NCBI GenBank assembly: GCA_009838195.1
Contig: VXSC01000022.1
Coordinates: forward strand, 1-64,000
DNA: 64,000 nt
Source of the DNA: Rhodothermaceae bacterium
Lineage (GTDB): Bacteria > Bacteroidota > Rhodothermia > Rhodothermales > Bin80
Reading direction: 5' to 3'
Under the pieces are notes generated by a model. That model searched no databases. It saw only the letters and a list, made by a program, of their open reading frames with translations, and had not been told where the DNA came from. Each line of letters opens with the position of its first letter. Position 1 is the first letter of the stretch. This document shows, in pieces, positions 1 through 64,000 of the stretch. The translations under genes were made by a program, and so were the position numbers.

Positions 1-2
1 GA

Positions 3-1004
3 ACGTGTGCGATCCTGGGGGTTGCCGCGAATGGGCTTGAGAATCCGATTCACCGTGATGAAATCACAGGTGGGTTGGCGGAGATTCAGTTCATTCACAA
101 CGCGGTGATCCCGGTTCCGGTGGATGTGTCCCTGGATGGTACGCCACTTCATTCCGGAATGGAATTCCAGAATGCGACCGGGTACACGATGGTTAGCGCA
201 GGATCGCATGAGGTCCGGTTCCAGCCACTGGGTGTTCCTGAAGAGCAGGGAATTACTGTTGAACTCCCAACGCTGCAGGCCGACAAGAGTTATGCAGTCA
301 TCGCTCATGGCACGCTGGTCAGTAATGCGGTGAAGACGATTGAGACCAGAAAGATGTCTACTGCCACCAATATGGTGGAGGCGATTCTGGTCCATGGCTC
401 TGGGGATGCACCGGCGGTAAATGTCAATTTGCTGGATCCCTACAGCAATAACGACTTGGAGCGGATCGTAGCCAGGCAGCTTGCGTTCGACCAGACCACG
501 AAGTATCTCCAGTTTGATCCGGACTTTGTCAATCTCCAGGTGACTGGAGCGGACAACACGGAGATAGCGGTGTTCCAACTGGATCTGTCAGGACGCCAGG
601 GCGAGGCTCTGATCTTGAACCTGTCGAATTTGGCGGCTGCGTTGGAGGTCTACGGCGTCGATGTGAATGGCGATCGGGTTTCCAGCTTTGTCGTGACCGA
701 TGTCATCGACACGGAAGAGCTTCCGACGGAGTTCACGCTGCACGGAAACTATCCGAACCCGTTCAATCCGTCGACCCGGATCCAGTTTGACCTGCCGGAG
801 ACGGCACAGGTGAGTCTGCAGATTGTGGACATGCTGGGTCGGGAAGTGATGACACTGCCGGCGAAGGAATTTGAAGCAGGAGCAAACCGGAGCATTGAGC
901 TCAACGCGGTGAATCTTGCCTCAGGGACCTACCTGTACCGGATGATTGCAACTGGTGCAGAGAGCAGGTATGTGAAGACAGGTCGCATGACACTGGTGAA
1001 GTAA
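3..1004 (+). CDS. DUF4397 domain protein with T9SS type A sorting domain, 5' end outside window
   Basis: The reading frame is open from the window edge, so the N-terminus and any signal peptide are missing. A TTG at 75 is not a credible start because the frame continues upstream of it. The visible part begins with a DUF4397-like stretch (IQFIHNA, then VDVSLDGTPL and VSAGSHEVRF), a beta-rich domain common in exported proteins. The last ~90 residues form a classic type IX secretion sorting domain: NYPNPFNPST, then IVDMLGREV and SGTYLYRM, ending in VKTGRMTLVK. By family knowledge this tail directs export and cell-surface attachment through the Por/T9SS machinery. The substrate or binding role is unknown. 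A strong terminator follows 39 bases after the stop, so this is the end of a transcription unit. Confidence 0.85.
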   Translation, partial: TCAILGVAANGLENPIHRDEITGGLAEIQFIHNAVIPVPVDVSLDGTPLHSGMEFQNATGYTMVSAGSHEVRFQPLGVPEEQGITVELPTLQADKSYAVIAHGTLVSNAVKTIETRKMSTATNMVEAILVHGSGDAPAVNVNLLDPYSNNDLERIVARQLAFDQTTKYLQFDPDFVNLQVTGADNTEIAVFQLDLSGRQGEALILNLSNLAAALEVYGVDVNGDRVSSFVVTDVIDTEELPTEFTLHGNYPNPFNPSTRIQFDLPETAQVSLQIVDMLGREVMTLPAKEFEAGANRSIELNAVNLASGTYLYRMIATGAESRYVKTGRMTLVK

Positions 1005-1042
1005 GGCAGACTGAGTAGCTTAGCTACTCGAGCTTCAACAAG

Positions 1043-1078
1043 GCGCCCCGGTACTGAAAAGTATCGGGGCGCTTTTGG
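1043..1078 (+). terminator. Rho-independent terminator after the T9SS protein
   Basis: A 12-bp stem (1043-1054 pairs with 1061-1072, one G-U pair) with a 6-base loop is followed by a T-rich tract. It closes the transcription unit ending at 1004. The truncated HerA remnant begins just after it, so the accessory island starts at a natural gene boundary. Confidence 0.85.
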
Positions 1079-1095
1079 TTTAGGGGAGGGAGTAT

Positions 1096-1759
1096 GTGAG
1101 AGCGAATCAAGCTGAAAACGGACCACTCGCAATTCTTGACCTGTCATTTGTCCCATCGAAAGCTGTATGTGTCGTAGTAGCAGTACTGGCACGTATGATT
1201 ATCGAAGCGGTCCAATATCACCGTAAGCTGAAAGGCTACGAACTTCTAATGGTTCTGGTACTTGATGAAGCACACACTTTCGTTCATAGGGGGCTTAACT
1301 CCAAAACAGGTTCTGCTCCTGGGCAAACATGCTGCCGAACATTTGAGCGAATTTCAAGAGAGGGTAGAAAATTTGGACTTGGACTTGTGCTTGCATCCCA
1401 GCGTCCATCTGAGATTTCACCAACCATATTGTCTCAGTGCAACACCGTTCTATTACATTGCTTTGTAAATGATAGGGATCAAGATCTGATTAAGCGTCTT
1501 GTGCCGGATAGATTGGGAGAACTCCTCCGAGAGCTTCTGAGTCTAACGTCAAGGCGAGTCATTATGCTTGGCTGGGGTGCACCTGCACCGCTTATGACAG
1601 AAATGCGAGAACTACTGGAAGCTTATCGTCCCCACTCATCTGCCCCTGTATTCTGGGATAGTGGGTAGGGAAGAAAGAATCACCATCAACTGGAAAGAAG
1701 TTGCCGACAACTGGATCTCTCCAACGAAATCAGAAGATGTTCAAGAGGGTATGACTTGA
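1096..1759 (+). pseudogene. Decayed HerA-type ATPase, C-terminal remnant (copy A)
   Basis: The open part (1096-1668, GTG start) encodes 190 residues resembling the C-terminal half of a HerA/FtsK-like hexameric helicase ATPase. It shows a Walker B strand (LVLDEAH), then ERISREGRKFGLGLVLASQRP, SEISPTILSQCNT and a conserved tail. The Walker A half is absent. Comparison with copy B (4985-5558) shows that near 1662 the frame breaks. The homologous tail (a WKEVA-like stretch near 1695, ending at TGA 1757-1759) continues in another frame. HerA proteins work in end resection and in several phage-defence systems with a partner nuclease. This copy cannot make a working ATPase. It is convergent with the membrane protein gene at 1777-2295. 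Confidence 0.8.
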
Positions 1760-1776
1760 TCTCAGACGGAGGTTAA

Positions 1777-2295
1777 CTAATCTGAGGGTTCATGGAATTT
1801 CTCGGGATCCCCGTAACGACGTCGGGTCTCACCCAGCATGCCCTCTCTACTCAGCGGGCACAACTCTTCAATGAAAGATGTCCAATGTTTTTGGCACTGT
1901 GGGTGGGGAGCGTATACGCGTAGTTTCTTCAATTTGAGATTGAGCCGTTCCCTGTCCCGGTATTTGTCACCAGGTGTCCGTTCGGTTCCAGGAGGATAGT
2001 TTTCATCGTCGTTGTTGGTGTTTTGCCACTCCCGTTCTATTTCAGAATACAATTGCTTGAATCTGTTAACAGGTCTCATCGCTTGAATGAAAGAGAAAGC
2101 TGCCCGGGAGATTAAGTATATTATAGAACCAAAGTATCCAAAAAGGAAGAATAAGTATAAGAGGTCTGACAAAGTGATATTCCCCATTGGCCAGATTCCT
2201 GTAAAGCATTCGGCGAAGGGCATCAGTGTTCCAACCGCGGTTATGCCTCCGAATACAAGAACTAATGAGTCCTTGGAGATTATTTTCTTGCGCAT
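1777..2295 (-). CDS. Small two-TM membrane protein of the duplicated module (copy A)
   Basis: This 172-residue protein starts at an ATG and is not a family I recognise. Two hydrophobic segments (about residues 10-32 and 42-70) are followed by a soluble, charged C-terminal half. It is clearly paralogous to the protein at 5555-6073, of identical length. The cytoplasmic block IQAMRPVNRFKQL followed by EIEREWQN and NDDENY is almost unchanged, while the membrane segments have drifted strongly. This shows selection on the soluble part. It sits convergent to the HerA remnant and downstream of the STAND 3' relic. Context suggests an accessory or effector subunit of a defence module, which is inference. 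A small membrane effector is one option. Confidence 0.7.
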   Translation of the reverse strand: MRKKIISKDSLVLVFGGITAVGTLMPFAECFTGIWPMGNITLSDLLYLFFLFGYFGSIIYLISRAAFSFIQAMRPVNRFKQLYSEIEREWQNTNNDDENYPPGTERTPGDKYRDRERLNLKLKKLRVYAPHPQCQKHWTSFIEELCPLSREGMLGETRRRYGDPEKFHEPSD

Positions 2296-2454
2296 GTTTT
2301 GAAGGATTTATTTGCGTTTCAGACTAAAGGTGATGAATAATGTGATTATTCATCTGCTCTGTGGTTCCCTAATTCTGTGATACGACCAGTAACGGGGGAA
2401 GTGTATATTTGATGGCTTGATTCTATACAGAGCTAATCTTGTTTGTGCAAATTA

Positions 2455-2535
2455 TCCCTTCAATTCAAAGATTCGAAATCTCCTTACTTCCGTTCTTGGT
2501 CTCAAAGGTTGTCTACCAATACGAAGTTATTTCAA
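2455..2535 (-). pseudogene. Relic of the 3' end of a second STAND gene
   Basis: These bases match the last codons and 3' flank of the intact STAND gene near 6248-6295: the shared blocks read aaagattc, then tctcc, tacttcc and tggtctc. The reverse strand carries a degenerate version of the final EREVRRL codons, but no frame is open. The rest of 2296-2778 contains only the upstream region of the membrane gene and no convincing gene. The open frame at 2439-2792 has no recognisable protein. Confidence 0.55.
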
Positions 2536-2781
2536 AAGCCTTAGCCTGTTGTGTGATATTGGTGTTTGCATTTGATATCCCGATTGTCGCAAACATAAAC
2601 TTCTGGAATACATCGGCAACTGCCCCAGCCCCACCAATTAATGTTCATCCCTTCCGAATTTGCAGTGGGGATGCGTCAGAAACCAAAGTCTCGAGAAACT
2701 GTACAGCGTCTTTCCATGGTGAAGTTCTTCCCATGCTAATAATTCCCGTAATTATTAATTATTCAGATAGAGATACCAGTG

Positions 2782-4308
2782 ATGATGGATAGATCAAAGT
2801 CACATGTCCAGCACAGGAACGACTACCATGTGAGGGTGAAAAATTTTGGTCCAATTGCTGAAGGTAGTATTGATATTCGGCCTCTGACGGTTTTTGTGGG
2901 TCCGAGTAATACCGGGAAATCGTACTTAGCCACGCTCATTTACGCGTTGCATCGTTGTTTTGCCGCGGATTTAGATGAAACCCCATACAGCTACGCTTGG
3001 AGAATCAGGTCCTCAGGACTCACAGACGAAATCATATCTGATCCAGATATCAAGGAATATCTTGATGCATGGATTTCAAGCGTAAAAAAACAAGATGACA
3101 TGCCCTCGTTCTCAGGGCCAGTTGAGGATGTGATCCGCTCTATGGTTGAAGAGACGGGGGATATGGAAATGTATATAGAGAGAGAATTATATCGGTGTTT
3201 TGGGCTAGAAGCCATTAGAGAACTGATCAGACGGCCCCGAGCACAGTCAGCTGAAGTCATAATAGATCTTCATCGACGAGAGGAACGATGCAATATGCAA
3301 TATCGATTAGGAATTCGTCGTAACGAGTTCAATGTGACCGGTAAGGTAATAGGTTCCAAGCTGCCTTCTCCCGATTTACGGCGATCGCGGGAAGGTATTG
3401 TGCTCCGCAGAAGAATGTATAGTGTACGTAGATCCTCCAAACGTGATGTATTCGATTCTCGGCCTTTGTTGATGTTGGCCGTTATGACGCGGAATGCTCT
3501 GACGAGTTTGCTTAGAAGGCGTGCCTACTATCTACCCGCGGATCGTACTGGTGTCATGCACAGCCATCAAGTTGTTGTTAGTACATTGATCCAGAATGCA
3601 ACCAAAGCTGGACTACGCCCTGCCGTCAATGTGCCCACATTGTCGGGTGTCCTAGCCGACTTCCTCAATCAGCTCATTCAGATGGCAAGTGGGCACGGAT
3701 CTAAGGGGCATGAGAACGGTGACTTACTGGCATCACGGGTGGAGGAGACAGTATTAAGAGGTGGAGTTAACATCGATGCTTCTGAGGCAAACTACCCGCA
3801 TTTTTTTTACAAACCTGAAGGTTGGAAGGCGAAATTGCCTCTGATGCGATCATCGTCTATGGTATCAGATCTGGCGCCAATGATCCTATATCTTAGACAC
3901 GTCGTAAGACCTGGTGATGTAATTATTATTGAAGAACCGGAGTCGCATCTACATCCGGCAATGCAGATCGAAGTGATTCGTCGCTTGGCGGAGATAGTGC
4001 GTTCTGGTATTCAGGTAATTGTTACGACACACAGCGAGTGGGTGTTGGACGAGCTGGCCAATATGGTTCTGAGCTTTCGAAAAGGGGAATCTGAGCAGGC
4101 ATTCGTGAACAAGGCGACAGATAGTCTCAATCCGCGTGAGGTTGGTGTATGGTCGTTCGGACATCAGGAGACTTCTGAAGGAGTGGTTATTAAAGAACTG
4201 GAGTTAGATAAATCGGGCTCATATCCTTCTGGCTTTGACCGTGTGGCCGTTGATCAGCACAACCGATGGGTTGAAGCAGTTGGTGGAATTGAGTTTATGG
4301 ATGAATGA
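2782..4308 (+). CDS. AAA/ABC-type ATPase (AAA_15/AAA_21, OLD-like core) of a two-gene system
   Basis: This ~508-residue predicted SMC/ABC-class ATPase has Walker A GPSNTGKS near residue 40-47 after a VKNFGPIAEGSIDIRPLTVFV strand. It has a signature-like SSSMVSDLAPMILYL stretch, Walker B with catalytic glutamate (VIIIEEPESHLHP, ~380-391) and an H-loop VTTHSEWVLDEL (~414). A ~300-residue insertion with many Arg/Lys lies between Walker A and B. There is no TOPRIM domain, unlike full OLD or GajA proteins. GTG 2779, ATG 2782 and ATG 2785 are all possible starts. The next gene begins inside its stop codon (ATGA overlap at 4305-4308), so the two are translationally coupled. The likely role is a sensor/motor for the partner nuclease in phage or plasmid defence. 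The fold is certain; the role is inferred. Confidence 0.88.
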   Translation: MMDRSKSHVQHRNDYHVRVKNFGPIAEGSIDIRPLTVFVGPSNTGKSYLATLIYALHRCFAADLDETPYSYAWRIRSSGLTDEIISDPDIKEYLDAWISSVKKQDDMPSFSGPVEDVIRSMVEETGDMEMYIERELYRCFGLEAIRELIRRPRAQSAEVIIDLHRREERCNMQYRLGIRRNEFNVTGKVIGSKLPSPDLRRSREGIVLRRRMYSVRRSSKRDVFDSRPLLMLAVMTRNALTSLLRRRAYYLPADRTGVMHSHQVVVSTLIQNATKAGLRPAVNVPTLSGVLADFLNQLIQMASGHGSKGHENGDLLASRVEETVLRGGVNIDASEANYPHFFYKPEGWKAKLPLMRSSSMVSDLAPMILYLRHVVRPGDVIIIEEPESHLHPAMQIEVIRRLAEIVRSGIQVIVTTHSEWVLDELANMVLSFRKGESEQAFVNKATDSLNPREVGVWSFGHQETSEGVVIKELELDKSGSYPSGFDRVAVDQHNRWVEAVGGIEFMDE

Positions 4309-4757
4309 GTCTGAGTGAGGAGATACGGAATGAATTTAAGGAAACATGCATTGTTGACGAAATGGAACGGCCGGAATGCACCTTATGCTTGCGTGGTACT
4401 CCAAGACCATTCCTGTTCATAGATCTTGACCTTCCTGGTTCACCGTTGGGCCCAAGCGATAAACGGTGTGATTTTCTTGCGTTTGTAGACAATGTTGCGG
4501 AAATGCCATGCGTGGCACCAGTGGAGTTTAAATCAACTTGGCGAAAAGAAATATTTGGGCAACTCCAGGCCGGTGCAATAGAAGCAGAAAAATATATTCC
4601 CACTCAGTTGGAATGCCGATTTCGACCGATTGGCGTACTCAACGATTTTCCGAAGGGCCGAAGAAAAATGATTCGGAGGCGTGTATCATTTCGGGACCGG
4701 TCTGAGCCCATACGGCTCATCTTATGTGGTGACAAGCTCATTCAGGCTCTATCATAG
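4305..4757 (+). CDS. Small predicted PD-(D/E)XK nuclease partnered with the AAA ATPase
   Basis: This 150-residue protein overlaps the upstream ATPase gene by ATGA. No named family was recognised, but the core fits the PD-(D/E)XK fold. An N-terminal helix with acidic residues leads to a beta strand with D56 (KRCDFLAF). Then comes the EFK motif (PVEFKS, E74 and K76), followed by a helix with a Gln (FGQLQAGAIEA), typical after the catalytic strand. A basic patch near residues 117-127 (KGRRKMIRRR) could contact nucleic acid. Its size suits a single-domain effector nuclease activated by the ATPase. An alternative is a non-catalytic adaptor, as the assignment rests on motif spacing alone. About 230 bases after its stop hold nothing I recognise before HerA copy B. 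Confidence 0.72.
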   Translation: MSLSEEIRNEFKETCIVDEMERPECTLCLRGTPRPFLFIDLDLPGSPLGPSDKRCDFLAFVDNVAEMPCVAPVEFKSTWRKEIFGQLQAGAIEAEKYIPTQLECRFRPIGVLNDFPKGRRKMIRRRVSFRDRSEPIRLILCGDKLIQALS

Positions 4758-4984
4758 TGAATTCACCAGAGAGTGGTGCCGAACCCGACATCGCTATCTG
4801 CTTGAAAACCTCCCGGGTATAGGATGAATACCTTAGCTGGCATCCTGATATGGCCATGTGTGGGTGGAATTGATGGGAGGATCCCTTAGTTGTAAATATT
4901 AGAATGTTGATGAACTTTACCGAATTGATATGTATTGATTCATCGCAGGTCCGTGCTATGGAGAATCTGAGTGGAGAGGGATGT

Positions 4985-5558
4985 CTAACGGTACCGCAAG
5001 CTGAAGAGCTACCAACTACCGACGGTTCTGGTACTTAATCGAGCGCACACCTTCGTTCATAGGGGGCTTTACTCCGAAGTAAGTTCTGCTTCGAGGCAAA
5101 AATACTGCCAAACATTCGAGCGAATTTCGATAGAGGGTAGAAGATTTGGACTCGGACTAGTGCTTGCACCTCAGCGTCCGTCTGAGATTTCACCGACCAT
5201 ATTGTCTCAGTGCAACACCTTCCTCTTACATCGGATTGTAAATGACAGGGATTAAGATCTAGTTAAGCGCCTTTTCCCAGATGGGTTGGGAGACCTCCTC
5301 CGAGAGCTTCCGAGTCTACCGTCAAGGCGAGCAATTATGCTTGGCTGGGGTGCACCGGCACCGCTTCTAACAGAAATGCAAGAGCTACTGGAAGAGCATC
5401 GGCCCCACTCACCTGACCCGGCATTCTGGGATGTTTGGTCTGGACGGAAAAATTGTACTATTGATTGGAAGGAAGTTGCCGAAAACTGGAGTTCACCTGC
5501 ACAATCTGAAGACGATGCCCAAGCAAGCATGACCTTATCTCCAACAGAGGATAACTAA
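4985..5558 (+). pseudogene. Decayed HerA-type ATPase, C-terminal remnant (copy B)
   Basis: Homologous to the remnant at 1096-1759 but more degraded upstream, with several in-frame stops (for example near 5035, 5080 and 5250). Its 3' part is better preserved than copy A. From 5286 an open frame reads GDLLRELPSLPSRRAIMLGWG and continues without the copy A frameshift to an NWKEVAENW-like tail (here DWKEVAENW) and stop TAA at 5556-5558. That stop touches the stop of the convergent membrane gene. The N-terminal ATPase half is missing. Both copies being broken suggests HerA function was lost at this locus. Confidence 0.75.
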
Positions 5559-6073
5559 TCTAAAGGTTCGTGGAAATGCCTTGGATCCCAGAAATGACGT
5601 TGAGCTTCACCAAGAAGACCCTCTTCGCTAAGCAAACTTAGGTCAAAAACGAATGGTGGCCAATTTTCATCGTCATCTGGATCAGGGGCGTATATACGAA
5701 GTTTGCTCAATTTGCGACTGAGCCTTACCCTGTCACGGTATATGTCGTCAAGAGTCCGGTCAGTACTAAGCGAATAGTTTTCGTCATCATTTTGGATGTT
5801 TTGCCACTCCCGTTCTATTTCAAAATGCAGTTGCTTGAATCTGTTGACAGGTCTCATAGCTTGGATGCGCGAGAATATTGGCGAGCAAACTAAGTACAGT
5901 AGAAACGCAATGCATCCAACCGCGAGGAATAGATACACGAAGGGTGGAAAAGAGATATTTCCCATGAGCCCGGTGTCCGTAATGTATTCGGCGATAGAGA
6001 CCAGTGCCCCGACGGCGGATATGCAACCGAATACAAACTTCCATGAATCCTTGAAATGATTGTTCTTGCGCAT
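5555..6073 (-). CDS. Small two-TM membrane protein of the duplicated module (copy B)
   Basis: This 172-residue protein is paralogous to the product of 1777-2295. Two hydrophobic segments (about residues 12-30 and 44-68) precede the conserved IQAMRPVNRFKQL block, then EIEREWQN and NDDENY. The C-terminal ~70 residues keep the shared RIYAP...FHEP pattern. It starts at ATG 6073, reads away from the STAND gene 3' end and is probably downstream of that gene on the same strand, about 180 bases apart. The family is unrecognised. Conservation of the cytosolic half in both copies, despite HerA decay next door, argues that it works with something other than HerA, possibly the STAND protein. Confidence 0.72.
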   Translation of the reverse strand: MRKNNHFKDSWKFVFGCISAVGALVSIAEYITDTGLMGNISFPPFVYLFLAVGCIAFLLYLVCSPIFSRIQAMRPVNRFKQLHFEIEREWQNIQNDDENYSLSTDRTLDDIYRDRVRLSRKLSKLRIYAPDPDDDENWPPFVFDLSLLSEEGLLGEAQRHFWDPRHFHEPLD

Positions 6074-6251
6074 ATGTTAGATGAATTTATTTGTGTTTCA
6101 GACTAAAGTTGATGAATAAGTTGATTATTGCATCTGATCCGTGGATCTCTAATTTTGTGGAACGGACCGGTAAAGGGAGATATGTATTTCATCGCTTCGG
6201 TTCTACGTGGAGTTAATCTTGTAATGCAGTTGATTGCATCAAATTAAAGAT

Positions 6252-9200
6252 TCAAAGTCTCCGTACTTCCCGCTCCTGGTCTCGAATGATCTCTCGCTCG
6301 AAATAGTCCAGAACCCTCCTACGCATCTTTTCGGCCCATAGGCGTACTCTGGGTTTTGTATGAGTCTCAAGGTATCGGAAAACTTTCTCTAAGCGAGAGT
6401 AATGGTCAGCACATGAATCAATCCAGTGGTAAGGATGAATGTGACTTTCCAATGCCATTTGCACATCGTTACGCTCCCCGAAGTCATCCAGTAGTCGAGA
6501 CATTACAGGATGGAGGCTGGCATAGCCGATTTTGTCTCCTTCCTTGGAGAGAAAAGGGACACACTGAGCCAAAAATGCAGGAGCACCATCTGGATTCACA
6601 TGGCACCAAACGAACAATATGTCTTTGGGAACATCTAGGATCGGTGGATTGAAATCACGCTCAAGGATGTACGGCTGGCCCAGAAAAAATCTCATGCGGT
6701 TCGCGAACTGAGGATTCTCTAAAATGGATCCTCCGACAATCGGCCAAACAATATCTGGAAAACCTGTTAGCATTCTGTTAAGCACAGAATCCGGCTTGGC
6801 CCTAGCCGGATAAAACAAGTCATACTGATCTCCGCGGGTAAGAGCTCTAGCAAGCTGTAGAGCCGTAGTGCAAGCATCAGAATCCTCGCGGCCTTTAGCC
6901 AGCATTGGGCGAATAATCTTTTTGAAGTGATATTCTACCATGTCTGGTTGAATTCCAGACATCTTTACCTGCGGAGGGGGCCTGAATTTCGCCGTGTCCC
7001 AACGACCGGCATTGTAAATCATTTTTTGAAGTTGGGGCCGAAAATCTACTATTTTGAAAATATGCGGTTTGGCTCTTCCCTTACTTTTTTCATCTTCTTC
7101 ACTATCAAGAATCCGGCCCAACATGGTGACTGCAATCGCGTAGGACGGAGCACCATGGTCAAGCATTACGTCAAGAAACAGTGAAAGCTTGTCAGGTGAG
7201 ACATCTTTAAGCACCCGTGTGGAGGCCCAACGGTGCAGATCCCATGGTGCCAAAGTACCTCGATTCAGAGCGTCTATAGCATGGTCAATGTCTTGGGGCT
7301 TAAGACCGGCTCGGCCGCAAATCATTGGAACGACTGGAGCGAGATCGGGCGATTCAATCGCCCTCATCTTGAATTCTTCAACCGCATCCTGAAATATCTC
7401 TGGGAGGCCCGCAACAAATCCCACAAGTAGATCATAATTCCGGTTGGATGCAGGGACATCTTTTACGGCTTGGGCAATTGGTTCTAGCCATGTGAGTGGT
7501 AACGGTGTACACTCCGCAAGTGCGTTCCCGAGTTCATCAGCTATAAATTGTCTTCCTTGACTGATCTTGGGCAGGATTTCCTTGAGAGTTGATGAATCCT
7601 GCACCAGCTCGATGGCCAATGATCGGGCGATGGTATGACGGTGCTGATATTCCTCCTCGCCCGAACGTTTCTTGTCCGTGGATTCGGGCATGGGAGGTTC
7701 GGTCACTTGAAGCCGAACTCGTTTCCGAAGGCTTTTCGGCTCAAGCTTATTAACTAAAGACCGAACCCTGTTTAACGTACTATCATCAATACCCTCTTTG
7801 TCGTAGGTGAGAACAACCTTCAATTGTCGAAGTGCCATGGTCCAAGAATGGCCCTCATGAACAACCACGGAAATAATTTTCTCCACATCCTCAAGGAATC
7901 CGTCATCAACCAGAGATGAAATTGAGCGGCCGAGATCCGAACGAGCCTTCTCCCCCACATCGTCGTTTCGCATTGCAAGCTCTCCAAGTAGCTTTACGCA
8001 TCCCAAGCAATATTCATCCCTTTCTTGATTTGAGGCTGGAAGCCATGATTCCAATGCTCTTCGAGAACCCTGAATTTCTGGTCCTACCATGCGGAAATAC
8101 TTCTTCATCATCTTGCTGCCCTCGTCCAGAGCATCAACGACATATTTTAGTTGTTCTTTATCGCTCGTTTCACTCGACTCATCAATCATCTCATCAAGAA
8201 ACAAGAGTCGAGTTTTGCCATCTGCTTCAGTACCTCCAAGCACAGGTGAGAAGAGTTTTGCGAAGTGCTGAGAAGTATCTGGAGGCCAAGAGTATGGTTT
8301 AGAGACCTCTAATCGGAGTAGAAGCCGAGCGCCGACCTTGAAGGATTCTGAGTGGAAGGCGATTATTCGCGACATTCTGACAAGAATACTATGCACAACT
8401 TCTCCATGCAGACTCAGATCGTCTAGGCGGTCTATGTACGGCTTAATCCGTTCGGCGACAGCAGATGAATTAATCTCAGCTAGGGCTGATAGTACCTCTG
8501 CACGATCTGAAAGATGAATACTATTCATCTGGTCGAAGGGACCTTTTGCCCGTAACACATGAGCCGCCACGGTTTTGGCAATCTCCGTGGCATTTAGTTC
8601 AGCGAGACGCCTAGCCGCAGAGACATTGAGGTCAGGGCCAATGTCGCCTGTTAATACCCGATCCCATTTCTCTTGACTCCAGTCGATCCATTGTCGCTCA
8701 GCAAGCCTGACGGCAATGGGGCGCGGTTCAAGCGTCGCCAATCCTCCTCTACGCTTGACGATACCTCGTTGGATGAGCCGTTGAATTCCTTTATATAGTT
8801 CATCAAATTTGAGTCCAAGTTTTGCGATTTTTTCGAGATGGCCCTTATCAACAGACTCCTTTATTGCAACACGATACTCCTTCTCCACAGGCTCAATTCG
8901 TATTGTTCCAAATACCGCGAGTAGTTGAGCTGAATCAAGCAATAGATTGTTATCCCTTGAACCCCTGCCACACACGTATTTGTCTATGAACGCACCATCG
9001 GCAGGATCTATAAGGTGCTTTCCCATGTCAAATTCCTTAGTGATTCGGATCGCGACTTCCGGGAATCCATCCGACAAATGTGCAAGGCGATCCTGATCCA
9101 CGCTCAACATTGTGTTGGCGACATCTTCAACGATAGATTTGATTACTTCCGTGGGAGCATTGTCGATGTAATGGGTGTTCGAACTGATTCGTTCTGGAAT

Positions 9201-10400
9201 CTCATTGTGAATGGTAATTAGTGAAAGACAGCTATCGGTATGGGATATAATTCTGTCCAGCTTCGCATGTACTTGGGGATCACAGTCGTCCACGACCACT
9301 ATAGCCCGTTCTCCAGAGATTGCTAATTTCTCGACGATCCGAATGAGTGCTTGCGGACTTTCTTCACGTTGTTCCGTGTACATGACAAAGTCCCGAGGCG
9401 GATGATCAGCAACTTCGTGTTTGCTCAGCCTATCCAGAGCCACAAGGCAAAGTCGAGACTTACCGATTCCTGATAATCCGACCACCCGTAGAACTCCGTG
9501 AGGTTTGGTTATAGAAATCTCAAGCCTTTTGATAAAGTTGCCTAAACGGGGATCTTCTACCCAAGTAACCGAATGCTCACTTCGGCTATTCCATTGTTTC
9601 CAAGTAGAAAAGCCTTCAAGTGGACCGTGTCCTACCTCTTCCCGAATCCAGAGGGCAACCGCTGGATGGATGTTTACCCACTCGGCGATTTTGTTGGCAT
9701 CCCAAAACCAGACTTGTTGTTCCATGTCTACTAATCCAGCCTGCCCCAGAGCTGTGCAGATGGCCAGTTTACGTTTCTCTATCTGCTGTTGGTTGTAGTG
9801 CTGTGCACAAAGCATGATGTAGCTCCCCCCGCTCCCAAGAACTGAACGAACCATTGGCTTAACTTCTCCCATTCGAGTAAGAACTTCCTTGAATGCTTGG
9901 CGCGGATAAATTTTTCCAGCCTTCAATTGAAATTGACAGAGACGTGATGGTAGAAATGGGGTGTGCGCGGGGCCATTCTGCCACGAAATTCGTCCATCTT
10001 CCCCTCCATCTGGCACATTGATATTGCTTGGGACTGAGATTCCGTTCAATGGAATATTGAACCTTGTTGCTTCCGCATTCAGTAGCCGTCGCAATAGCTG
10101 GGACATTGGTCCTGGACCCACGCAAGCGATGTCAGCACCAGCTACTTTAAAGGGGCTGACTACTTCGTGGTGGGTCAGTGAAGGTTTCTCGCCCTTTAGA
10201 GTCGAAAGAATGCTTGGATCAAGATCCAGTATCCGCAACAAATTGACCACGGCCTTGTTTGGTTTAATACTACCAGCTTCGTATTTCGCGAATGCACGCG
10301 GACCGCCTCCCAACAACTTGCCGGCTTGTTCTTGTGAGAGCCCAAGTTTTTCACGAATGGCCCGTATATGCTCTGGAGCAAAAATCTCGAAATTATCCAT
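6252..10400 (-). CDS. HTH-nuclease-STAND NTPase fusion, predicted defence sensor/effector
   Basis: About 1382 residues from ATG 10400. The longer frame would start at TTG 10439, inside the likely operator, so ATG is preferred. Domain order: (1) residues ~1-65, an MqsA/YgiT-like helix-turn-helix (REKLGLSQEQAGKLLGGG, then FAKYEAGSIKP and AVVNLLRILD). (2) ~90-250, a PD-(D/E)XK-like nuclease with PDGGEDGR (~130-137) and QLK (~158-160), the QxK variant seen in Cap4/DUF4297-type enzymes. (3) ~285-600, a STAND-type NTPase with Walker A GLSGIGKS (~308-315) and Walker B AIVVVDDCD. (4) A long helical C-terminus without clear motifs, probably the ligand sensor. The layout resembles Avs antiviral STAND proteins, but with a DNA-binding domain fused in front. 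Expected action: recognise an invader component, oligomerise, cut DNA. The function is inferred. Confidence 0.8.
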   Translation of the reverse strand: MDNFEIFAPEHIRAIREKLGLSQEQAGKLLGGGPRAFAKYEAGSIKPNKAVVNLLRILDLDPSILSTLKGEKPSLTHHEVVSPFKVAGADIACVGPGPMSQLLRRLLNAEATRFNIPLNGISVPSNINVPDGGEDGRISWQNGPAHTPFLPSRLCQFQLKAGKIYPRQAFKEVLTRMGEVKPMVRSVLGSGGSYIMLCAQHYNQQQIEKRKLAICTALGQAGLVDMEQQVWFWDANKIAEWVNIHPAVALWIREEVGHGPLEGFSTWKQWNSRSEHSVTWVEDPRLGNFIKRLEISITKPHGVLRVVGLSGIGKSRLCLVALDRLSKHEVADHPPRDFVMYTEQREESPQALIRIVEKLAISGERAIVVVDDCDPQVHAKLDRIISHTDSCLSLITIHNEIPERISSNTHYIDNAPTEVIKSIVEDVANTMLSVDQDRLAHLSDGFPEVAIRITKEFDMGKHLIDPADGAFIDKYVCGRGSRDNNLLLDSAQLLAVFGTIRIEPVEKEYRVAIKESVDKGHLEKIAKLGLKFDELYKGIQRLIQRGIVKRRGGLATLEPRPIAVRLAERQWIDWSQEKWDRVLTGDIGPDLNVSAARRLAELNATEIAKTVAAHVLRAKGPFDQMNSIHLSDRAEVLSALAEINSSAVAERIKPYIDRLDDLSLHGEVVHSILVRMSRIIAFHSESFKVGARLLLRLEVSKPYSWPPDTSQHFAKLFSPVLGGTEADGKTRLLFLDEMIDESSETSDKEQLKYVVDALDEGSKMMKKYFRMVGPEIQGSRRALESWLPASNQERDEYCLGCVKLLGELAMRNDDVGEKARSDLGRSISSLVDDGFLEDVEKIISVVVHEGHSWTMALRQLKVVLTYDKEGIDDSTLNRVRSLVNKLEPKSLRKRVRLQVTEPPMPESTDKKRSGEEEYQHRHTIARSLAIELVQDSSTLKEILPKISQGRQFIADELGNALAECTPLPLTWLEPIAQAVKDVPASNRNYDLLVGFVAGLPEIFQDAVEEFKMRAIESPDLAPVVPMICGRAGLKPQDIDHAIDALNRGTLAPWDLHRWASTRVLKDVSPDKLSLFLDVMLDHGAPSYAIAVTMLGRILDSEEDEKSKGRAKPHIFKIVDFRPQLQKMIYNAGRWDTAKFRPPPQVKMSGIQPDMVEYHFKKIIRPMLAKGREDSDACTTALQLARALTRGDQYDLFYPARAKPDSVLNRMLTGFPDIVWPIVGGSILENPQFANRMRFFLGQPYILERDFNPPILDVPKDILFVWCHVNPDGAPAFLAQCVPFLSKEGDKIGYASLHPVMSRLLDDFGERNDVQMALESHIHPYHWIDSCADHYSRLEKVFRYLETHTKPRVRLWAEKMRRRVLDYFEREIIRDQEREVRRL

Positions 10401-10406
10401 AATGAC

Positions 10407-10417
10407 ACCATAGTGGT
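10407..10417. promoter_or_regulatory. Candidate operator palindrome ACCA-TAG-TGGT before the STAND gene
   Basis: A perfect 4+3+4 inverted repeat lies 7 bases upstream of ATG 10400. MqsA-family domains bind short palindromes at their own promoters. The fused HTH could therefore repress its own gene here. Position and symmetry are seen; binding is inferred. Confidence 0.4.
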
Positions 10418-10439
10418 AACTTTTACTAAAATATATCAA

Positions 10440-11050
10440 TATGGGATTAATTGCAAATTTTCTTATATAGCTTCATTGCGATCGGATTTGAAATCTATTT
10501 CACATTTCTCGGTTGCCGTTTTGGTTGACCCCCTGATGTAAGAACGGATGCTTCAATTGGGGCATGCACTCGATTGGTGTGCATGGGACTAGTGTTTAAT
10601 CGCGTATCTTTTCAGTAGGTCTTGTCGATATTTCCAGATCGGGGGATTTTGGAATAAACTTCCAATACTACCGTGCGATGGGAGCCAATCACATCGTTCG
10701 GTACTAGGCCTAGAATTTGGCCTTAGGGTCGTAGCAAACAGTATCTCTGAGAAATAAAATGCCCCGTGGTTTTCTGTTATATTGAGGCTATCAGTCGGCA
10801 ACGTTCCATCACCTATAATTGAATTGGAATCCAGCGTATATTTAGCTTTTGGGCAGACGATATGAACGATCCTATGACATTGATTGCGAGTTACCGGTGG
10901 GGGGAAGACAATGGTAATTTCGAGGGCTAATCAACTTTGGATGTTTGCGTTCGACTATGCCATAATGTTCAAGTTTTTGAAATGGTCGGAGGGCCATGAA
11001 TCTTCCTCTCGGGCCTGATCGTGTAGGCGTTAATCACGCCCCAACAAGAC
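10440..11050. other. Divergent intergenic region between STAND gene and Dam operon
   Basis: About 610 bases with no convincing gene. A 70-codon frame on the minus strand (10589-10801) lacks any recognisable feature. A small inverted repeat (GGCGT-TAATC-ACGCC, 11026-11040) lies 10 bases before the methylase ATG and may be a leader hairpin or operator. Promoters for both flanking operons must lie here, but no consensus is clear. Confidence 0.4.
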
Positions 11051-11926
11051 ATGAGAGTTCAAACTTCAGTATTTGAAGAATTTGGGACGTCAACGATTCC
11101 TGCAGCCAACGTGTCTAGCGTACCGCAGCGAAGCCCTCTTAGGTACCCTGGAGGGAAAACGTGGCTTGTGCCCCATATACGTAAATGGCTTACGGATCCT
11201 GTTGACACTCTTATTGAGCCATTTGCTGGCGGTGGGATTATTTCATTGACAACTGTGATGGAGGGGTTTGCTAAACGAGCTCTTATGGTCGAAATCGATC
11301 AAGATCTGTCTGCCTTCTGGAGGGCGGTACTGGATGATCCAGAAGAGTTGATTGAACGCATTCAATCCTTTGCCTTTGATCGTACAGAGGTTGAGCGTTT
11401 AACCAAGAGAGTACCTAGCAGTGATCTTGACCGTGGATTTCGAACCCTTGTTCTCAACCGCACTCGATATGGAGGAGTCTTGGCGCCTGAGGCCTCGCTA
11501 ATAAGAAGCGGTGAAAATGGCGCTGGTATCGGTTCCCGGTGGTACCCTGAAACACTGGTGAACAGGGTGAGAAATATTGCCCGGTATTCGGATCAACTTT
11601 TGTTCTGCGAAAGTGATGGTGTGCGCTTGCTGGAGTTACAGTCTGATCGACCCGAGACCGCTTTTTTTGTAGATCCACCGTACACGGCGAAAGGGGGAAA
11701 GCAAGCGGGCTCCCGTCTCTACACTCATAACACAGTAGATCATGCTCGTATTTTTGCCACTCTGGCTAGGAGCCGCGCGAACTTTCTGATGACTTACGAT
11801 TGTTCTTCCGAGATCATCAGAATGATTCGAAAACACAAATTTCATGCTGCTCTCGTAACGATAAAAAATCTTCACCACTTAAAGGTACCCGAATTGATCA
11901 TCACGCGTGACAAACTGTTCACCTGA
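11051..11926 (+). CDS. DNA adenine methylase, D12 (Dam-like) class
   Basis: A 291-residue N6-adenine methyltransferase of the Dam/DpnM type. The SAM-binding motif PLRYPGGK is at residues ~29-36, the acidic-loop motif LIEPFAGGG at ~54-62, and the catalytic DPPY (FFVDPPYT) near residue 208. The length matches the family (~260-300). It transfers a methyl group from SAM to adenine in a short DNA site; the site cannot be read from sequence. It is the first gene of an apparent three-gene operon with a ParB-like protein (42 bases later) and a predicted nuclease-fold protein. In that setting it more likely protects self DNA than acts as a housekeeping Dam. Confidence 0.93.
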   Translation: MRVQTSVFEEFGTSTIPAANVSSVPQRSPLRYPGGKTWLVPHIRKWLTDPVDTLIEPFAGGGIISLTTVMEGFAKRALMVEIDQDLSAFWRAVLDDPEELIERIQSFAFDRTEVERLTKRVPSSDLDRGFRTLVLNRTRYGGVLAPEASLIRSGENGAGIGSRWYPETLVNRVRNIARYSDQLLFCESDGVRLLELQSDRPETAFFVDPPYTAKGGKQAGSRLYTHNTVDHARIFATLARSRANFLMTYDCSSEIIRMIRKHKFHAALVTIKNLHHLKVPELIITRDKLFT

Positions 11927-11967
11927 ACGTTTGAAATCGTGAAGTGAGACGTCAAAATTCATAATGT

Positions 11968-13062
11968 TTGTCTCATCAACCTAAAAGCTCACAGCCGTCT
12001 ATGGACCTCCATAATATTCCTCCATCCGACCTCCACCTTGATCCGAAAAACCCACGGATCGGGTTCGAGAAATTCTCCTTAAACGACCAACAAGGTATCC
12101 TGCACTGGCTCTGGCGAAACAATTCGGTGGACGAATTGGTGAATTCTATTCTGGCCAATGGCTATTGGAAGCATGAGGAACTGTTCGCGACAGACGAATC
12201 GGGAAAGCTTGTTGTAGTTGAAGGCAATCGACGTCTTGCAGCTGTAAGAATTATCTCGGATGCCCCTCTGCGAGGGAAATTAGGCGTTAAACTGAATGAG
12301 GAGCCTTCGCCAAGAGTTCTTGAGACCATTCAAGAACTTCCAGTAATCTTAGCACCGCGAAAGGAGTTATGGAGTTTTGTCGGTTTTAAGCATGTTAACG
12401 GGCCACAGGCTTGGGATTCCATAGGTAAGGCTGAGTACGTATTCAATGTGCGGACCAACTTCGGTATGACCCTCGCTGAGATTGCGTCGGGGATCGGCGA
12501 TCGTCACGAGACAGTGACCCGCCTTTACCGGGGGTATGTAGTCCTTCGACAAGCACAGGATCAATTGGCTTTTGATATAACTCAGAGCGAACACTTGCGA
12601 TTCCCGTTTTCCCATCTGTGGACTGCACTGGGCTATGCGTCCATCCAAGGATACCTAGGGGTTAATTCTAAGACACTTGAGAATGAAAATCCTGTTGAAA
12701 AGGGTCGATTGTCACGACTTGATAACCTGATGAACTGGCTCTACGGGAATCGGGCCAAAAACATTGAGGCAAAGGTGCGTCGACAAAATCCAGATCTCCG
12801 TCATTTGGCGCGTGCTCTTGAAAAGCAGAAAGGTATAGATCTGTTGGAGTCAGGAAGTCCACTTTTGGCAGCATTGGAGGCTTCACTTGGTGACAAACAC
12901 CTGTTTCGAAATGCACTCACAAAAGCAGATAACAGTGCGAGGGAAGCTATGCAATATGTATCCACGGGATTTGATGGCGAACATGATTTGATCGCAACCA
13001 TGGAGAGTCTCCATAGGCAGGTAGAGTCGCTTAAATCTCTCATGGAACGTGGTGCTTCATGA
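11968..13062 (+). CDS. ParB/Srx N-terminal domain protein in the methylase operon
   Basis: About 364 residues if translation starts at TTG 11968; ATG 12001 would give 353. The first ~110 residues match the ParB-like nuclease fold: DLHLDPKNPRIG, VDELVNSILANGYWKHEELFA and the hallmark VVVEGNRRLAAVRII. The remainder is helical. It lacks a clear ParB centromere-binding module and has no ParA neighbour, so a role in chromosome partition is unlikely. ParB/Srx folds bind nucleotides (CTP) and occur in several modification and defence proteins. Its stop overlaps the next start (ATGA at 13059-13062), indicating coupled translation. It probably acts with the methylase and the following protein, which is inference. 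Confidence 0.82.
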   Translation: MSHQPKSSQPSMDLHNIPPSDLHLDPKNPRIGFEKFSLNDQQGILHWLWRNNSVDELVNSILANGYWKHEELFATDESGKLVVVEGNRRLAAVRIISDAPLRGKLGVKLNEEPSPRVLETIQELPVILAPRKELWSFVGFKHVNGPQAWDSIGKAEYVFNVRTNFGMTLAEIASGIGDRHETVTRLYRGYVVLRQAQDQLAFDITQSEHLRFPFSHLWTALGYASIQGYLGVNSKTLENENPVEKGRLSRLDNLMNWLYGNRAKNIEAKVRRQNPDLRHLARALEKQKGIDLLESGSPLLAALEASLGDKHLFRNALTKADNSAREAMQYVSTGFDGEHDLIATMESLHRQVESLKSLMERGAS

Positions 13063-13979
13063 CAGTGGAAGTGAACCCAAGTTCACCGGTTGAAGAGATC
13101 GCCGACACAATAGAATGGATCTGCGTAAAGGACTCTAACGGCTACCTTTCGTGGGCTGAAGTGGTCAGCGACCTGAGACTTCTCTACTCAGGTAATGAAG
13201 CAACCGCCATTTACGGTAAGTCTGGCTTTCAGCAGTCCAATACAGAGACCTTTGAACTTATTCTGGAGGAATGGGTCGAGGTTCTTTCCTATCGGTTTCA
13301 GGCCTGCGGATCCGGTGATGGATATCCGTTCAATATCACCAAGCAGGGACTTGAATTTCGTGGAAAAGATTGTCCTGCGTATTTATTTCAGCTTCTCGTA
13401 TCTCTCGGCAAGAATGACCGCCATCCTGATGGAACTGCTGTTCCCAAATTGTTTGAGGAACTGAGTGCGGCAGCTGCCGGTAGGTATCTAGGAGATAGCA
13501 AGACGTGTTTAGTGTTTGGATTCCCACGGAGTGATCTTCCTAAGGGATTTCGTGATGCAGTTAACCGATTGGTGGAATTCTTGAACGAGGGGAAGGCATG
13601 TAGAAGTCGCCGAGGGCTCGATGAAGTAAAGGATGATGGTCTTGACGTTGTGGCGTGGAGAGAATTTCCCGACCGAAAAGCTTCAAAGCTGATCTTGTTT
13701 GGCCAATGTGCGACTGGTCAGCATTGGCAAAAGAAGGCGCACGAATTGCTGCCGGACAATTGGTGCAAAAGAAACTTAGTGGACTCTCCTGCTGTGAATC
13801 CAGTGCCAGCATTTTTCGTCCCGAGGGCCCTATCGGAAAAAGATGCTGGACTGGCTGGAATCAATCAGGTTTTACTTGATCGCTGTCGTATTTCGGCATT
13901 GTGCTCAGGAAAATTAAGTGGCCAGTTGAAGAAGAGGCTTTGGGCCTGGATTGACTCCTCCTGTAGTACCCAGAGCTGA
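13059..13979 (+). CDS. Predicted restriction-nuclease-fold protein, third gene of methylase operon
   Basis: This 306-residue protein is not a named family I recognise. The N-terminal ~180 residues look like a helical recognition region. The C-terminal part has a PD-(D/E)XK-like pattern: KDDGLDVVAW (D192-W200), then the strand LILFGQCATG (Q216) and W223 with K225/K226. The usual (D/E)xK appears as QCA, so the catalytic lysine may have migrated, or the domain may be a degenerate nuclease. The DGxDVVAW and GQCATG blocks look like real conserved motifs. With the methylase and ParB-like genes it fits a modification-dependent or modification-protected restriction system. Its activity is inferred. 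Confidence 0.68.
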   Translation: MTVEVNPSSPVEEIADTIEWICVKDSNGYLSWAEVVSDLRLLYSGNEATAIYGKSGFQQSNTETFELILEEWVEVLSYRFQACGSGDGYPFNITKQGLEFRGKDCPAYLFQLLVSLGKNDRHPDGTAVPKLFEELSAAAAGRYLGDSKTCLVFGFPRSDLPKGFRDAVNRLVEFLNEGKACRSRRGLDEVKDDGLDVVAWREFPDRKASKLILFGQCATGQHWQKKAHELLPDNWCKRNLVDSPAVNPVPAFFVPRALSEKDAGLAGINQVLLDRCRISALCSGKLSGQLKKRLWAWIDSSCSTQS

Positions 13980-14521
13980 GTAATGATTTCAGTGAGCATC
14001 CCGAGACGTTTGCGTAGACCGGTAAGCACGATCCGCTATGGAGAGGAGCCCCTCTTTCAGAAGACTCGCATGTTTCCTTGCGCCAACTGCCAAAAGAGTT
14101 CCGTGGGCGAAGTCATGAGTCCAACTGAAAGCTGGACGCGGGATTACCGCGCGTCCAGTTTGATGAGCCGGAAGTGGAAACGGATCGACGGAACAACGAG
14201 CTGGAACTAGCCGGAAGGGAACAATGAGCATTCCCGACCCTAGTGATACCACACCACTCCACCCACGACTCTACTATACCTAAGGGGTGAATAGGGTAAC
14301 AATAGTACACTTGTGCCGCCGCCTCTCCCAAAGATACTGGTCCAATCTGAATGGGACTGTTGTTGACTGCAATAGATTTCAACCAGGCCCCTGATGACAA
14401 AGTAGAGAAAGTACTCGGCAATATAATTCTACTTGAATTCAAAGTGAGGTCGAGCGTAGACGACTATGTGTCATAGTGACTATTCCCTGAATTTGCACTT
14501 GAATTAGGGCCAGGTATGGCA
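13980..14521. other. Region between the convergent methylase operon and DUF262 gene
   Basis: About 540 bases with no recognised gene. Short frames on both strands (13983-14210 plus, 14113-14442 minus) overlap each other and show no family features. It contains the hairpin at 14132-14158. Confidence 0.4.
14132..14158. terminator. Strong hairpin, possible terminator between convergent genes
   Basis: CTGGACGCG (14132-14140) pairs perfectly with CGCGTCCAG (14150-14158) around a 9-base loop, followed on the plus strand by TTTGATG. It lies 153 bases after the stop of the three-gene operon. The T tract is short, so it may instead be part of a structured element. Confidence 0.4.
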
Positions 14522-16276
14522 TCAACCTGTTTTTTCTTGGGCGATTGTAGAGTTAATACCAAGATGGTTTTCCATCCTGGCGAGTAGCCGTTCACGGCGA
14601 GCCTCATAAAACACATTAAAGCCGGTAATATCTTTGGGCACTTCGCCAAGATCGTGCAGTCTCCGATGTTCAGCAGCTGTTTTATCATCTTCCATTTGTG
14701 CAAGCCATTCGTACGGGAGTGTTGCACCCTTTGCCTGATTTGGCCCCCCAGGAAGTAATTGAAGATTGGGGAGTCGATCTACACGGTCCATGAATATCGG
14801 AATTTTATCTTCTGGCACACCGGCATCCCCTAAGCTCCTCGGCGTAAATCGGCTCTTGGGAAATATATGGTCAATGTGGAATTGATGATGCTCGATATCA
14901 ACGATGGGGTACAGGGTCGAGAGCAGGGCAAATGCGCGATCCTTGGATTCTGCCAGATCCTGTAACTCCTCTGATTCAAACGCAAGACGGCCTCCCCTAC
15001 GAAGTATTACCTCTTCAATCTTCGCATATGGGAAGCCGCTATGGCCATGTTCGTCAATTACCTTTCTGAGCCGGGTGAGTAGCGAATCTTGATTACCGGA
15101 CCACATAGTACGCTTCAGTAAGGATCGGGTAATCCATTGACGAATACATGCCCTGTCCCCGTCTGACTTACCAGACCTGCCGTGTTTACGGAAATAGTAA
15201 GCGACGGGCAGGACTACAGAGTGAGCCGTCAGGGTCGGGCGCGAATACCCGTAATCGCGCAAAAGCCTCGCAGCAGAATAGACGGCGTCTGTGATATCTT
15301 CCCACTGCTCATTAATGCTTTCAATGTGGTCAATCGTAAAGTTGCTGACCTTGAAATCAATACTACTGATTCCTGCAAGAAGGAAAGCAGCCTTGAGGAG
15401 GAAATCTCGGGAAAATCCAAACTCTCCTACTTGGGGACCATTGATTTTCCGAACTGATCCATTGATGTCATCTCTCGCATTTCCATTCCAGTGTGCGGTT
15501 GCTATGCTCATTAGCATGTCGGAACGGTTGAGTGTCATTCCTCCGCTATTGGTGCGGATAAATATATCAAGAACCCGGTCAATATCCTGACTAGTCTCTT
15601 GGTAGAATGAAATCACCGGTTTGACATGAACAACTTCACGGAGTTGTTGAAGTATCTCTGTCGGTTTATCCAAGTCCTCCAATGTCATGTGGCCGAGATG
15701 CTGTTGAAGGTATTTATTGGGGTCGTTAGGCCCTTTGAACTCCATGACGTTACAGACTGGGTACCAGAATTGAGACTCGTCCTGTCTCTCGGCTTCCTTA
15801 TTGGTCAGGAAACGGAAGTCATATTTCATCCCATGATCATTTTCTGGGGCATCCTGAAATAAGTTCAGATAGAGTTGGCGGACCGGGAATGCGTCGGGGT
15901 TGTCCCACCATAGGCGCGGAAGCTTGTAGGCATATGTTCCATTCAAAGCGATATTCAGTGCCGTAAGACGTTGCTGACCATCAAGAACAGCGGTGACAGT
16001 TTCCTTGGTGGATACTTTGGCTTTACGAGCATTTGGAGAATCCTTCTGATGGTAGTCGATTCTAAAATCATAGAACTGAAACTTCCTTATACTTTCGGAC
16101 CTGACCTCCCAGAAGAGGAATGATCCAATTGGATAATTGCGCATGAGGCTGTCAAAGAGTCTTTCGATTCTATGCGTCGGCCAAACAAATTCTCGCTGAA
16201 TTGCAGGGAGAACATACTCCCTATTCTGAATGTGCTTGATTGCCTGGTAGATTGTAATCGGAACCTGAAATGCCAT
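14522..16276 (-). CDS. DUF262 plus DUF1524 (GmrSD-like) protein
   Basis: About 584 residues from ATG 16276 (a TTG directly before it is less likely). The N-terminal DUF262/GmrS-like domain shows LPAIQREFVWPTHRIERLFD (~24-43) and the ParB-fold nucleotide motif VLDGQQRLTALNIAL (~97). The C-terminal DUF1524/HNH-type nuclease region shows FHIDHIFPKSRF (~460) and later LPNLQLLPGGPNQAKG. By family knowledge, GmrSD-type proteins are NTP-dependent type IV restriction enzymes against modified phage DNA; other members act in different defence roles. Length is typical of one-chain versions. It is convergent with the methylase operon. Confidence 0.9.
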   Translation of the reverse strand: MAFQVPITIYQAIKHIQNREYVLPAIQREFVWPTHRIERLFDSLMRNYPIGSFLFWEVRSESIRKFQFYDFRIDYHQKDSPNARKAKVSTKETVTAVLDGQQRLTALNIALNGTYAYKLPRLWWDNPDAFPVRQLYLNLFQDAPENDHGMKYDFRFLTNKEAERQDESQFWYPVCNVMEFKGPNDPNKYLQQHLGHMTLEDLDKPTEILQQLREVVHVKPVISFYQETSQDIDRVLDIFIRTNSGGMTLNRSDMLMSIATAHWNGNARDDINGSVRKINGPQVGEFGFSRDFLLKAAFLLAGISSIDFKVSNFTIDHIESINEQWEDITDAVYSAARLLRDYGYSRPTLTAHSVVLPVAYYFRKHGRSGKSDGDRACIRQWITRSLLKRTMWSGNQDSLLTRLRKVIDEHGHSGFPYAKIEEVILRRGGRLAFESEELQDLAESKDRAFALLSTLYPIVDIEHHQFHIDHIFPKSRFTPRSLGDAGVPEDKIPIFMDRVDRLPNLQLLPGGPNQAKGATLPYEWLAQMEDDKTAAEHRRLHDLGEVPKDITGFNVFYEARRERLLARMENHLGINSTIAQEKTG

Positions 16277-16650
16277 CAAATATTCAATGATTTATCGAAA
16301 GGTAAGAATTTACTGCTGCAGCCATCAAAATAATTTCCCAATCCTGTACTCCGGACGATTGGATTTCAGAGACGACCTGTTGAGTGAGGTTTTAATCGTA
16401 TCTGAAGACGAGTTCCTCGAGTGCATCCACATCAAGCATCTGGGTTTTTCGAAGGAAATGTGGCCCTTATATCTGCTCATCGGATTGCAGGTTTGACATC
16501 ATCCTCGCGTACTAACCAATTAGGCTCCTTCCTCGTTGCTGACACCTCTGCCAGTATCGAGAGAGGCCCCAACCCTGCGGTTTACTCAATAGCTCGTTGA
16601 TGACCTTTTTCTGTATGCCAGAGCCATCTATTGCATGGGTAGGTTTTTCG
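16277..16650. other. Intergenic, nothing identified
   Basis: About 370 bases between two minus-strand genes. A 69-codon plus-strand frame at 16287 has no recognisable feature. The region probably carries the DUF262 promoter on the minus strand, but no clear motif was seen. Confidence 0.4.
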
Positions 16651-18033
16651 CTACGCCATAGAAGATTCTACCCCAGGATAAGTCTCCTTGTACGCCCCGG
16701 CAATTCGGTTGACTGCACCAATCACGAAAACAGTGCCCCCAATCGTAACCAGTACCGGTGCCATACTCGAAAGTACAGGCCCGGCCCCGCAAGCGATCGC
16801 TACGGATATTACGGCTCCGCCCACTGCAGACAGGGCTCCTTTTTTCGCCATATTTTTTCCCATATCAAGAGCGGCTTCTTTTGCCGTACGTTCTCCGGCG
16901 TATATATAAATCAAATTCTCTCCTAAACTTACGATCCCTTCAAGGGCCATACCGACACACGCGGCTACCGCCGCAGTCTCAAGGGCTTCTACAGCTACAA
17001 TCCCCGCCACGTCGACGAGATTAGCTGCGTTGGCTTTAGCCAGTTCTGCTCCGGTCATATTGGAACTGCCTCGTGCAAGATTCTCCTTCGCGGCTTCCCA
17101 AACAATGTTGCTGTCCTTCATAGCCAGAGAAGGATCATTATATACAGATTTAATATGACTGGCATGCTTACCATCCGAAAAATCTACCACAGCATCTTTC
17201 CCGAAATTCTTGACTACTTCGGGAAGAGAAGATTCATAAAAGCTCTCCGCGGCCGATACTGTGCGAAAACTTTGTTCGCCCCGCAGGCCGGCAAAGACCA
17301 TCTTTGTTTTGAGTGTCTGTGGCAATTCTGAAAAACTAGGTGAAGCGGCCAAGATTTTAGAATAAGCACCAGCAGTAGCAGCCACCATAGCCAGGGCTGC
17401 ATTTTTCAGAATCATTATAGATTGTTCCTCCAGAGTTATCCGCTCGGCAGTTTTCCTTAATTTTTGGTTTGTAAGATCTATGGTCGCGGCGACTGCGTCT
17501 GTGTATTTTTTCGAAGCATCCGCTACTTCCTGTCGGAATTTTCTAAAACTCGGTTTCGTGAGAGCCACGATCTGGAGCAGCGCATCTTCACCGACATCTA
17601 CCACTTTGCTCGCAGCTACTTGTGCTCCGCGGACGACTTGATCGCTGGCATCCGCCACCTTGTTTGCAGCTTCTTTTGCTCCTTGTTTGACTTGGCCACC
17701 GGCATCCACCACCTTGTCTGCAGCTGCCTGTACTCCCTGTTTGACTTGGTCGCTGGCATCCGCCACCTTGTTTGCAGCTTCTTGTGTTCCCTGTTTGACT
17801 TGGTTACTGGCATCCACCATCTTATTCAAAGCTATTTGTGTTCCCTGTTTGACTTGGCCACCCGCATCCACCGCCTTGCTTGCTGTAGCTTCAACCCCGC
17901 GTCTGATCTGGTTGCCCACATTCGCGACTCGGTTTGCAACTACCTTTGGATCACGCATCTTCAGATTGATTTCGTGAATCAGCGACAAAACAGACTCACG
18001 CGAACGAATGCTAAAGTTCAGACTCGAACTCAA
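16651..18033 (-). CDS. 18-residue amphipathic repeat protein with hydrophobic Gly/Ala-rich C-terminus
   Basis: 460 residues from TTG 18033; ATG 17958 would give 435. Family not recognised. Residues 43-150 are six back-to-back 18-residue repeats of the type VKQGTQEAANKVADASDQ. Eighteen residues make five helical turns, so each repeat puts the same residues on the same face of one long amphipathic helix. A Ser/Thr-rich helical middle follows (~155-290). The end (~300-450) has three hydrophobic, Ala/Gly-rich stretches, including VDVAGIVAVEALETAAVAACVG, GALSAVGGAVISVAIACGAG and VLVTIGGTVFVIGAV. These could insert into a membrane as hairpins, as in colicin-like or tail-tape-like proteins. It lies at the right edge of the defence island. 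A pore-forming or membrane-remodelling role is a guess. Confidence 0.65.
   Translation of the reverse strand: MSSSLNFSIRSRESVLSLIHEINLKMRDPKVVANRVANVGNQIRRGVEATASKAVDAGGQVKQGTQIALNKMVDASNQVKQGTQEAANKVADASDQVKQGVQAAADKVVDAGGQVKQGAKEAANKVADASDQVVRGAQVAASKVVDVGEDALLQIVALTKPSFRKFRQEVADASKKYTDAVAATIDLTNQKLRKTAERITLEEQSIMILKNAALAMVAATAGAYSKILAASPSFSELPQTLKTKMVFAGLRGEQSFRTVSAAESFYESSLPEVVKNFGKDAVVDFSDGKHASHIKSVYNDPSLAMKDSNIVWEAAKENLARGSSNMTGAELAKANAANLVDVAGIVAVEALETAAVAACVGMALEGIVSLGENLIYIYAGERTAKEAALDMGKNMAKKGALSAVGGAVISVAIACGAGPVLSSMAPVLVTIGGTVFVIGAVNRIAGAYKETYPGVESSMA
17584..17907 (-). repeat. Six tandem 54-bp coding repeats
   Basis: Encodes repeats at residues 43-60, 61-78, 79-96, 97-114, 115-132 and 133-150 of the protein above. 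A partial, more diverged unit precedes them (~32-42). Repeat unit length is constant, but bases differ between units. Units 3 and 5 are the most alike, which suggests internal duplication of pairs. Confidence 0.85.
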
Positions 18034-18821
18034 AGGATCCGCCTAATCGGCAAATCGGCCTCAATATACACATTCACCTTTGGATTCAAAAGCTCTCGTC
18101 AAAGCGATTGGACGATACCGTTGCCTCTTCTTTCTTTAGTCAGGTATTACAATGTGGTCTGGCACATCAAGAGATTTATGATGGCAAAACAAACATTTTG
18201 AATACTCGCACAGTTAGCTGTTTGGGGTTGATAGGCGGCGGCAAATCGTACAGCGTGCAACCATTTCAACGTGGCTATTCCTAGTTGAGGGAGCAGTATA
18301 GTGGGGAGGTCTGTAGAATAATACTGTCGGACTCATGCCTGACGCACAAGACCATGACGGCATAGGGGCATTAGTATTTAAGGGGAAAACGACCGTGAAT
18401 TCCCATTCATTACCGATCAGCAACCTAAAGTCTGCATGCGCTCGCCTGAATAAGCAGGTTTAACATCATGGTCAGTCAGGGTATTGATCCTGAGCCAGAT
18501 TATTTCAAGATCAAATGAAGGAAGTCAATCCCCAAACCCATAAAACATAGAATGAAAGCCGTACTACGCCCAAACCAATCATCTGATTTGGGGTTTACGG
18601 CCGCTTAACAGGCCTGCGGTAGGACGCCGATTATCGAGGCTTGCTTTGTATGAACAAGACAGGGCTAGGAGAACTTCTTTTGCAGAGGGATCAAACTGTA
18701 TAGCTTAAATGTTTGCGTGCAATTGTCTAAAAGTTTTCTTATCTTTGGGCCTATATGCTTCCAGAGGAGCCCTGTGTAGTCCTTACCATGGAAGTTTCCA
18801 CTCACAAATATCGAAGATCTC
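18034..18821. other. Long divergent intergenic region upstream of SusC
   Basis: About 790 bases without a supportable gene. A 69-codon minus frame (18214-18423) has no family features. It contains an imperfect hairpin at 18558-18601 (GCCGTA with TACGGC, inner AAACC/GGTTT and AATCA/TGATT pairs) and a candidate Bacteroidota promoter before susC. It marks the junction between the defence island and the nutrient-uptake cluster. Confidence 0.45.
18712..18747 (+). promoter_or_regulatory. Candidate Bacteroidota-type promoter of the susCD operon
   Basis: TATCTTTG at 18740-18747 fits the -7 consensus TAnnTTTG. Possible -33 elements are TTTG at 18712-18715 (spacing 24) or TTG at 18723-18725 (spacing 14); neither matches the usual 19-21 spacing. 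The start codon follows 74 bases later. Confidence 0.35.
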
Positions 18822-21800
18822 ATGAAGAAAAGATACTATTTCCTTGTTCTTTGCATGTTGCTGTTCCCAGGGTTGGCAAATGCTCAGAGCGTAATTTCCG
18901 GAACGGTTACAGATGACACAGGTGAGCCGCTCATCGGAGCAAATGTGCTCATCGAGTCACTAGTGATCGGTGCATCCACCGACCTAGATGGGACGTACAC
19001 GTTTCAGGTTCCTTCTGATCATGTTGGAGAAACGCTGGATTTGACCGCTCGTTACGTTGGATTCGTAGAGCAAGTGCGATCCATTACAGTCAGCGAAGGC
19101 ATCATGACGGAAGACTTCGTCTTAGAGGTAGACTTCCTTCAGCTGGGCGACATAGTCGTTACGGGGGTCGCGGAAGCAACGCCGAGGAAGAAGTTGGCGT
19201 TCACAGTAAGCCAGGTGGACGGTGAAGACATTACGTTGGCGCCTGCAACCAATCCGGTAGCATCCATTCAGGGAAAGGTTGCCGGAGTTGCCGTTATGGC
19301 CGGTAGTGGGGCGCCTGGCGCTACCTCTTCCGTGCGTTTGCGGGGTGCAACCAGTATCACTGGTAGCAACCAGCCACTTTACATCGTGGATGGAGTTGTT
19401 CTCGGCGCGAACCAGGTTGACTTTGACGCGCTGGATATTGCGGACATTGAAATTGTTAAGGGAGCGGCTGCCTCATCGCTCTACGGTTCACGGGCCCAGA
19501 ATGGTGTGATCAATATCACAACGCAACGTGGTTCGGCGATGCCCCTCAATCAAACGCGGGTGACGGTCCGCAATGAATTTGGGATTAGTGATGTTGCCAA
19601 AAGCCTGCAAGCCAATACTTCGCATGATCTGCAGGTTGATGCATCGGGGAACTTCGTGGATGGCACGGGCGCGATCAATACCTGCCCCAATTGTTTGGAA
19701 AATGGATACGGTCCTGGGGTTATTCAAGAGGTCAACCCTCATGGTGCTGCTTTCTTCGACAATCCGTATCAGGGTACGTTGCACAACGGTTTTGATGACT
19801 TCTTCGACCCTGGCAATACTTGGATAAATTATGTCGGTGTAAGCCAAAACAGTTCAAAAACAAACTTCTTGGCATCTTTTACGAATGTTGCTGAGCAGGG
19901 ATCGGTTCTGAGCCTCGAAGGTATGAAGAGGAGGAGTTTTCGTGTAAATCTTGACCACCGAATTCGACCAAACCTGACCGTTTCGACCTCTGGATTTTAC
20001 TCCCAGACAGAAAACGATGGCGTCACTGGTGTACCGGGATCAGGTGCATTTTTCAATCCGTTCTTCGGCCTGATGTTTACTAATCCATTGGTAAATCTAA
20101 CTGAACGGGATGAAGCGGGCGATCTAAAAATTCAGGCGGATCCACTCGCGGTCGAGGAAAACCCACTCTACCTGCTTGAGAATACAGATATTTCACGATC
20201 ACGGTCACGTCTTCTCGGTAATTTCCGTGCACGTTGGAATCCGCTGGATTGGCTGAATCTTGAGAGCAATTTCAGTTATGACCGTTCGGATCGCGACGCA
20301 ACGGAGTTCTATGATATTGGATTTCAGTCAATAGATCCATCATCTGTCAATAATGGTCGCATTGAGCGGCGCAACGAAGTTGCTGAGGCAATCAACTACG
20401 ACTTGACCGTGTCTCTTCGGAAACAGTTCGGAGATTTTGCGACACGTGGTCAGCTGAAAGCTCAGATAGAGAATTTTGACTCTTTCTCGGAATTTATTAT
20501 TGGGACCAATCTGGTAACATTGGGGAATAGTGACCTCTCCAATGTAAAGCAATTCTGCACAGAGCCGGGATGCGATGCTGGTAGTAGAGACTTCGGAAAC
20601 GGATTCTCAACAGTTCGGTCGGAAGGGTACTATGCAACCGCAGGCCTGGATTACCAGGACAAGTATATCGTGGATGTTTTCTTCCGCTATGATGGCAGTT
20701 CGCTGTTTGGAGCCGAAGAGCGCTGGCAGCCCTATTATCGTGGAAGTGCCGCGTGGCGGGTTTCCGAAGAGTCATTCTGGCCAGCAAATAACCCAATCAC
20801 CGAACTGAAACTGCGTGCGTCTATCGGGACCGCCGGTGGCCGCCCTGGATTCCAGGCGCAGTATGAGGTACTTTCCCTGGGAAATGGTCAGCTTTCCAAA
20901 TCGACCTTGGGAAATGCATTCCTAAAGCCGGAATTGCAGACAGAAATGGAGTTTGGACTTGATGTAGGCGTTCTTGACCGGATCTTCCTTGAGTTGGTGT
21001 ATGCCGATACACAGGTTGAAGATCTGCTCCTCGCTGTTCCGCTCGCCGGATATTATGGGTTTAGCAGCCAGTGGCGGAATGCTGGTGATTTGGCTTCCAA
21101 TACCATTGAGGCCAGTGTGAATGCGAGCGTCTATAGTTCAAGGGATATGGATTTTGAGGTTGGAGTTATCTTTGACCGTACTCGCCAAGAAATCACTGAT
21201 TTCAATTCCAATCCCTATGTAGGTGGTCCTCAGAGTCTATACTTTTTCCGTGAAGGTGAAATCCTCGGAAGCATGTATGGAAACGAATTCATCACGGATC
21301 TCTCCAGGCTCCCATCCGATGCCGACGCAAGCTTCTTTGATGTCAATGATGATGGGTATGTGGTCGCGGTTGGCCAAGGTAACACCTATGCCAGTGGTCC
21401 AGGCTCGGATGGTGTCCTAGGTGGAGCAGACGATCTTTGGGGGACGCTGGTGAACGTAAATGGAACGAATTACCGCTGGGGAATCCCCATCAAGTACTAT
21501 GACGAGGCAAACGAGACAGATCAGGTCCAAATTGGAAATGGGCTTCCTGACTTCAGTCTTGGATTCAACACGACGTTCCGCTACAAAGGATTCTCACTCT
21601 ACATGTTGTGGGGTGCGCAGATTGGAGGTGATGTCTATAACTTCACCAAGCAATGGGGATACCGCGATGGTCGTAATGCAGATCAGGACCAAGGAGGGAA
21701 AGAAGAAAGTATGAAGAAGTCAACGACCTACTACGAAGTCCTCTACGATGCAACGGCGAAAAACAGTCACTTTGTAGAAGATGCCACGTATCTCAAGCTG

Positions 21801-22034
21801 CGCGAGCTTTCGGTAGGGTACACACTCAATCGCCAGCAGCTTTCTCGGGTCTTCGGCAATGTGCTGCATTCCCTCTCCGCAAGTATCATCGGGCGCAATC
21901 TGCTCACCTTTACTGGATACTCTGGATTTGATCCTGAAGTAGGAGCAGGGTCCGATCCGACACTCTATCGCGTAGACAGTTTCAATTACCCGCCGCTCCG
22001 TACGATTCGGGCGAAATTGGAATTCCAATTTTAG
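18822..22034 (+). CDS. SusC/RagA-family TonB-dependent outer-membrane transporter
   Basis: 1070 residues with a clear signal peptide (MKKRYYFLVLCMLLFPGLANAQ). A carboxypeptidase-D-regulatory-like beta sandwich follows (~24-105: ISGTVTDDTGEPLIGANVLI, DLDGTYTFQVP). Then comes the SusC-type plug (DIVVTGVAEATPRKK, VASIQGKVAGVAVM, SSVRLRGATSITGSNQPLYI) and a ~850-residue beta-barrel ending in an aromatic residue (KLEFQF). It takes up oligosaccharides or other oligomers across the outer membrane using TonB energy. The plug-signature wording and length are standard for the family. The susD partner starts 15 bases downstream. The substrate is not evident; neighbouring CRTAC1 proteins do not settle it. 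Confidence 0.96.
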   Translation: MKKRYYFLVLCMLLFPGLANAQSVISGTVTDDTGEPLIGANVLIESLVIGASTDLDGTYTFQVPSDHVGETLDLTARYVGFVEQVRSITVSEGIMTEDFVLEVDFLQLGDIVVTGVAEATPRKKLAFTVSQVDGEDITLAPATNPVASIQGKVAGVAVMAGSGAPGATSSVRLRGATSITGSNQPLYIVDGVVLGANQVDFDALDIADIEIVKGAAASSLYGSRAQNGVINITTQRGSAMPLNQTRVTVRNEFGISDVAKSLQANTSHDLQVDASGNFVDGTGAINTCPNCLENGYGPGVIQEVNPHGAAFFDNPYQGTLHNGFDDFFDPGNTWINYVGVSQNSSKTNFLASFTNVAEQGSVLSLEGMKRRSFRVNLDHRIRPNLTVSTSGFYSQTENDGVTGVPGSGAFFNPFFGLMFTNPLVNLTERDEAGDLKIQADPLAVEENPLYLLENTDISRSRSRLLGNFRARWNPLDWLNLESNFSYDRSDRDATEFYDIGFQSIDPSSVNNGRIERRNEVAEAINYDLTVSLRKQFGDFATRGQLKAQIENFDSFSEFIIGTNLVTLGNSDLSNVKQFCTEPGCDAGSRDFGNGFSTVRSEGYYATAGLDYQDKYIVDVFFRYDGSSLFGAEERWQPYYRGSAAWRVSEESFWPANNPITELKLRASIGTAGGRPGFQAQYEVLSLGNGQLSKSTLGNAFLKPELQTEMEFGLDVGVLDRIFLELVYADTQVEDLLLAVPLAGYYGFSSQWRNAGDLASNTIEASVNASVYSSRDMDFEVGVIFDRTRQEITDFNSNPYVGGPQSLYFFREGEILGSMYGNEFITDLSRLPSDADASFFDVNDDGYVVAVGQGNTYASGPGSDGVLGGADDLWGTLVNVNGTNYRWGIPIKYYDEANETDQVQIGNGLPDFSLGFNTTFRYKGFSLYMLWGAQIGGDVYNFTKQWGYRDGRNADQDQGGKEESMKKSTTYYEVLYDATAKNSHFVEDATYLKLRELSVGYTLNRQQLSRVFGNVLHSLSASIIGRNLLTFTGYSGFDPEVGAGSDPTLYRVDSFNYPPLRTIRAKLEFQF

Positions 22035-22048
22035 GTGAGGTGACCCAC

Positions 22049-23677
22049 ATGAAATCTAAACACATCAAGCAAATGAAGCAATTTACATTTTATACGCTGG
22101 TCGGTGTCTTGGCGCTCGGTGCAGTGGGTTGTCAGGATCTGGTTGTGGAAAACAAGAACTCACCGGACAGATCGGTTGCCTTCGCGCAACCTGGCGATGT
22201 CGTGAACCTGGTATCAGGTACGTGGCTTGATTATTGGTCTAGTGTCCAGTATTGCAATTCGCTCTTTTATTCAACTATAGCAGATGAGAACTCGTCTTCC
22301 TGGGCAAACTGGGGGATGCGGGATATGTCCAGCGAACCTCGTATTGGTTGGGATAACAGTGCAACCTATAGCCGCAGAGGCGCCACTCAAGGGCCTTGGT
22401 TTGGTCATTACAGGGGCATCTCAAATGCCAATGATGCACTGCAGGCGATTATTCGGGCTGAAACAGAAGAGAGTGCGGACAATAACGTGTTCACCCGTGA
22501 CGGCCATGACACAGCACAACTGAAAGCATTTGCAAAAATGAATCAGGGGTTGATGCATGGGATGCTCTCACTGCACTTTGACCAAGCGTTTGTGTTTGAC
22601 GAGACCGTGGATCTGGACAATGACGTACTCGAGCTGCGTCCCTACGCGGAGGTGAACCAGGAGGCGATCCGAATGCTGGAAGAAGCGCGTGCAATCGCAA
22701 GTGCAAACTCGTTTTCGATACCCTGGATCTGGGGACTGGAATTGAGTTCCCAGGACATGGTCAAACTGATCAACTCGTTCATTGCACGGTTCACGGTTCA
22801 GGTCGCACGGGATGAAGCCGAGCGTGCCGCGGTGAACTGGGGCAATGTCATCGGGCTCATAGATGCCGGGATTACCGAAGATTTTGTACCTGTCGGGGCT
22901 GATGATGGGGATCAACAGTTTGACTGCCTGAAGCACTTTGGTCAACAGGGAACCACCTGGAGCAGAGCTGATTATCGCACGATTGGTCCGGCTGATGAGT
23001 CGGGGGGCTATGATGACTGGCTGGCAAAGATGAATGCAGGGGACTATCGATCCGTTCGGGTGTTTAATATCGTCACGGCAGATCGCAGGATTGTTGGTAG
23101 TGCCGATGATCCTACGGTGGATGGGACAGATTTTCAGTATCAGGGGAACAATGGTCCATTTCCGGCCGCTCGCGGTTACTACCACTTTTCAAGCCACAAC
23201 CATAAGCGGTATCAGTATTACCTCTTGGCGGATGCAAATGGCCCCATGCCACACATGATCCTCACGGAAATGCACATGTACAAGGCGGAGGGTTTGTTGC
23301 GCAGTGGTGGCAGTACGGATGAAGTTGCTGAGTTGCTTAACATCACGCGAGTGTCGCGGGGACAACTGAATCCAGCTATGGGATCGGATGCTGCGGGTTC
23401 CTCAACAGATGCGCAGAGTCACTTGGATTCCGCAAGCCTGTGGGCTAAGCTAAAGCATGAGCGCCGGATTGAGACCTTCCAAACTGCAGGAGGGTTAGCC
23501 TATTTCGACGACCGCGGGTTAGGGGATCTCGTTACAGGAACGCCAGTCCATTTCCCTGTGCCCGGCAGGGAGCTGGAAACGCTGGGTCTGCAGAATTATA
23601 CGTTTGGTGGCGTTGGAGGAGTCGGAGGTGCGCCGATCGCTGGTCGATTTGAAACCGACAATAGTCGACCGCGCTGA
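22049..23677 (+). CDS. SusD/RagB-family nutrient-binding outer-membrane lipoprotein
   Basis: About 542 residues from ATG 22049, which has an AGGTGAGG ribosome-binding site 8 bases upstream; the in-frame GTG 22040 lies inside that site. An N-terminal signal ends in a lipobox (LALGAVGCQDL), then VVENKNSPDR typical of SusD-type starts. TPR-like helices follow and a C-terminal segment with KLKHERRIETFQTAGG, the RagB signature region. It caps the SusC barrel and captures substrate at the surface. The length (~540) is normal. It is followed by a strong terminator, so susCD form one unit. Confidence 0.94.
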   Translation: MKSKHIKQMKQFTFYTLVGVLALGAVGCQDLVVENKNSPDRSVAFAQPGDVVNLVSGTWLDYWSSVQYCNSLFYSTIADENSSSWANWGMRDMSSEPRIGWDNSATYSRRGATQGPWFGHYRGISNANDALQAIIRAETEESADNNVFTRDGHDTAQLKAFAKMNQGLMHGMLSLHFDQAFVFDETVDLDNDVLELRPYAEVNQEAIRMLEEARAIASANSFSIPWIWGLELSSQDMVKLINSFIARFTVQVARDEAERAAVNWGNVIGLIDAGITEDFVPVGADDGDQQFDCLKHFGQQGTTWSRADYRTIGPADESGGYDDWLAKMNAGDYRSVRVFNIVTADRRIVGSADDPTVDGTDFQYQGNNGPFPAARGYYHFSSHNHKRYQYYLLADANGPMPHMILTEMHMYKAEGLLRSGGSTDEVAELLNITRVSRGQLNPAMGSDAAGSSTDAQSHLDSASLWAKLKHERRIETFQTAGGLAYFDDRGLGDLVTGTPVHFPVPGRELETLGLQNYTFGGVGGVGGAPIAGRFETDNSRPR

Positions 23678-23698
23678 CCCACGCTCAGTTTGATGAGA

Positions 23699-23736
23699 TG
23701 AAGGGGGCAGTGCTCATATGGGAACTGCCCCCTTCA
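23699..23736 (+). terminator. Hairpin terminator after susD
   Basis: A perfect 13-bp stem (23699-23711 with 23724-23736; AAGGGGGCAGT type) and 12-base loop, followed by a weak T-rich stretch. It lies 22 bases after the susD stop and separates susCD from the lipoprotein/CRTAC1 genes. Confidence 0.75.
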
Positions 23737-23774
23737 TATTGTTGACCAATCACCACTATACGGATAGAACCCTG

Positions 23775-24266
23775 ATGAACCGATCAATTTTTTGGATTTT
23801 GTGTTATGTCTTACTTGTGAGTGCCTGTTCTGGACCGGGTGCCGACAGTGAGCGGGCTGGGAACAGTACGTTCCGCTATAACCTCGGAACTTCTGCGCGG
23901 TGGCATATTGTCTCAACCGCCCAGGATGCTCTCCTCACCAGGTACGGATACCGCTTTAATCGAGAGGTCAACACTGCCGAGGATGTACGCCTGGAAACGT
24001 CATGGAGTGACATGACCACCTTTGCCGATGAACAGGCTGCTGGGTATGTGGAAGCCAGAGTACGCATCTTTGTCAATGCCCGTCCGCGTAACCGCGCAGC
24101 AGGGAACGCGAGCACGTTTTCTGCGCGCATGGAAGCCGAGTTTGAGGCCCGACTTTCGATGAATGGGAACTGGGAACCAGCAGCGATTACGGCCGAGCGG
24201 GAGGCTTATCTGGATGAGATTGCCAAATACCTTGAGAACGAGTTCAAGGCGGGGGTAATGCAGTAA
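23775..24266 (+). CDS. Small lipoprotein of unknown function
   Basis: 163 residues from ATG 23775; the frame extends upstream to 23718, but that would place the terminator in the gene. The N-terminus is a lipoprotein signal (MNRSIFWILCYVLLVSACSG). The mature part alternates beta strands and ends in helices (MEAEFEARLSMNG, EAYLDEIAKYLENEF). A repeated V-rich strand (GYVEARVRIFVNARPRN) suggests a small beta sandwich. I recognise no family. It lies 9 bases before a CRTAC1 lipoprotein on the same strand, so the two are probably co-expressed and share a location at the outer membrane. Confidence 0.75.
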   Translation: MNRSIFWILCYVLLVSACSGPGADSERAGNSTFRYNLGTSARWHIVSTAQDALLTRYGYRFNREVNTAEDVRLETSWSDMTTFADEQAAGYVEARVRIFVNARPRNRAAGNASTFSARMEAEFEARLSMNGNWEPAAITAEREAYLDEIAKYLENEFKAGVMQ

Positions 24267-24275
24267 TTCCTCTGG

Positions 24276-27200
24276 ATGCCCAGGTGCTCCACATGCACGG
24301 TTTGGCGTGTGTTCCTGCTTGGAGTACTCCTTCTTGTGGGATGCACCTCCGAGCCAGAACGCACATGGACTTCGTTTGAAGAGTACCGGGTGCGTCCACT
24401 GCTTTCCCCCATTGGCACGGGGACCGGGTTCTCCGAAATCCCCGATGCGATTGCGTTCAGTAATCATATCAGCACGTCGACTTTTGTAGACAACCGGCAT
24501 GTTGTAAATGGATCGGGGGTAACCATCGGAGATGTGGATGGAGACAGTCTGCCTGATGTTTTTTTGGCAGGAATGGAGCATCACAGCACACTCCATCGCA
24601 ACTTGGGACGTTGGGAATTCCAGGATATCACACTTGAGGCAGGTCTAGGCCTTGTTCACCCAAGAGCAATCGGCGGAGCATTCGTAGATGTTGATGCAGA
24701 TGGGGACCTAGATCTTCTTGTGACGTCGCTAGGAAGCGGGGTGCAGTTGTTCTTGAATGACGGCACAGGTCAATTCACAGATTTTACTGTCGAGGCAAAC
24801 CTTCCTCAATCTGGGGGTGCTACCTCAGTTGCGCTGGCTGATATAGATGCGGACGGAGATTTGGACCTGTATGTCGGGTTCTATAAAGAGGCTACGGTCA
24901 AAGATATCTGGCCCCCGGAAGAGATCACGTTTGAACGCGTCGTTGAACCGGTTGCCGACTCGTTCGCCGTGCGCGAGTTCTGGTCAAAGGACTATAAACT
25001 CGTCCACCAGGAAGGTCGATTGATGCGGGTCGAACTTGCTGAGCCCGATCGAATCTTTTATAATGATGGAGATGCGAGTTTTACGGAAGGCTCGTTCACC
25101 GATGGGTCGTTCTTGGATGAGCACGGAGATCCGTTAACCAAAGTGCCCCAGTATTGGACTCTGGCGGTACGTTTTCAGGACTTCAATCAGGACGGGCACC
25201 CGGATCTCTATGTATGCAATGATTTCGAAAGCCCGGATGCCTTCTGGTTCGGGAGTGCAGATGGTACATTCAGAGCCGCTTCCACACTGGCGCTTCGAAA
25301 GACAAGCCAGTCAACAATGTCTGTGGCAGCGGCAGATATCAATGCGGATGAGCATGTAGATCTCTTTCTGGCAGATATGCTGAGTGGCAGTTATACCGAG
25401 CGGCAAAGACAGCATTTTGTGATTCCCCCTGAAGTATTGACCATGGGCGATATCCGTGCTCGCCCCCAGGAGATGCAGAACATGCTGCTGATCAATCGCT
25501 CGGATACAACCTACGCCGAAATTGCCCGCTATAGCGGTGTTGCCGCAACCGGCTGGACGTGGAGCAGTGCATTCACCGATGTAGACCTGGACGGATGGCC
25601 TGATTTACTTCTCACCACAGGGCATGCATACGATGCGATGGACGCGGATGCTCAGATTGCTGCCCGCTCCTCTCGACGCCCCTGGCGAGAGGTCTTATTG
25701 GATTTCCCAGATCTGGATTTACCAAATATTGCATTTCGCAATCTTGGGAATACGCGATTCGAGTTGGTTGAAGAGGGCTGGGGGTTGGGAGTAAACCCGG
25801 ATGTATCTCATGGCATGGCAATGGCAGATCTTGATGAAGATGGAGATCAGGATCTGGTGATCAATCGACTGGATGGTCCCGTCGGGGTATTCCGCAATGA
25901 TGCGGAAGCCGAGCGGATCCTTGTCCGTCTTCAGGGACTGCCCCCTAACCCTACAGGTGTTGGTGCACTTGTACGTGTCGTCAGCGACGGTTTGCCACCA
26001 CAGAATCAGGAGGTCATTGCGGGCGGGGAGTACCTTTCATCCAGTGATGCAGCACGCACGTTCGCCTATTCAAGCGGTGCGGTCATTGAGGTACACTGGC
26101 CTGGTGGTGGATTCAGCAGGGTTGACGAGGTGATACCAAACAGTGAGTATTGGATCATGCAGCCATCCCCGCAACTCAAGGAGTCTACGGAGCATCCGCC
26201 TACAGAGGTACTATTCAAGGCCTCCAGCACCGGATTGCAGCATGAAGAGACCAGCTATACAGATTTTGCCCGACAGCCACTACTTCCGCATAAGCTCAGC
26301 CAGAGGGGGCCAGCACTGATTGCGGCAGACATAGATTCTGATGGGGATGAGGATCTGATTCTGGGAGGCGGAAAGGGGAAGAGATTGCAATTGTCTGTCA
26401 ATAATGCAGGGGCATTCGCAACGAAACAGTACCTAGGTAATTCCTCGACTGGAGATCACGCGGGAATGGTTGCTCTACCGGGAGTCGTATGGGCAGCAGT
26501 AGGTAATTATGAGCGGACTCCAGAAGACGCAGGAGATTCTTCTCAGATTCTTCAGGTGTCATTCGGTGGAGTGGAAACCACCTATACCCTAGGGACAGAG
26601 ACTCCTGGGCCGCTTGCGTTGGGGGATTTCACCGGAGACGGTTCTTTGGAGCTCTTTGTCGGGGGGCATTTTATCCCCGGTCAATACCCCTCGGTTGCAA
26701 CCAGTACCATCTATCGGATCCGCGAGGGAGAGCTCCTTCGGGATGATGAACTCAGTGCGCCGTTCGAAAATCTGGGACTCGTATCCGGGGCTGTCGCAGC
26801 AGACCTCAATGGTGATCAGCAGACGGATCTCGCACTTGCAACGATGTGGGGGCCCGTACAGGTATTCCACAACCGAGGGAGTGGTCAACTGGTTCGTATG
26901 ACACGCTCCTTGGGGCTCACGGATTATGTGGGGTGGTGGAATGGGGTTGCACCGGCCGATTTTGATGGAGATGGAAGGCTAGACCTAGTTGCGACCAACT
27001 GGGGACAGAACGTTCCCTATGACCAGAACACTCCCCTTCGTGCTTACTATGGCGATCTGGATCAGAACAGCAGCATGGATCTTCTCGAAGTTCAGTGGAC
27101 CCCTGATCTGGATGCATTTGGATTGGTGCAGGATTTTCAGACGCTCACACATGCCTTGCCAATTTTGCGTCAACACATTCGAACGTATAGAGAATTCTCT

Positions 27201-27905
27201 GAGCGTTCGGCGGAAGATATCTTCGGCCCTGTATTATCTGGAGCTGCTGATCACGAAGTTACGCATTGGCAAACGACTGTGTTTATGAACAGGGAGTCGC
27301 ACTATGAGGCAGTTCCGCTAGCGGCCGAAGCTCAGTGGTCGCCCGCCTTTGCGCCGGTGGTGGGGGATTTCAATGGCGATGGGAGAATCGATTTATTTCT
27401 AAGTCAGAATTTCTTCGCAGTTGCTTCGGGCTATCCCCGACTCGATAGTGGTCGAGGGCTGCTGCTGCTTTCAAATGAATCTCACGAGTTAATCCCACAG
27501 TCTGCACAGCATTCAGGGATTCGGATTTATGGCTCTCAGCGGGCATCCGTAGCTGCCGACTTTAACCTGGACGGACGTCTAGATCTGGCAGTGACCCAAA
27601 ATGCAGGCCCCGTAGTATATCTTGAGAATCAATCTGCCGAGGTTGGTCTTCGTGTTGAGCTGCGGACAGAACGTGCCAATACATTTGCCATCGGAGCCAA
27701 TGTTCGGGCACAATATCGGGATGGTTCGTTTGGTCCTGCGACAGCTGTTGTTGCAGGAAGCGGGTATTGGAGTCAGAACAGCCTTTTCCCTCTGTTAACT
27801 CCACGCGATGGGATCAAAAAAGTGTATGTCAGTTGGCCAAGCGGGGCAGATACTACTGTCGTGGTTCATCCAAATACCCAGATGGTTAAGATCATCCAGC
27901 AATAA
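24276..27905 (+). CDS. CRTAC1-family lipoprotein with VCBS/FG-GAP and ASPIC/UnbV domains (paralogue 1)
   Basis: 1209 residues with a lipoprotein signal (FLLGVLLLVGCTSEP). The body is built of FG-GAP/VCBS repeats with calcium-binding DxDxDGxxD loops, for example DVDGDSLPDVFLAG, DVDADGDLDLLV and DIDADGDLDLYVG. These make one or more beta-propellers. There are two ASPIC/UnbV-like domains: one midway (GVGALVRVVSDG, IEVHWPGGG) and one at the C-terminus (IGANVRAQYRDG, VYVSWPSGADT). Such proteins are exported and often lie beside SusCD genes; their exact role is unsettled. It is a full-length paralogue of the product of 32031-35636 with the same domain order. Confidence 0.92.
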   Translation: MPRCSTCTVWRVFLLGVLLLVGCTSEPERTWTSFEEYRVRPLLSPIGTGTGFSEIPDAIAFSNHISTSTFVDNRHVVNGSGVTIGDVDGDSLPDVFLAGMEHHSTLHRNLGRWEFQDITLEAGLGLVHPRAIGGAFVDVDADGDLDLLVTSLGSGVQLFLNDGTGQFTDFTVEANLPQSGGATSVALADIDADGDLDLYVGFYKEATVKDIWPPEEITFERVVEPVADSFAVREFWSKDYKLVHQEGRLMRVELAEPDRIFYNDGDASFTEGSFTDGSFLDEHGDPLTKVPQYWTLAVRFQDFNQDGHPDLYVCNDFESPDAFWFGSADGTFRAASTLALRKTSQSTMSVAAADINADEHVDLFLADMLSGSYTERQRQHFVIPPEVLTMGDIRARPQEMQNMLLINRSDTTYAEIARYSGVAATGWTWSSAFTDVDLDGWPDLLLTTGHAYDAMDADAQIAARSSRRPWREVLLDFPDLDLPNIAFRNLGNTRFELVEEGWGLGVNPDVSHGMAMADLDEDGDQDLVINRLDGPVGVFRNDAEAERILVRLQGLPPNPTGVGALVRVVSDGLPPQNQEVIAGGEYLSSSDAARTFAYSSGAVIEVHWPGGGFSRVDEVIPNSEYWIMQPSPQLKESTEHPPTEVLFKASSTGLQHEETSYTDFARQPLLPHKLSQRGPALIAADIDSDGDEDLILGGGKGKRLQLSVNNAGAFATKQYLGNSSTGDHAGMVALPGVVWAAVGNYERTPEDAGDSSQILQVSFGGVETTYTLGTETPGPLALGDFTGDGSLELFVGGHFIPGQYPSVATSTIYRIREGELLRDDELSAPFENLGLVSGAVAADLNGDQQTDLALATMWGPVQVFHNRGSGQLVRMTRSLGLTDYVGWWNGVAPADFDGDGRLDLVATNWGQNVPYDQNTPLRAYYGDLDQNSSMDLLEVQWTPDLDAFGLVQDFQTLTHALPILRQHIRTYREFSERSAEDIFGPVLSGAADHEVTHWQTTVFMNRESHYEAVPLAAEAQWSPAFAPVVGDFNGDGRIDLFLSQNFFAVASGYPRLDSGRGLLLLSNESHELIPQSAQHSGIRIYGSQRASVAADFNLDGRLDLAVTQNAGPVVYLENQSAEVGLRVELRTERANTFAIGANVRAQYRDGSFGPATAVVAGSGYWSQNSLFPLLTPRDGIKKVYVSWPSGADTTVVVHPNTQMVKIIQQ

Positions 27906-27980
27906 ATACTAATGTGAATGGTTGTAACAAAGCAATTTGGGATGCAATCTAAACATTGCGTTATTTGAGACGCGATACAT

Positions 27981-28604
27981 CTATGGATTTATATTTAAGA
28001 TAGTATTCAATACATCTTTTGGCAATGGAAGTCCTCGACTCAACCAGTTATCAATTTGGTTCAGACCTGCGACTCGATAAACCGGCGTCTCTCTTTGCAC
28101 TGGCTTCCTCCCATCCTCCTTGCTTTGTTGAGGATTTCGCGCAAGCACAAGTATCTGGGGTGTCGCATTGATACCTTGGATATCTCTTAAATAGATATTT
28201 GCTCCCGTACCATGCCATTTTCGTCCTGTCATAATCTCATCAAAATAGCCGAATTTGTCCAAATGATCTATGCCGTCCGATGTTATCCAGTCAATTGATA
28301 CACCAACTGTGCTGAAGGACCAACCTTGGTCAGTAGCTTTGTCTTTCAGTTTTAGCTTCGCCTCTTCAATCAATTCTGGAAGGGAACTATCGTTGCTGTA
28401 TCCGCAGGTGGATGATCCGATAAACACCATGACGAGTTCCTTCTCGGGAATAGTTCCGTAGGACGGAACATACTCAGGGTGTACTCTCTCATCAGGCCAG
28501 CGAAGTTCTAAAGTAGGAATAAAGTGAAATTTCCCGGTGAGGCCTAGAATAAATGACACGGAAACCAATGTAACTGCAGAAAAAAACCACCAGCGGTTAT
28601 TCAT
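27981..28604 (-). CDS. Membrane-anchored thioredoxin-like protein
   Basis: 207 residues from ATG 28604 (a longer frame would use TTG 28631). One N-terminal transmembrane segment (WWFFSAVTLVSVSFILGLTG) is followed by a periplasmic thioredoxin-like domain. A beta strand ELVMVFIGSSTCGYSN carries one Cys at the position of a CxxC redox motif, and the later GINATPQILVLARN holds the cis-proline-like TP. The second active-site Cys is absent (CGYS), so it may be a monothiol reductant or a non-redox member. It is the last of three minus-strand genes with a propeller protein and a Cys-rich exported peptide, suggesting a role in that peptide's disulfides. That link is inferred. Confidence 0.75.
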   Translation of the reverse strand: MNNRWWFFSAVTLVSVSFILGLTGKFHFIPTLELRWPDERVHPEYVPSYGTIPEKELVMVFIGSSTCGYSNDSSLPELIEEAKLKLKDKATDQGWSFSTVGVSIDWITSDGIDHLDKFGYFDEIMTGRKWHGTGANIYLRDIQGINATPQILVLARNPQQSKEDGRKPVQRETPVYRVAGLNQIDNWLSRGLPLPKDVLNTILNINP

Positions 28605-28653
28605 GCCGATCACTGTAGATTTGTTTTTCAAGCAACTTGTCCATTTTCAGGCT

Positions 28654-29805
28654 CTACTGAGACTTGTATATACGAATCTGGGGGAACCCTGAGGTCTCAG
28701 TTGTAGTGAAGCGGTATTCCCCATCTATAGCTCTCAAAATTTCCCCGGGCTCTGGACCTGAAGACCCCAAATAAATGCCCAATCCTGTTTGTGCATGTAC
28801 TCTGAATGCGTGGCCACCCGAGAGTTTGGGCTTAGAAAAGAAATGGAATCTTGATTCCTTCTGAGCAAAAACATAGACCACATAGAAGTACTCACCGTCA
28901 GAAAATAATGGTCCGAATGCCGAGGTGCCATCGTCACGGTTTTCTGTGAGATATTTTCTTCCATTTTCCCAGTGTTCTTTCGTCGTAATTGGACGATGAC
29001 CTGGGAAAGTTACCTGCCAAAGTTTTTCCCCTTGATCCGAATAGCCGGTCATTGCAGGAATGCCACGCGTGACAAATGCAATGGTTTGATACTCGGAATT
29101 ACAGGCAAGAGAGGTATTGTAAGCAAACTCAGAAACCACAAATGGATCATCGTAGTCGTAGGAATTCCCAAAAGAAGTAACCCATTCACCCTCCAAGGTA
29201 TACTTGTGGATTAATCCCATTTTGGAAGATGTTTCTGTGTTATTAAAGCTAACGAGATAGTAGTGTTCGTCCATGGCACACATTCTACCGTTAATGCTCG
29301 GATATATTGGTCGTTGTGTTGCTACAAGTTGGAATGACGAATCTTTGCGCTCAAAAATGTGATTTATGAACTGGTCAGCAATTATGACCTGATTACGTTC
29401 AGATACCACAGCGAGTCCGAGAGGACTCGCAAGTTCTCCTGGTCCAGTTCCGGGAGAACCAACGCTCGAAATCCAGTTGCCTCTGTAGTCATAAGCCCGA
29501 ACCTCTTGATGCACAATATCGAAATAGTAAATCGTTCCGTTATGGTCTGTCTTCAAATCAAACACAAACCCGAGCATCTGAGAAAGGCTACCTTCATTGA
29601 CTCCAATGGACGACATTTCCAATGAATCCCACTCCCAGGATTCATCACCATCTAATCCATGTCGCAACTCAAACCGAGGATCGGAAGGGTCGGGAATATT
29701 TTCACTCGTTGGATGAATTACGACTTGGGGAAATGCCGTCACATGAAAGAAAGCAGTCAGAGTCACTAATCCAACATACCTAGTCACAAGTAGAAAAAGA
29801 GGCAT
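28654..29805 (-). CDS. 6-bladed beta-propeller exported protein
   Basis: About 383 residues from ATG 29805, whose N-terminus is a signal-like hydrophobic stretch (FLLVTRYVGLVTLTAFF). The longer frame start at 29871 would overlap the preceding gene. The body has the NHL/6-bladed propeller pattern: DLKTDHNGTIYYFDIVHQEV, DYRGNWISSVGSPGTGPGEL, then SPLGLAVVSERNQVIIAD and a C-terminal GLGIYLGSSGPEPGEI. In Bacteroidota such propeller proteins are frequently encoded next to small exported Cys-rich (NVEALA-type) peptides. Here one lies 44 bases upstream on the same strand. The ligand is unknown. Confidence 0.87.
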   Translation of the reverse strand: MPLFLLVTRYVGLVTLTAFFHVTAFPQVVIHPTSENIPDPSDPRFELRHGLDGDESWEWDSLEMSSIGVNEGSLSQMLGFVFDLKTDHNGTIYYFDIVHQEVRAYDYRGNWISSVGSPGTGPGELASPLGLAVVSERNQVIIADQFINHIFERKDSSFQLVATQRPIYPSINGRMCAMDEHYYLVSFNNTETSSKMGLIHKYTLEGEWVTSFGNSYDYDDPFVVSEFAYNTSLACNSEYQTIAFVTRGIPAMTGYSDQGEKLWQVTFPGHRPITTKEHWENGRKYLTENRDDGTSAFGPLFSDGEYFYVVYVFAQKESRFHFFSKPKLSGGHAFRVHAQTGLGIYLGSSGPEPGEILRAIDGEYRFTTTETSGFPQIRIYKSQ

Positions 29806-29849
29806 CCAGTCGTGTAAAAACTGCTCTACCAGCCAAAAGTTAACACAGA

Positions 29850-30152
29850 CTATTGGGGGCCGCCAGGACAATCTTTCTCACAACCTACATCTCCATCATC
29901 ACCACCAACATTGCAACTGTATGTCCGACAGCTTAAATCTTGTGCTTCACAGCCAGTATTGGAATGTGGCGAATCTGAGCACCATCCAAACCCAGTGAAG
30001 ATCCAGGATCTATTACACCGGTCATTCTCACAATATTCAACCTCAACAGTGGCGGTTGCTTGCTCAAGCAATGAACCACCGGTATAAGCAAGAAATGCTA
30101 AAACGATCATCACAACAGCGCGCATAGACCAATACTTAATTGAATTTGTCAT
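29850..30152 (-). CDS. Short exported Cys-rich peptide (NVEALA-like context)
   Basis: 100 residues from ATG 30152; an internal Met (MRAVVM) is an alternative. A hydrophobic signal/anchor (VVMIVLAFLAYTGGSLLEQ) precedes a ~68-residue mature part with eight cysteines, spaced as C-x4-C, then single cysteines and a closing CEKDCPGG. Eight cysteines fit four disulfides. It does not carry a clean NVEALA box, but size, signal, cysteines and the propeller gene immediately downstream match that arrangement. It may be a surface or signalling peptide matured by the thioredoxin-like protein encoded two genes later. This could also be a minor structural lipoprotein-like factor. Confidence 0.7.
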   Translation of the reverse strand: MTNSIKYWSMRAVVMIVLAFLAYTGGSLLEQATATVEVEYCENDRCNRSWIFTGFGWCSDSPHSNTGCEAQDLSCRTYSCNVGGDDGDVGCEKDCPGGPQ

Positions 30153-30192
30153 GGTTTCAAAATTTAAGGTTTCAAAGTTCAAGTTCAAGGTA
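30153..30192. repeat. Short TTTCAAA-type heptamer microsatellite
   Basis: GTTTCAAAATTT, GGTTTCAAAG and TTCAAGTTCAAGG follow one another directly before the Cys-rich peptide start codon. A similar stretch (AGTTTCAAAGTTTCAAAATT) lies at about 44191-44212, before the unrelated gene at 43683-44126. Confidence 0.5.
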
Positions 30193-30642
30193 CCAAAACG
30201 GGACCAGTGGTGGCTTACATCAAATGTAGTCAAAGGTTCCAACTGTACACATTGATTAAGTTAATGGAGAAAGTTTGGACACGGCTAGCTAGTGTCTGTC
30301 CAGAGTGTGCCACGTAAATACATAGCGCCCCGTAGCCTTATCTGACGGTTGTCCTACTGGTATAGGATGACAGGTTCCATCAAGGGCGGTATGTTCGGTT
30401 TTTTGTTACATTGTCACGAAGTTTTGCGAGTTATCAAGGGGAAGGGTACCCTGGCGTTGTTACGACGGCTGATCGTACTGGTATGCGCATGCTAGGCCAA
30501 TGGCCATAATGCTTAATTATAAATTCGTCGGATCTGCCATAATCTATAAAACTCGGGCTCGCTAGGTGAGCTACCAAAAGTAGGACACGTGGGCTCTCCT
30601 TTCTCGCCTGGAGGAGCCTTCCCCATGATAATCCGCAACGAT
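30193..30642. other. Intergenic between Cys-rich peptide gene and IS110 remnant
   Basis: About 450 bases. A 27-base imperfect inverted repeat (TGGACAC ... GTGTCTGTCCA, near 30277-30303) might be a remnant insertion-sequence end. No gene was supportable. Confidence 0.35.
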
Positions 30643-31730
30643 TCATTTCGCTGGAACGGTTTGCATCGCTTCCCACAGAAAGCCAGACAGCTCGCGAGCG
30701 ATTGCGACTGCGGCGACTTTCGGTGGACGGCGTTTCGTCAGGGAGATATATTGCTTGTGTAACCGTTTTTCTGCTCGCTGACTGATGGCAACGACTGGGG
30801 CGCTGCAGTCCTTTCGCCGTTCACTCAGAGTTGCACTATGCCGGGGATAATGAATATACTTCCACGCTGCACCGACCATGGCTTTCGCGCTTGTGCATTC
30901 CCGGTCTTGGTAATCCCCCCATGGCGCGTCGTGCTTCCCGATGAATGTTGCGACGGAACTAATCCCAAGAAGCCCATGAATGTCGTTGCGCTTTTGAATC
31001 GGCTGAAGTCTCCGATCTCGCAGACCAGTTGCATCGCTGTCGCCAATCCGATCCCCCGAAACCCCTGTAAATTTTGAACCGATTCACAAAACCTGGGCAT
31101 GGCAGCCGTGATCTGGATTTACTTCTCCACCTCCCGGATTCGAGGCACGATGAACTCAATCTCCGCCAGATAGCCTCGCAGGATATGCTCATCATTGGCC
31201 TGCTCCAGTTCGACTTGGTTAATCCAAACCATGAACTTCTTGGTCCAATAGTTGCCGGCATTGTAGACCTCTCCACGACCACGCAATAGGTGAATCGTAC
31301 GCATTGTCGTACGGTGTAGGGTCTGAAGTAATCCCGTACGACTGCGGACTAGAATTCGAGCAGATTCATATTCCTGGTCTGGAATAAAGCATTCAGTCAG
31401 GAGGTTGTTTGCAAAGAACTCGGCCAGCATTCGCGCATCCCGTTGATCTGTTTTGATTCGATTCCCGTTACGTTGAGGAATGGAGCCTGGAGTAATCACT
31501 GCACAGTCAACGTCCAATTTTTTCAAGTCCATGTACAGCACATAACCACAGTTCTCATAGCAAGCACGAAACTCGCCGTACTTCCTGCGGACATGATCGA
31601 CAAAGCGGGAGAGCTTGCTCGGTGTGTGAGCACAAAATTCGGTTTCGTAACCGTGACGCCGTAGATTCAAATCGTAGACGCATGCCGCAGTTGTATCGCG
31701 ATGAACGTCCAGACCGACGAAATAACGCAT
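30643..31730 (-). mobile_element. IS110-family transposase, frameshifted remnant
   Basis: The N-terminal part (31730 to 31119) reads MRYFVGLDVHRDTTAACVYD, with the DEDD catalytic aspartate in GLDVH, then KTDQRDARMLAEF and the arginine-rich RTGLLQTLHRTTMRTIHLLRG. The C-terminal IS116/IS110/IS902 domain continues in other frames: FRGIGLATAMQLVCEIGDFSRF and TRHGGITKTGNAQARK (frame of 30825-31100), and a last piece ending near 30643. At least two frameshifts disable it. IS110 elements use a DEDD RuvC-like recombinase and often a guide RNA. No flanking direct repeats are visible. It sits between two CRTAC1 paralogues. Confidence 0.85.
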
Positions 31731-32030
31731 CAAACTTGAAAGGGAAGACCGTTGTGATTGCATGATCGGATGAAGGTTGATTAAACGCTGAAAGGATAAG
31801 CCCCGGAAGGGAACCTGTCATCATATGTAACCTATACCAGGGATTTGCACATATATCAGGGCAAGGAGTACCACACTGATCAGTACTGTAGGCCACTCGA
31901 ATTTTCCGATCCATGCACCTCGAAAACGGTCATCTATTTGACGGTTATGCTCTACAGGATCAATGGTCCACTGCGCGTGGCTTATTTGCTGAAGCCGGCA
32001 TACATATGGAGTTGTCTTCAGGGTAATCGG

Positions 32031-35000
32031 ATGCGTGCCAACCCTCTTTACTTCATCACAGCAGTTCTTCTATTTTCCGTGATGGGCTGCACAGATTCAA
32101 CATCTGGGTGGATTCAGGGAGAGGGATTCCGCTACCAGGAGTTGAATGTGAGAGGCCGCTCCCGGACAGGATTCACGGAAGTGAATGCACAGCAGTCAGG
32201 GATGGTCGCAGAGAATCAGGTCTCCCTTGAAGCGATTGTCGAAAACAGAAATATGAGGCATGGTTCCGGGGTTGCCATTGGGGATGTGACTGGGGACGGG
32301 CTACCAGATGTATACGTGGCTCGGCTGGCAGCACCAGATGTGCTCTACCGAAACCTCGGGAATTGGCAGTTTGAAGACATTTCATCTCAATCGGGATTGG
32401 ATCGTACAGGTGAGAGCACCTCCGGGGTGGTGATGATTGACTTGGACGGAGACAAGGATCTAGATCTACTCCTTACCATGCCACTTGGGCCGGGAGCTGT
32501 CTATCTAAATACAGGAGAAGGTGCATTTACTCGAGCTGTAGATGCGTCCGGTCTTCGTTCGTCTTATGCGAGCACCACAGCCACATTGGCGGATGTGGAT
32601 CAGGATGGAGATCTGGATGCATATATCGCAAGGTATAAGCGTATCGTGCTGGCAGACAGTTTGCCACCTGAGGCCATCACCTGGGATGCCGTACTCCAGG
32701 AGGATGGACTGGAACCCAAGGAGGAGTTCCAGGCACACTACAGGTTTACAAGTATTGGCAGTAGAGTCATTCGTTATGAGCTCGCAGAGCCGGATGGACT
32801 CTATCTCAATGATGGGTCGGGACAATTTTCTGAAGTATCATGGATTGGCGGCTCCTTTCTAGATGCGGAAGGACACCCATTGACTTCTATCCCTAGGGAT
32901 TGGGCACTCACGGCAAAATTTTACGATGTGACGGGGGACGGAATCACAGATTTGTATGTTTGCAACGATTTTGATAGCCCAGATGAGTTGTGGATCGGAT
33001 TGGGGTATGGGAGATTTCAGCGTGCACCGGCTCACACGCTCCGCAAGACCAGCAACGCAACCATGTCGGTGGATTTTGGAGATGTGAACAAAGATGGGAT
33101 CACCGATTTCTTTGCTACGGATATGCTGAGCCGGGATTATTCTCTACGACTTCGTCAGCGCAACACACGGATTCCCATTGAACCGCCTCTTGGGGACGAA
33201 TCTTTTCGCCCCCAGGAAATGCAGAATACGCTCATGATTGGCCGTGGCGATACCACGTTTGCCGAATTGGCTTGGTTCGCAGAGATTGCGGCATCAGACT
33301 GGTCCTGGGCGACCAGCTTTATAGATATAGATCTTGATGGCTGGGAGGATATTCTTATTACCACAGGACATGTATTCGACGTGCAGGATCTGGATGCACA
33401 AATGGTTGAACAACGTCGTATGGCCGCGGTGCCCTCGTGGAAAGAGGGCAAAAAGCTAATCTTGGATTTTCCTCCCCTTGCACTCAAAAACGTCGCATTC
33501 CGTAATCGCAAAGACCTCACCTTCGAAGATATGCCCGGAGGATGGGGGTTCGGACAGGATGCAGATATTACTCATGGAATGGCAATGGGAGATTTGGACG
33601 CAGACGGAGACCTGGATATCGTAACCAATCGTCTCAATGCCCCCCCTGGAGTTTATCGCAATACAGGTGGGGCGGATCGCCTAGCGGTCATTCTGGAGGG
33701 AGAGCCCCCCAATACAGCAGGGATTGGAGCAAACATACGAGTTGAGTGTGCTGATTTACCCGAGCAAACCAAACAGATGTCTGCAGGAGGTAGTTACCTC
33801 TCATCCAATCAGTATGTGGCGGTATTTGCAATGAAAGATCAACCGTGTCAGATTGAAGTAAACTGGCCGCTCGGCCGGCAATCCAGAATTCAGGTTAATA
33901 AAGGGAACCGGCTCTATGTCATCGAAGAGTCCGGCACCGCAATAGCGCCCGAATTCCAGACACCAGAGCCCATGTATCAACTTCATCAGAAGGTCAGCCC
34001 GGTGATTGAGCATGACTTCGATGATTTTGCCCTGCAGCCACTTCTGCCTTGGCGTCTCAGTCGTCGGGGGCCAGCGCTCGCAGCGGTGGATGTCAATAGA
34101 GACGGTCGTGATGAACTGCTTCAGGGTGGAGGTCGTGGCCATATGATCCGGCTTAATGGATCACCAATTCTGGATTCATTACCTGGTGATGCAGCCGGAT
34201 TATTGGCTTACCCGGTTGACAATGGACTCACACGCATCATAGTGGGAGAGTCGAACGATGAGCGGTTCCGGGACTCCTCCTGGGTACACATCTACGACAT
34301 CAATGCAGATGCGGAAAAAGTGCAACACCAAAGACTCCCATTTGGACTAGCCGCACTAGGGCCTATGTCCGCAGTGGACATAGATGCAGACGGAGACCTT
34401 GATCTTTTTGTGGGCGGCCATTTTATTCCAGGTCACTATCCTAATCCAACAAGTAGCCACGTCTATTTGAATCAAGAGGGTACGTTCAGGGTCAGTAGCA
34501 AATTTAGTGAGCCGCTGCGTGACCTCGGACTCGTAAATGGAAGTGCATTTGGAGATTTGGATGGGGATGGATTCAGTGATCTGATTCTGGCTACGGAGTG
34601 GGGAGCGGTTCGGGTATTCAAGGGAGGGTTGGATCGGCTGACAGATCACACGGAATCACTTGGACTCGCTTCGTTCAGGGGCTGGTGGCGAGGAGTGGCA
34701 CTCGGAGATTTTGATGGAGACGGTGCACTGGATATCGTCGCGTCGAATGCCGGATGGAATCACCGATATGGTCGCACCACACAGGTACGCCTAAGCTACG
34801 GAGATTTCAATTCGGACGGTCGAACGAACATGCTGGAATCGTTCCTTGATCCAGAGACTGAAATCTATAGACCATCCCGGATGCTCGCTGATCTGGTTCA
34901 GGTCATGGCGGCCCGGATACAGATGCGGATTGCCTCCCATCGGGAGTTCAGTACCATACGTGCGAATGAACTTCTTCCAATACGGAATGCCGCGGGGCTG

Positions 35001-35636
35001 GAAGTCAATACGTATGCATCCAGCATCTTTCTCAATCGGGGAGATCACTTCGAGTATCACCCGCTGCACCCAGAAGCGCAGTATAGTGCGGGGATCAGCC
35101 CCATTGTACTGGATGCCAATCAAGACGGAAATGAAGATATCGTTTTGTCTCAGAACTGGTTCGCATATCCTTTGTCGACTCCCCGGCAGGATGCCGGAAG
35201 AGGACTTCTCCTTCTGGGAAATGGGGACGGAACGTTTGTACCTGCAGAGAGGTCTGGATTTGAAGTCTATGGGGAAGGGAGGGCGGTCTCGGTCGGGGAT
35301 TTTGATGGGGACAGGCAGCATGAGATTGCATTTGCACAGCACAATGGGCCGACTCTGGTGTACAAAGAGGTATCCACAAAAGAGAACGTTTACATTGAGT
35401 TTGACAGCCCCGCGGATGCGATTGGATCTGCTCTTCGCGTAGTGTATTCAGATGGTACCCGTGGCCCCACGCGCATCGTGACCGCGGGAGCTGGCTACTG
35501 GTCACAAAATGCTCAATCAACGATCTTAGGTTTACGGGACCGCTCGGCTACCGCTGTTGAAGTCACTTGGCCGAACCAGGAGCCAATCGTGATGGACTTG
35601 GGAGGAAAAGATGGCGTGCTTACCCTTAAGAAATAG
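32031..35636 (+). CDS. CRTAC1-family lipoprotein with VCBS/FG-GAP and ASPIC/UnbV domains (paralogue 2)
   Basis: About 1201 residues from ATG 32031, giving a lipoprotein signal (YFITAVLLFSVMGCTDS); the frame is open from 31845 but those codons are not protein-like. Calcium-loop repeats begin with GVAIGDVTGDGLPDVYVARL and recur (DLDGDKDLDLLL, DVDQDGDLDAYIARY). ASPIC/UnbV-like domains occur midway (GIGANIRVECADL, IEVNWPLG) and at the end (IGSALRVVYSDG, VEVTWPNQEP). Domain order and length mirror paralogue 1, and the match runs end to end. Its stop lies 4 bases before the next gene, so it is co-transcribed with the third CRTAC1 protein. Confidence 0.92.
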   Translation: MRANPLYFITAVLLFSVMGCTDSTSGWIQGEGFRYQELNVRGRSRTGFTEVNAQQSGMVAENQVSLEAIVENRNMRHGSGVAIGDVTGDGLPDVYVARLAAPDVLYRNLGNWQFEDISSQSGLDRTGESTSGVVMIDLDGDKDLDLLLTMPLGPGAVYLNTGEGAFTRAVDASGLRSSYASTTATLADVDQDGDLDAYIARYKRIVLADSLPPEAITWDAVLQEDGLEPKEEFQAHYRFTSIGSRVIRYELAEPDGLYLNDGSGQFSEVSWIGGSFLDAEGHPLTSIPRDWALTAKFYDVTGDGITDLYVCNDFDSPDELWIGLGYGRFQRAPAHTLRKTSNATMSVDFGDVNKDGITDFFATDMLSRDYSLRLRQRNTRIPIEPPLGDESFRPQEMQNTLMIGRGDTTFAELAWFAEIAASDWSWATSFIDIDLDGWEDILITTGHVFDVQDLDAQMVEQRRMAAVPSWKEGKKLILDFPPLALKNVAFRNRKDLTFEDMPGGWGFGQDADITHGMAMGDLDADGDLDIVTNRLNAPPGVYRNTGGADRLAVILEGEPPNTAGIGANIRVECADLPEQTKQMSAGGSYLSSNQYVAVFAMKDQPCQIEVNWPLGRQSRIQVNKGNRLYVIEESGTAIAPEFQTPEPMYQLHQKVSPVIEHDFDDFALQPLLPWRLSRRGPALAAVDVNRDGRDELLQGGGRGHMIRLNGSPILDSLPGDAAGLLAYPVDNGLTRIIVGESNDERFRDSSWVHIYDINADAEKVQHQRLPFGLAALGPMSAVDIDADGDLDLFVGGHFIPGHYPNPTSSHVYLNQEGTFRVSSKFSEPLRDLGLVNGSAFGDLDGDGFSDLILATEWGAVRVFKGGLDRLTDHTESLGLASFRGWWRGVALGDFDGDGALDIVASNAGWNHRYGRTTQVRLSYGDFNSDGRTNMLESFLDPETEIYRPSRMLADLVQVMAARIQMRIASHREFSTIRANELLPIRNAAGLEVNTYASSIFLNRGDHFEYHPLHPEAQYSAGISPIVLDANQDGNEDIVLSQNWFAYPLSTPRQDAGRGLLLLGNGDGTFVPAERSGFEVYGEGRAVSVGDFDGDRQHEIAFAQHNGPTLVYKEVSTKENVYIEFDSPADAIGSALRVVYSDGTRGPTRIVTAGAGYWSQNAQSTILGLRDRSATAVEVTWPNQEPIVMDLGGKDGVLTLKK

Positions 35637-35640
35637 TCGA

Positions 35641-37794
35641 ATGTTTCGCTGGTTACTGCTTTGCATATTTATTTTTACGTCATGTACCTCTTCTACGCCC
35701 ACGAGCACCGTGCAAATGGCAGAAGAGTTGGCATTCATTGCTGATGAAACGGATATGTATCCGCGCGGCAATGCGCATGCAAATCGGGCACGCGTAGCAG
35801 AACTCAAAAAGGTGACACCCCCTACAGCCCCCTCTGAACGGATTCAGTATGAATCATTACTGGGGACTGAGCTCCTGCGTGCAGGGGAGAGCGAAGAGGC
35901 CGTGATAATCTTCGAAGGGATCATGGAATCCATGCAAGCATATCCAAATGCGGGCGATCCGTTACGGCAGTTGGCGATCATGGATCATCTTGCACTCAGC
36001 TACCTCCGTATTGGAGAGCAGGAAAACTGCCTCATCAATCATACGGCTGCCAGATGTCTGTTTCCGATTGATCCCGCGGGTGTTCATACCCAGCGGCGAG
36101 GGTCCGAAATGGCCATCCAATGGTATGAACAGATTCTTAGCCAAGACTCCACCGATCTGAATTCACTGTGGTTGCTGAACCTTGCTCATATGACCTTGGG
36201 CAGTTACCCGGATGGGATTGATCCCAAGTGGCGCATCCCAATGGAATCATGGCAACCTACGACCGCCATCCGCAGATTCACGGATGTGGCCCCACATCTG
36301 GGAGTGGATGTGATGGCGTTGTCGGGAGGAGTAGTCCTGGAAGATCTGTCTGGAGATGGTTGGCTGGACCTTATGGTTTCTTCCTGGGGATTGCGAGATC
36401 CACTTCTGTATTTCGAGAATAACGGGAACGGTGGATTTGAAGAACGTACAGAAGAGGCAGGACTAACTGGTCTGACCGGCGGGCTCAACCTGGTGCATGC
36501 GGACTATGATAATGATGGCGATCAGGACGTATTGGTTTTGCGCGGAGCCTGGCTCGATGAAGGGCATCCAAATTCGCTCTTGCGCAATAATGGACGGGGA
36601 AGGTTTGAAGATGTGACCAGAGAGGCAGGAATCTATTCCCGAAACCCAACACAAACAGCTGCGTGGAGTGATTTTGATCGGGATGGAGACCTGGATCTTT
36701 TCATAGGAAATGAGTCAAATCCCATGGCCGGACGCAATCCAAATGAGTTTTTTGTGAATCAAGGGGACGGAACATTCGTAGAGGCTAGTCGGGACTATGG
36801 ACTTGCTCGGATGGGATATACAAAGGCAGTGGTCTGGGGCGACTACAACAATGATGGTTGGCCAGATCTGTTTATTAGTCGATACCGGGAACCGAATCAA
36901 CTCTTTCAGAATCAGGAAGGCAAAACCTTTATTGATGTGGGCGATATTGCGGGGATACGTGAGCCCATGGATAGTTTTCCGGCATGGTTTTGGGATTTTG
37001 ATCAGGATGGCTGGCTAGATCTATTTGTTTCTGGATGGCGTGCCACCGCCGGTGACATCGCAGCCGAATTCCTGGGAATTCCCGGCAATGACGAAAAGCC
37101 TCGGTTATATCGAAACCTGCAAGATGGTACCTTTGAAGATGTGACCGAACAAACCGGATTGAACAAGGTCATGTACACGATGGGAAGTAATTACGGAGAT
37201 CTCGATGGTGATGGGTGGCTTGATTTCTATGTGGGAACCGGAGACCCAAATCTTCGTGCACTAATGCCTAACCGGATGTTTCGGAACGTTAACGGGGTTA
37301 GGTTTGAGGAGGTCACAACCCATGGCGGCTTTGGGCATTTGCAGAAAGGCCATGGAGTGGCCTTTGGAGACATAGATCATGATGGTGATCAAGATGTATA
37401 TCAGGTCATGGGCGGAGCGTTTGAGGGGGATCTGGCAAGGAATACGCTTTTCGAAAACCCGGGGCATGGCAATGGATGGGTGATCCTGTCCCTTGAGGGG
37501 ACCACCTCCAATTATAGCGGGATGGGGGCCCGTATTTCAGTTGTGACCGATGCAGATACACTATATCGAGTGGTTGGTACCGGTGCAAGCTTTGGTTCTT
37601 CGCCCTTGCGAGTGGAGATTGGTCTCGGGAAAGCTACATCCATTAATCAAATTGAGGTCAAGTGGCCAGCCCCGGAAAGCGTTGATACATTCAGGAATGT
37701 ACCAATGAAGCAACTCATCCGACTCCGTGAGGGAGACTCTGAATTTGAAGTGGTCTCGCTGAAACCTGTGCGATTAGGAGGAACCAATCCGTAA
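35641..37794 (+). CDS. CRTAC1-family lipoprotein with N-terminal TPR-like region
   Basis: 717 residues from ATG 35641, chosen because it gives a lipoprotein signal (LLCIFIFTSCTSS). Residues ~45-200 are helical and TPR-like (LLGTELLRAGESEEAVIIFE, LALSYLRIGEQENCL). They are followed by FG-GAP repeats with calcium loops (DLSGDGWLDLMVS, DYDNDGDQDVLVL, DFDRDGDLDLFIG) and one C-terminal ASPIC/UnbV domain (GMGARISVVTDADT, IEVKWPAPESV). This TPR-VCBS-ASPIC layout is a common subtype in marine Bacteroidota. It is shorter than paralogues 1 and 2, with one ASPIC domain. Confidence 0.92.
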   Translation: MFRWLLLCIFIFTSCTSSTPTSTVQMAEELAFIADETDMYPRGNAHANRARVAELKKVTPPTAPSERIQYESLLGTELLRAGESEEAVIIFEGIMESMQAYPNAGDPLRQLAIMDHLALSYLRIGEQENCLINHTAARCLFPIDPAGVHTQRRGSEMAIQWYEQILSQDSTDLNSLWLLNLAHMTLGSYPDGIDPKWRIPMESWQPTTAIRRFTDVAPHLGVDVMALSGGVVLEDLSGDGWLDLMVSSWGLRDPLLYFENNGNGGFEERTEEAGLTGLTGGLNLVHADYDNDGDQDVLVLRGAWLDEGHPNSLLRNNGRGRFEDVTREAGIYSRNPTQTAAWSDFDRDGDLDLFIGNESNPMAGRNPNEFFVNQGDGTFVEASRDYGLARMGYTKAVVWGDYNNDGWPDLFISRYREPNQLFQNQEGKTFIDVGDIAGIREPMDSFPAWFWDFDQDGWLDLFVSGWRATAGDIAAEFLGIPGNDEKPRLYRNLQDGTFEDVTEQTGLNKVMYTMGSNYGDLDGDGWLDFYVGTGDPNLRALMPNRMFRNVNGVRFEEVTTHGGFGHLQKGHGVAFGDIDHDGDQDVYQVMGGAFEGDLARNTLFENPGHGNGWVILSLEGTTSNYSGMGARISVVTDADTLYRVVGTGASFGSSPLRVEIGLGKATSINQIEVKWPAPESVDTFRNVPMKQLIRLREGDSEFEVVSLKPVRLGGTNP

Positions 37795-37803
37795 CACTGC
37801 ATC

Positions 37804-39582
37804 ATGACTAGCAGGACGTACATGTTACTGTTTTCTGTACTCTGTTGCGTGGCAGGACAGAACGTCTGGGCACAGTCACTAGATCTGGAAGACATTGCCC
37901 AAGCTGTAGCTGAGTATGAGTCATTGTTTGAGGATACAGATCTGGCAAGTGACCCTGCACTGGAAGTTGAATTGCGGAGGCTGATGCCACTTCTACCCGA
38001 GTCAATTCTGCCGACCGTAGTTGAATCAGATTCGATCAAGACAACTCTGAGTGCACGAAGTTCTATTCTGGGTTGGTGGAGAAGCCAGGATCCGCTCCCT
38101 GCCTCTGAGGTCAACGAGCGCATGGTCGAACATGTCCGGCGCGTGCAGTATGCACTGGACCACTATGGGTGCACATCATGTGAGGAGGGATATGATGAGC
38201 GCGGCGAAATCTATGTTCGCTATGGGGAGCCGGAGCGGATTAGTCGAGTTACTTTTGACGATCCACTGCTGATTGATGCAATCTATCAACCTGGTATTGC
38301 CGTGAGCCCAGCGGATTTTCCAGACAATGAATTCTGGAGATACTTGAATCTTGATCGGGATGCATACTTTCTGTTTATACAGGATGGGGGATTCTATCGG
38401 ATCGGCGATACGTCGGATTTATTGCCTTCTGTGCTCCGGTCTGGCTTAGGATATAGTGGTCGTGGACTGGTGAAATCCAGAATGTTACTGGCTGCTATGC
38501 GGTCTATATACCGGCAATTGGCCCTGGAACATCACCATTTCGGATCAAGATTCAATGATGTTGACTTGTGGTTGGCTGCACGTGAGGAAACAGGGCGACT
38601 GAGAGGCCGCGATAACGTAGAAAACTCAAAGATCATTACAGGGGCAGCTCTGGTACAGGGTGAGACTCCTGAACAGTTAGATCTTGACCAGGAGTTGAGG
38701 CAACCCCCGATCCTTTTTGCACAGAATACTATCCTGAGTGCACGAACGCAAGATCAGCAGGCCGCTTATCAACGGGAGATCTTACTCCCCTCAAGTACAT
38801 CAGAGGTTCTGAATGCTCTGCCAACTTTCGCATTGGGGGTACGTCATGCAAGATTTCTAAAACCTGACGGGACAACGACAACAGAGATTTACTGGCATCC
38901 TGAGTCTACCAGCTTCACAGTCCCTGGACATCCGGCTCAAGAAGAGTATATCATCAAATCCTTCGTTGCTCAAGAGGATGCAGCGCACACACGGTTAAAT
39001 ACGATGACGGATGCCATCCGTGTTGAGATGCCATCTGCTTCGGAGGCGGTTACCATTCCCGTTCAGACGATTGAGGTAAATGGAAGTACCGGGCTCTATC
39101 ATCTGGCGCTCCAGTGGGATCAACATGAGGTCACTCCAGCGGGTATTGGGAATCGATTACAGCTTGCATCCAGGCGAATTGACTCGCTGCGCGCATTGGA
39201 TGCCAGTGGAGCGACTCTCGAGATGAGCGATTTAATACCTCTCGCCCACAACATAGACACTGACGAACTGGTCCCCTGGCCTCATGAGTGGATATACAAG
39301 GGGATGCGGTTTGGTTTAGGGTTCGAAATCTACCATCTGGCCTACGGGCAGGGAGACCAAACCTCCTATAAGGTTACGTATCAGGTTTCATCAGGACGAC
39401 GACGTATCTCCTCTACAAGTGTCGAATTTGAAGGGCAAAGCAGGCTGGAGACGGAGGAAGTTTATCTGGATTTGGGTCAAAGGGCGGGAGAAATTATCGT
39501 CACGGTCAGTGTTCAGGACCAGATATCGGGTCAAGAGATATCCAGGAGTCTCACATTGACGCTGTTTGATGACCAAGGGTAA
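37804..39582 (+). CDS. GWxTD-like domain exported protein
   Basis: 592 residues with a signal peptide (MLLFSVLCCVAGQNVWAQ). The region at ~120-143 (GYDERGEIYVRYGEPERISR) matches the core of GWxTD domains, which have a GxxxDRGxIYIRYGxPD consensus. The strict GWxTD tetrad is replaced by GCTSCEEGY. The C-terminal half is beta-rich. Such proteins are exported and found with CRTAC1/TPR clusters; biochemical function is unknown. It starts 9 bases after the CRTAC1 stop, so it ends the same operon, and the next gene begins within its last codons. Confidence 0.75.
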   Translation: MTSRTYMLLFSVLCCVAGQNVWAQSLDLEDIAQAVAEYESLFEDTDLASDPALEVELRRLMPLLPESILPTVVESDSIKTTLSARSSILGWWRSQDPLPASEVNERMVEHVRRVQYALDHYGCTSCEEGYDERGEIYVRYGEPERISRVTFDDPLLIDAIYQPGIAVSPADFPDNEFWRYLNLDRDAYFLFIQDGGFYRIGDTSDLLPSVLRSGLGYSGRGLVKSRMLLAAMRSIYRQLALEHHHFGSRFNDVDLWLAAREETGRLRGRDNVENSKIITGAALVQGETPEQLDLDQELRQPPILFAQNTILSARTQDQQAAYQREILLPSSTSEVLNALPTFALGVRHARFLKPDGTTTTEIYWHPESTSFTVPGHPAQEEYIIKSFVAQEDAAHTRLNTMTDAIRVEMPSASEAVTIPVQTIEVNGSTGLYHLALQWDQHEVTPAGIGNRLQLASRRIDSLRALDASGATLEMSDLIPLAHNIDTDELVPWPHEWIYKGMRFGLGFEIYHLAYGQGDQTSYKVTYQVSSGRRRISSTSVEFEGQSRLETEEVYLDLGQRAGEIIVTVSVQDQISGQEISRSLTLTLFDDQG

Positions 39583-39895
39583 ATTTTTTGAGAATGTTTG
39601 GGATACCGTTGCCCAGATTCCACGCTCAAAAGTAACCACGTACGGACATATTGCCGAATATCTTGGAAGCAGAAGTGCTGCCCGAACCGTCGGTTGGGCA
39701 CTCAAGGCTGCCAAAGGATCCCATTTGCCGTGTCACCGAGTGGTGAATCGCAATGGCGCATTGACGGGAGCAAAGAACTTCGGGGGCCCCAATATTATGG
39801 AGCAGTTGCTTCGTATGGAAGGGGTCACCTTCGACGAGGAAGGCTGTGTGATCATGTCACGTCATTTATGGGTTCCTGGTAGCGAATTCTATTGA
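39569..39895 (+). CDS. Single-domain MGMT-like DNA alkyltransferase
   Basis: 108 residues from ATG 39569, overlapping the previous gene by 14 bases. It contains only the C-terminal DNA-binding/active-site domain of O6-alkylguanine-DNA alkyltransferases: QIPRSKVTTYGHIAEYLG, RTVGWALKAAKG and LPCHRVVNRNG. The reactive Cys in PCHR is present. This distinguishes it from alkyltransferase-like (ATL) proteins, which carry Trp there. The N-terminal domain of Ada/Ogt is absent, as in many short MGMT-family proteins. It probably removes or flags alkylated guanine. Co-transcription with surface-protein genes is likely accidental. Confidence 0.9.
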   Translation: MTKGKFFENVWDTVAQIPRSKVTTYGHIAEYLGSRSAARTVGWALKAAKGSHLPCHRVVNRNGALTGAKNFGGPNIMEQLLRMEGVTFDEEGCVIMSRHLWVPGSEFY

Positions 39896-39931
39896 TCCCG
39901 TATTTTCCGATTACCAGGCAGCAGCTCCCCG

Positions 39932-41212
39932 TCATTCCTTCAGTTTGGCGATCGTATCCCAGAATTCTGGAAATGATACGGAAGTGGCGTGCGCGTTTTG
40001 AATGGTTGTCGTTCCGTATGCTCCCAAGCCAGCTACTCCCATTGCCATCGCGATCCGGTGGTCGTCATAGCTGGAAACCGTAGTTCCTCTCAAGGGCACC
40101 ATCCCGGTAATCGCAAATCCATCCTTGAACTCCTCAATTTCTGCTCCTAATTTGCGGAGGTTTGTTACGGTGGCATGAATTCGGTCGCACTCTTTGTAGC
40201 GCAGTTCCGTCGCGTCGCGTAGAATGGTGGTTCCTTTTGCGAACGCTCCGGCTACAGCAATGACCGGGATTTCGTCAATGATATTCGGGATTTGTCGGCC
40301 CCTGATCACAACCCCGTGCAGTGGAGTTCGCTCTATGGTTAGGTCGCCGATGGGCTCTAACTCGGAGGTCTTGTGCTCAGTGATTTGAATATTTGCCCCC
40401 ATTTGTTTCAGCACGGCCAGTAACCCCGTTCGGCTTGGATTGAGTCCCACATTCGGTAAATGAACCGGCCCAGTTCCGGCAATCAGTGTGGCGACCAGTA
40501 TGAATGCAGCAGCAGAAAAATCACCCGGCAAGATCATCGTACCACTGGGAATAGGATGGGACGCATCCGAATTGATAGAGCAACCTTGCATAGAGCGGGA
40601 TACGGGAAGACTAAGCATCCGCTCTGTGTGGTCACGTGAGAGAATGTCTTCCAGCACGGTTGTGCGCCCACTGGCCCATAGTCCTGCGAGAAGGACACAG
40701 GATTTTACCTGTGCTGAGGGGACAGGAAGCCGGTAATCAATCCCTTTCAGGCCATCACAGCGTCGTATTTTGATCGGGGCGTGTCCATCGGTGAGTGAGA
40801 TGTCGGCTCCCATCATTCGCAGAGGGTCGGCAATCCGTCCCATCGGGCGTGCGCTGAGTGAAGAGTCTCCAATCAACTCACTGTCGAAGGGTTGTCCCGC
40901 AAGCATTCCAGAGAGCAAACGCATGGTTGTCCCAGAGTTGCCACAATCAAGAGGAGTATTGGATTTACAGAATCCATTCCGTCCGACCCCCTTGATCAAT
41001 ACGGTGTTCGACTGAGAGGTCTCAATTGGAACTCCTAACTGCCGAAGGCAGGAAAGAGTACTCTGCGGATCAGCGCTTGCAGGGAAATTGTGCAACGTCG
41101 AGGGTCCATCCGCAATGGATGCGAAGAGTGCGGCCCGATGGGCGATTGATTTATCTGCGGGGAGCTTCGCGGTTCCTGCAAAACGAGTCGAACCAGAAAT
41201 AGTCTGTATCAT
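39932..41212 (-). CDS. aroA: 3-phosphoshikimate 1-carboxyvinyltransferase (EPSP synthase)
   Basis: 426 residues, normal for the family. It joins PEP to shikimate-3-phosphate in aromatic amino acid synthesis, in the cytosol. Family motifs: an N-terminal GTAKLPADKSIAHRAALFAS, the PEP-binding LDCGNSGTTMRLLSGMLAG and the C-terminal ELRYKECDRI. GNSGTTMR follows the usual class I/II pattern. It is a stand-alone gene here; aroB lies 15 kb away on the same strand. A convergent MGMT-like gene ends 36 bases from its stop. Confidence 0.96.
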   Translation of the reverse strand: MIQTISGSTRFAGTAKLPADKSIAHRAALFASIADGPSTLHNFPASADPQSTLSCLRQLGVPIETSQSNTVLIKGVGRNGFCKSNTPLDCGNSGTTMRLLSGMLAGQPFDSELIGDSSLSARPMGRIADPLRMMGADISLTDGHAPIKIRRCDGLKGIDYRLPVPSAQVKSCVLLAGLWASGRTTVLEDILSRDHTERMLSLPVSRSMQGCSINSDASHPIPSGTMILPGDFSAAAFILVATLIAGTGPVHLPNVGLNPSRTGLLAVLKQMGANIQITEHKTSELEPIGDLTIERTPLHGVVIRGRQIPNIIDEIPVIAVAGAFAKGTTILRDATELRYKECDRIHATVTNLRKLGAEIEEFKDGFAITGMVPLRGTTVSSYDDHRIAMAMGVAGLGAYGTTTIQNAHATSVSFPEFWDTIAKLKE

Positions 41213-41517
41213 GGCAACGAAGGGGGATTCTACAATTCCCCATAGTATTCACATCCGCTTTTACGCTTCACTGCTCAATGAGGTGATTTCAGGTAGGAGG
41301 GTCCCCATCCGTGAAACTGGAACGTTAAAGCCTACAATTTTTGGTGCAAACCACCCAAGATAATGTACGTTTCTCTTGTACCCATATTGCTGAGACCGTA
41401 CCGAGTTGCGTGCCCCAGTTTGTTCGAGGTATGGCTTGGAACCTCTTTAGCCAGTAAACAGGACTTGAGATGGCACTCTACGTTCTTTCCAGATTTAAGT
41501 CCACAATTCTGAGTTTC
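41213..41517. other. Intergenic, nothing identified
   Basis: About 305 bases between aroA and the hipB-like gene. The aroA promoter must lie here, but no clear promoter or terminator was recognised. Confidence 0.4.
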
Positions 41518-41724
41518 TTATTTCTCGATCAATCCCAGAACATCGAGGATCTTAACAGCGCTTGAAAGCTGAATGTCTTTTTTCTGTTGCTCGAAGCGTG
41601 AGACCGTCGGTTGACTCACCTCCGCTATAGCGGCTAGGCGGCGCTGGGAGATTTTTCGTTCCTTGCGCCGCTTTATCGCTTCTTTGACAAGTAAGTCCCA
41701 ATTGAGTCGAATGTCCCGTTCCAT
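41518..41724 (-). CDS. HipB-like XRE-family antitoxin/repressor
   Basis: 68 residues that are almost entirely one helix-turn-helix: ISQRRLAAIAEVSQPTVSRFEQ followed by LSSAVKILDVLGLI. It overlaps the 3' end of the hipA-like gene by 52 bases and is read after it. This is opposite to the E. coli hipBA order. It probably binds the operator upstream of hipA and neutralises the kinase. It is shorter than HipB (88 residues) and lacks its C-terminal tail. Confidence 0.8.
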   Translation of the reverse strand: MERDIRLNWDLLVKEAIKRRKERKISQRRLAAIAEVSQPTVSRFEQQKKDIQLSSAVKILDVLGLIEK

Positions 41725-42884
41725 CTTTTCTTTATTTGCTGATGCAATTTGTCTTTAATATGCTGGTCGACATTTTTCGAGGCATCAATAGCGCTGTGGG
41801 CCCTGTCAAGACGACTAGCGAAGTCAGAAACCGCCAACATAATTGCCCTGTCGGGTAGTCCGAACAGATTGCCCAGTCGGACTATGTTTTTCGGGCTGAT
41901 GCTGCCGATTCTCATGTTCTCTGTCCCTGCAATTCCCAGCGCCAGCGTCTGGTATTCAGGGTAACAGGCGGTAGCGACAAGATCATAGCAAGGAGCGAGG
42001 CGCAATCCGCTTTCTGTATACTCCATAGCGAAATTTTTAAGGTGCGCATCTGTATTTCCCGTGAGAATACAGGCCATTACCTGGCGAAACAGGGTATCGC
42101 ACTCTGCCCGCAAGCATATATCTCTGTTTTGGATGATAAAATTGGCCATGTCCTCGTAACAGGCCAAGTATTTATCCTCCGAGTGATTACCGAGCAACTG
42201 GTTAAATTCCTCAAAGTGAATTTGCTTGCCGTCTTCAGCCCTGTCGAACCGTTTGATGAGCAGAGCTCTTTCCGAAACGCCCTGAAGCGGTCTCAAAGTC
42301 ATCTCCACAACGATGTCTTTCTTAAGAAGAGCCCTGCACGCCTGCGTAGTGATGTACTCAAGTCCCAGAATATCGGGCAGTGTTGGAGGCGGGAGCTTGG
42401 CTATATGGGTTGCCCGCTCACCGCGCTCCACGGGGCGGAACACACGGCCTTCCTTTATTGCACCCATTTTTGGCTGAACCCCGGAAAGAGACGCTCTTGC
42501 TGAAAGTGCTGCAATGATTTCCGGGTCGTTGTGATCGATTTTAATGTCCCCGGCAGGATCTGGATCAATGATGCTTACGGCACCGGCAAGGTCTGTGCCG
42601 AAGGCAAGTAGCAGCGCGAAACGGTCGTTCCTCCACAGGCCAAGTGCACGTGCTTGCACGTTCTTAAGCCAGCCCTCAGCACATAGATTGTCAAAGAAGG
42701 AATGCAATCCGTATTCACTTAAGTGAGGCTCGGCCCGAAGCGGCAGCGTGTAAGAAATGGCGGGTAAAGAGCTTTGCAGATAGCTCTCGTCGTAGGTGAA
42801 TACGTATCGGCCTCCAGCCTCCCGCGACAGAATGCCAGCGAAAGTGTCCCTGTAGTATACCTTACCCCAGAGATTAATTGCCAT
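41673..42884 (-). CDS. HipA-family serine/threonine kinase toxin
   Basis: 403 residues with the HipA N-subdomain (VYYRDTFAGILSREAGGRYVF) and the kinase core. The activation-loop-like SGVQPKMG is at ~135, the catalytic TGNTDAHLKNFAM at ~273-285 and the metal-binding CYDLVA at ~298. E. coli HipA phosphorylates glutamyl-tRNA synthetase and causes persistence. This one is ~40 residues shorter but has all motifs, so it is likely active. It starts at ATG 42884, downstream of a palindrome at 42929-42940. The overlapping hipB-like gene follows. Such pairs are mobile and vary between strains. Confidence 0.92.
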   Translation of the reverse strand: MAINLWGKVYYRDTFAGILSREAGGRYVFTYDESYLQSSLPAISYTLPLRAEPHLSEYGLHSFFDNLCAEGWLKNVQARALGLWRNDRFALLLAFGTDLAGAVSIIDPDPAGDIKIDHNDPEIIAALSARASLSGVQPKMGAIKEGRVFRPVERGERATHIAKLPPPTLPDILGLEYITTQACRALLKKDIVVEMTLRPLQGVSERALLIKRFDRAEDGKQIHFEEFNQLLGNHSEDKYLACYEDMANFIIQNRDICLRAECDTLFRQVMACILTGNTDAHLKNFAMEYTESGLRLAPCYDLVATACYPEYQTLALGIAGTENMRIGSISPKNIVRLGNLFGLPDRAIMLAVSDFASRLDRAHSAIDASKNVDQHIKDKLHQQIKKRWNGTFDSIGTYLSKKR

Positions 42885-42928
42885 TGATTCAATCCTCCCG
42901 GTTGTTCACTAGTGGGATTAAATATTAT

Positions 42929-42940
42929 AAAACATGTTTT
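42929..42940. promoter_or_regulatory. Palindrome AAAACATGTTTT upstream of hipA
   Basis: A perfect 12-base palindrome, 45 bases before the hipA ATG in an AT-rich stretch. It is a plausible operator for the HipB-like repressor, although it does not match the E. coli TATCC-N8-GGATA site. Confidence 0.4.
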
Positions 42941-43398
42941 GTCGAATAGAAGAATTGCTAATTCTAAATAAAATATAATTGGTCAAATAATTTCTCAGGT
43001 ATTCAACAATAAAAAGTATTTGATCATTTCTGAATGAGAATTTGCCAGTGATTTTCGTTCCGAATTCCGAGAGAACGGCTCCAAACTACGAATATCATTG
43101 GGGGCATGAACAGTCGACTGGCACATACCACACGCAAAGTCACCCGATGGTACAACTCGGGCCAGCTTCAACGATAGATCGGCACCACGTCCCCTGACAT
43201 GGAACATAACCCCGATACACTCAGACTTGCCACCTGAGTAGGTGAATCGGCGAAACATCGTTGGGGTTCTCTACCACGTCGTGAACTCACTACCAGGTGT
43301 GTATGCATAGTCCGACACCTGTTCGAGTATCAATCATGAAAAACCAATCAGGGCGGGGGCACGATAAAATTAGATCACTGACTCGTTAAACATCTTCA
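42941..43398. other. Intergenic upstream of hipA
   Basis: About 460 bases, AT-rich at the left. A minus-strand frame (42995-43258, 87 codons) with a CGMC motif was considered, but no family was recognised and the composition is not convincing. Possible remnant of another gene. Confidence 0.35.
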
Positions 43399-43680
43399 TT
43401 ATCTTCTTGCTGGAAATTCTACCTTCAGCGTTTTTAGGTAGATGTATAAAACCAACAATTGCGATTCATCCTTAGAATAGATGATTCGTGTACCAGATCT
43501 TCGACCCATGTTTCCTGTACCGCATCGAATCTGAGATATCAAACCATCACATCCTAAGCATCTCTTTTCATTGAGTTTTTCACCAGAGGCGAGACGGTTT
43601 AGGATGATTTCAACTTTACCTGCTAACCCTCGATACGTTTTGTCTTGCAGAGCAAGTTCTCATTCAAATATTTTTACCCT
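43399..43680 (-). pseudogene. RelE/HigB-like toxin relic
   Basis: Translating the minus strand from 43680 gives RVKIFE, a stop, then a RelE-like core: AGKVEIILNRLASGEKLNEK, CDGLISQIRCGTGNMGRRS, GTRIIYSKDESQLLVLYIYL, ending LKVEFPARR at stop 43399. The run of beta strands with SxIRCGTGN and RIIYSKDE resembles RelE/HigB ribonuclease toxins. The in-frame stop at codon 7 and lack of a good start codon argue that it is broken. A non-ATG start after the stop cannot be excluded. It follows the 43683-44126 gene by two bases. Confidence 0.6.
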
Positions 43681-43682
43681 TC

Positions 43683-44126
43683 TTAATCTCCCGCTGATTC
43701 ATCCATCAAACTCTTCATCTCAGCCTCTATCATCTGGGTAAACTCTTCACTTGCAGATAGTGCACAGATTTCTCCAACATCTTCAAGTAAAATCACCAGA
43801 TCTTCGAGCTTATCATGTGCTTTTTGCTTCCAAGACACATGTTCGGGTAGACTCTTGTAATAATTCAAACCTTGTTCAAGCAATGCAACAGCTTCAAACG
43901 CCTTGGCAGCCAATTTCTTGACTACTTTTCGATTTTCATCTGAAAGCACTTTTATGGTCCCCAAAAAAGCCACACCTATTTTTAGACCATCGATATATTT
44001 GTCGATGAGACGATAGTCTGGTTCTGAATAAAAAAATGTCTCTATTTCCTCAAACTCCAGAAAATTACTTATGCTGTGAAAATGAGTTAATTCAGGATCA
44101 TCTATATGTGTTTGAACGTGTGCCAT
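43683..44126 (-). CDS. Helical hypothetical protein upstream of RelE-like relic
   Basis: 147 residues from ATG 44126. The N-terminal ~40 residues are rich in aromatic and acidic residues (LEFEEIETFFYSEPDY). The rest is predicted amphipathic helix (LAAKAFEAVALLEQGL, DKLEDLVILLEDVGEI, SEEFTQMIEAEMKSLMDE). It has no signal peptide or transmembrane segment. I recognise no family. It lies two bases upstream of the toxin relic on the same strand, in the position of an antitoxin or partner. It is longer than typical RelB/HigA antitoxins and lacks a visible HTH. Confidence 0.6.
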   Translation of the reverse strand: MAHVQTHIDDPELTHFHSISNFLEFEEIETFFYSEPDYRLIDKYIDGLKIGVAFLGTIKVLSDENRKVVKKLAAKAFEAVALLEQGLNYYKSLPEHVSWKQKAHDKLEDLVILLEDVGEICALSASEEFTQMIEAEMKSLMDESAGD

Positions 44127-44367
44127 GGTTCAGTAAATACCAAATTCGAAAAACACGAGGTAACTACACAATCCGCATGAATATATACTAAGTTTCAAAG
44201 TTTCAAAATTTCAAGACCTATCAATCTCTCTCCAAATTGCGTACATTGTCGTTGCTTCATCTTTCTCTGGCTAATGGAATATGAGGTCACCAAGGAACAT
44301 TTCAAACAGTTCAATGGGAGTGGTGGTTCGGGTGCTGTATTTATTCGTTACAAGATAGACTAAAATC

Positions 44368-44724
44368 ATGCTTGAAGACAAGAGAATTAACTACATTGAA
44401 TTGCCTTCAAAGGATTTTTCGGACACGAAAGAGTTTTACGGGAAGGTGTTCGGTTGGACATTTCAAGACTATGGTGATAACTACGTTGCCTTCAACGATG
44501 GCCGACTTGATGGCGGTTTCTATCGTTCCCCATTGAAGTCTGACAGTACCAAAGGCGGTGCTGCGTTGGTTGTTCTTTATGCAGATGATTTGGAGGCCAC
44601 ATTGAAGCGAATTACCGATACCGGTGCCGAAATCTGTATGGAAATTTTCTCGTTTCCCGGTGGTCGGAGATTCCATTTTCTTGATCCCAGTGGCAACGAA
44701 CTTGCAGTTTGGAGTGATAAGTAG
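44368..44724 (+). CDS. VOC-family (glyoxalase/bleomycin resistance-like) protein
   Basis: 118 residues forming one vicinal-oxygen-chelate unit: INYIELPSKDFSDTKEFYGK VFGWTFQDYGDNYVAFNDG and the second half LVVLYADDLEATLKRI, FHFLDPSGNELAVWSDK. Metal-ligand-like residues are present (E in IELP and E in NELAVWS). The small size is typical of single-unit dimeric members that act on lactoylglutathione-like or aromatic substrates, or bind drugs. The substrate cannot be told. It is convergent with the HAD gene. Confidence 0.9.
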   Translation: MLEDKRINYIELPSKDFSDTKEFYGKVFGWTFQDYGDNYVAFNDGRLDGGFYRSPLKSDSTKGGAALVVLYADDLEATLKRITDTGAEICMEIFSFPGGRRFHFLDPSGNELAVWSDK

Positions 44725-44771
44725 ATTGTCCGAACTCCAAAGGAAAGGGCATCAAGTTTCCACCGAAAGTC

Positions 44772-45437
44772 CTACGATCCACCCGGGTTACAGGTAATGT
44801 TCAAGTGGGAATCCACATGTTGAATCTGCAGGTCGGCAATCGTATTGACGATCAAGTCGGCCTCTTTCAGAGAATCAGATGGATTGGTCGTTTGGACGGC
44901 GATCACTTGTGCTCCAGCCGATTGGCCAGACTGGATACCTGCAGGTGCATCCTCAATGACAATGCAGCGCCCAATCTGGTGGTTTAGGCCCTGAGCTGCC
45001 TGTAAGTAGGGATCTGGGGCCGGTTTCCCCCGCCCAATGTCGTCCCCACTAATGAACACCTTTGGCATTGGCAGTGCTACGTGACGAAGCATTTGGAGGG
45101 CGGAGGGGCGCGGTGCACTCGTTACAATCGCCCAGCGATCTTGAGGAAGATGTTCAAGCAGTGCAGCAACCCCCGGAAATAAACGCACACGCTCCAGGTG
45201 ATTACTGGCAGCCAGCCCATCTCTGTAGGCTTCTGCTTCCACGATAGGATCCAAATGGGGAGCAACCAGTCGGATCGTCTCCGTAACAGGGCGGCCATGA
45301 TGAATATCCAGAATGTGTTCAACCGATACGCGCCGTTCTTTTGCCCAGATCGCCCAGTGCGTTTCGTAGACGTGGTTGGAGTCTATGAGTACACCGTCAA
45401 GATCAAACAGTAACGCGTCACAAGTGAGAGTTATCAC
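44772..45437 (-). CDS. HAD-superfamily hydrolase (phosphatase/phosphoglucomutase-like)
   Basis: 221 residues with the HAD nucleophile motif FDLDGVLIDS (D12/D14). Motif II (TSAPRPSA) is at ~115, then KVFISGDDIGRGKPAPDPYL with the conserved Lys and VIEDAPAGIQSGQSAGAQVI with the acidic motif IV. The cap sits between motifs I and II, as in subfamily IA (beta-phosphoglucomutase, phosphoglycolate phosphatase, sugar phosphatases). The substrate is unknown; sugar phosphates are most likely. Confidence 0.92.
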   Translation of the reverse strand: MITLTCDALLFDLDGVLIDSNHVYETHWAIWAKERRVSVEHILDIHHGRPVTETIRLVAPHLDPIVEAEAYRDGLAASNHLERVRLFPGVAALLEHLPQDRWAIVTSAPRPSALQMLRHVALPMPKVFISGDDIGRGKPAPDPYLQAAQGLNHQIGRCIVIEDAPAGIQSGQSAGAQVIAVQTTNPSDSLKEADLIVNTIADLQIQHVDSHLNITCNPGGS

Positions 45438-45568
45438 AGTGTCAGGAGGGGATGAATGAAAGAGCTTTAACGATCTGCATCAGATTACGATACATTCTTT
45501 TGTTTGGATTGTACAAAGGGCCGACTTGAGTATCTTCACATTTCGAGTAACGCAAAAATAAAACTGTT

Positions 45569-46735
45569 GTGGTAATACCTTCACGATCAGATCGCATGAT
45601 GTCAGTGCAAATGCCCGTAATGGGGTTTGTTGCAGATCTTATGCGGGAAAACCCAGGAACGATCTCTCTTGGGCAAGGCGTGGTTCATTATGGCCCACCG
45701 GCGGCAGCTCTTGAAGCAGCTGCCGCGGCGGTCACTTCCCCAGATACTCACGGCTATGGGTATGTCATCGGGAGGCCGGAGCTCCGAAGTGCCTTTGCAC
45801 AGAAACTCACCACAGAGAACCGTTTGGATCCCGGTTATGAAGTTGTTGTGACTGCCGGAAGCAATATGGCATTCTTTGCATCGCTGTTGGCGGTGACCAG
45901 CCCGGGAGATGAAGTCATTTTACTTGTGCCATATTACTTCAATCACGAAATGGCAACGCGTATCGCGGACTGCACGCCAGTTCTGGTTACACTCGACGAT
46001 TCATTGATTCCAGATGTGAGTGCCGTTGAACGTGCAATCACTCCACGGACCCGCGCGATTGTTACGATTTCACCGAACAACCCAACTGGCGTTGTATATC
46101 CTCCAGAAACGCTCAGAGCGATCAATGATCTATGTGCTCGGCATGGCATCTATCACATGTCTGACGAGGCATATGAGTACTTCACATTTGATGGGGCGGA
46201 GCATTATTCCCCAGGAAGTGCTCCCGGGGCGCATGCGCATACGATCTCACTCTTTTCCATGAGCAAAGCGTACGGGATGGCAGGCTGGCGGCTGGGCTAT
46301 ATGGCGATCCCGCCGCATATCCTGGCCGATGTGCGAAAAATCCAGGATACGAATCAGATCTGTCCGGCAATCCTGAGCCAGGTAGCGGCACTCAAAGCAT
46401 TGGAAGATGGGGGTAACTATTGCAAGCAGTATGTGAGTTCTATGGCCAAAGTGCGTGCCATGGTATTGCGGCGACTGCGGAGTATACAGGCTCCAGTCAC
46501 CATTTCTCCTTCCGATGGTGCATTTTACTTTCTGTTATCGGTTGACTCGCAGTTAGATGCGAAGACGCTCACAACCCGTTTAATCCAGGAGTATGGTGTG
46601 GCTGTAATTCCCGGAGATACGTTTGGAATGGAAGGAGTTACCAGTCTGCGGATTGCGTACGGTGCTCTCCAGGAATCAACACTGACGCGAGCAATCGATC
46701 GTCTGGTCAGGGGGCTGGAAGCGCTGACCGGCTGA
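45569..46735 (+). CDS. PLP-dependent aminotransferase, class I/II
   Basis: 388 residues if translation starts at GTG 45569; ATG 45593 is also possible. Fold type I aminotransferase features: ISLGQGVVHYGPP at the start, the VTAGSNMAFFAS PLP-phosphate contact, NNPTGVVY (~160) and the Schiff-base lysine in SLFSMSKAYGMAGWRLGYM. The conserved arginine near the end lies in LRIAYG. The specificity (aspartate, tyrosine or other) cannot be read safely. It is a single gene between convergent or divergent neighbours. Confidence 0.92.
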   Translation: MVIPSRSDRMMSVQMPVMGFVADLMRENPGTISLGQGVVHYGPPAAALEAAAAAVTSPDTHGYGYVIGRPELRSAFAQKLTTENRLDPGYEVVVTAGSNMAFFASLLAVTSPGDEVILLVPYYFNHEMATRIADCTPVLVTLDDSLIPDVSAVERAITPRTRAIVTISPNNPTGVVYPPETLRAINDLCARHGIYHMSDEAYEYFTFDGAEHYSPGSAPGAHAHTISLFSMSKAYGMAGWRLGYMAIPPHILADVRKIQDTNQICPAILSQVAALKALEDGGNYCKQYVSSMAKVRAMVLRRLRSIQAPVTISPSDGAFYFLLSVDSQLDAKTLTTRLIQEYGVAVIPGDTFGMEGVTSLRIAYGALQESTLTRAIDRLVRGLEALTG

Positions 46736-46820
46736 TTCAGAGCAGCCGCCGAGCGATTACAGGTTGCAAGGGCAGGGAGCGACCGTGCAATTGCCACGTA
46801 GCCATATCGTCCAGCCCAGT

Positions 46821-48128
46821 TCAGTCTTCGGATTGAACCTGTGGCAATGCGGGCATCCGGTCAAGGACGCCCTGCAGCTTGTTTTTTGCCAATTGAGCAC
46901 GCTCGTCAAGGGTAGAATCATCCAAGGCCTGAACTTCGTCACGGTCCTCGGACCAGTTGAAAAATTGCCCATTTCCATAGAGTTTCCAAGTTTGATCCTG
47001 CGCCCATCGCGCCGGTGCAAACCGGCCCCACCGTGGATCGTAATGGCAATAGATCCAGCTGCGCGTGGTATCCGCCAGTCCGGTGAACTGATCATAAAAA
47101 CTCAGTCCGTCTGCCGTAAAATCGTCTGGGACGCTACTCCCTGCCGCTTCAATCAGAGTTGGTAGAAAATCTGTGAAGTCCACCAGCGCATCATTGACGA
47201 TATTCGGCTGAATCGTTCCGGGCCAGTATGCGATGAGTGGTACATGCGTTCCCGCAGCGACAGGATAGGCTTTTTTACCTCGGATCAGTCCTGTTTTGTG
47301 CTGAGAGGATACGATCCGATGGGTCCCATTGTCCGTTGTGAACAACACCAATGTATTGCGGTCAAGCTCCAATTCATGTAGTTTGCCGGTGATGCGGCCA
47401 ACCAGTTTATCCACATAGCTCACCATGGGAGCAAAATATGCAGTATCGTTGCGCGCTGTGGCAATGTCAAGGCTGTCAAAATCAGGATGGCCGGGCGGTG
47501 GCAGAAAAGGGTCATGTGGCAAGGCCATCGGGAAATACAAAAAGAACGGTTCATCCTGGTGTCGTTCAAAGAATTCCTCAATGTAATCTGTATAGAGACC
47601 CGGCCCATAAGCATCGGGGAATGTTTCAGGTTCCTGACCAGAGTAATGTATTGTAGGTGACTTGTAACGGCTGCCACGCTCGATGTACTGCCAAAGTGCA
47701 AATTCTTCGAATCCTGCTTCCTCGGGAGTTGATCCACCCCGTCCCGCCAGTTCTCGTTGGTACATGTTACCATACAACTGCCACTTGCCAGCAACTCCCG
47801 TGGCATAGCCGACATCCTGCAACAGATGGGCAAATGTTTGTTCAGCTGGATCCAGCAACCCAAATCCAATGTAATTTCGAAAATTATATTTGCCGGTCAT
47901 CAACTGTACCCTTGAAGGTGTGCAGAGAGGAGTCGAAAATGCATGGGTGAATCGCATTCCATGTTGAGCGAGGGAATCCAAATGTGGTGTATCATAACTC
48001 AATCCACCATTCACTCCCAGCGTCTCGTAGCCCATATCGTCGGCCATGATGAGTACGATATTGGGTGGGCGCTCAGCCGCGCAGCCAGCTATGATGAGCA
48101 GCAAGGGCAGTAGTCGAATAATCGTCAT
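46821..48128 (-). CDS. Type I sulfatase, exported lipoprotein
   Basis: 435 residues with a lipoprotein signal (LLPLLLIIAGCAAE). Sulfatase motifs: PNIVLIMADDMGYETLG with the metal-binding DD, and the formylglycine site CTPSR at ~68 (STPLCTPSRVQLMTGKYNFR). Downstream metal/phosphate-contacting residues follow (VLFTTDNGTH). The motif after the active site reads GKWQL where many sulfatases have GKWHLG. It removes sulfate esters from a polymer, probably after surface binding. It needs a formylglycine-generating enzyme, which is not in the window. Confidence 0.94.
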   Translation of the reverse strand: MTIIRLLPLLLIIAGCAAERPPNIVLIMADDMGYETLGVNGGLSYDTPHLDSLAQHGMRFTHAFSTPLCTPSRVQLMTGKYNFRNYIGFGLLDPAEQTFAHLLQDVGYATGVAGKWQLYGNMYQRELAGRGGSTPEEAGFEEFALWQYIERGSRYKSPTIHYSGQEPETFPDAYGPGLYTDYIEEFFERHQDEPFFLYFPMALPHDPFLPPPGHPDFDSLDIATARNDTAYFAPMVSYVDKLVGRITGKLHELELDRNTLVLFTTDNGTHRIVSSQHKTGLIRGKKAYPVAAGTHVPLIAYWPGTIQPNIVNDALVDFTDFLPTLIEAAGSSVPDDFTADGLSFYDQFTGLADTTRSWIYCHYDPRWGRFAPARWAQDQTWKLYGNGQFFNWSEDRDEVQALDDSTLDERAQLAKNKLQGVLDRMPALPQVQSED

Positions 48129-48227
48129 CGGAGGGATAGCGGAATTGATCTAAATAACATCTCTAGGTAGATGGCCCCAAAAGGACAACCAATCAGAGAT
48201 CGACCGCAAAGGGGATATGCTTGTTGG

Positions 48228-51164
48228 CTAATCGGGCAGTAGCCAGGTCCGCGCATTTGCAATCACACGCTTGTAGGCGGCAAGGTTGTGTGCGCGGTCG
48301 TCATGTCCAAGGGTATTGACTACGATCGTAGCATCCCCGACCTGACGAACCCAGATCACCGGATATATCTCGTTGGTTTCATGAGAGCGTCCAATGGCAA
48401 GAATATTTGCATTGGCGTCTGGCAGGAGTTCGGCCCGATAAAGTTCATCCGTAATCTCAAATCTATTCGGCACCCCATCCACGAGCGGATGGTTTGGTTG
48501 GAGCACCTCTACCGAAAAAGTTTGCAGAGGCTCATGACTACGTGCTCCACCACCAACGAGCATTTCATTATAAGCTGGCCAGTCTTCCCAGTTATACCAG
48601 AAGGCAGGGTGGGTAATCATAAGTGGACGGCCAGTTTCCACATGTTGCATGATTGCCTGACGGCTCTCTGGCCTCTCTACAGGTTTATTGTTCGCGAGCG
48701 CAAGCAGTGAGGCATTCGTTAGCAACTCTTCAAATGCCTCATCCGAAGTCTCGGTGTACACATAGGTCCGATCACCCGTCCCAAACAGGATTTGCCCATC
48801 CGAAAAGCCAAATACTCGTGCGTGGTAGTGAGACTGGGAACTGCGACTGGCACTGCCTGCCAGATACACGATGGGTGCAAGATCGACATCAGAGCCGGTC
48901 CATGTCCAGCCCGCATCATTGCGACGCAGGATCGGAGGATCTAAAACCTCCAATGTGCCCTGCATCAGAGCCCAGTGTCCAGGTACGGTACACAGGAATG
49001 TATAGGTACCCTCGGAGAGCGGGCCGATTGTGGTGCTTGCCGACTCACCTTGAGATAATACACCGGTAGAGCCGAGGACTTGATCTGCCCGGGCAGGTGG
49101 GATGTATTCAGTATCTGAACTTGATGGATCGGTCATATAGCTGTCCAAATCCTGCCCGAATGCCGGCACATCAACTCCTCCATCCAGAAATACAGCATTA
49201 TGGAGGTCGGGGTGCAGGTTCGCAAAATCAACAGTGATTTCCTGTCCTACAAAGGCTTTCAGGACTGGCGAGTCAAAACGCATGAGACCGTCCGGTGCCG
49301 TCAGCGTGAGGCGGGCAGGGGGGAATCCTTGGGGCTCTCTCTCTACAACCGGGTCAGGCTCACGCTGAACTATCCCAATGGGGGCAATAGTCTCATATGC
49401 AGATACGAGCCATGCATCTCCACCTTGTACGGCTTTGCGTGCTTCGGTCAGAATTCGGGGATGCGCAACGAGTCCACCAAAATCCTCCGCTGCCAAAAGG
49501 GCAGACAGACGAACACTCAGGTCGTCATCTTGAAAAACGCTGTGCTGGATCAAGAGGTCAGCACTCTGACGAGAAGGAGGAAGCGTCTGAATGCCAGCCT
49601 TGCGTGCTGCGGGAGATGGATGAGTCAAAGCCGCTGCAGAAACACTTGCCAGCGCCTCTTCGGCTCCCAGGCCTTTCAGTACCCATAGAGCATGCACTGC
49701 GCCTGGATCAAAGCCTGTTTCGTCCAAAGCGTGACGAGTGACTAGACCGATCAGGTCATCTTCCAGTCCCTCCGCGGCACTTTCAACCAGCATTCTTTGG
49801 GCTGTAAGACGCCAGAACTGGTTGGTACTCTGAAGAGCTTCCAGTAGACGCTCGGGATCGTCATAGGAAAGGCTTTTTGGGGGAGAAGATTCGCCGGACG
49901 TGATGACGTAGATGCGTCCATGCTCCCGATCACGCAGGGGGGTCAGGTGTGCATTTCCAGGGCCGGGGTTGTCATTCCAAATCTGATTCACCATACCCCG
50001 CCGATCGGGATTGTGCTGGATCACTGGATTATACCAGTCGGCAACCCATAGATTCTCGTCAGGACCGATATCGGCAAAAACCGGAGCAACCCACTCATCA
50101 CTACTGGCTAGGATATTTAAAATTTCCCCTTCAGATTCCTTTTCAATACTTCCGTCCGGCTCTAATTTTACCACATGCACGACGTGAGCTGTGGGCTCCG
50201 TTACCATGAGAGTTCCCCAGTATTCAGGCGGGAAGCGTCGACCATTATAGGGAAATGCTCCTGCAGCGGCCGTATAGCCATCCCGAAAGTCTACCTGTTG
50301 AAGTTGGCGCGGAGACGAGTGTCGTATCAGGTAGTGACTTTGAACATTGGCTACATTCATACTCGCCTGGTGTCGCAGGGGAATCCCTACTACAATCGCG
50401 TGGTTATTATTGGCTGTAGATCCGTAGATCGTGTTATCCTCTCCAATCCCAAGCCCCCAGGTATTGTTATTGAATTCGGCGACGGGCTCCAGGTCCGTTC
50501 CATCTGTTCGTACACGAAATACCCCTCTTCGCAGGATGAGTGCCTCCGGGTCTGGCGCGCGTCCAGGCTCAAAGAGTCCACTGTATCCGACAGCTCCCCA
50601 GAGAAAATTGTCTATGCCAATTTTCAGATTATTCATTACGGCATGGGTATCGTAGGTACCGAAGGCGTTATCTACAATGACATGTTTTTCGTCTGCCCGG
50701 TCATCTCCATCCGTATCCTCCAGAAATACCAGGTCTGGTGCCTGTCCAACGATTGCCCCTCCTTTGACCAGGGCAATGCCGGTCGTTAGAGGAAGGTTTT
50801 CTGCGAATCGAATGAACCGGTCTGCCCGGTAATCCCCGTCTGTGTCCTCGCAGATCGTAATCCGATCCGTGCCGAATTCTTCGCCAACATGATCGTGTGG
50901 GTAGTTTGTTGATTCAACCACCCATAGGCGCCCCCGCTCATCCCAGGTGAGTGCAATCGGGTTCACAATGTCTGGCTCATGTGCGAATACGTGGATGTCA
51001 AATCCATTAGGCACCTCCAGGTGCGTCCGTGTTTCTTCGGGAGTTAAGGGTGCTTGGAGTTCATGTGTCGTCACGCTGTTGCTGGCGGATGAATAACGCA
51101 GGGCGGCTTTTCCGGAGCAGCCGCATAGCAGGAGGATCAAAAAAGCAGGTACGAGAGATTTCAT
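48228..51164 (-). CDS. PVC-type propeller dehydrogenase-like lipoprotein with HEAT, cupredoxin and ThuA-like domains
   Basis: 978 residues with a lipobox (LILLLCGCSG). Order: (1) ~45-400, the glucose/sorbosone-dehydrogenase-like beta-propeller of Planctomycetes-type membrane dehydrogenases (VPNGFDIHVFAHEPDIVNP, ALTWDERGRLWVVEST, EDTDGDYRADRFIRF). (2) ~430-590, HEAT-like helices. (3) ~635-745, a cupredoxin domain with type 1 copper ligands in LHPDLHNAVF and in CTVPGHWALM, which spaces Cys, His and Met correctly. (4) ~760-978, a ThuA-like domain (LMITHPAFWYNWEDW, HPLVDGVPNRFEI). No CxxCH heme motif was seen, so copper may carry electrons. It is followed upstream by cupin and PEP-hydrolase-family genes in one operon. 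Confidence 0.85.
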   Translation of the reverse strand: MKSLVPAFLILLLCGCSGKAALRYSSASNSVTTHELQAPLTPEETRTHLEVPNGFDIHVFAHEPDIVNPIALTWDERGRLWVVESTNYPHDHVGEEFGTDRITICEDTDGDYRADRFIRFAENLPLTTGIALVKGGAIVGQAPDLVFLEDTDGDDRADEKHVIVDNAFGTYDTHAVMNNLKIGIDNFLWGAVGYSGLFEPGRAPDPEALILRRGVFRVRTDGTDLEPVAEFNNNTWGLGIGEDNTIYGSTANNNHAIVVGIPLRHQASMNVANVQSHYLIRHSSPRQLQQVDFRDGYTAAAGAFPYNGRRFPPEYWGTLMVTEPTAHVVHVVKLEPDGSIEKESEGEILNILASSDEWVAPVFADIGPDENLWVADWYNPVIQHNPDRRGMVNQIWNDNPGPGNAHLTPLRDREHGRIYVITSGESSPPKSLSYDDPERLLEALQSTNQFWRLTAQRMLVESAAEGLEDDLIGLVTRHALDETGFDPGAVHALWVLKGLGAEEALASVSAAALTHPSPAARKAGIQTLPPSRQSADLLIQHSVFQDDDLSVRLSALLAAEDFGGLVAHPRILTEARKAVQGGDAWLVSAYETIAPIGIVQREPDPVVEREPQGFPPARLTLTAPDGLMRFDSPVLKAFVGQEITVDFANLHPDLHNAVFLDGGVDVPAFGQDLDSYMTDPSSSDTEYIPPARADQVLGSTGVLSQGESASTTIGPLSEGTYTFLCTVPGHWALMQGTLEVLDPPILRRNDAGWTWTGSDVDLAPIVYLAGSASRSSQSHYHARVFGFSDGQILFGTGDRTYVYTETSDEAFEELLTNASLLALANNKPVERPESRQAIMQHVETGRPLMITHPAFWYNWEDWPAYNEMLVGGGARSHEPLQTFSVEVLQPNHPLVDGVPNRFEITDELYRAELLPDANANILAIGRSHETNEIYPVIWVRQVGDATIVVNTLGHDDRAHNLAAYKRVIANARTWLLPD

Positions 51165-51169
51165 GTGAA

Positions 51170-51577
51170 TCAGGAATTACGAGCCCGAAGCATGCTCCAT
51201 GGTTCCTGGTCGGATAAGTCCTCAGAGAGAGGCTGTTCAAGTTCTGCTGGTGTCAATGCTACAAAGAGGATCGCGGGGGTTTCCCCCATATTGAATGAGG
51301 CATGAGGGACCCCTGCAGGGATCATCACCGCATCACCGGGGGCTAGAATCTGGCAGGTATCATCAATCCATTGCTCAACCATCCCCTCTAAAACGACAAT
51401 CAATTCTTCCCGGCCAGGATGCCGGTGAAAGTCGTGACCCTTACTAGGATGGATCTTTGCCCTTGCAGCAAAGAGGCCAGGGGTAACCGAGTCTGGGTAA
51501 TTGATCCAGGTAATGGTTCCGTGGTCAACAGGTTCCACGAAATGGGAATCTTTACGTAAAAAAAAGTGCTTAGACAT
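51170..51577 (-). CDS. Cupin-domain protein
   Basis: 135 residues with one cupin fold: FAARAKIHPSKGHDFHRHPG, then REELIVVLEGMVEQWIDD and the second motif VMIPAGVPHASFNMG. Metal ligands look complete (HRHPGREE and PHASF). Its start overlaps the stop of the PEP-hydrolase-family gene by one base, and the next gene starts 5 bases after its stop, so the three are coupled. Likely a small metal-dependent sugar/keto-acid enzyme or effector binder. Confidence 0.9.
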   Translation of the reverse strand: MSKHFFLRKDSHFVEPVDHGTITWINYPDSVTPGLFAARAKIHPSKGHDFHRHPGREELIVVLEGMVEQWIDDTCQILAPGDAVMIPAGVPHASFNMGETPAILFVALTPAELEQPLSEDLSDQEPWSMLRARNS

Positions 51578-52458
51578 TAGCGTTTATGGGCTGCAGGACA
51601 CGGGATCTGTTTGAATTCGTTTGTGAGATTGATCAAAGACTCTTCGACACCCATTCGTTCAAGGCTGCTGGCTCCAACAAATCCGACCGCATCGGAGTGT
51701 TCGTTTATGTACGCAGCATCAGACGGCGTACAGATAGGACCTCCATGACTTAGGAAGAGGATGTTCTCTCGAACGGTGCGGGCAGCTTCAATGATTTCCT
51801 GAGTGCGTGCAGCAGCTTCTTCAAGTGTGCAGGTAGCATCGGTTACGCCAATTGATCCTCCGATCGTACAACCTACATGGGCGATAATCACATCTGCACC
51901 AGCCTCAGCCATCTTACGGGACTCCTCCGGTGTAGAGACATAGACGATTGAGAATAGGTCAATTCCTTTCTTCTGAGCCAATCCTACCATATCAATCTCG
52001 TGTTGAACACTCATTCCGGTTTCCTCCAGTACCTGTCGGAAGAGGCCATCTACAATTGAGTGCGTAGGAAAGTTATTGATACCACTGAACCCCATATCCT
52101 TCACTTTCAGGAGATGGTGCCAGATACGTCGGCGTGGGTCAGAGGCATGGACCCCGCAGATGACAGGGATTTCTTCTACTATGGGGAGAACTTCAAATTC
52201 ACCGATTTCCATGGCGACTGCATTCGCATCACCATAGGCCATGAGTCCCGCTGTTGACCCGTGCCCAGACATACGAAAACGGCCCGAGTTATAGATAATT
52301 AGAAGATCCGCGCCACCCTTTTCAATAAATTTGGCACTGATACCTGTACCAGCTCCGGCAACGATAATCGGTTCGCCACGGTCCAGCGTGGCATGTAATC
52401 GTTCCAAAACTTCGGTGCGTGTGTACGGATTACCAATTCCGGTCCAGGGATTTGGCAT
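51577..52458 (-). CDS. PEP-hydrolase-family TIM-barrel enzyme
   Basis: 293 residues with conserved segments EPIIVAGAGTGISAKFIEKG, ADLLIIYNSGRFRMSGHGS and IPVICGVHASDPRR. Then VIIAHVGCTIGGSIGVTDA and ILFLSHGGPICTPSDA follow. They match the TIM-barrel PEP-hydrolase family (PF09370-like). The length suits it. The physiological substrate of this family in bacteria is poorly established. It opens a minus-strand operon with the cupin and propeller genes and is divergent from the Gfo/Idh/MocA gene. Confidence 0.88.
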   Translation of the reverse strand: MPNPWTGIGNPYTRTEVLERLHATLDRGEPIIVAGAGTGISAKFIEKGGADLLIIYNSGRFRMSGHGSTAGLMAYGDANAVAMEIGEFEVLPIVEEIPVICGVHASDPRRRIWHHLLKVKDMGFSGINNFPTHSIVDGLFRQVLEETGMSVQHEIDMVGLAQKKGIDLFSIVYVSTPEESRKMAEAGADVIIAHVGCTIGGSIGVTDATCTLEEAAARTQEIIEAARTVRENILFLSHGGPICTPSDAAYINEHSDAVGFVGASSLERMGVEESLINLTNEFKQIPCPAAHKR

Positions 52459-52599
52459 GGCTATAGCGATAAGTTGTGCCCATAAGATAAGGGTAGAATA
52501 GCATCATTAGATCCAATCCTCAAGAATACAACAAAGGAAATAGGAAATCACCACTTCGGAATCTTATATTACGTTTTCGCAAAGTGAACATCAAAACAA

Positions 52600-53922
52600 A
52601 TGAAATCCAGCACCTTTACTCGTCGCAGTTTTTTGAAGGGTATGGGAAGTGCAGCGGCACTCCCCATCATCGTACCCGCATCCGCACTCGGACGAGGACA
52701 TCGACCGGCCCCTAGTGAACGAATAAACATGGGCTTTATTGGTATGGGCAGTATGGGGATCAATAATCTACGGGGATTCCTCCAAAAGCCAGACGTTCAG
52801 GTATTGGCGGTGTGTGATGTGAATAAAGCCGGAGAGAATTATGCTGGAAGGGGGCCGAAAGGACGTGAACCTGCTCGCGAGATCGTTGAGTCTACCTATG
52901 CAGAGAACAGCAGTATGGCCTCCTACGCTGGCTGTGACGGGTATAAATTTTTCTGGCAGGTTCTGGAACGGAAGGATATAGATGCCGTGTGTCTCGCGCT
53001 CCCGGATCATTGGCATGCATACATGGCCGTGGCAGCAGCCAAGGCAGGTAAAGATATGTACAGTGAGAAGCCGTTGGCTCGAACGATCCGTGAAGGCAGG
53101 TTGATGGTGAAAGCGGTTAGAAAGTATGGATCCGTTTTTCAGACCGGGAGTCAGCAGCGTTCAGATCAGCGTTTTCGCCACGCCTGTGAGTTGGTCCGTA
53201 ATGGATATATCGGAGAAATACAGAAAGTGTATGCACAGGTAGGGGGAATTTCCAGACCATTCCCGCATGGAGAGGAGCCGGTGCCGGAGGGTTTCCTGTA
53301 TGAGTTGTGGCTTGGTAATGCTCCATCCGCTCCGTATCACAGCAAGCGAGTTAGTGGAGGATATAATACGGAGGAAGGTGCTTGGCGTGCATGGATACCC
53401 TATTCAGCGGGACATGTGGCAGATTGGGGCGCACACAATTTTGACATTTCTCTCTGGGGGTTGGGTCTCGACCGATCAGGTCCAGTGAAGATTGTTCATG
53501 CCAATGATGCAGAAGAAGAGGAACTTACACTGATGTATGCAGATCACCCTCCGATCATTAAGAAGAAGGGGCCGCATGATGGGATGATCCAGTTCATCGG
53601 CACGGACGGTTGGGTTGGCGTTAGCCGCGGGGATATCTGGGCTTCTGATGAGCACCTGCTTACCCTTGAAATGAAACCCAGCGATACACGCCTATATCAT
53701 AGTAACGACCATCGAAGAGATTTTTTGAATTGCATCAAGACGCGAAGCCGGCCTGTATGTGATGTCGAGATCGGTCACAGCTCGTCGGTCGCCTGTTTGA
53801 CCAGTGAGATCTGCATGCGTCTGGAACGCACGCTGAAGTTTGATCCAATGAAAGAGAAGTTTCATGACGAAGAGGCCAACAGCCTGGTGAGTAGGAAGAT
53901 GCGGGGGCCGTGGTCGTTGTAA
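52600..53922 (+). CDS. Tat-exported Gfo/Idh/MocA-family oxidoreductase
   Basis: 440 residues with a twin-arginine signal (TRRSFLKGMGSAAALPIIVP). The Rossmann NAD(P) motif MGFIGMGSMGINNLRGFL follows, and the conserved EKPLART (Glu-Lys-Pro) of the family occurs at ~155. Then the C-terminal alpha/beta domain has HVADWGAHNFDISLWGLG with putative catalytic His. Exported Gfo/Idh/MocA enzymes of this type are common in sulfatase-rich Bacteroidota and Planctomycetes, where they act on sugars or sugar acids. It is divergent from the PEP-hydrolase operon with 141 bases of shared promoter region. Confidence 0.94.
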   Translation: MKSSTFTRRSFLKGMGSAAALPIIVPASALGRGHRPAPSERINMGFIGMGSMGINNLRGFLQKPDVQVLAVCDVNKAGENYAGRGPKGREPAREIVESTYAENSSMASYAGCDGYKFFWQVLERKDIDAVCLALPDHWHAYMAVAAAKAGKDMYSEKPLARTIREGRLMVKAVRKYGSVFQTGSQQRSDQRFRHACELVRNGYIGEIQKVYAQVGGISRPFPHGEEPVPEGFLYELWLGNAPSAPYHSKRVSGGYNTEEGAWRAWIPYSAGHVADWGAHNFDISLWGLGLDRSGPVKIVHANDAEEEELTLMYADHPPIIKKKGPHDGMIQFIGTDGWVGVSRGDIWASDEHLLTLEMKPSDTRLYHSNDHRRDFLNCIKTRSRPVCDVEIGHSSSVACLTSEICMRLERTLKFDPMKEKFHDEEANSLVSRKMRGPWSL

Positions 53923-54054
53923 TGATGTATATCCCCATCTGTGTGTGGTAGCCTTTGTCATAATTTCAAAAAAAGTCCCAGAAAGATTCAAATTTTATGC
54001 GAGAAATTTCGTGCCGATTATTGATTGACTCTTAACCTCAACGGAAGAACCTTC

Positions 54055-54429
54055 ATGACGACTGGTATTACCCGCCCTCCACTCGACGCGACGGGCATCA
54101 CCCTTTCAACCCTCTGCTTCGTGCACTGCCTTGCCGTGCCATTCATCGCCACGGGTGCGTTGGCATGGATGGCGTCTGAAGCCATCCACATCGGTCTAAC
54201 AATAGTCCTTGCGGGGATCGTCGTACTCGTGGCGTGGCCCAGCTACCAACGACACCGCCGCGTCGCGGTGCCCGCCTTGCTGGCGAGCGGCCTCGCTTTG
54301 CTCATCGTCGCCGTCCTCGGCGAGGACACTGTGGGCGAGTCCGCCGAGACAAGTCTGACGGCTCTCGGTTCGGTTGTCCTCGTACTTGGCCACATTCTGA
54401 ACCTGCGGTTTCGGAAGACGTGCGTGTGA
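54055..54429 (+). CDS. MerC-domain membrane protein, GC-rich insertion
   Basis: 124 residues from ATG 54055. Four hydrophobic segments; the first contains LCFVHCLAVPF, the C-x3-C metal site of MerC-type mercury transporters and their homologues. It lies alone, with no merA or merR gene nearby. Its codons are visibly richer in G and C (clusters such as CGCGTCGCGGTGCCC) than the neighbouring genes. This suggests recent transfer. Role: probably transport of mercury or another soft metal, though orphan MerC-domain proteins may have other functions. Confidence 0.85.
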   Translation: MTTGITRPPLDATGITLSTLCFVHCLAVPFIATGALAWMASEAIHIGLTIVLAGIVVLVAWPSYQRHRRVAVPALLASGLALLIVAVLGEDTVGESAETSLTALGSVVLVLGHILNLRFRKTCV

Positions 54430-54509
54430 GACCGACAATGCAATTGAAAGAGCCGCTGAGTGGTTAGTGATTATTCATTACTCCACTCTTATGATACAGT
54501 ACATCTAGA

Positions 54510-55835
54510 TTATTGCCAGGGTACTCGGCCACTGTCCTGCATGTATTGTCGCAGTGCGGCAGCGAGTTGGCGAAAGATTTCTGGTTCTGTTGCTGACAGG
54601 TCTGTAGTTTCGAGCGGATCTTGCTCCAGGTTATACAACTCCAATGGAGCGTAGGGGCTGTTGTGAACCAGTTTCCAAGTGCCCTTGCGAACGGCTTCAA
54701 TTGTTTTCCCGCTGAAGCGGAGACCCCCTTCCCGTCTGGAGAAAAAGAGCGTTCGGTCGGAATCTGGCTCTGGGCCACCTCGGAATGAATCGAGAAAGCT
54801 GATCCCGTCAATCATATGTGGTATTCTGACTTTCGCCGCTTCGAGAAGGGTCGGATAAATATCCATAGTCGTCAATAGAGCTTGGTTCTCCGTATTGGGA
54901 GAACTGCGCCCCGGCCAAGAAGCAATCGCTGGAACTCGAATCCCTCCCTCATACACAGTTCCCTTTCCATCACGTAGTGGGCCATTACGTGCCCCTACAT
55001 TGAGTTGACCACCGTTATCGCTAACAAACATCACAAGTGTATTGTCATGGAACCCATTTTCATGTAAGGCTTGAAGAACCTTTCCAATCCCATTGTCCAT
55101 GTGTTCGATCAGGGCGACAAGTTTGGCCCGGGTTGTATCAATGCCAGATTCTCGCTCTTGGATGCGCGCAACCCATTCATCAGGTGGCTGGATGGGGGTA
55201 TGAGGTGCATTGTAAGCCAGATACAGGAAGAACGGCGCTGGGGATACGGTACGGCTTTCAATATATTGCACCGCCCAGTCGGAGAACAGATCTGTCGCAT
55301 GTCCTTCTGGATGGATGACTTGCTCGCCGTGGCGCATATAGTTTAGGCCATGGCGCCGATGATTATAATAATCATCCATCATATCCCCCAGGAAGCCTTC
55401 AAAGTGCTCAAACCCTCGATCTATTGGGCGATGTGGGGGCTCCAGTCCGAGATGCCATTTCCCTACCATTGCGGTATGGTACCCGTGACTACGAAGCATT
55501 TCCGGCAGCAATTGAACATCTTCTGCGAGCTTTCCCCAATTATCAGTGGCATGTGTACGAATGACCCCGGGGACGCCAACCATTGGCGGATAACGGCCGG
55601 AAAGCAGGGAAGCTCTGGTTGGTGAGCATACGGGTGAGTTGGCATAGAACTGCGTGAAGCGAACGCCATCGGAAGCCAGGCTATCAAGGGCAGGTGAATG
55701 CAGATCTTCGGCACCGTATGCCGAGAGGTCCCCATATCCAAGATCGTCCGCTACAATGAGGACAATGTTTGGCCTTTGGGCGACAGTAGCAGTAGTCCAG
55801 AACGACAAAAGGAGGGGGAGTAATAATCTTGGCAT
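54510..55835 (-). CDS. Type I sulfatase, exported
   Basis: About 441 residues from ATG 55835, which gives a signal peptide (MPRLLLPLLLSFWTTATVAQ). Motifs: PNIVLIVADDLGYGDLSAYG, the formylglycine motif CSPTR (NSPVCSPTRASLLSGRYPP), the AMVGKWHLGLEP lysine/histidine motif and VMFVSDNGGQL. It is complete and canonical, unlike the GKWQL variant in the sulfatase at 46821. Probable substrate: a sulfated polysaccharide, but specificity is not readable. Confidence 0.95.
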   Translation of the reverse strand: MPRLLLPLLLSFWTTATVAQRPNIVLIVADDLGYGDLSAYGAEDLHSPALDSLASDGVRFTQFYANSPVCSPTRASLLSGRYPPMVGVPGVIRTHATDNWGKLAEDVQLLPEMLRSHGYHTAMVGKWHLGLEPPHRPIDRGFEHFEGFLGDMMDDYYNHRRHGLNYMRHGEQVIHPEGHATDLFSDWAVQYIESRTVSPAPFFLYLAYNAPHTPIQPPDEWVARIQERESGIDTTRAKLVALIEHMDNGIGKVLQALHENGFHDNTLVMFVSDNGGQLNVGARNGPLRDGKGTVYEGGIRVPAIASWPGRSSPNTENQALLTTMDIYPTLLEAAKVRIPHMIDGISFLDSFRGGPEPDSDRTLFFSRREGGLRFSGKTIEAVRKGTWKLVHNSPYAPLELYNLEQDPLETTDLSATEPEIFRQLAAALRQYMQDSGRVPWQ

Positions 55836-56099
55836 ATTCCAGATGGTGTACGGTAATAAAAGAGTTCCCAGTCTGCGGAGCAAAAATTTAAGCTATTCAT
55901 GCAAAACACACCATAGCCTGTTGAGGGGCATTTTGCAATGCGGTATAGATAATTAGATTGACCAGCGCAGCAGTTACACCGCATCTACCGAGGATCTCAT
56001 TTTGGCGCGAATGACGAACTGCCTGATATTAAGTAAGGCCTGAATTGCGAGGCACAATATTTTGGTCGGCTCGGGAGGAGAAGAGGGGAGATTATCAAG

Positions 56100-57191
56100 C
56101 TATGGATGCAATAGGAATTTCCATCCCGTGAGGATTTGCTCTTCGGTGACATTGCCAGTGATATACGCGCTTCCAATCTCTCGAAGGAGAATGAGACGAA
56201 GATTGCCAGACTGGACTTTTTTATCGTAGTACATCGCCTGGATCAATTCAGTGAGATCAAGATGGTTGATTGAGTTCCTTACAGGCAATCGTTTCAGGAG
56301 AGAATCGATAGTTTCGTACGGTAGATCAGGGGTTAACATTGCAGATACCTTGGTGGCTGCACGCATTCCCAGGGCAACCGCCTCCCCGTGCGTAAATTCT
56401 CCGTACCCTGCAACCCGCTCAATTGCATGCGCGAACGTATGCCCAAAATTCAGGATGGCTCGTCGTGAGGTTTCACGTTCATCTTCACTGACTACATCTG
56501 CTTTGATCTCTGCTGCCCGGATGATCATCCGCCGGATTATGCTTCGGTCTCGACGAAGGATACTGTCCCAGTTCACAGACAATTCCTCTGCAAAACCCGC
56601 ATCTGCGATCAAGCCATGTTTGACAACCTCAGCGAGCCCGCTTCTCCATTCCAGTTCGGGAAGACTCTGGAGTAGATCCAGGTCGGCGAGTATCAGTTTT
56701 GGCTGATGAAATGCCCCGATCAGATTCTTGCCCAGTGGATGATTAATCCCGGTCTTTCCTCCGATGGAGCTGTCCACTTGCGCAATCAGAGAAGTTGGCA
56801 GGTGAACCAGTGGCAGACCGCGAAGCAGGGTAGCGGCCGCGAAACCCGCCAAGTCTCCAATCACTCCTCCGCCGAGTGCTAGAACAGGAGTTTGGCGATC
56901 AATTCCTGTTCCCAGGGCTTCATCATGGATGTGCTGAAGCAGTTGGGGGCTTTTAGAAGATTCTCCCGATGGAAGGATAATCTCTGTAAGCCCTCCCCAT
57001 CCAGCTTCCAGGAGGGTGCCCCTAACTGCCTCCAGGTGAAGGGCAGCGACATTTGTATCCGTCACAATGATGCAGGGGCCTTTTCGAAGCCCATTCTCGC
57101 CCAATAGATACGGTAGTGTCTGCAAGCGAGAGAACTGAATCGGGTATACGCGTCCATGATCCAAACGGACATGTACAATAGTTTCGCTCAT
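56100..57191 (-). CDS. aroB: 3-dehydroquinate synthase
   Basis: 363 residues, normal for the family. It converts DAHP to 3-dehydroquinate using NAD and a divalent metal, in the shikimate pathway. Motifs: LPSGESSKSPQLLQHIHDEA, LALGGGVIGDLAGFAAATL with the NAD loop, TSLIAQVDSSIGGKTGIN and the metal-ligand HTFAHAIER and GEFTHGEAVALGM. All key residues appear intact. It is followed on the same strand by a DegQ-like protease gene. Confidence 0.96.
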   Translation of the reverse strand: MSETIVHVRLDHGRVYPIQFSRLQTLPYLLGENGLRKGPCIIVTDTNVAALHLEAVRGTLLEAGWGGLTEIILPSGESSKSPQLLQHIHDEALGTGIDRQTPVLALGGGVIGDLAGFAAATLLRGLPLVHLPTSLIAQVDSSIGGKTGINHPLGKNLIGAFHQPKLILADLDLLQSLPELEWRSGLAEVVKHGLIADAGFAEELSVNWDSILRRDRSIIRRMIIRAAEIKADVVSEDERETSRRAILNFGHTFAHAIERVAGYGEFTHGEAVALGMRAATKVSAMLTPDLPYETIDSLLKRLPVRNSINHLDLTELIQAMYYDKKVQSGNLRLILLREIGSAYITGNVTEEQILTGWKFLLHP

Positions 57192-57275
57192 ACGGTCAGA
57201 ATCAAAATCCTGGAGCCGCAGCCGACCCTAGGAGGTATATTCATTTGAGGTTGACCTGCTTCAGAGGTAGGTTGG

Positions 57276-58817
57276 CTACTCAGGCTTCGTGAGTGCTGTC
57301 ATCAGAGATAGAAACTCATTCGTATCCTCATTGACTGCCTGCGGACGCAGCACCTTGACCAAAAAGGTCGAACCCGGTTCGATGTTTCTGTATGCGCGCC
57401 TAAAGTCGCCAATATCCTTCACCGGTTCTTTGTTGATTTCAACGATTACATCGTCGCGGCGCAGGTCTGATTCATCATACGCCTTGCTGCTTTCATCAAT
57501 TAATTGAATCCAAACTCCCTCAATCTCTTCGGAGACAAGAAATTGCTCTTCCAGAGTTTCCCGATCTAGATTCCGCAACATGAGCCCCAGTTCATCCATT
57601 TCTCCCTGCTCTTCATTCCTGTTCTCACTTGGCGCATTATTTCGCGAAAGATTTTCCGGGAGTGACCCCAGTGTGACCTCGATTTGAAATCGATCTTCTC
57701 CTCGGATAATGTCAAGCAGGACCTGATCTCCGGGGGATTTATTTCCGATCATAGCTCTCAAAAGCAGGTAGTCTGTGAGTTCTACCCCATCAATTCCGGC
57801 AATGATGTCCCCGATCTTGACGCCAGCTTTGTCTGCGGCGGTGTCTTTGTTTACCTGTCTGACCTGTGCGGAGCCAGGAGGAGCGTCCATTGCATTTGCA
57901 AGAGCTCGTGATACACGATCAAACTGAATGCCGAGGAATCCACGCTCGACGCGCCCCTTATTCATGAGCTGCATTGCAATATTGCTTACAATGGAGACTG
58001 GGATCGCGAATCCAATCCCGGCATTGTTGCCTGTGGGGGAGAGAATTGCGGAATTGATGCCAACCAACTGCCCACTCATATTGACCAGGGGACCTCCTGA
58101 ATTACCTCGATTGATTGCTGCGTCCGTCTGAATAAAGTCAGAGTAAGGATTAATCGCAGCGAGCCGGGTGCTGGTGCGTCCGATTGCACTTACGATACCA
58201 GCAGTCACGGTATTGTCCAGAGCTTCGTCCAAGGGTGATCCGAAGGCCATAACCCATTGTCCTACACGTATATCACCGGATGCAGCGAGTGTAACGGTGG
58301 GTAAGCCTGTCTCATTAATCCGGATCACTGCCAGATCAGAATCTCGGTCACGGCCAATAACTTCGGCAGTCAATGTGCGACCATCATAAAGAAGGACCTG
58401 TAACCTGTCTGCACTTCCTATAACATGATCATTGGTGACGATGTATCCATCAGAGCGAATCAAGACACCTGAACCTAGACCCTGGCGGACCCGTGGGAGT
58501 GGAAATTCGGGTATGTCACCATTTGGCAATAACTGCTCAAATGGAATGCCTTCCAACGGATTTCTATTGTTCTGCATAGATCGAATCTGCACCACGGAAG
58601 GATTCACCGTTTCGGCAACATCAACAAAAACTTCCTCCCATTCCAGGCGTGCACTTTCTGAAGGAGCCTGCAGAATTACCGAGCTACTGGCCTGGAGATC
58701 TGTGCCAACATTGTGTCCTTGGTCAAATAAGTTGACTCCCAGGGTAGCCGCAAGCACACCGGCCACAAAGACGCTGACAGTAAGAATGATTGTTGGTACA
58801 ATACGAATCTTGTTCAT
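57276..58817 (-). CDS. HtrA/DegQ-family periplasmic serine protease
   Basis: 513 residues from ATG 58817. An N-terminal anchor/signal segment (IVPTIILTVSVFVAGVLAAT) precedes a trypsin-like domain with the catalytic triad His in VTNDHVIGSADRL, Asp in DRDSDLAVIRI and Ser in AAINRGNSGGPLVNMSG. Two PDZ domains follow (around VERGFLGIQFDRVSRALANA and EEIEGVWIQLIDESSKAYD). This is the Do-family layout. It degrades or refolds damaged envelope proteins. The second PDZ has an atypical, acidic linker (NEEQGEMDELG). Confidence 0.95.
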   Translation of the reverse strand: MNKIRIVPTIILTVSVFVAGVLAATLGVNLFDQGHNVGTDLQASSSVILQAPSESARLEWEEVFVDVAETVNPSVVQIRSMQNNRNPLEGIPFEQLLPNGDIPEFPLPRVRQGLGSGVLIRSDGYIVTNDHVIGSADRLQVLLYDGRTLTAEVIGRDRDSDLAVIRINETGLPTVTLAASGDIRVGQWVMAFGSPLDEALDNTVTAGIVSAIGRTSTRLAAINPYSDFIQTDAAINRGNSGGPLVNMSGQLVGINSAILSPTGNNAGIGFAIPVSIVSNIAMQLMNKGRVERGFLGIQFDRVSRALANAMDAPPGSAQVRQVNKDTAADKAGVKIGDIIAGIDGVELTDYLLLRAMIGNKSPGDQVLLDIIRGEDRFQIEVTLGSLPENLSRNNAPSENRNEEQGEMDELGLMLRNLDRETLEEQFLVSEEIEGVWIQLIDESSKAYDESDLRRDDVIVEINKEPVKDIGDFRRAYRNIEPGSTFLVKVLRPQAVNEDTNEFLSLMTALTKPE

Positions 58818-58870
58818 GGGACTCAGTAAGATGTTGGAATGTTGATTGTGAATGTGGTAAAACGCAAACA

Positions 58871-58886
58871 ACGGGCCAAAGCCCGT
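58871..58886 (-). terminator. Short hairpin between fumC and the degQ-like gene
   Basis: On the minus strand ACGGGC pairs with GCCCGT around a TTTG loop, followed by TTGTTTGCGTTTT. It lies 9 bases after the fumC stop and may end fumC transcription. Confidence 0.5.
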
Positions 58887-58894
58887 CGGTAGTA

Positions 58895-60286
58895 TTATTG
58901 ACCGCCAGGAATGCCAGGTTGTGTCATATTTCGCACGTCAAGTAGCGCATCTAGTGTCTTTTCGTCCAGGATATTCATCTCACGAACAACCTCCCGCACA
59001 GTGCGCCCGGAAGCGACCGCTTCTTTGGCAATCTTGGCTGCCATATCATACCCAATCGCACTGTTGAGTGCCGTAGCCAGGGATGGGTTCAACTCCAAAA
59101 GTTCTTTGCATCGTTCGCGGTTGGCTTCCAGTCCGGACAAACATTTATCAACAAATGCATTGCTCGCACCGGCGAGCAGTTCGATACTTTCCAGAAGCGC
59201 GATGGCCATGACCGGCATCATCACGTTCAATTCCAGGTTTCCATGTTGCCCGCAAACCGTCAGGGTTGTATGATTGCCCATCACCCGTGCACAGACCATC
59301 ATCATCGCTTCACAGAGTACTGGATTCACTTTCCCCGGCATGATTGAAGAACCAGGCTGGAGGGGTTTAAGGGAAATTTCGGAAATACCGCTGGTAGGCC
59401 CGCTTGAGAGGATTCGGATGTCGTTAGCAATCTTCATGAGCGAAACCGCGACGGTATTGAGTGCGCCGGATGCGGACACAACGGCATCTCGTGCAGACTG
59501 AGCTTCAAAGTGGTCTTCAGCTTCCCGAAAGGTAACCCCGGTTGCTTCGCTGACATAGGCGAGCGTTCGTTCGGGGAATTCCAAGTGGCGATTAATGCCA
59601 GATCCTGTTGCTGTCCCCCCCAGGGGTACTTCACACAGCTCAGCCTGTCCTACCCGGATACGACTGATTCCACGCGTCACTTGCATGGCATACCCGCCGA
59701 ATTCCTGCCCCATCGTGATGGGAGTCGCGTCCATCAGGTGTGTGCGCGCACTCTTGACCACATCATCAAAGTCCTGACTCTTTTCCTGCAATGCCTGCTC
59801 TAGCCGGGTGAGAGCGGGTATGAGATGATCTTCAATTTCACATGCAGCAGCAACCTGTATAGAGGTGGGAATCACGTCATTAGAGGACTGGCACATGTTC
59901 ACCTGATCATTGGGGTGAACGCTTTGACCTGCAAGCATTTCGGTGGCCAACCGGGCGATGACCTCGTTTGCATTCATATTACTGGAGGTACCGCTTCCTG
60001 TCTGGTAAACATCAATTGGGAATTGATCGTCGAGGTCACCAGCAATCACACCCTCTGCTGATTTACTGATGGCATCAGCCACTGATCTTTCCAGCATACC
60101 CATATCTGCATTCGCCTTTGCCGCAGCGCGTTTGATTTGTCCTAGTGCCCGGATGAATGCACGAGGCATGCGTTGTCCGCTGATCGGGAAGTTATCTACG
60201 GCCCGCTGGGTCTGTGCCCCATAGATTGCATCGGATGGGACATGAACGTCTCCCAAAGAATCTTTTTCAATTCGAAAGTCACTCAT
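58895..60286 (-). CDS. fumC: Class II fumarate hydratase
   Basis: 463 residues from ATG 60286; codons upstream in the frame to 60469 are not part of the protein. It interconverts fumarate and malate in the TCA cycle. Motifs: IYGAQTQRAVDNFPIS, TGSGTSSNMNANEVIA, SSNDVIPTSI and the superfamily signature PGSSIMPGKVNPV. The length and all motifs are canonical for the iron-independent class. It diverges from panC, leaving 94 bases for two promoters. Confidence 0.97.
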   Translation of the reverse strand: MSDFRIEKDSLGDVHVPSDAIYGAQTQRAVDNFPISGQRMPRAFIRALGQIKRAAAKANADMGMLERSVADAISKSAEGVIAGDLDDQFPIDVYQTGSGTSSNMNANEVIARLATEMLAGQSVHPNDQVNMCQSSNDVIPTSIQVAAACEIEDHLIPALTRLEQALQEKSQDFDDVVKSARTHLMDATPITMGQEFGGYAMQVTRGISRIRVGQAELCEVPLGGTATGSGINRHLEFPERTLAYVSEATGVTFREAEDHFEAQSARDAVVSASGALNTVAVSLMKIANDIRILSSGPTSGISEISLKPLQPGSSIMPGKVNPVLCEAMMMVCARVMGNHTTLTVCGQHGNLELNVMMPVMAIALLESIELLAGASNAFVDKCLSGLEANRERCKELLELNPSLATALNSAIGYDMAAKIAKEAVASGRTVREVVREMNILDEKTLDALLDVRNMTQPGIPGGQ

Positions 60287-60380
60287 CACAAGTTGATTAG
60301 TGGATAGAATCAGAACAATATAAACGAATTCTACGCCTTGTTGTAATATGTGAGTCCAAAAACAAATTCCAGGGGCTCCC

Positions 60381-61253
60381 GTGAAGATCATTCGGACAGT
60401 TGCGGAAATGCAGGCACACGCCGACCAAAAGCGCATGGAGGGACGTACACTGGCATTAGTTCCAACCATGGGCAGCCTGCATGAGGGGCACTTATCCCTG
60501 GTACGGCGTGCAAAGGCTGAAGCAGATCACGTCACGGTATCTATCTTTGTCAATCCAACACAGTTTGGGCCTAATGAAGATTTTGAAGCCTACCCGCGCA
60601 ATTTTCAGAGGGACTGCGAATTACTGGAAGAGGTCGGTGGGGTCAGCACCATCTTTGCCCCCGACGAAGTAACGCTTTATCCCGAGGGATCCGACCAACA
60701 GCGTGTGTGGGTGACCTGCCCGGAAATGTCACGGCAACTGTGTGGAAAATATAGACCGGGTCACTTTGAAGGAGTCCTGACGGTGGTCATGAAACTGTTC
60801 GCTGCGTGCAAGCCTCACATTGTTGTGTTTGGACTCAAGGACATTCAGCAGTATATATTACTGAAGCAGATGGTTCAGGATTTGGCACTGGACATTAAAG
60901 TTATTGGGGGAGAAACCGTTCGTGAACCCAACGGTCTGGCGTATTCTTCACGCAATGAATACCTCACCGCAGATGAGCGCAGCCAGGCAAGTGTAATTTC
61001 GAAGGCCATCAACTCGGCGGCCCGGATGATTGAAGATGGGGAAGAAAACCCAATGGCCGTAACCGGTTTGATACAGGAAATGATTCACTCTGTACCACAG
61101 GCAAAACTGCAGTATGCAGAGATCGTGACAGCCAGTAAACTGGGACCGGTTGAACAATTCACGCCGGGTCTCCAAGTGATTGTCGCGGTTGCGGTGTATT
61201 TTCGGCATATTCGTCTAATTGACAATGCATTTGCTCTTGTTCCAGTGCAGTAG
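60381..61253 (+). CDS. panC: Pantoate-beta-alanine ligase (pantothenate synthetase)
   Basis: 290 residues beginning with GTG 60381 after an AGGGG site. It condenses pantoate with beta-alanine using ATP. Motifs: LVPTMGSLHEGHLSLVRRAK (the HIGH-like nucleotide motif), VSIFVNPTQFGPNEDFEAYP and VVFGLKDIQQYILLKQMV, then ARNG-type YSSRNEYLT. Complete and ordinary length. The following WG-repeat gene starts 29 bases before its stop, so the two may be coupled. Confidence 0.96.
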   Translation: MKIIRTVAEMQAHADQKRMEGRTLALVPTMGSLHEGHLSLVRRAKAEADHVTVSIFVNPTQFGPNEDFEAYPRNFQRDCELLEEVGGVSTIFAPDEVTLYPEGSDQQRVWVTCPEMSRQLCGKYRPGHFEGVLTVVMKLFAACKPHIVVFGLKDIQQYILLKQMVQDLALDIKVIGGETVREPNGLAYSSRNEYLTADERSQASVISKAINSAARMIEDGEENPMAVTGLIQEMIHSVPQAKLQYAEIVTASKLGPVEQFTPGLQVIVAVAVYFRHIRLIDNAFALVPVQ

Positions 61254-62268
61254 GTTCGCTATTTGTGCACTACTTGGTTGCGTAATTGTATTCGATCATC
61301 TGGCTTATGGCCAGGAGAATACCATGTATCCAATCCTGGAGGATGGTCAATTTGGGTTTATTAACTACAGTGGCGAAGTCATTATTGAGCCGAAGTATAG
61401 CGGGGCAAAAATATCATCCGAAGGGCTTGCTGCGATAAGATCCGGCTATTTGTGGGGATTTACTGATAGGGAAGACTCGGTACATATTGCTCCGCAGTTC
61501 TCATCGGTCTTCCCATTTTCAGATGGGATTGCCCGCGTTCAGTCTGGTCAGTACTGGAGTTTTATTGACAGGAATGGGGAGCCGATTACGGATGAGTATT
61601 TTACTTCAGCATTGGATTTTAGTGACGGGTTGGCCCCAGTGCGTGTACGGTCTGGTACGGTTGCTGGGCTTGAACCCAAGTGGGGATATATTGACCGGGA
61701 AGGTGAGATGGTTGTGCCAGATAAATTCGTTCGTGCACTACCATTCTCTGACGCAGTGGCAGCGGTTGAAGTGGTTCGGAAGGTTTTCGTGGTAAGCATT
61801 AATACGCGTTGGGGATTACTTGCTCCAGATGGTTCATGGGTTGTTGAGCCGGAATTCCATTCCATGCGGAATCCATCAGAAGGTCTTGCTCTTGCCCGCA
61901 AGGGCAGACGGCGTGGATTCATTGATTCCACTGGGACATTTGTATTGGAACTGGACTACGAGCAGATATTTTCTTTCAAAGAAAATCGGGCTCGTGTGAG
62001 TAAAGGGGGTTTATGGGGATTCGTTGACCGTGCGGGTAAAGTCGTTGTTGAGCCTGGTTACCAGAGGGCAGACGATTTTTCGAATGGGCGGGCATTGGTA
62101 TTGACGGGGGATGGATATGGGTTCATTGATTCAACAGGAACTATGGTTATTCCACCACGATACGAGAGAGCCGCTTCATTTGACCAGGGACTCGCCTGGG
62201 TAACTTTGGAAGGGCAGTCAGGATATATTGATACCACGGGAATATTTGTCTGGCGAGAGGATGAGTGA
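61225..62268 (+). CDS. Exported WG-repeat protein
   Basis: 347 residues from ATG 61225, with a hydrophobic signal (FAICALLGCVIVFDHLAYGQ). The mature protein is a run of about nine WG/KWG-type beta repeats of 25-45 residues, visible as WGFTD, WSFIDRNGEPI, WGYIDREGEMV, WGLLAPDG, RGFIDSTGTF, WGFVDRAGKVV, YGFIDSTGTM and SGYIDTTGIF. Each repeat ends in an I-x-P segment (IEPKYSGA, VVEPEFHS). WG-repeat proteins are exported and bind partners of unclear identity. It overlaps panC by 29 bases. Confidence 0.9.
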   Translation: MHLLLFQCSRFAICALLGCVIVFDHLAYGQENTMYPILEDGQFGFINYSGEVIIEPKYSGAKISSEGLAAIRSGYLWGFTDREDSVHIAPQFSSVFPFSDGIARVQSGQYWSFIDRNGEPITDEYFTSALDFSDGLAPVRVRSGTVAGLEPKWGYIDREGEMVVPDKFVRALPFSDAVAAVEVVRKVFVVSINTRWGLLAPDGSWVVEPEFHSMRNPSEGLALARKGRRRGFIDSTGTFVLELDYEQIFSFKENRARVSKGGLWGFVDRAGKVVVEPGYQRADDFSNGRALVLTGDGYGFIDSTGTMVIPPRYERAASFDQGLAWVTLEGQSGYIDTTGIFVWREDE

Positions 62269-62449
62269 TATACTCCGAATCGCCATAGTAGTGAGTCTGA
62301 AGTCGTGTTCAAAGCTGACCGATTCAATTTTATTGAATTGTCTGCGGAACACCTTAACTGTCTGACGAACGGTATATGGGTAGATAGAGCTTCTCGCAGC
62401 CTCGCTCAAGTGGTGTGAATAATTGTGAATAATAGGGTGGCGAGTGGGA

Positions 62450-62683
62450 TTAGGAATCAAGATCGGCCCAAAGTTTCCCCAAACTTGCATAGCGGAAGCC
62501 ATCACCTCTTTCGAGTTCCCTGATGGATTCAAGTGTGCTGTCAGAGGGCAATAGCTTGGCCCCATCGCCAGCATCCGAAGCAGGGCTGGGGAATTTAGCC
62601 TTAGTTATTTCCACGCAAACTTGGGGCGTATAGATCGCGTCCCTTTTCGTATCCCTAACGGTGGACTGTTTGTCGGTTGACAT
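62450..62683 (-). CDS. Small acidic protein, antitoxin-like tail
   Basis: 77 residues from ATG 62683 with a plausible GGGAGA ribosome-binding site 7 bases upstream. The N-terminal part is polar and possibly disordered. The C-terminus (ELERGDGFRYASLGKLWADL) resembles toxin-wrapping tails of small type II antitoxins. No RelE-type toxin is found downstream. The family is not recognised and the antitoxin idea rests on the tail only. The 180 bases after it, up to the WG gene stop, hold no gene. Confidence 0.4.
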   Translation of the reverse strand: MSTDKQSTVRDTKRDAIYTPQVCVEITKAKFPSPASDAGDGAKLLPSDSTLESIRELERGDGFRYASLGKLWADLDS

Positions 62684-63285
62684 GTGTTCATCTCCCGCAA
62701 TTGCAGAGCTATTAATATCTGAATAACGTAGGCCACATCTTGGATGTACACCGAAATATATGCAACTAGTTAACTCTTGTACCTCGAATACTTCGTTATA
62801 ACCACAGAATCACGTGCATCGCACACTCCTGACGTTGTCCGTGAACTGATGACATAGCCTATAGAGATAGAAATAAACCTGAGAAGTGAGGTTTTTCAAC
62901 GCTAGCCTTGGAATCTGAGGCGGGTCTGCCCCGTACAGGTGGGGATACATCGAGTGCCGATTCTATCCTTGATAATACGTCCGCTCTAGCAGAGTTGCCT
63001 CCTCCGTGTGAAAGTAGCCGATAGCATCACTGATGACATTTTGATGACTATGCGCCGGACACACCGATCAATGAGTTGGTTATGCGTGAGTACCGTTTGA
63101 CTGGTGATCGGAATCGTCGGCATTTCATGGTCTAAATTCTTGACGAACAAAAACTGCCTCTATTGTTCGATCTGAATTCAGCAACAGATCCTTAGGTTGA
63201 AAATCTGTCGAATTACAGGTTTTTCCAAGGTGGAACATTAGAAAAGGTACTACGTTTTATAAAATTATAAAGTAGCGTATCTTCC
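62684..63285. other. Intergenic, nothing identified
   Basis: About 600 bases with short, gapped frames only. AT-rich near the right end. It must hold the promoter of the ATPase gene at 63286, but no consensus is clear. Confidence 0.4.
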
Positions 63286-64000
63286 ATGTATACCTTTCAT
63301 CGCACACATGTACGGCGCTTGATAGATTTCATTTCAAGTAGCTATGACATGCGGATAATCGCCATTATTGGTCCTCGCCAAGTGGGGAAAACGACCATTG
63401 CTCTCCAAGCCCGCCAGCAATTGATGGAGTTGGGGTTTACGTGCCAGTATATTTCCTTCGACGATCCACAGTTAAATAAGCCAAGATGGCCCATAGATGC
63501 ACACATCCCTGATATTACGTCGATCGAAAATTTTGCGAATCCAAAGACTCTTGTAGACATATGGGACAATGCTCGTGAGGCTTCGCTAAAATCACCCCGG
63601 GGACACGTTTTGTTTTTGGACGAAATTCAGCTCATCCCGCAGTGGTCAAATTACGTTAAGGGCTTATGGGACAGGGACCGTCGAGAGGGTTATCCCCTCC
63701 ATGTGGTAATCTTAGGATCAGCAGTCTGGCAGATGCTGGTTGGCCGTAATGAAAGTCTTACGGGTCGTTTCCGTGAACTGTCCGTCAAACACTGGTCGCT
63801 TCAAGAAATGGCAAAGGTATTCGGCCTGACGGCTGAACAATTTATGTTTTACGGTGGATATCCTGCGTCATGGCCCGACGAATCAGAGAAATCACGGTTT
63901 GATTATTGGCGCGAATACATCACAAAGACAATCATAGGCTCCGTTATTGGCCGGGACATCGTGTTGCTTAAACAGATCAAGAAACCTGCCTTGATGCGTC
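63286..64000 (+). CDS. AAA_14/DUF4143-type ATP-binding protein, 3' end outside window
   Basis: Open from ATG 63286 to the window edge (238 codons). The N-terminus is MYTFHRTHVRRLIDFIS, then Walker A IIGPRQVGKTT (~27-37), Walker B GHVLFLDEIQLIPQW and the sensor-like VVILGSAVWQML. Then follow RFRELSVKHWSLQEMA and FMFYGGYPASW. This is the AAA_14 domain of the AAA_14/DUF4143 family. Such proteins are common in accessory DNA in many bacteria; their function is not established. The DUF4143 domain should follow beyond the window. Confidence 0.9.
   Translation, partial: MYTFHRTHVRRLIDFISSSYDMRIIAIIGPRQVGKTTIALQARQQLMELGFTCQYISFDDPQLNKPRWPIDAHIPDITSIENFANPKTLVDIWDNAREASLKSPRGHVLFLDEIQLIPQWSNYVKGLWDRDRREGYPLHVVILGSAVWQMLVGRNESLTGRFRELSVKHWSLQEMAKVFGLTAEQFMFYGGYPASWPDESEKSRFDYWREYITKTIIGSVIGRDIVLLKQIKKPALMR

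What the first reader, a model, noticed from the sequence alone, without database searches (positions are those of the whole stretch)
11051..13979. Dam-like methylase, ParB-like protein and DGLDVVAW/GQCATG protein operon
Three tightly packed genes, two with ATGA coupling. The third protein has a nuclease-like strand pattern with an altered active site (QCA where E-x-K is expected). This is a plausible modification-based restriction system with a ParB-fold switch, not one I can name.
Basis: partly seen in the sequence, partly recalled or inferred. Interest (0 to 1): 0.65.

Follow-up and report, generated by a model that had tools for sequence, protein, structure and literature searches.

The report
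ParB-guided restriction-modification cassette, undescribed
Three neighbouring bacterial genes encode a DNA-marking enzyme, a ParB-like DNA-binding switch and a DNA-cutting enzyme with a relocated catalytic lysine; the switch and the cutter travel together across many bacterial phyla and P2-like phages next to interchangeable marking enzymes, which points to a widespread, so far unnamed restriction-type defence related to PD-lambda-5.

Summary
The three genes are real and conserved. Gene 1 is a D12-class adenine methylase. Gene 2 is a ParB/KorB-like protein with an invariant GNRR nucleotide motif. Gene 3 has no Pfam, NCBIfam or PADLOC match, but a confident model (pLDDT 94) shows a winged helix plus a PD-(D/E)XK nuclease domain. 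The 'altered' active site is explained: Q replaces E, as in known QxK nucleases, and the missing lysine sits ten residues downstream (K226). Across 123 homologues every one has a lysine at position 218 (42), 226 (79) or both (2), none at neither; the tree needs a single change. ParB and nuclease genes are neighbours at 162 of 179 ParB hits. A methylase lies next door in 148 of 172 loci (D12, C5 or N4/N6 type), with at least 12 class changes on the nuclease tree. The cassette is also in phages Wphi and 12474III and in E. coli prophages. The ParB protein is homologous to the first ~260 residues of PD-lambda-5_A, and the methylase matches PD-lambda-5_B, so this is a sister system with a separate nuclease instead of PD-lambda-5_A's C-terminal part. 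Restriction of unmarked DNA is the best explanation; it is inferred, not shown.

The parts
11051..11926 (+). D12-class (Dam-like) N6-adenine DNA methyltransferase, 291 aa; motifs PFAGGG and DPPY intact
   Evidence: Pfam PF02086 2.5e-14, 54 bits against a cut-off of 22; PADLOC PD-Lambda-5_B PDLC04018 2.2e-43; TIGR00571 dam 57 bits, below its cut-off of 115
11968..13062 (+). ParB/KorB-like protein, 364 aa from TTG or 353 aa from ATG at 12001: N-terminal nucleotide-binding domain with E85-GNRR89, central HTH region, C-terminal helices
   Evidence: AlphaFold2 pLDDT 95; Foldseek to ParB/Noc E 4.6e-6; KorB Z 10.4 over 200 residues; PADLOC PD-Lambda-5_A over 18-174 only; phrog_3694 1.4e-67
13059..13979 (+). 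winged-helix plus PD-(D/E)XK nuclease protein ('GQC' family), 306 aa; putative catalytic residues E133, D196, Q216, K226
   Evidence: AlphaFold2 pLDDT 94; structural neighbours of residues 103-297 mostly restriction-endonuclease folds; conservation of 125 members and lysine relocation; phrog_14650 2.9e-20
13059..13062 (+). ATGA overlap of genes 2 and 3
   Evidence: sequence; the same tight ParB-nuclease junction in most homologous loci

Best explanation
A three-part restriction-modification-like defence system. The D12 methylase marks adenines in a specific sequence of the cell's own DNA. The ParB/KorB-like protein binds DNA through its HTH region and uses its nucleotide-binding domain as a switch; on DNA whose sites lack the mark it engages or loads and recruits or licenses its operon partner, a winged-helix PD-(D/E)XK nuclease, which cuts the DNA. 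Shown by computation: the folds, the conserved active-site set including one relocated lysine, the conserved ParB-nuclease gene pair, and the interchangeable methylase neighbour. Inferred: nuclease activity, nucleotide binding, which protein reads the site, and that the outcome is restriction of foreign DNA.
For: Methylase family and motifs. ParB fold and GNRR motif; D25, N28-P29-R30, E85-R89, H142, W149 invariant in 94 homologues. Nuclease fold: residues 103-297 align best to AF1548, SdaI, PaqCI, MspJI, BsmI, Nt.BspD6I, FokI, Can2, Card1, AspBHI, NgoMIV (Z 5.0-7.0); residues 7-115 align to winged helices (FOXN1, MukE, SelB, E2F). Active site: 123 of 123 aligned members have lysine at QxK (42), ten residues on (79) or both (2). 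Pairing: 162 of 179 ParB hits have the nuclease gene within 200 bases downstream. Reverse test with the nuclease profile in 148 genomes: 4 hits, 3 with full-length ParB directly upstream, the fourth at a contig end. Methylase at position +1 or -1 in 148 of 172 loci, within five genes in 155: D12 88, C5 45, N4/N6 22; at least 12 class changes on the tree. Defence setting: PD-Lambda-4-like and HEC-05/GmrSD-like genes flank it; P2-like (pro)phage copies beside the portal or replication gene.
Against: No activity, nucleotide binding or methylome was measured. No structural match of protein 3 exceeds Z 8 and Foldseek gave none at E 0.001 or better, so the fold assignment rests on the consistency of many weak matches plus the conserved residues. 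A pair that works with methylases of at least three classes would need its site recognition to change along with each methylase swap, or would have to read the site through the methylase, and the data do not say which. About 15 loci show no methylase nearby, several of them at contig ends. K226 being catalytic is inferred from its reciprocal loss with K218, a single event on the tree; no model coordinates were available to measure distances.
Confidence: 0.62

Rival explanations
1. Abortive system of the PD-lambda-5 type: the ParB switch senses infection or unmodified DNA, and the nuclease attacks host DNA or nucleic acid in general, killing the infected cell; the methylase serves as self-marker or inhibitor.
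For: The ParB protein is homologous to the first ~260 residues of PD-lambda-5_A (hhalign 99.8%, E 4e-28) and the methylase matches PD-lambda-5_B. Vassallo et al. describe PD-lambda-5 as a compacted RM+Abi system (PMC9519451). In L131, L134 and L144 both kinds of ParB gene share one methylase on one strand, and L167 has them side by side.
Against: The effector here is a winged-helix PD-(D/E)XK protein of restriction-endonuclease type, unrelated by profile to the C-terminal part of PD-lambda-5_A (hhalign probability 0.2%). Such folds usually give direct immunity in R-M systems (general knowledge).
Confidence: 0.2
2. The ParB domain is itself a nicking nuclease or an NTPase that depletes nucleotides, and protein 3 is an accessory DNA-binding or clamp-release factor.
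For: ParB/Srx domains with nicking and NTPase activity are reported, including a ParB-methylase fusion with non-specific nicking activity (PMC5512222; PMC12839542).
Against: Protein 3 keeps a complete PD-(D/E)XK residue set with a compensated lysine in every aligned member, which a non-catalytic accessory would not need.
Confidence: 0.08
3. An epigenetic or partition module: ParB and nuclease regulate the methylase, or maintain a mobile element, without defence.
For: ParB fold; frequent residence in P2-like prophages.
Against: No ParA was seen among the neighbours; most named chromosomal hosts are diverse bacteria outside phages; the neighbours in this window are defence genes; methylase class is swapped freely.
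Confidence: 0.07
4. Conventional Type II restriction-modification pair (protein 3 plus methylase) with an unrelated ParB gene alongside.
For: SdaI, a Type IIP enzyme among the best structural matches (Z 6.7), is from general knowledge also a winged helix plus PD-(D/E)XK protein.
Against: The ParB gene is the constant partner of the nuclease (162 of 179), while the methylase is the variable one; some relatives carry a separate NotI-family enzyme next to the same methylase type.
Confidence: 0.1

Closest known systems
PD-lambda-5 (Vassallo et al. 2022, PMC9519451)
   Same: ParB-like protein homologous over about 260 residues plus D12 methylase (PDLC04018 2.2e-43); found in prophages and defence regions; sometimes in one operon with this cassette sharing a single methylase
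   Different: PD-lambda-5_A carries its own unrelated C-terminal part and has no partner nuclease gene; here the ParB protein lacks that part and a separate winged-helix PD-(D/E)XK nuclease follows; the methylase may also be C5 or N4/N6 type
Restriction endonucleases of the PD-(D/E)XK superfamily (SdaI, MspJI, PaqCI and others)
   Same: fold of residues 103-297 and the set E/Q133, D196, Q216, Lys; winged helix plus catalytic domain as in SdaI (general knowledge)
   Different: no sequence match to any Pfam, PADLOC or NCBIfam family; in two thirds of members the lysine sits ten residues after Q instead of two; obligate ParB partner gene
ParB/KorB/Noc CTP-switch proteins
   Same: nucleotide-binding domain with GNRR and HTH region in one fold (KorB Z 10.4, Noc Z 9.0)
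   Different: no ParA; GFKHxxGxxxW replaces the usual ENLQR-type motif (by eye, from knowledge of ParB motifs); paired with nuclease and methylase
Phage Wphi orf98/orf96/mth and Peduovirus 12474III gp04/gp05/gp06
   Same: the same three-gene cassette: ParB, hypothetical protein, DNA methylase
   Different: methylase annotated as cytosine-specific in Wphi and placed on the opposite strand; no function assigned to the other two genes in the records
PDC-M38A (PADLOC candidate)
   Same: ParB part matches 50-341 of P0002
   Different: 715-residue model whose C-terminal part matches ATPase-like proteins rather than the nuclease

Membership tests
PD-lambda-5 | B component: D12 methylase matching PD-Lambda-5_B | tested here: met
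   PDLC04018 2.2e-43, residues 27-289
PD-lambda-5 | A component: full-length match to PD-Lambda-5_A (ParB part plus C-terminal part) | tested here: not met
   only residues 18-174 match 15-173 of 473, whereas true members match end to end, e.g. 1-446 against 1-465 of 466 at 2.4e-142
PD-lambda-5 | two-gene system without a separate nuclease gene | tested here: not met
   the nuclease gene follows ParB at 162 of 179 hits
PD-(D/E)XK nuclease superfamily | alpha-beta-beta-beta-alpha-beta core fold | tested here: met
   model pLDDT 94; the list from Z 7.0 down to 5.0 is dominated by PD-(D/E)XK enzymes; no single match above Z 8
PD-(D/E)XK nuclease superfamily | catalytic Asp and Glu/Gln | tested here: met
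   D196 124/124, Q216 120/124, E/Q133 118/125
PD-(D/E)XK nuclease superfamily | catalytic Lys | tested here: met
   present at 218 or 226 in 123 of 123 members; that K226 fills the role is inferred
PD-(D/E)XK nuclease superfamily | metal-dependent DNA cleavage | not testable with these tools
   needs biochemistry
ParB/KorB family | ParB N-domain fold with GxRR-type motif | tested here: met
   Foldseek 4.6e-6, KorB Z 10.4, EGNRR invariant in 94 of 94
ParB/KorB family | CTP binding and clamp closure | not testable with these tools
   needs biochemistry
Dam methylase (TIGR00571) | score above the curated cut-off | tested here: not met
   57.2 bits against 114.85; it is a D12-class enzyme (Pfam above cut-off), but GATC specificity must not be assumed
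Type II restriction-modification | methylase and endonuclease genes adjacent | tested here: met
   methylase at position +1 or -1 of the pair in 148 of 172 loci
Type II restriction-modification | endonuclease and methylase recognise the same sequence independently | not testable with these tools
   no methylome or cleavage data

The most novel reading that the evidence does not exclude
A restriction system in which self/non-self reading is done by a ParB-type nucleotide-switched clamp: the clamp loads at unmethylated sites, possibly slides, and delivers a separate nuclease. One clamp-nuclease core has been combined repeatedly (at least 12 times) with methylases of different chemistry and shares methylases with PD-lambda-5-type effectors.
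Probability: 0.35. Interest if true: 0.82.

Novelty: new variant of a known kind. Interest (0 to 1): 0.62.

Why it matters
If right, a large set of proteins annotated 'ParB N-terminal domain-containing protein' and 'hypothetical protein' in prophages and genomes is a defence system that current detectors miss: PADLOC knows the methylase and half of the ParB protein but not the nuclease. It would put ParB proteins, known mainly from chromosome and plasmid partition, at the sensing step of restriction, and would explain PD-lambda-5 as one branch of a modular family of ParB switch, swappable methylase and swappable effector. It also gives a clear case of a catalytic lysine moving within one orthologous nuclease family, with two members that carry both positions. 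The P2-like phage and E. coli copies make it testable in laboratory strains.

Tried and rejected
Chance ORFs: rejected by homologues and by dN much lower than dS. Dead nuclease: rejected, since every aligned member keeps one lysine at one of two places. Membership of PD-lambda-5 proper: rejected for lack of the C-terminal part. A link between the C-terminal part of PD-lambda-5_A and protein 3: no profile similarity. PDC-M38A as a ParB-nuclease fusion: its C-terminal positions match ATPase-like proteins instead. Single-protein back-translated scans with protein 3 found nothing in two collections, and its alignment had no stretch usable for such a scan, so the survey went through ParB. Sequence search of solved structures with the nuclease profile gave no meaningful hit, and Foldseek alone gave nothing at E 0.001 or better. 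The paper on lysine migration in PD-(D/E)XK enzymes that I looked for by DOI is not held. Ten literature searches found no paper describing this three-gene cassette; the library lacks most subscription journals.

Full report
What is in the sequence. Genes 2 and 3 share an ATGA overlap. Genes 1 and 2 are 41 bases apart if gene 2 starts at TTG 11968, or 74 bases if it starts at ATG 12001, which is where the nearest relatives begin. The host genome is a draft in 48 contigs. Two contigs of genomes in its family have the lengths of contigs titled 'Rhodothermales bacterium' and 'Bacteroidota bacterium', so an uncultivated Rhodothermales bacterium is likely (inference).

Gene 1 is a D12-class adenine methylase (Pfam 54 bits against a cut-off of 22) whose best specific match is the B component of PD-lambda-5 (2.2e-43). 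It falls below the cut-off of the Dam model, so GATC specificity should not be assumed. Its PFAGGG and DPPY motifs are intact.

Gene 2 is a full ParB/KorB-type protein. The model (pLDDT 95) matches ParB, Noc and KorB chains (Foldseek E down to 4.6e-6; KorB Z 10.4 over 200 residues and Noc Z 9.0). E85-G86-N87-R88-R89, the superfamily's nucleotide motif, is invariant in 94 non-redundant homologues, as are D25, N28-P29-R30, H142 and W149. Nucleotide binding itself is not shown.

Gene 3 has no Pfam, NCBIfam or PADLOC match, alone or (for Pfam and PADLOC) as a family of 123 members. The model from 119 homologues is very confident (pLDDT 94, pTM 0.92). Residues 103-297 align with a list dominated by restriction-type nucleases (AF1548, SdaI, PaqCI, MspJI, BsmI, Nt.BspD6I, FokI, Can2, Card1, AspBHI, NgoMIV; Z 5.0-7.0), and residues 7-115 align with winged helices. 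No single match exceeds Z 8 and Foldseek gives none at 0.001, so the assignment rests on the coherence of the list plus the conserved residues.

The active site. The family conserves E/Q133, D196 (124 of 124) and Q216 (120 of 124). Glutamine in place of glutamate occurs in QxK nucleases such as MspJI (general knowledge). At the QxK lysine position 218 the family has A 61, K 44, G 13; at position 226 it has K 82. Of 123 aligned members, 42 have lysine only at 218, 79 only at 226, 2 at both and none at neither. On a tree built without these columns the state changes once, so this is one relocation and not repeated convergence; the two members with both lie among the 218 group. The window protein, with QCA at 216-218 and lysine at 226, is of the relocated kind.

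Neighbourhood. Searching by ParB alone gave 160 loci from viral and genome contigs in many phyla. Of 179 ParB hits, 162 are followed on the same strand by the nuclease gene within 200 bases; many of the rest are contig ends, broken copies or PD-lambda-5_A-like paralogues. These loci include some near-copies (P2-like prophages) and two contigs fetched twice, so 162 is not a count of independent events. In the reverse direction, a nuclease-only search of 148 genomes of the phylum found four hits: three have a full-length ParB gene directly upstream and one lies at a contig end.

The methylase next door is the variable part: D12 in 88, C5 in 45 and N4/N6 in 22 of 172 loci; in 148 it is the immediate neighbour (families confirmed on representatives). 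On the nuclease tree the class changes at least 12 times. Within the window's own genus, L023 has a methylase 69% identical to the window's but ParB 35% and nuclease 30% identical, which again shows the methylase and the ParB-nuclease pair as separable modules.

Relation to PD-lambda-5. Genuine PD-lambda-5_A-like proteins occur in some of the same loci. Profile comparison shows that their first ~260 residues are homologous to the window's ParB protein (99.8%, E 4e-28), while their C-terminal part has no similarity to the nuclease. In L134 and L144 the order is PD-lambda-5_A-like, one D12 methylase, ParB, nuclease; in L131 it is ParB, nuclease, PD-lambda-5_A, D12; L167 has them side by side. 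[quoted passage not shown] The simplest picture is a modular family: ParB switch plus methylase plus an effector that is either the C-terminal part of PD-lambda-5_A or the separate nuclease described here.

Known carriers. The cassette is in Peduovirus 12474III (gp04, gp05, gp06), phage Wphi (orf98, orf96, mth) and Pseudomonas phage D14A, and in E. coli prophages annotated 'ParB N-terminal domain-containing protein', 'hypothetical protein', 'DNA adenine methylase'. I found no paper that describes it as a system (ten searches; the library is incomplete).

Mechanism. Best supported is restriction: the methylase marks self, ParB senses unmarked sites with its HTH region and nucleotide switch, and the nuclease cuts. 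Which protein reads the site is open, because the methylase has been swapped repeatedly against a conserved pair. Abortive killing, ParB as the nuclease, and a conventional Type II pair beside an unrelated ParB gene are the main rivals.

Noticed in passing
window 6252-10439 (-): Large HTH plus STAND-like protein matching PADLOC PD-Lambda-4_A (1.8e-74).
   Followed up: no
window 14522-16279 (-): GmrSD_N (DUF262) protein with weak HNH match, PADLOC HEC-05 at 8.5e-201.
   Followed up: no
window 2779-4308 (+): OLD/Gabija-like ATPase, best PADLOC match PD-T4-4_A 4.1e-34, followed by a 150-aa ORF at 4305-4757 with a 4-base overlap; together with the two items above this end of the window looks like a defence island.
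   Followed up: no
window 18822-27905 and 31845-39582 (+): Two tightly packed operons of large proteins (1070/545/182/1209 aa and 1263/727/592 aa) without PADLOC matches at 1e-5.
   Followed up: no
L131:7001-11436, L134:4487-9036, L144:422-4586, L167:6088-10523: PD-lambda-5_A-like gene and the ParB-nuclease pair grouped around a single D12 methylase.
   Followed up: partly
L018:11154-11822, L170:5795-6679, L173:9390-10274, L185:8343-9224, L089:9293-10369: Genes of a NotI-like cluster (one member confirmed as PF12183, 1.1e-47) sit beside the cassette, in most cases next to the same kind of D12 methylase as in the window.
   Followed up: partly
L020:9488-10456 (same contig as L108): The nuclease gene is broken by a stop while methylase and ParB are intact, as expected if the cutting part decays first.
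   Followed up: no
L021 and L022, about position 9000: Decayed nuclease remnants at the same chromosomal site near the ATP synthase genes in two genomes of the window's genus.
   Followed up: no
L005:219-5702, L002:20-5684: ParB-nuclease pairs placed behind Z1-domain genes (with a DUF4420 PD-(D/E)XK gene in L005, and a C5-methylase-like gene upstream in L002), linking the pair to the Z1-type restriction neighbourhoods.
   Followed up: partly
L203:1611-7856 (-): Variant with a ParB gene, a 285-aa ORF, an ABC-type ATPase, a C5-like methylase and a further ORF that resembles BsuBI/PstI enzymes by eye.
   Followed up: no
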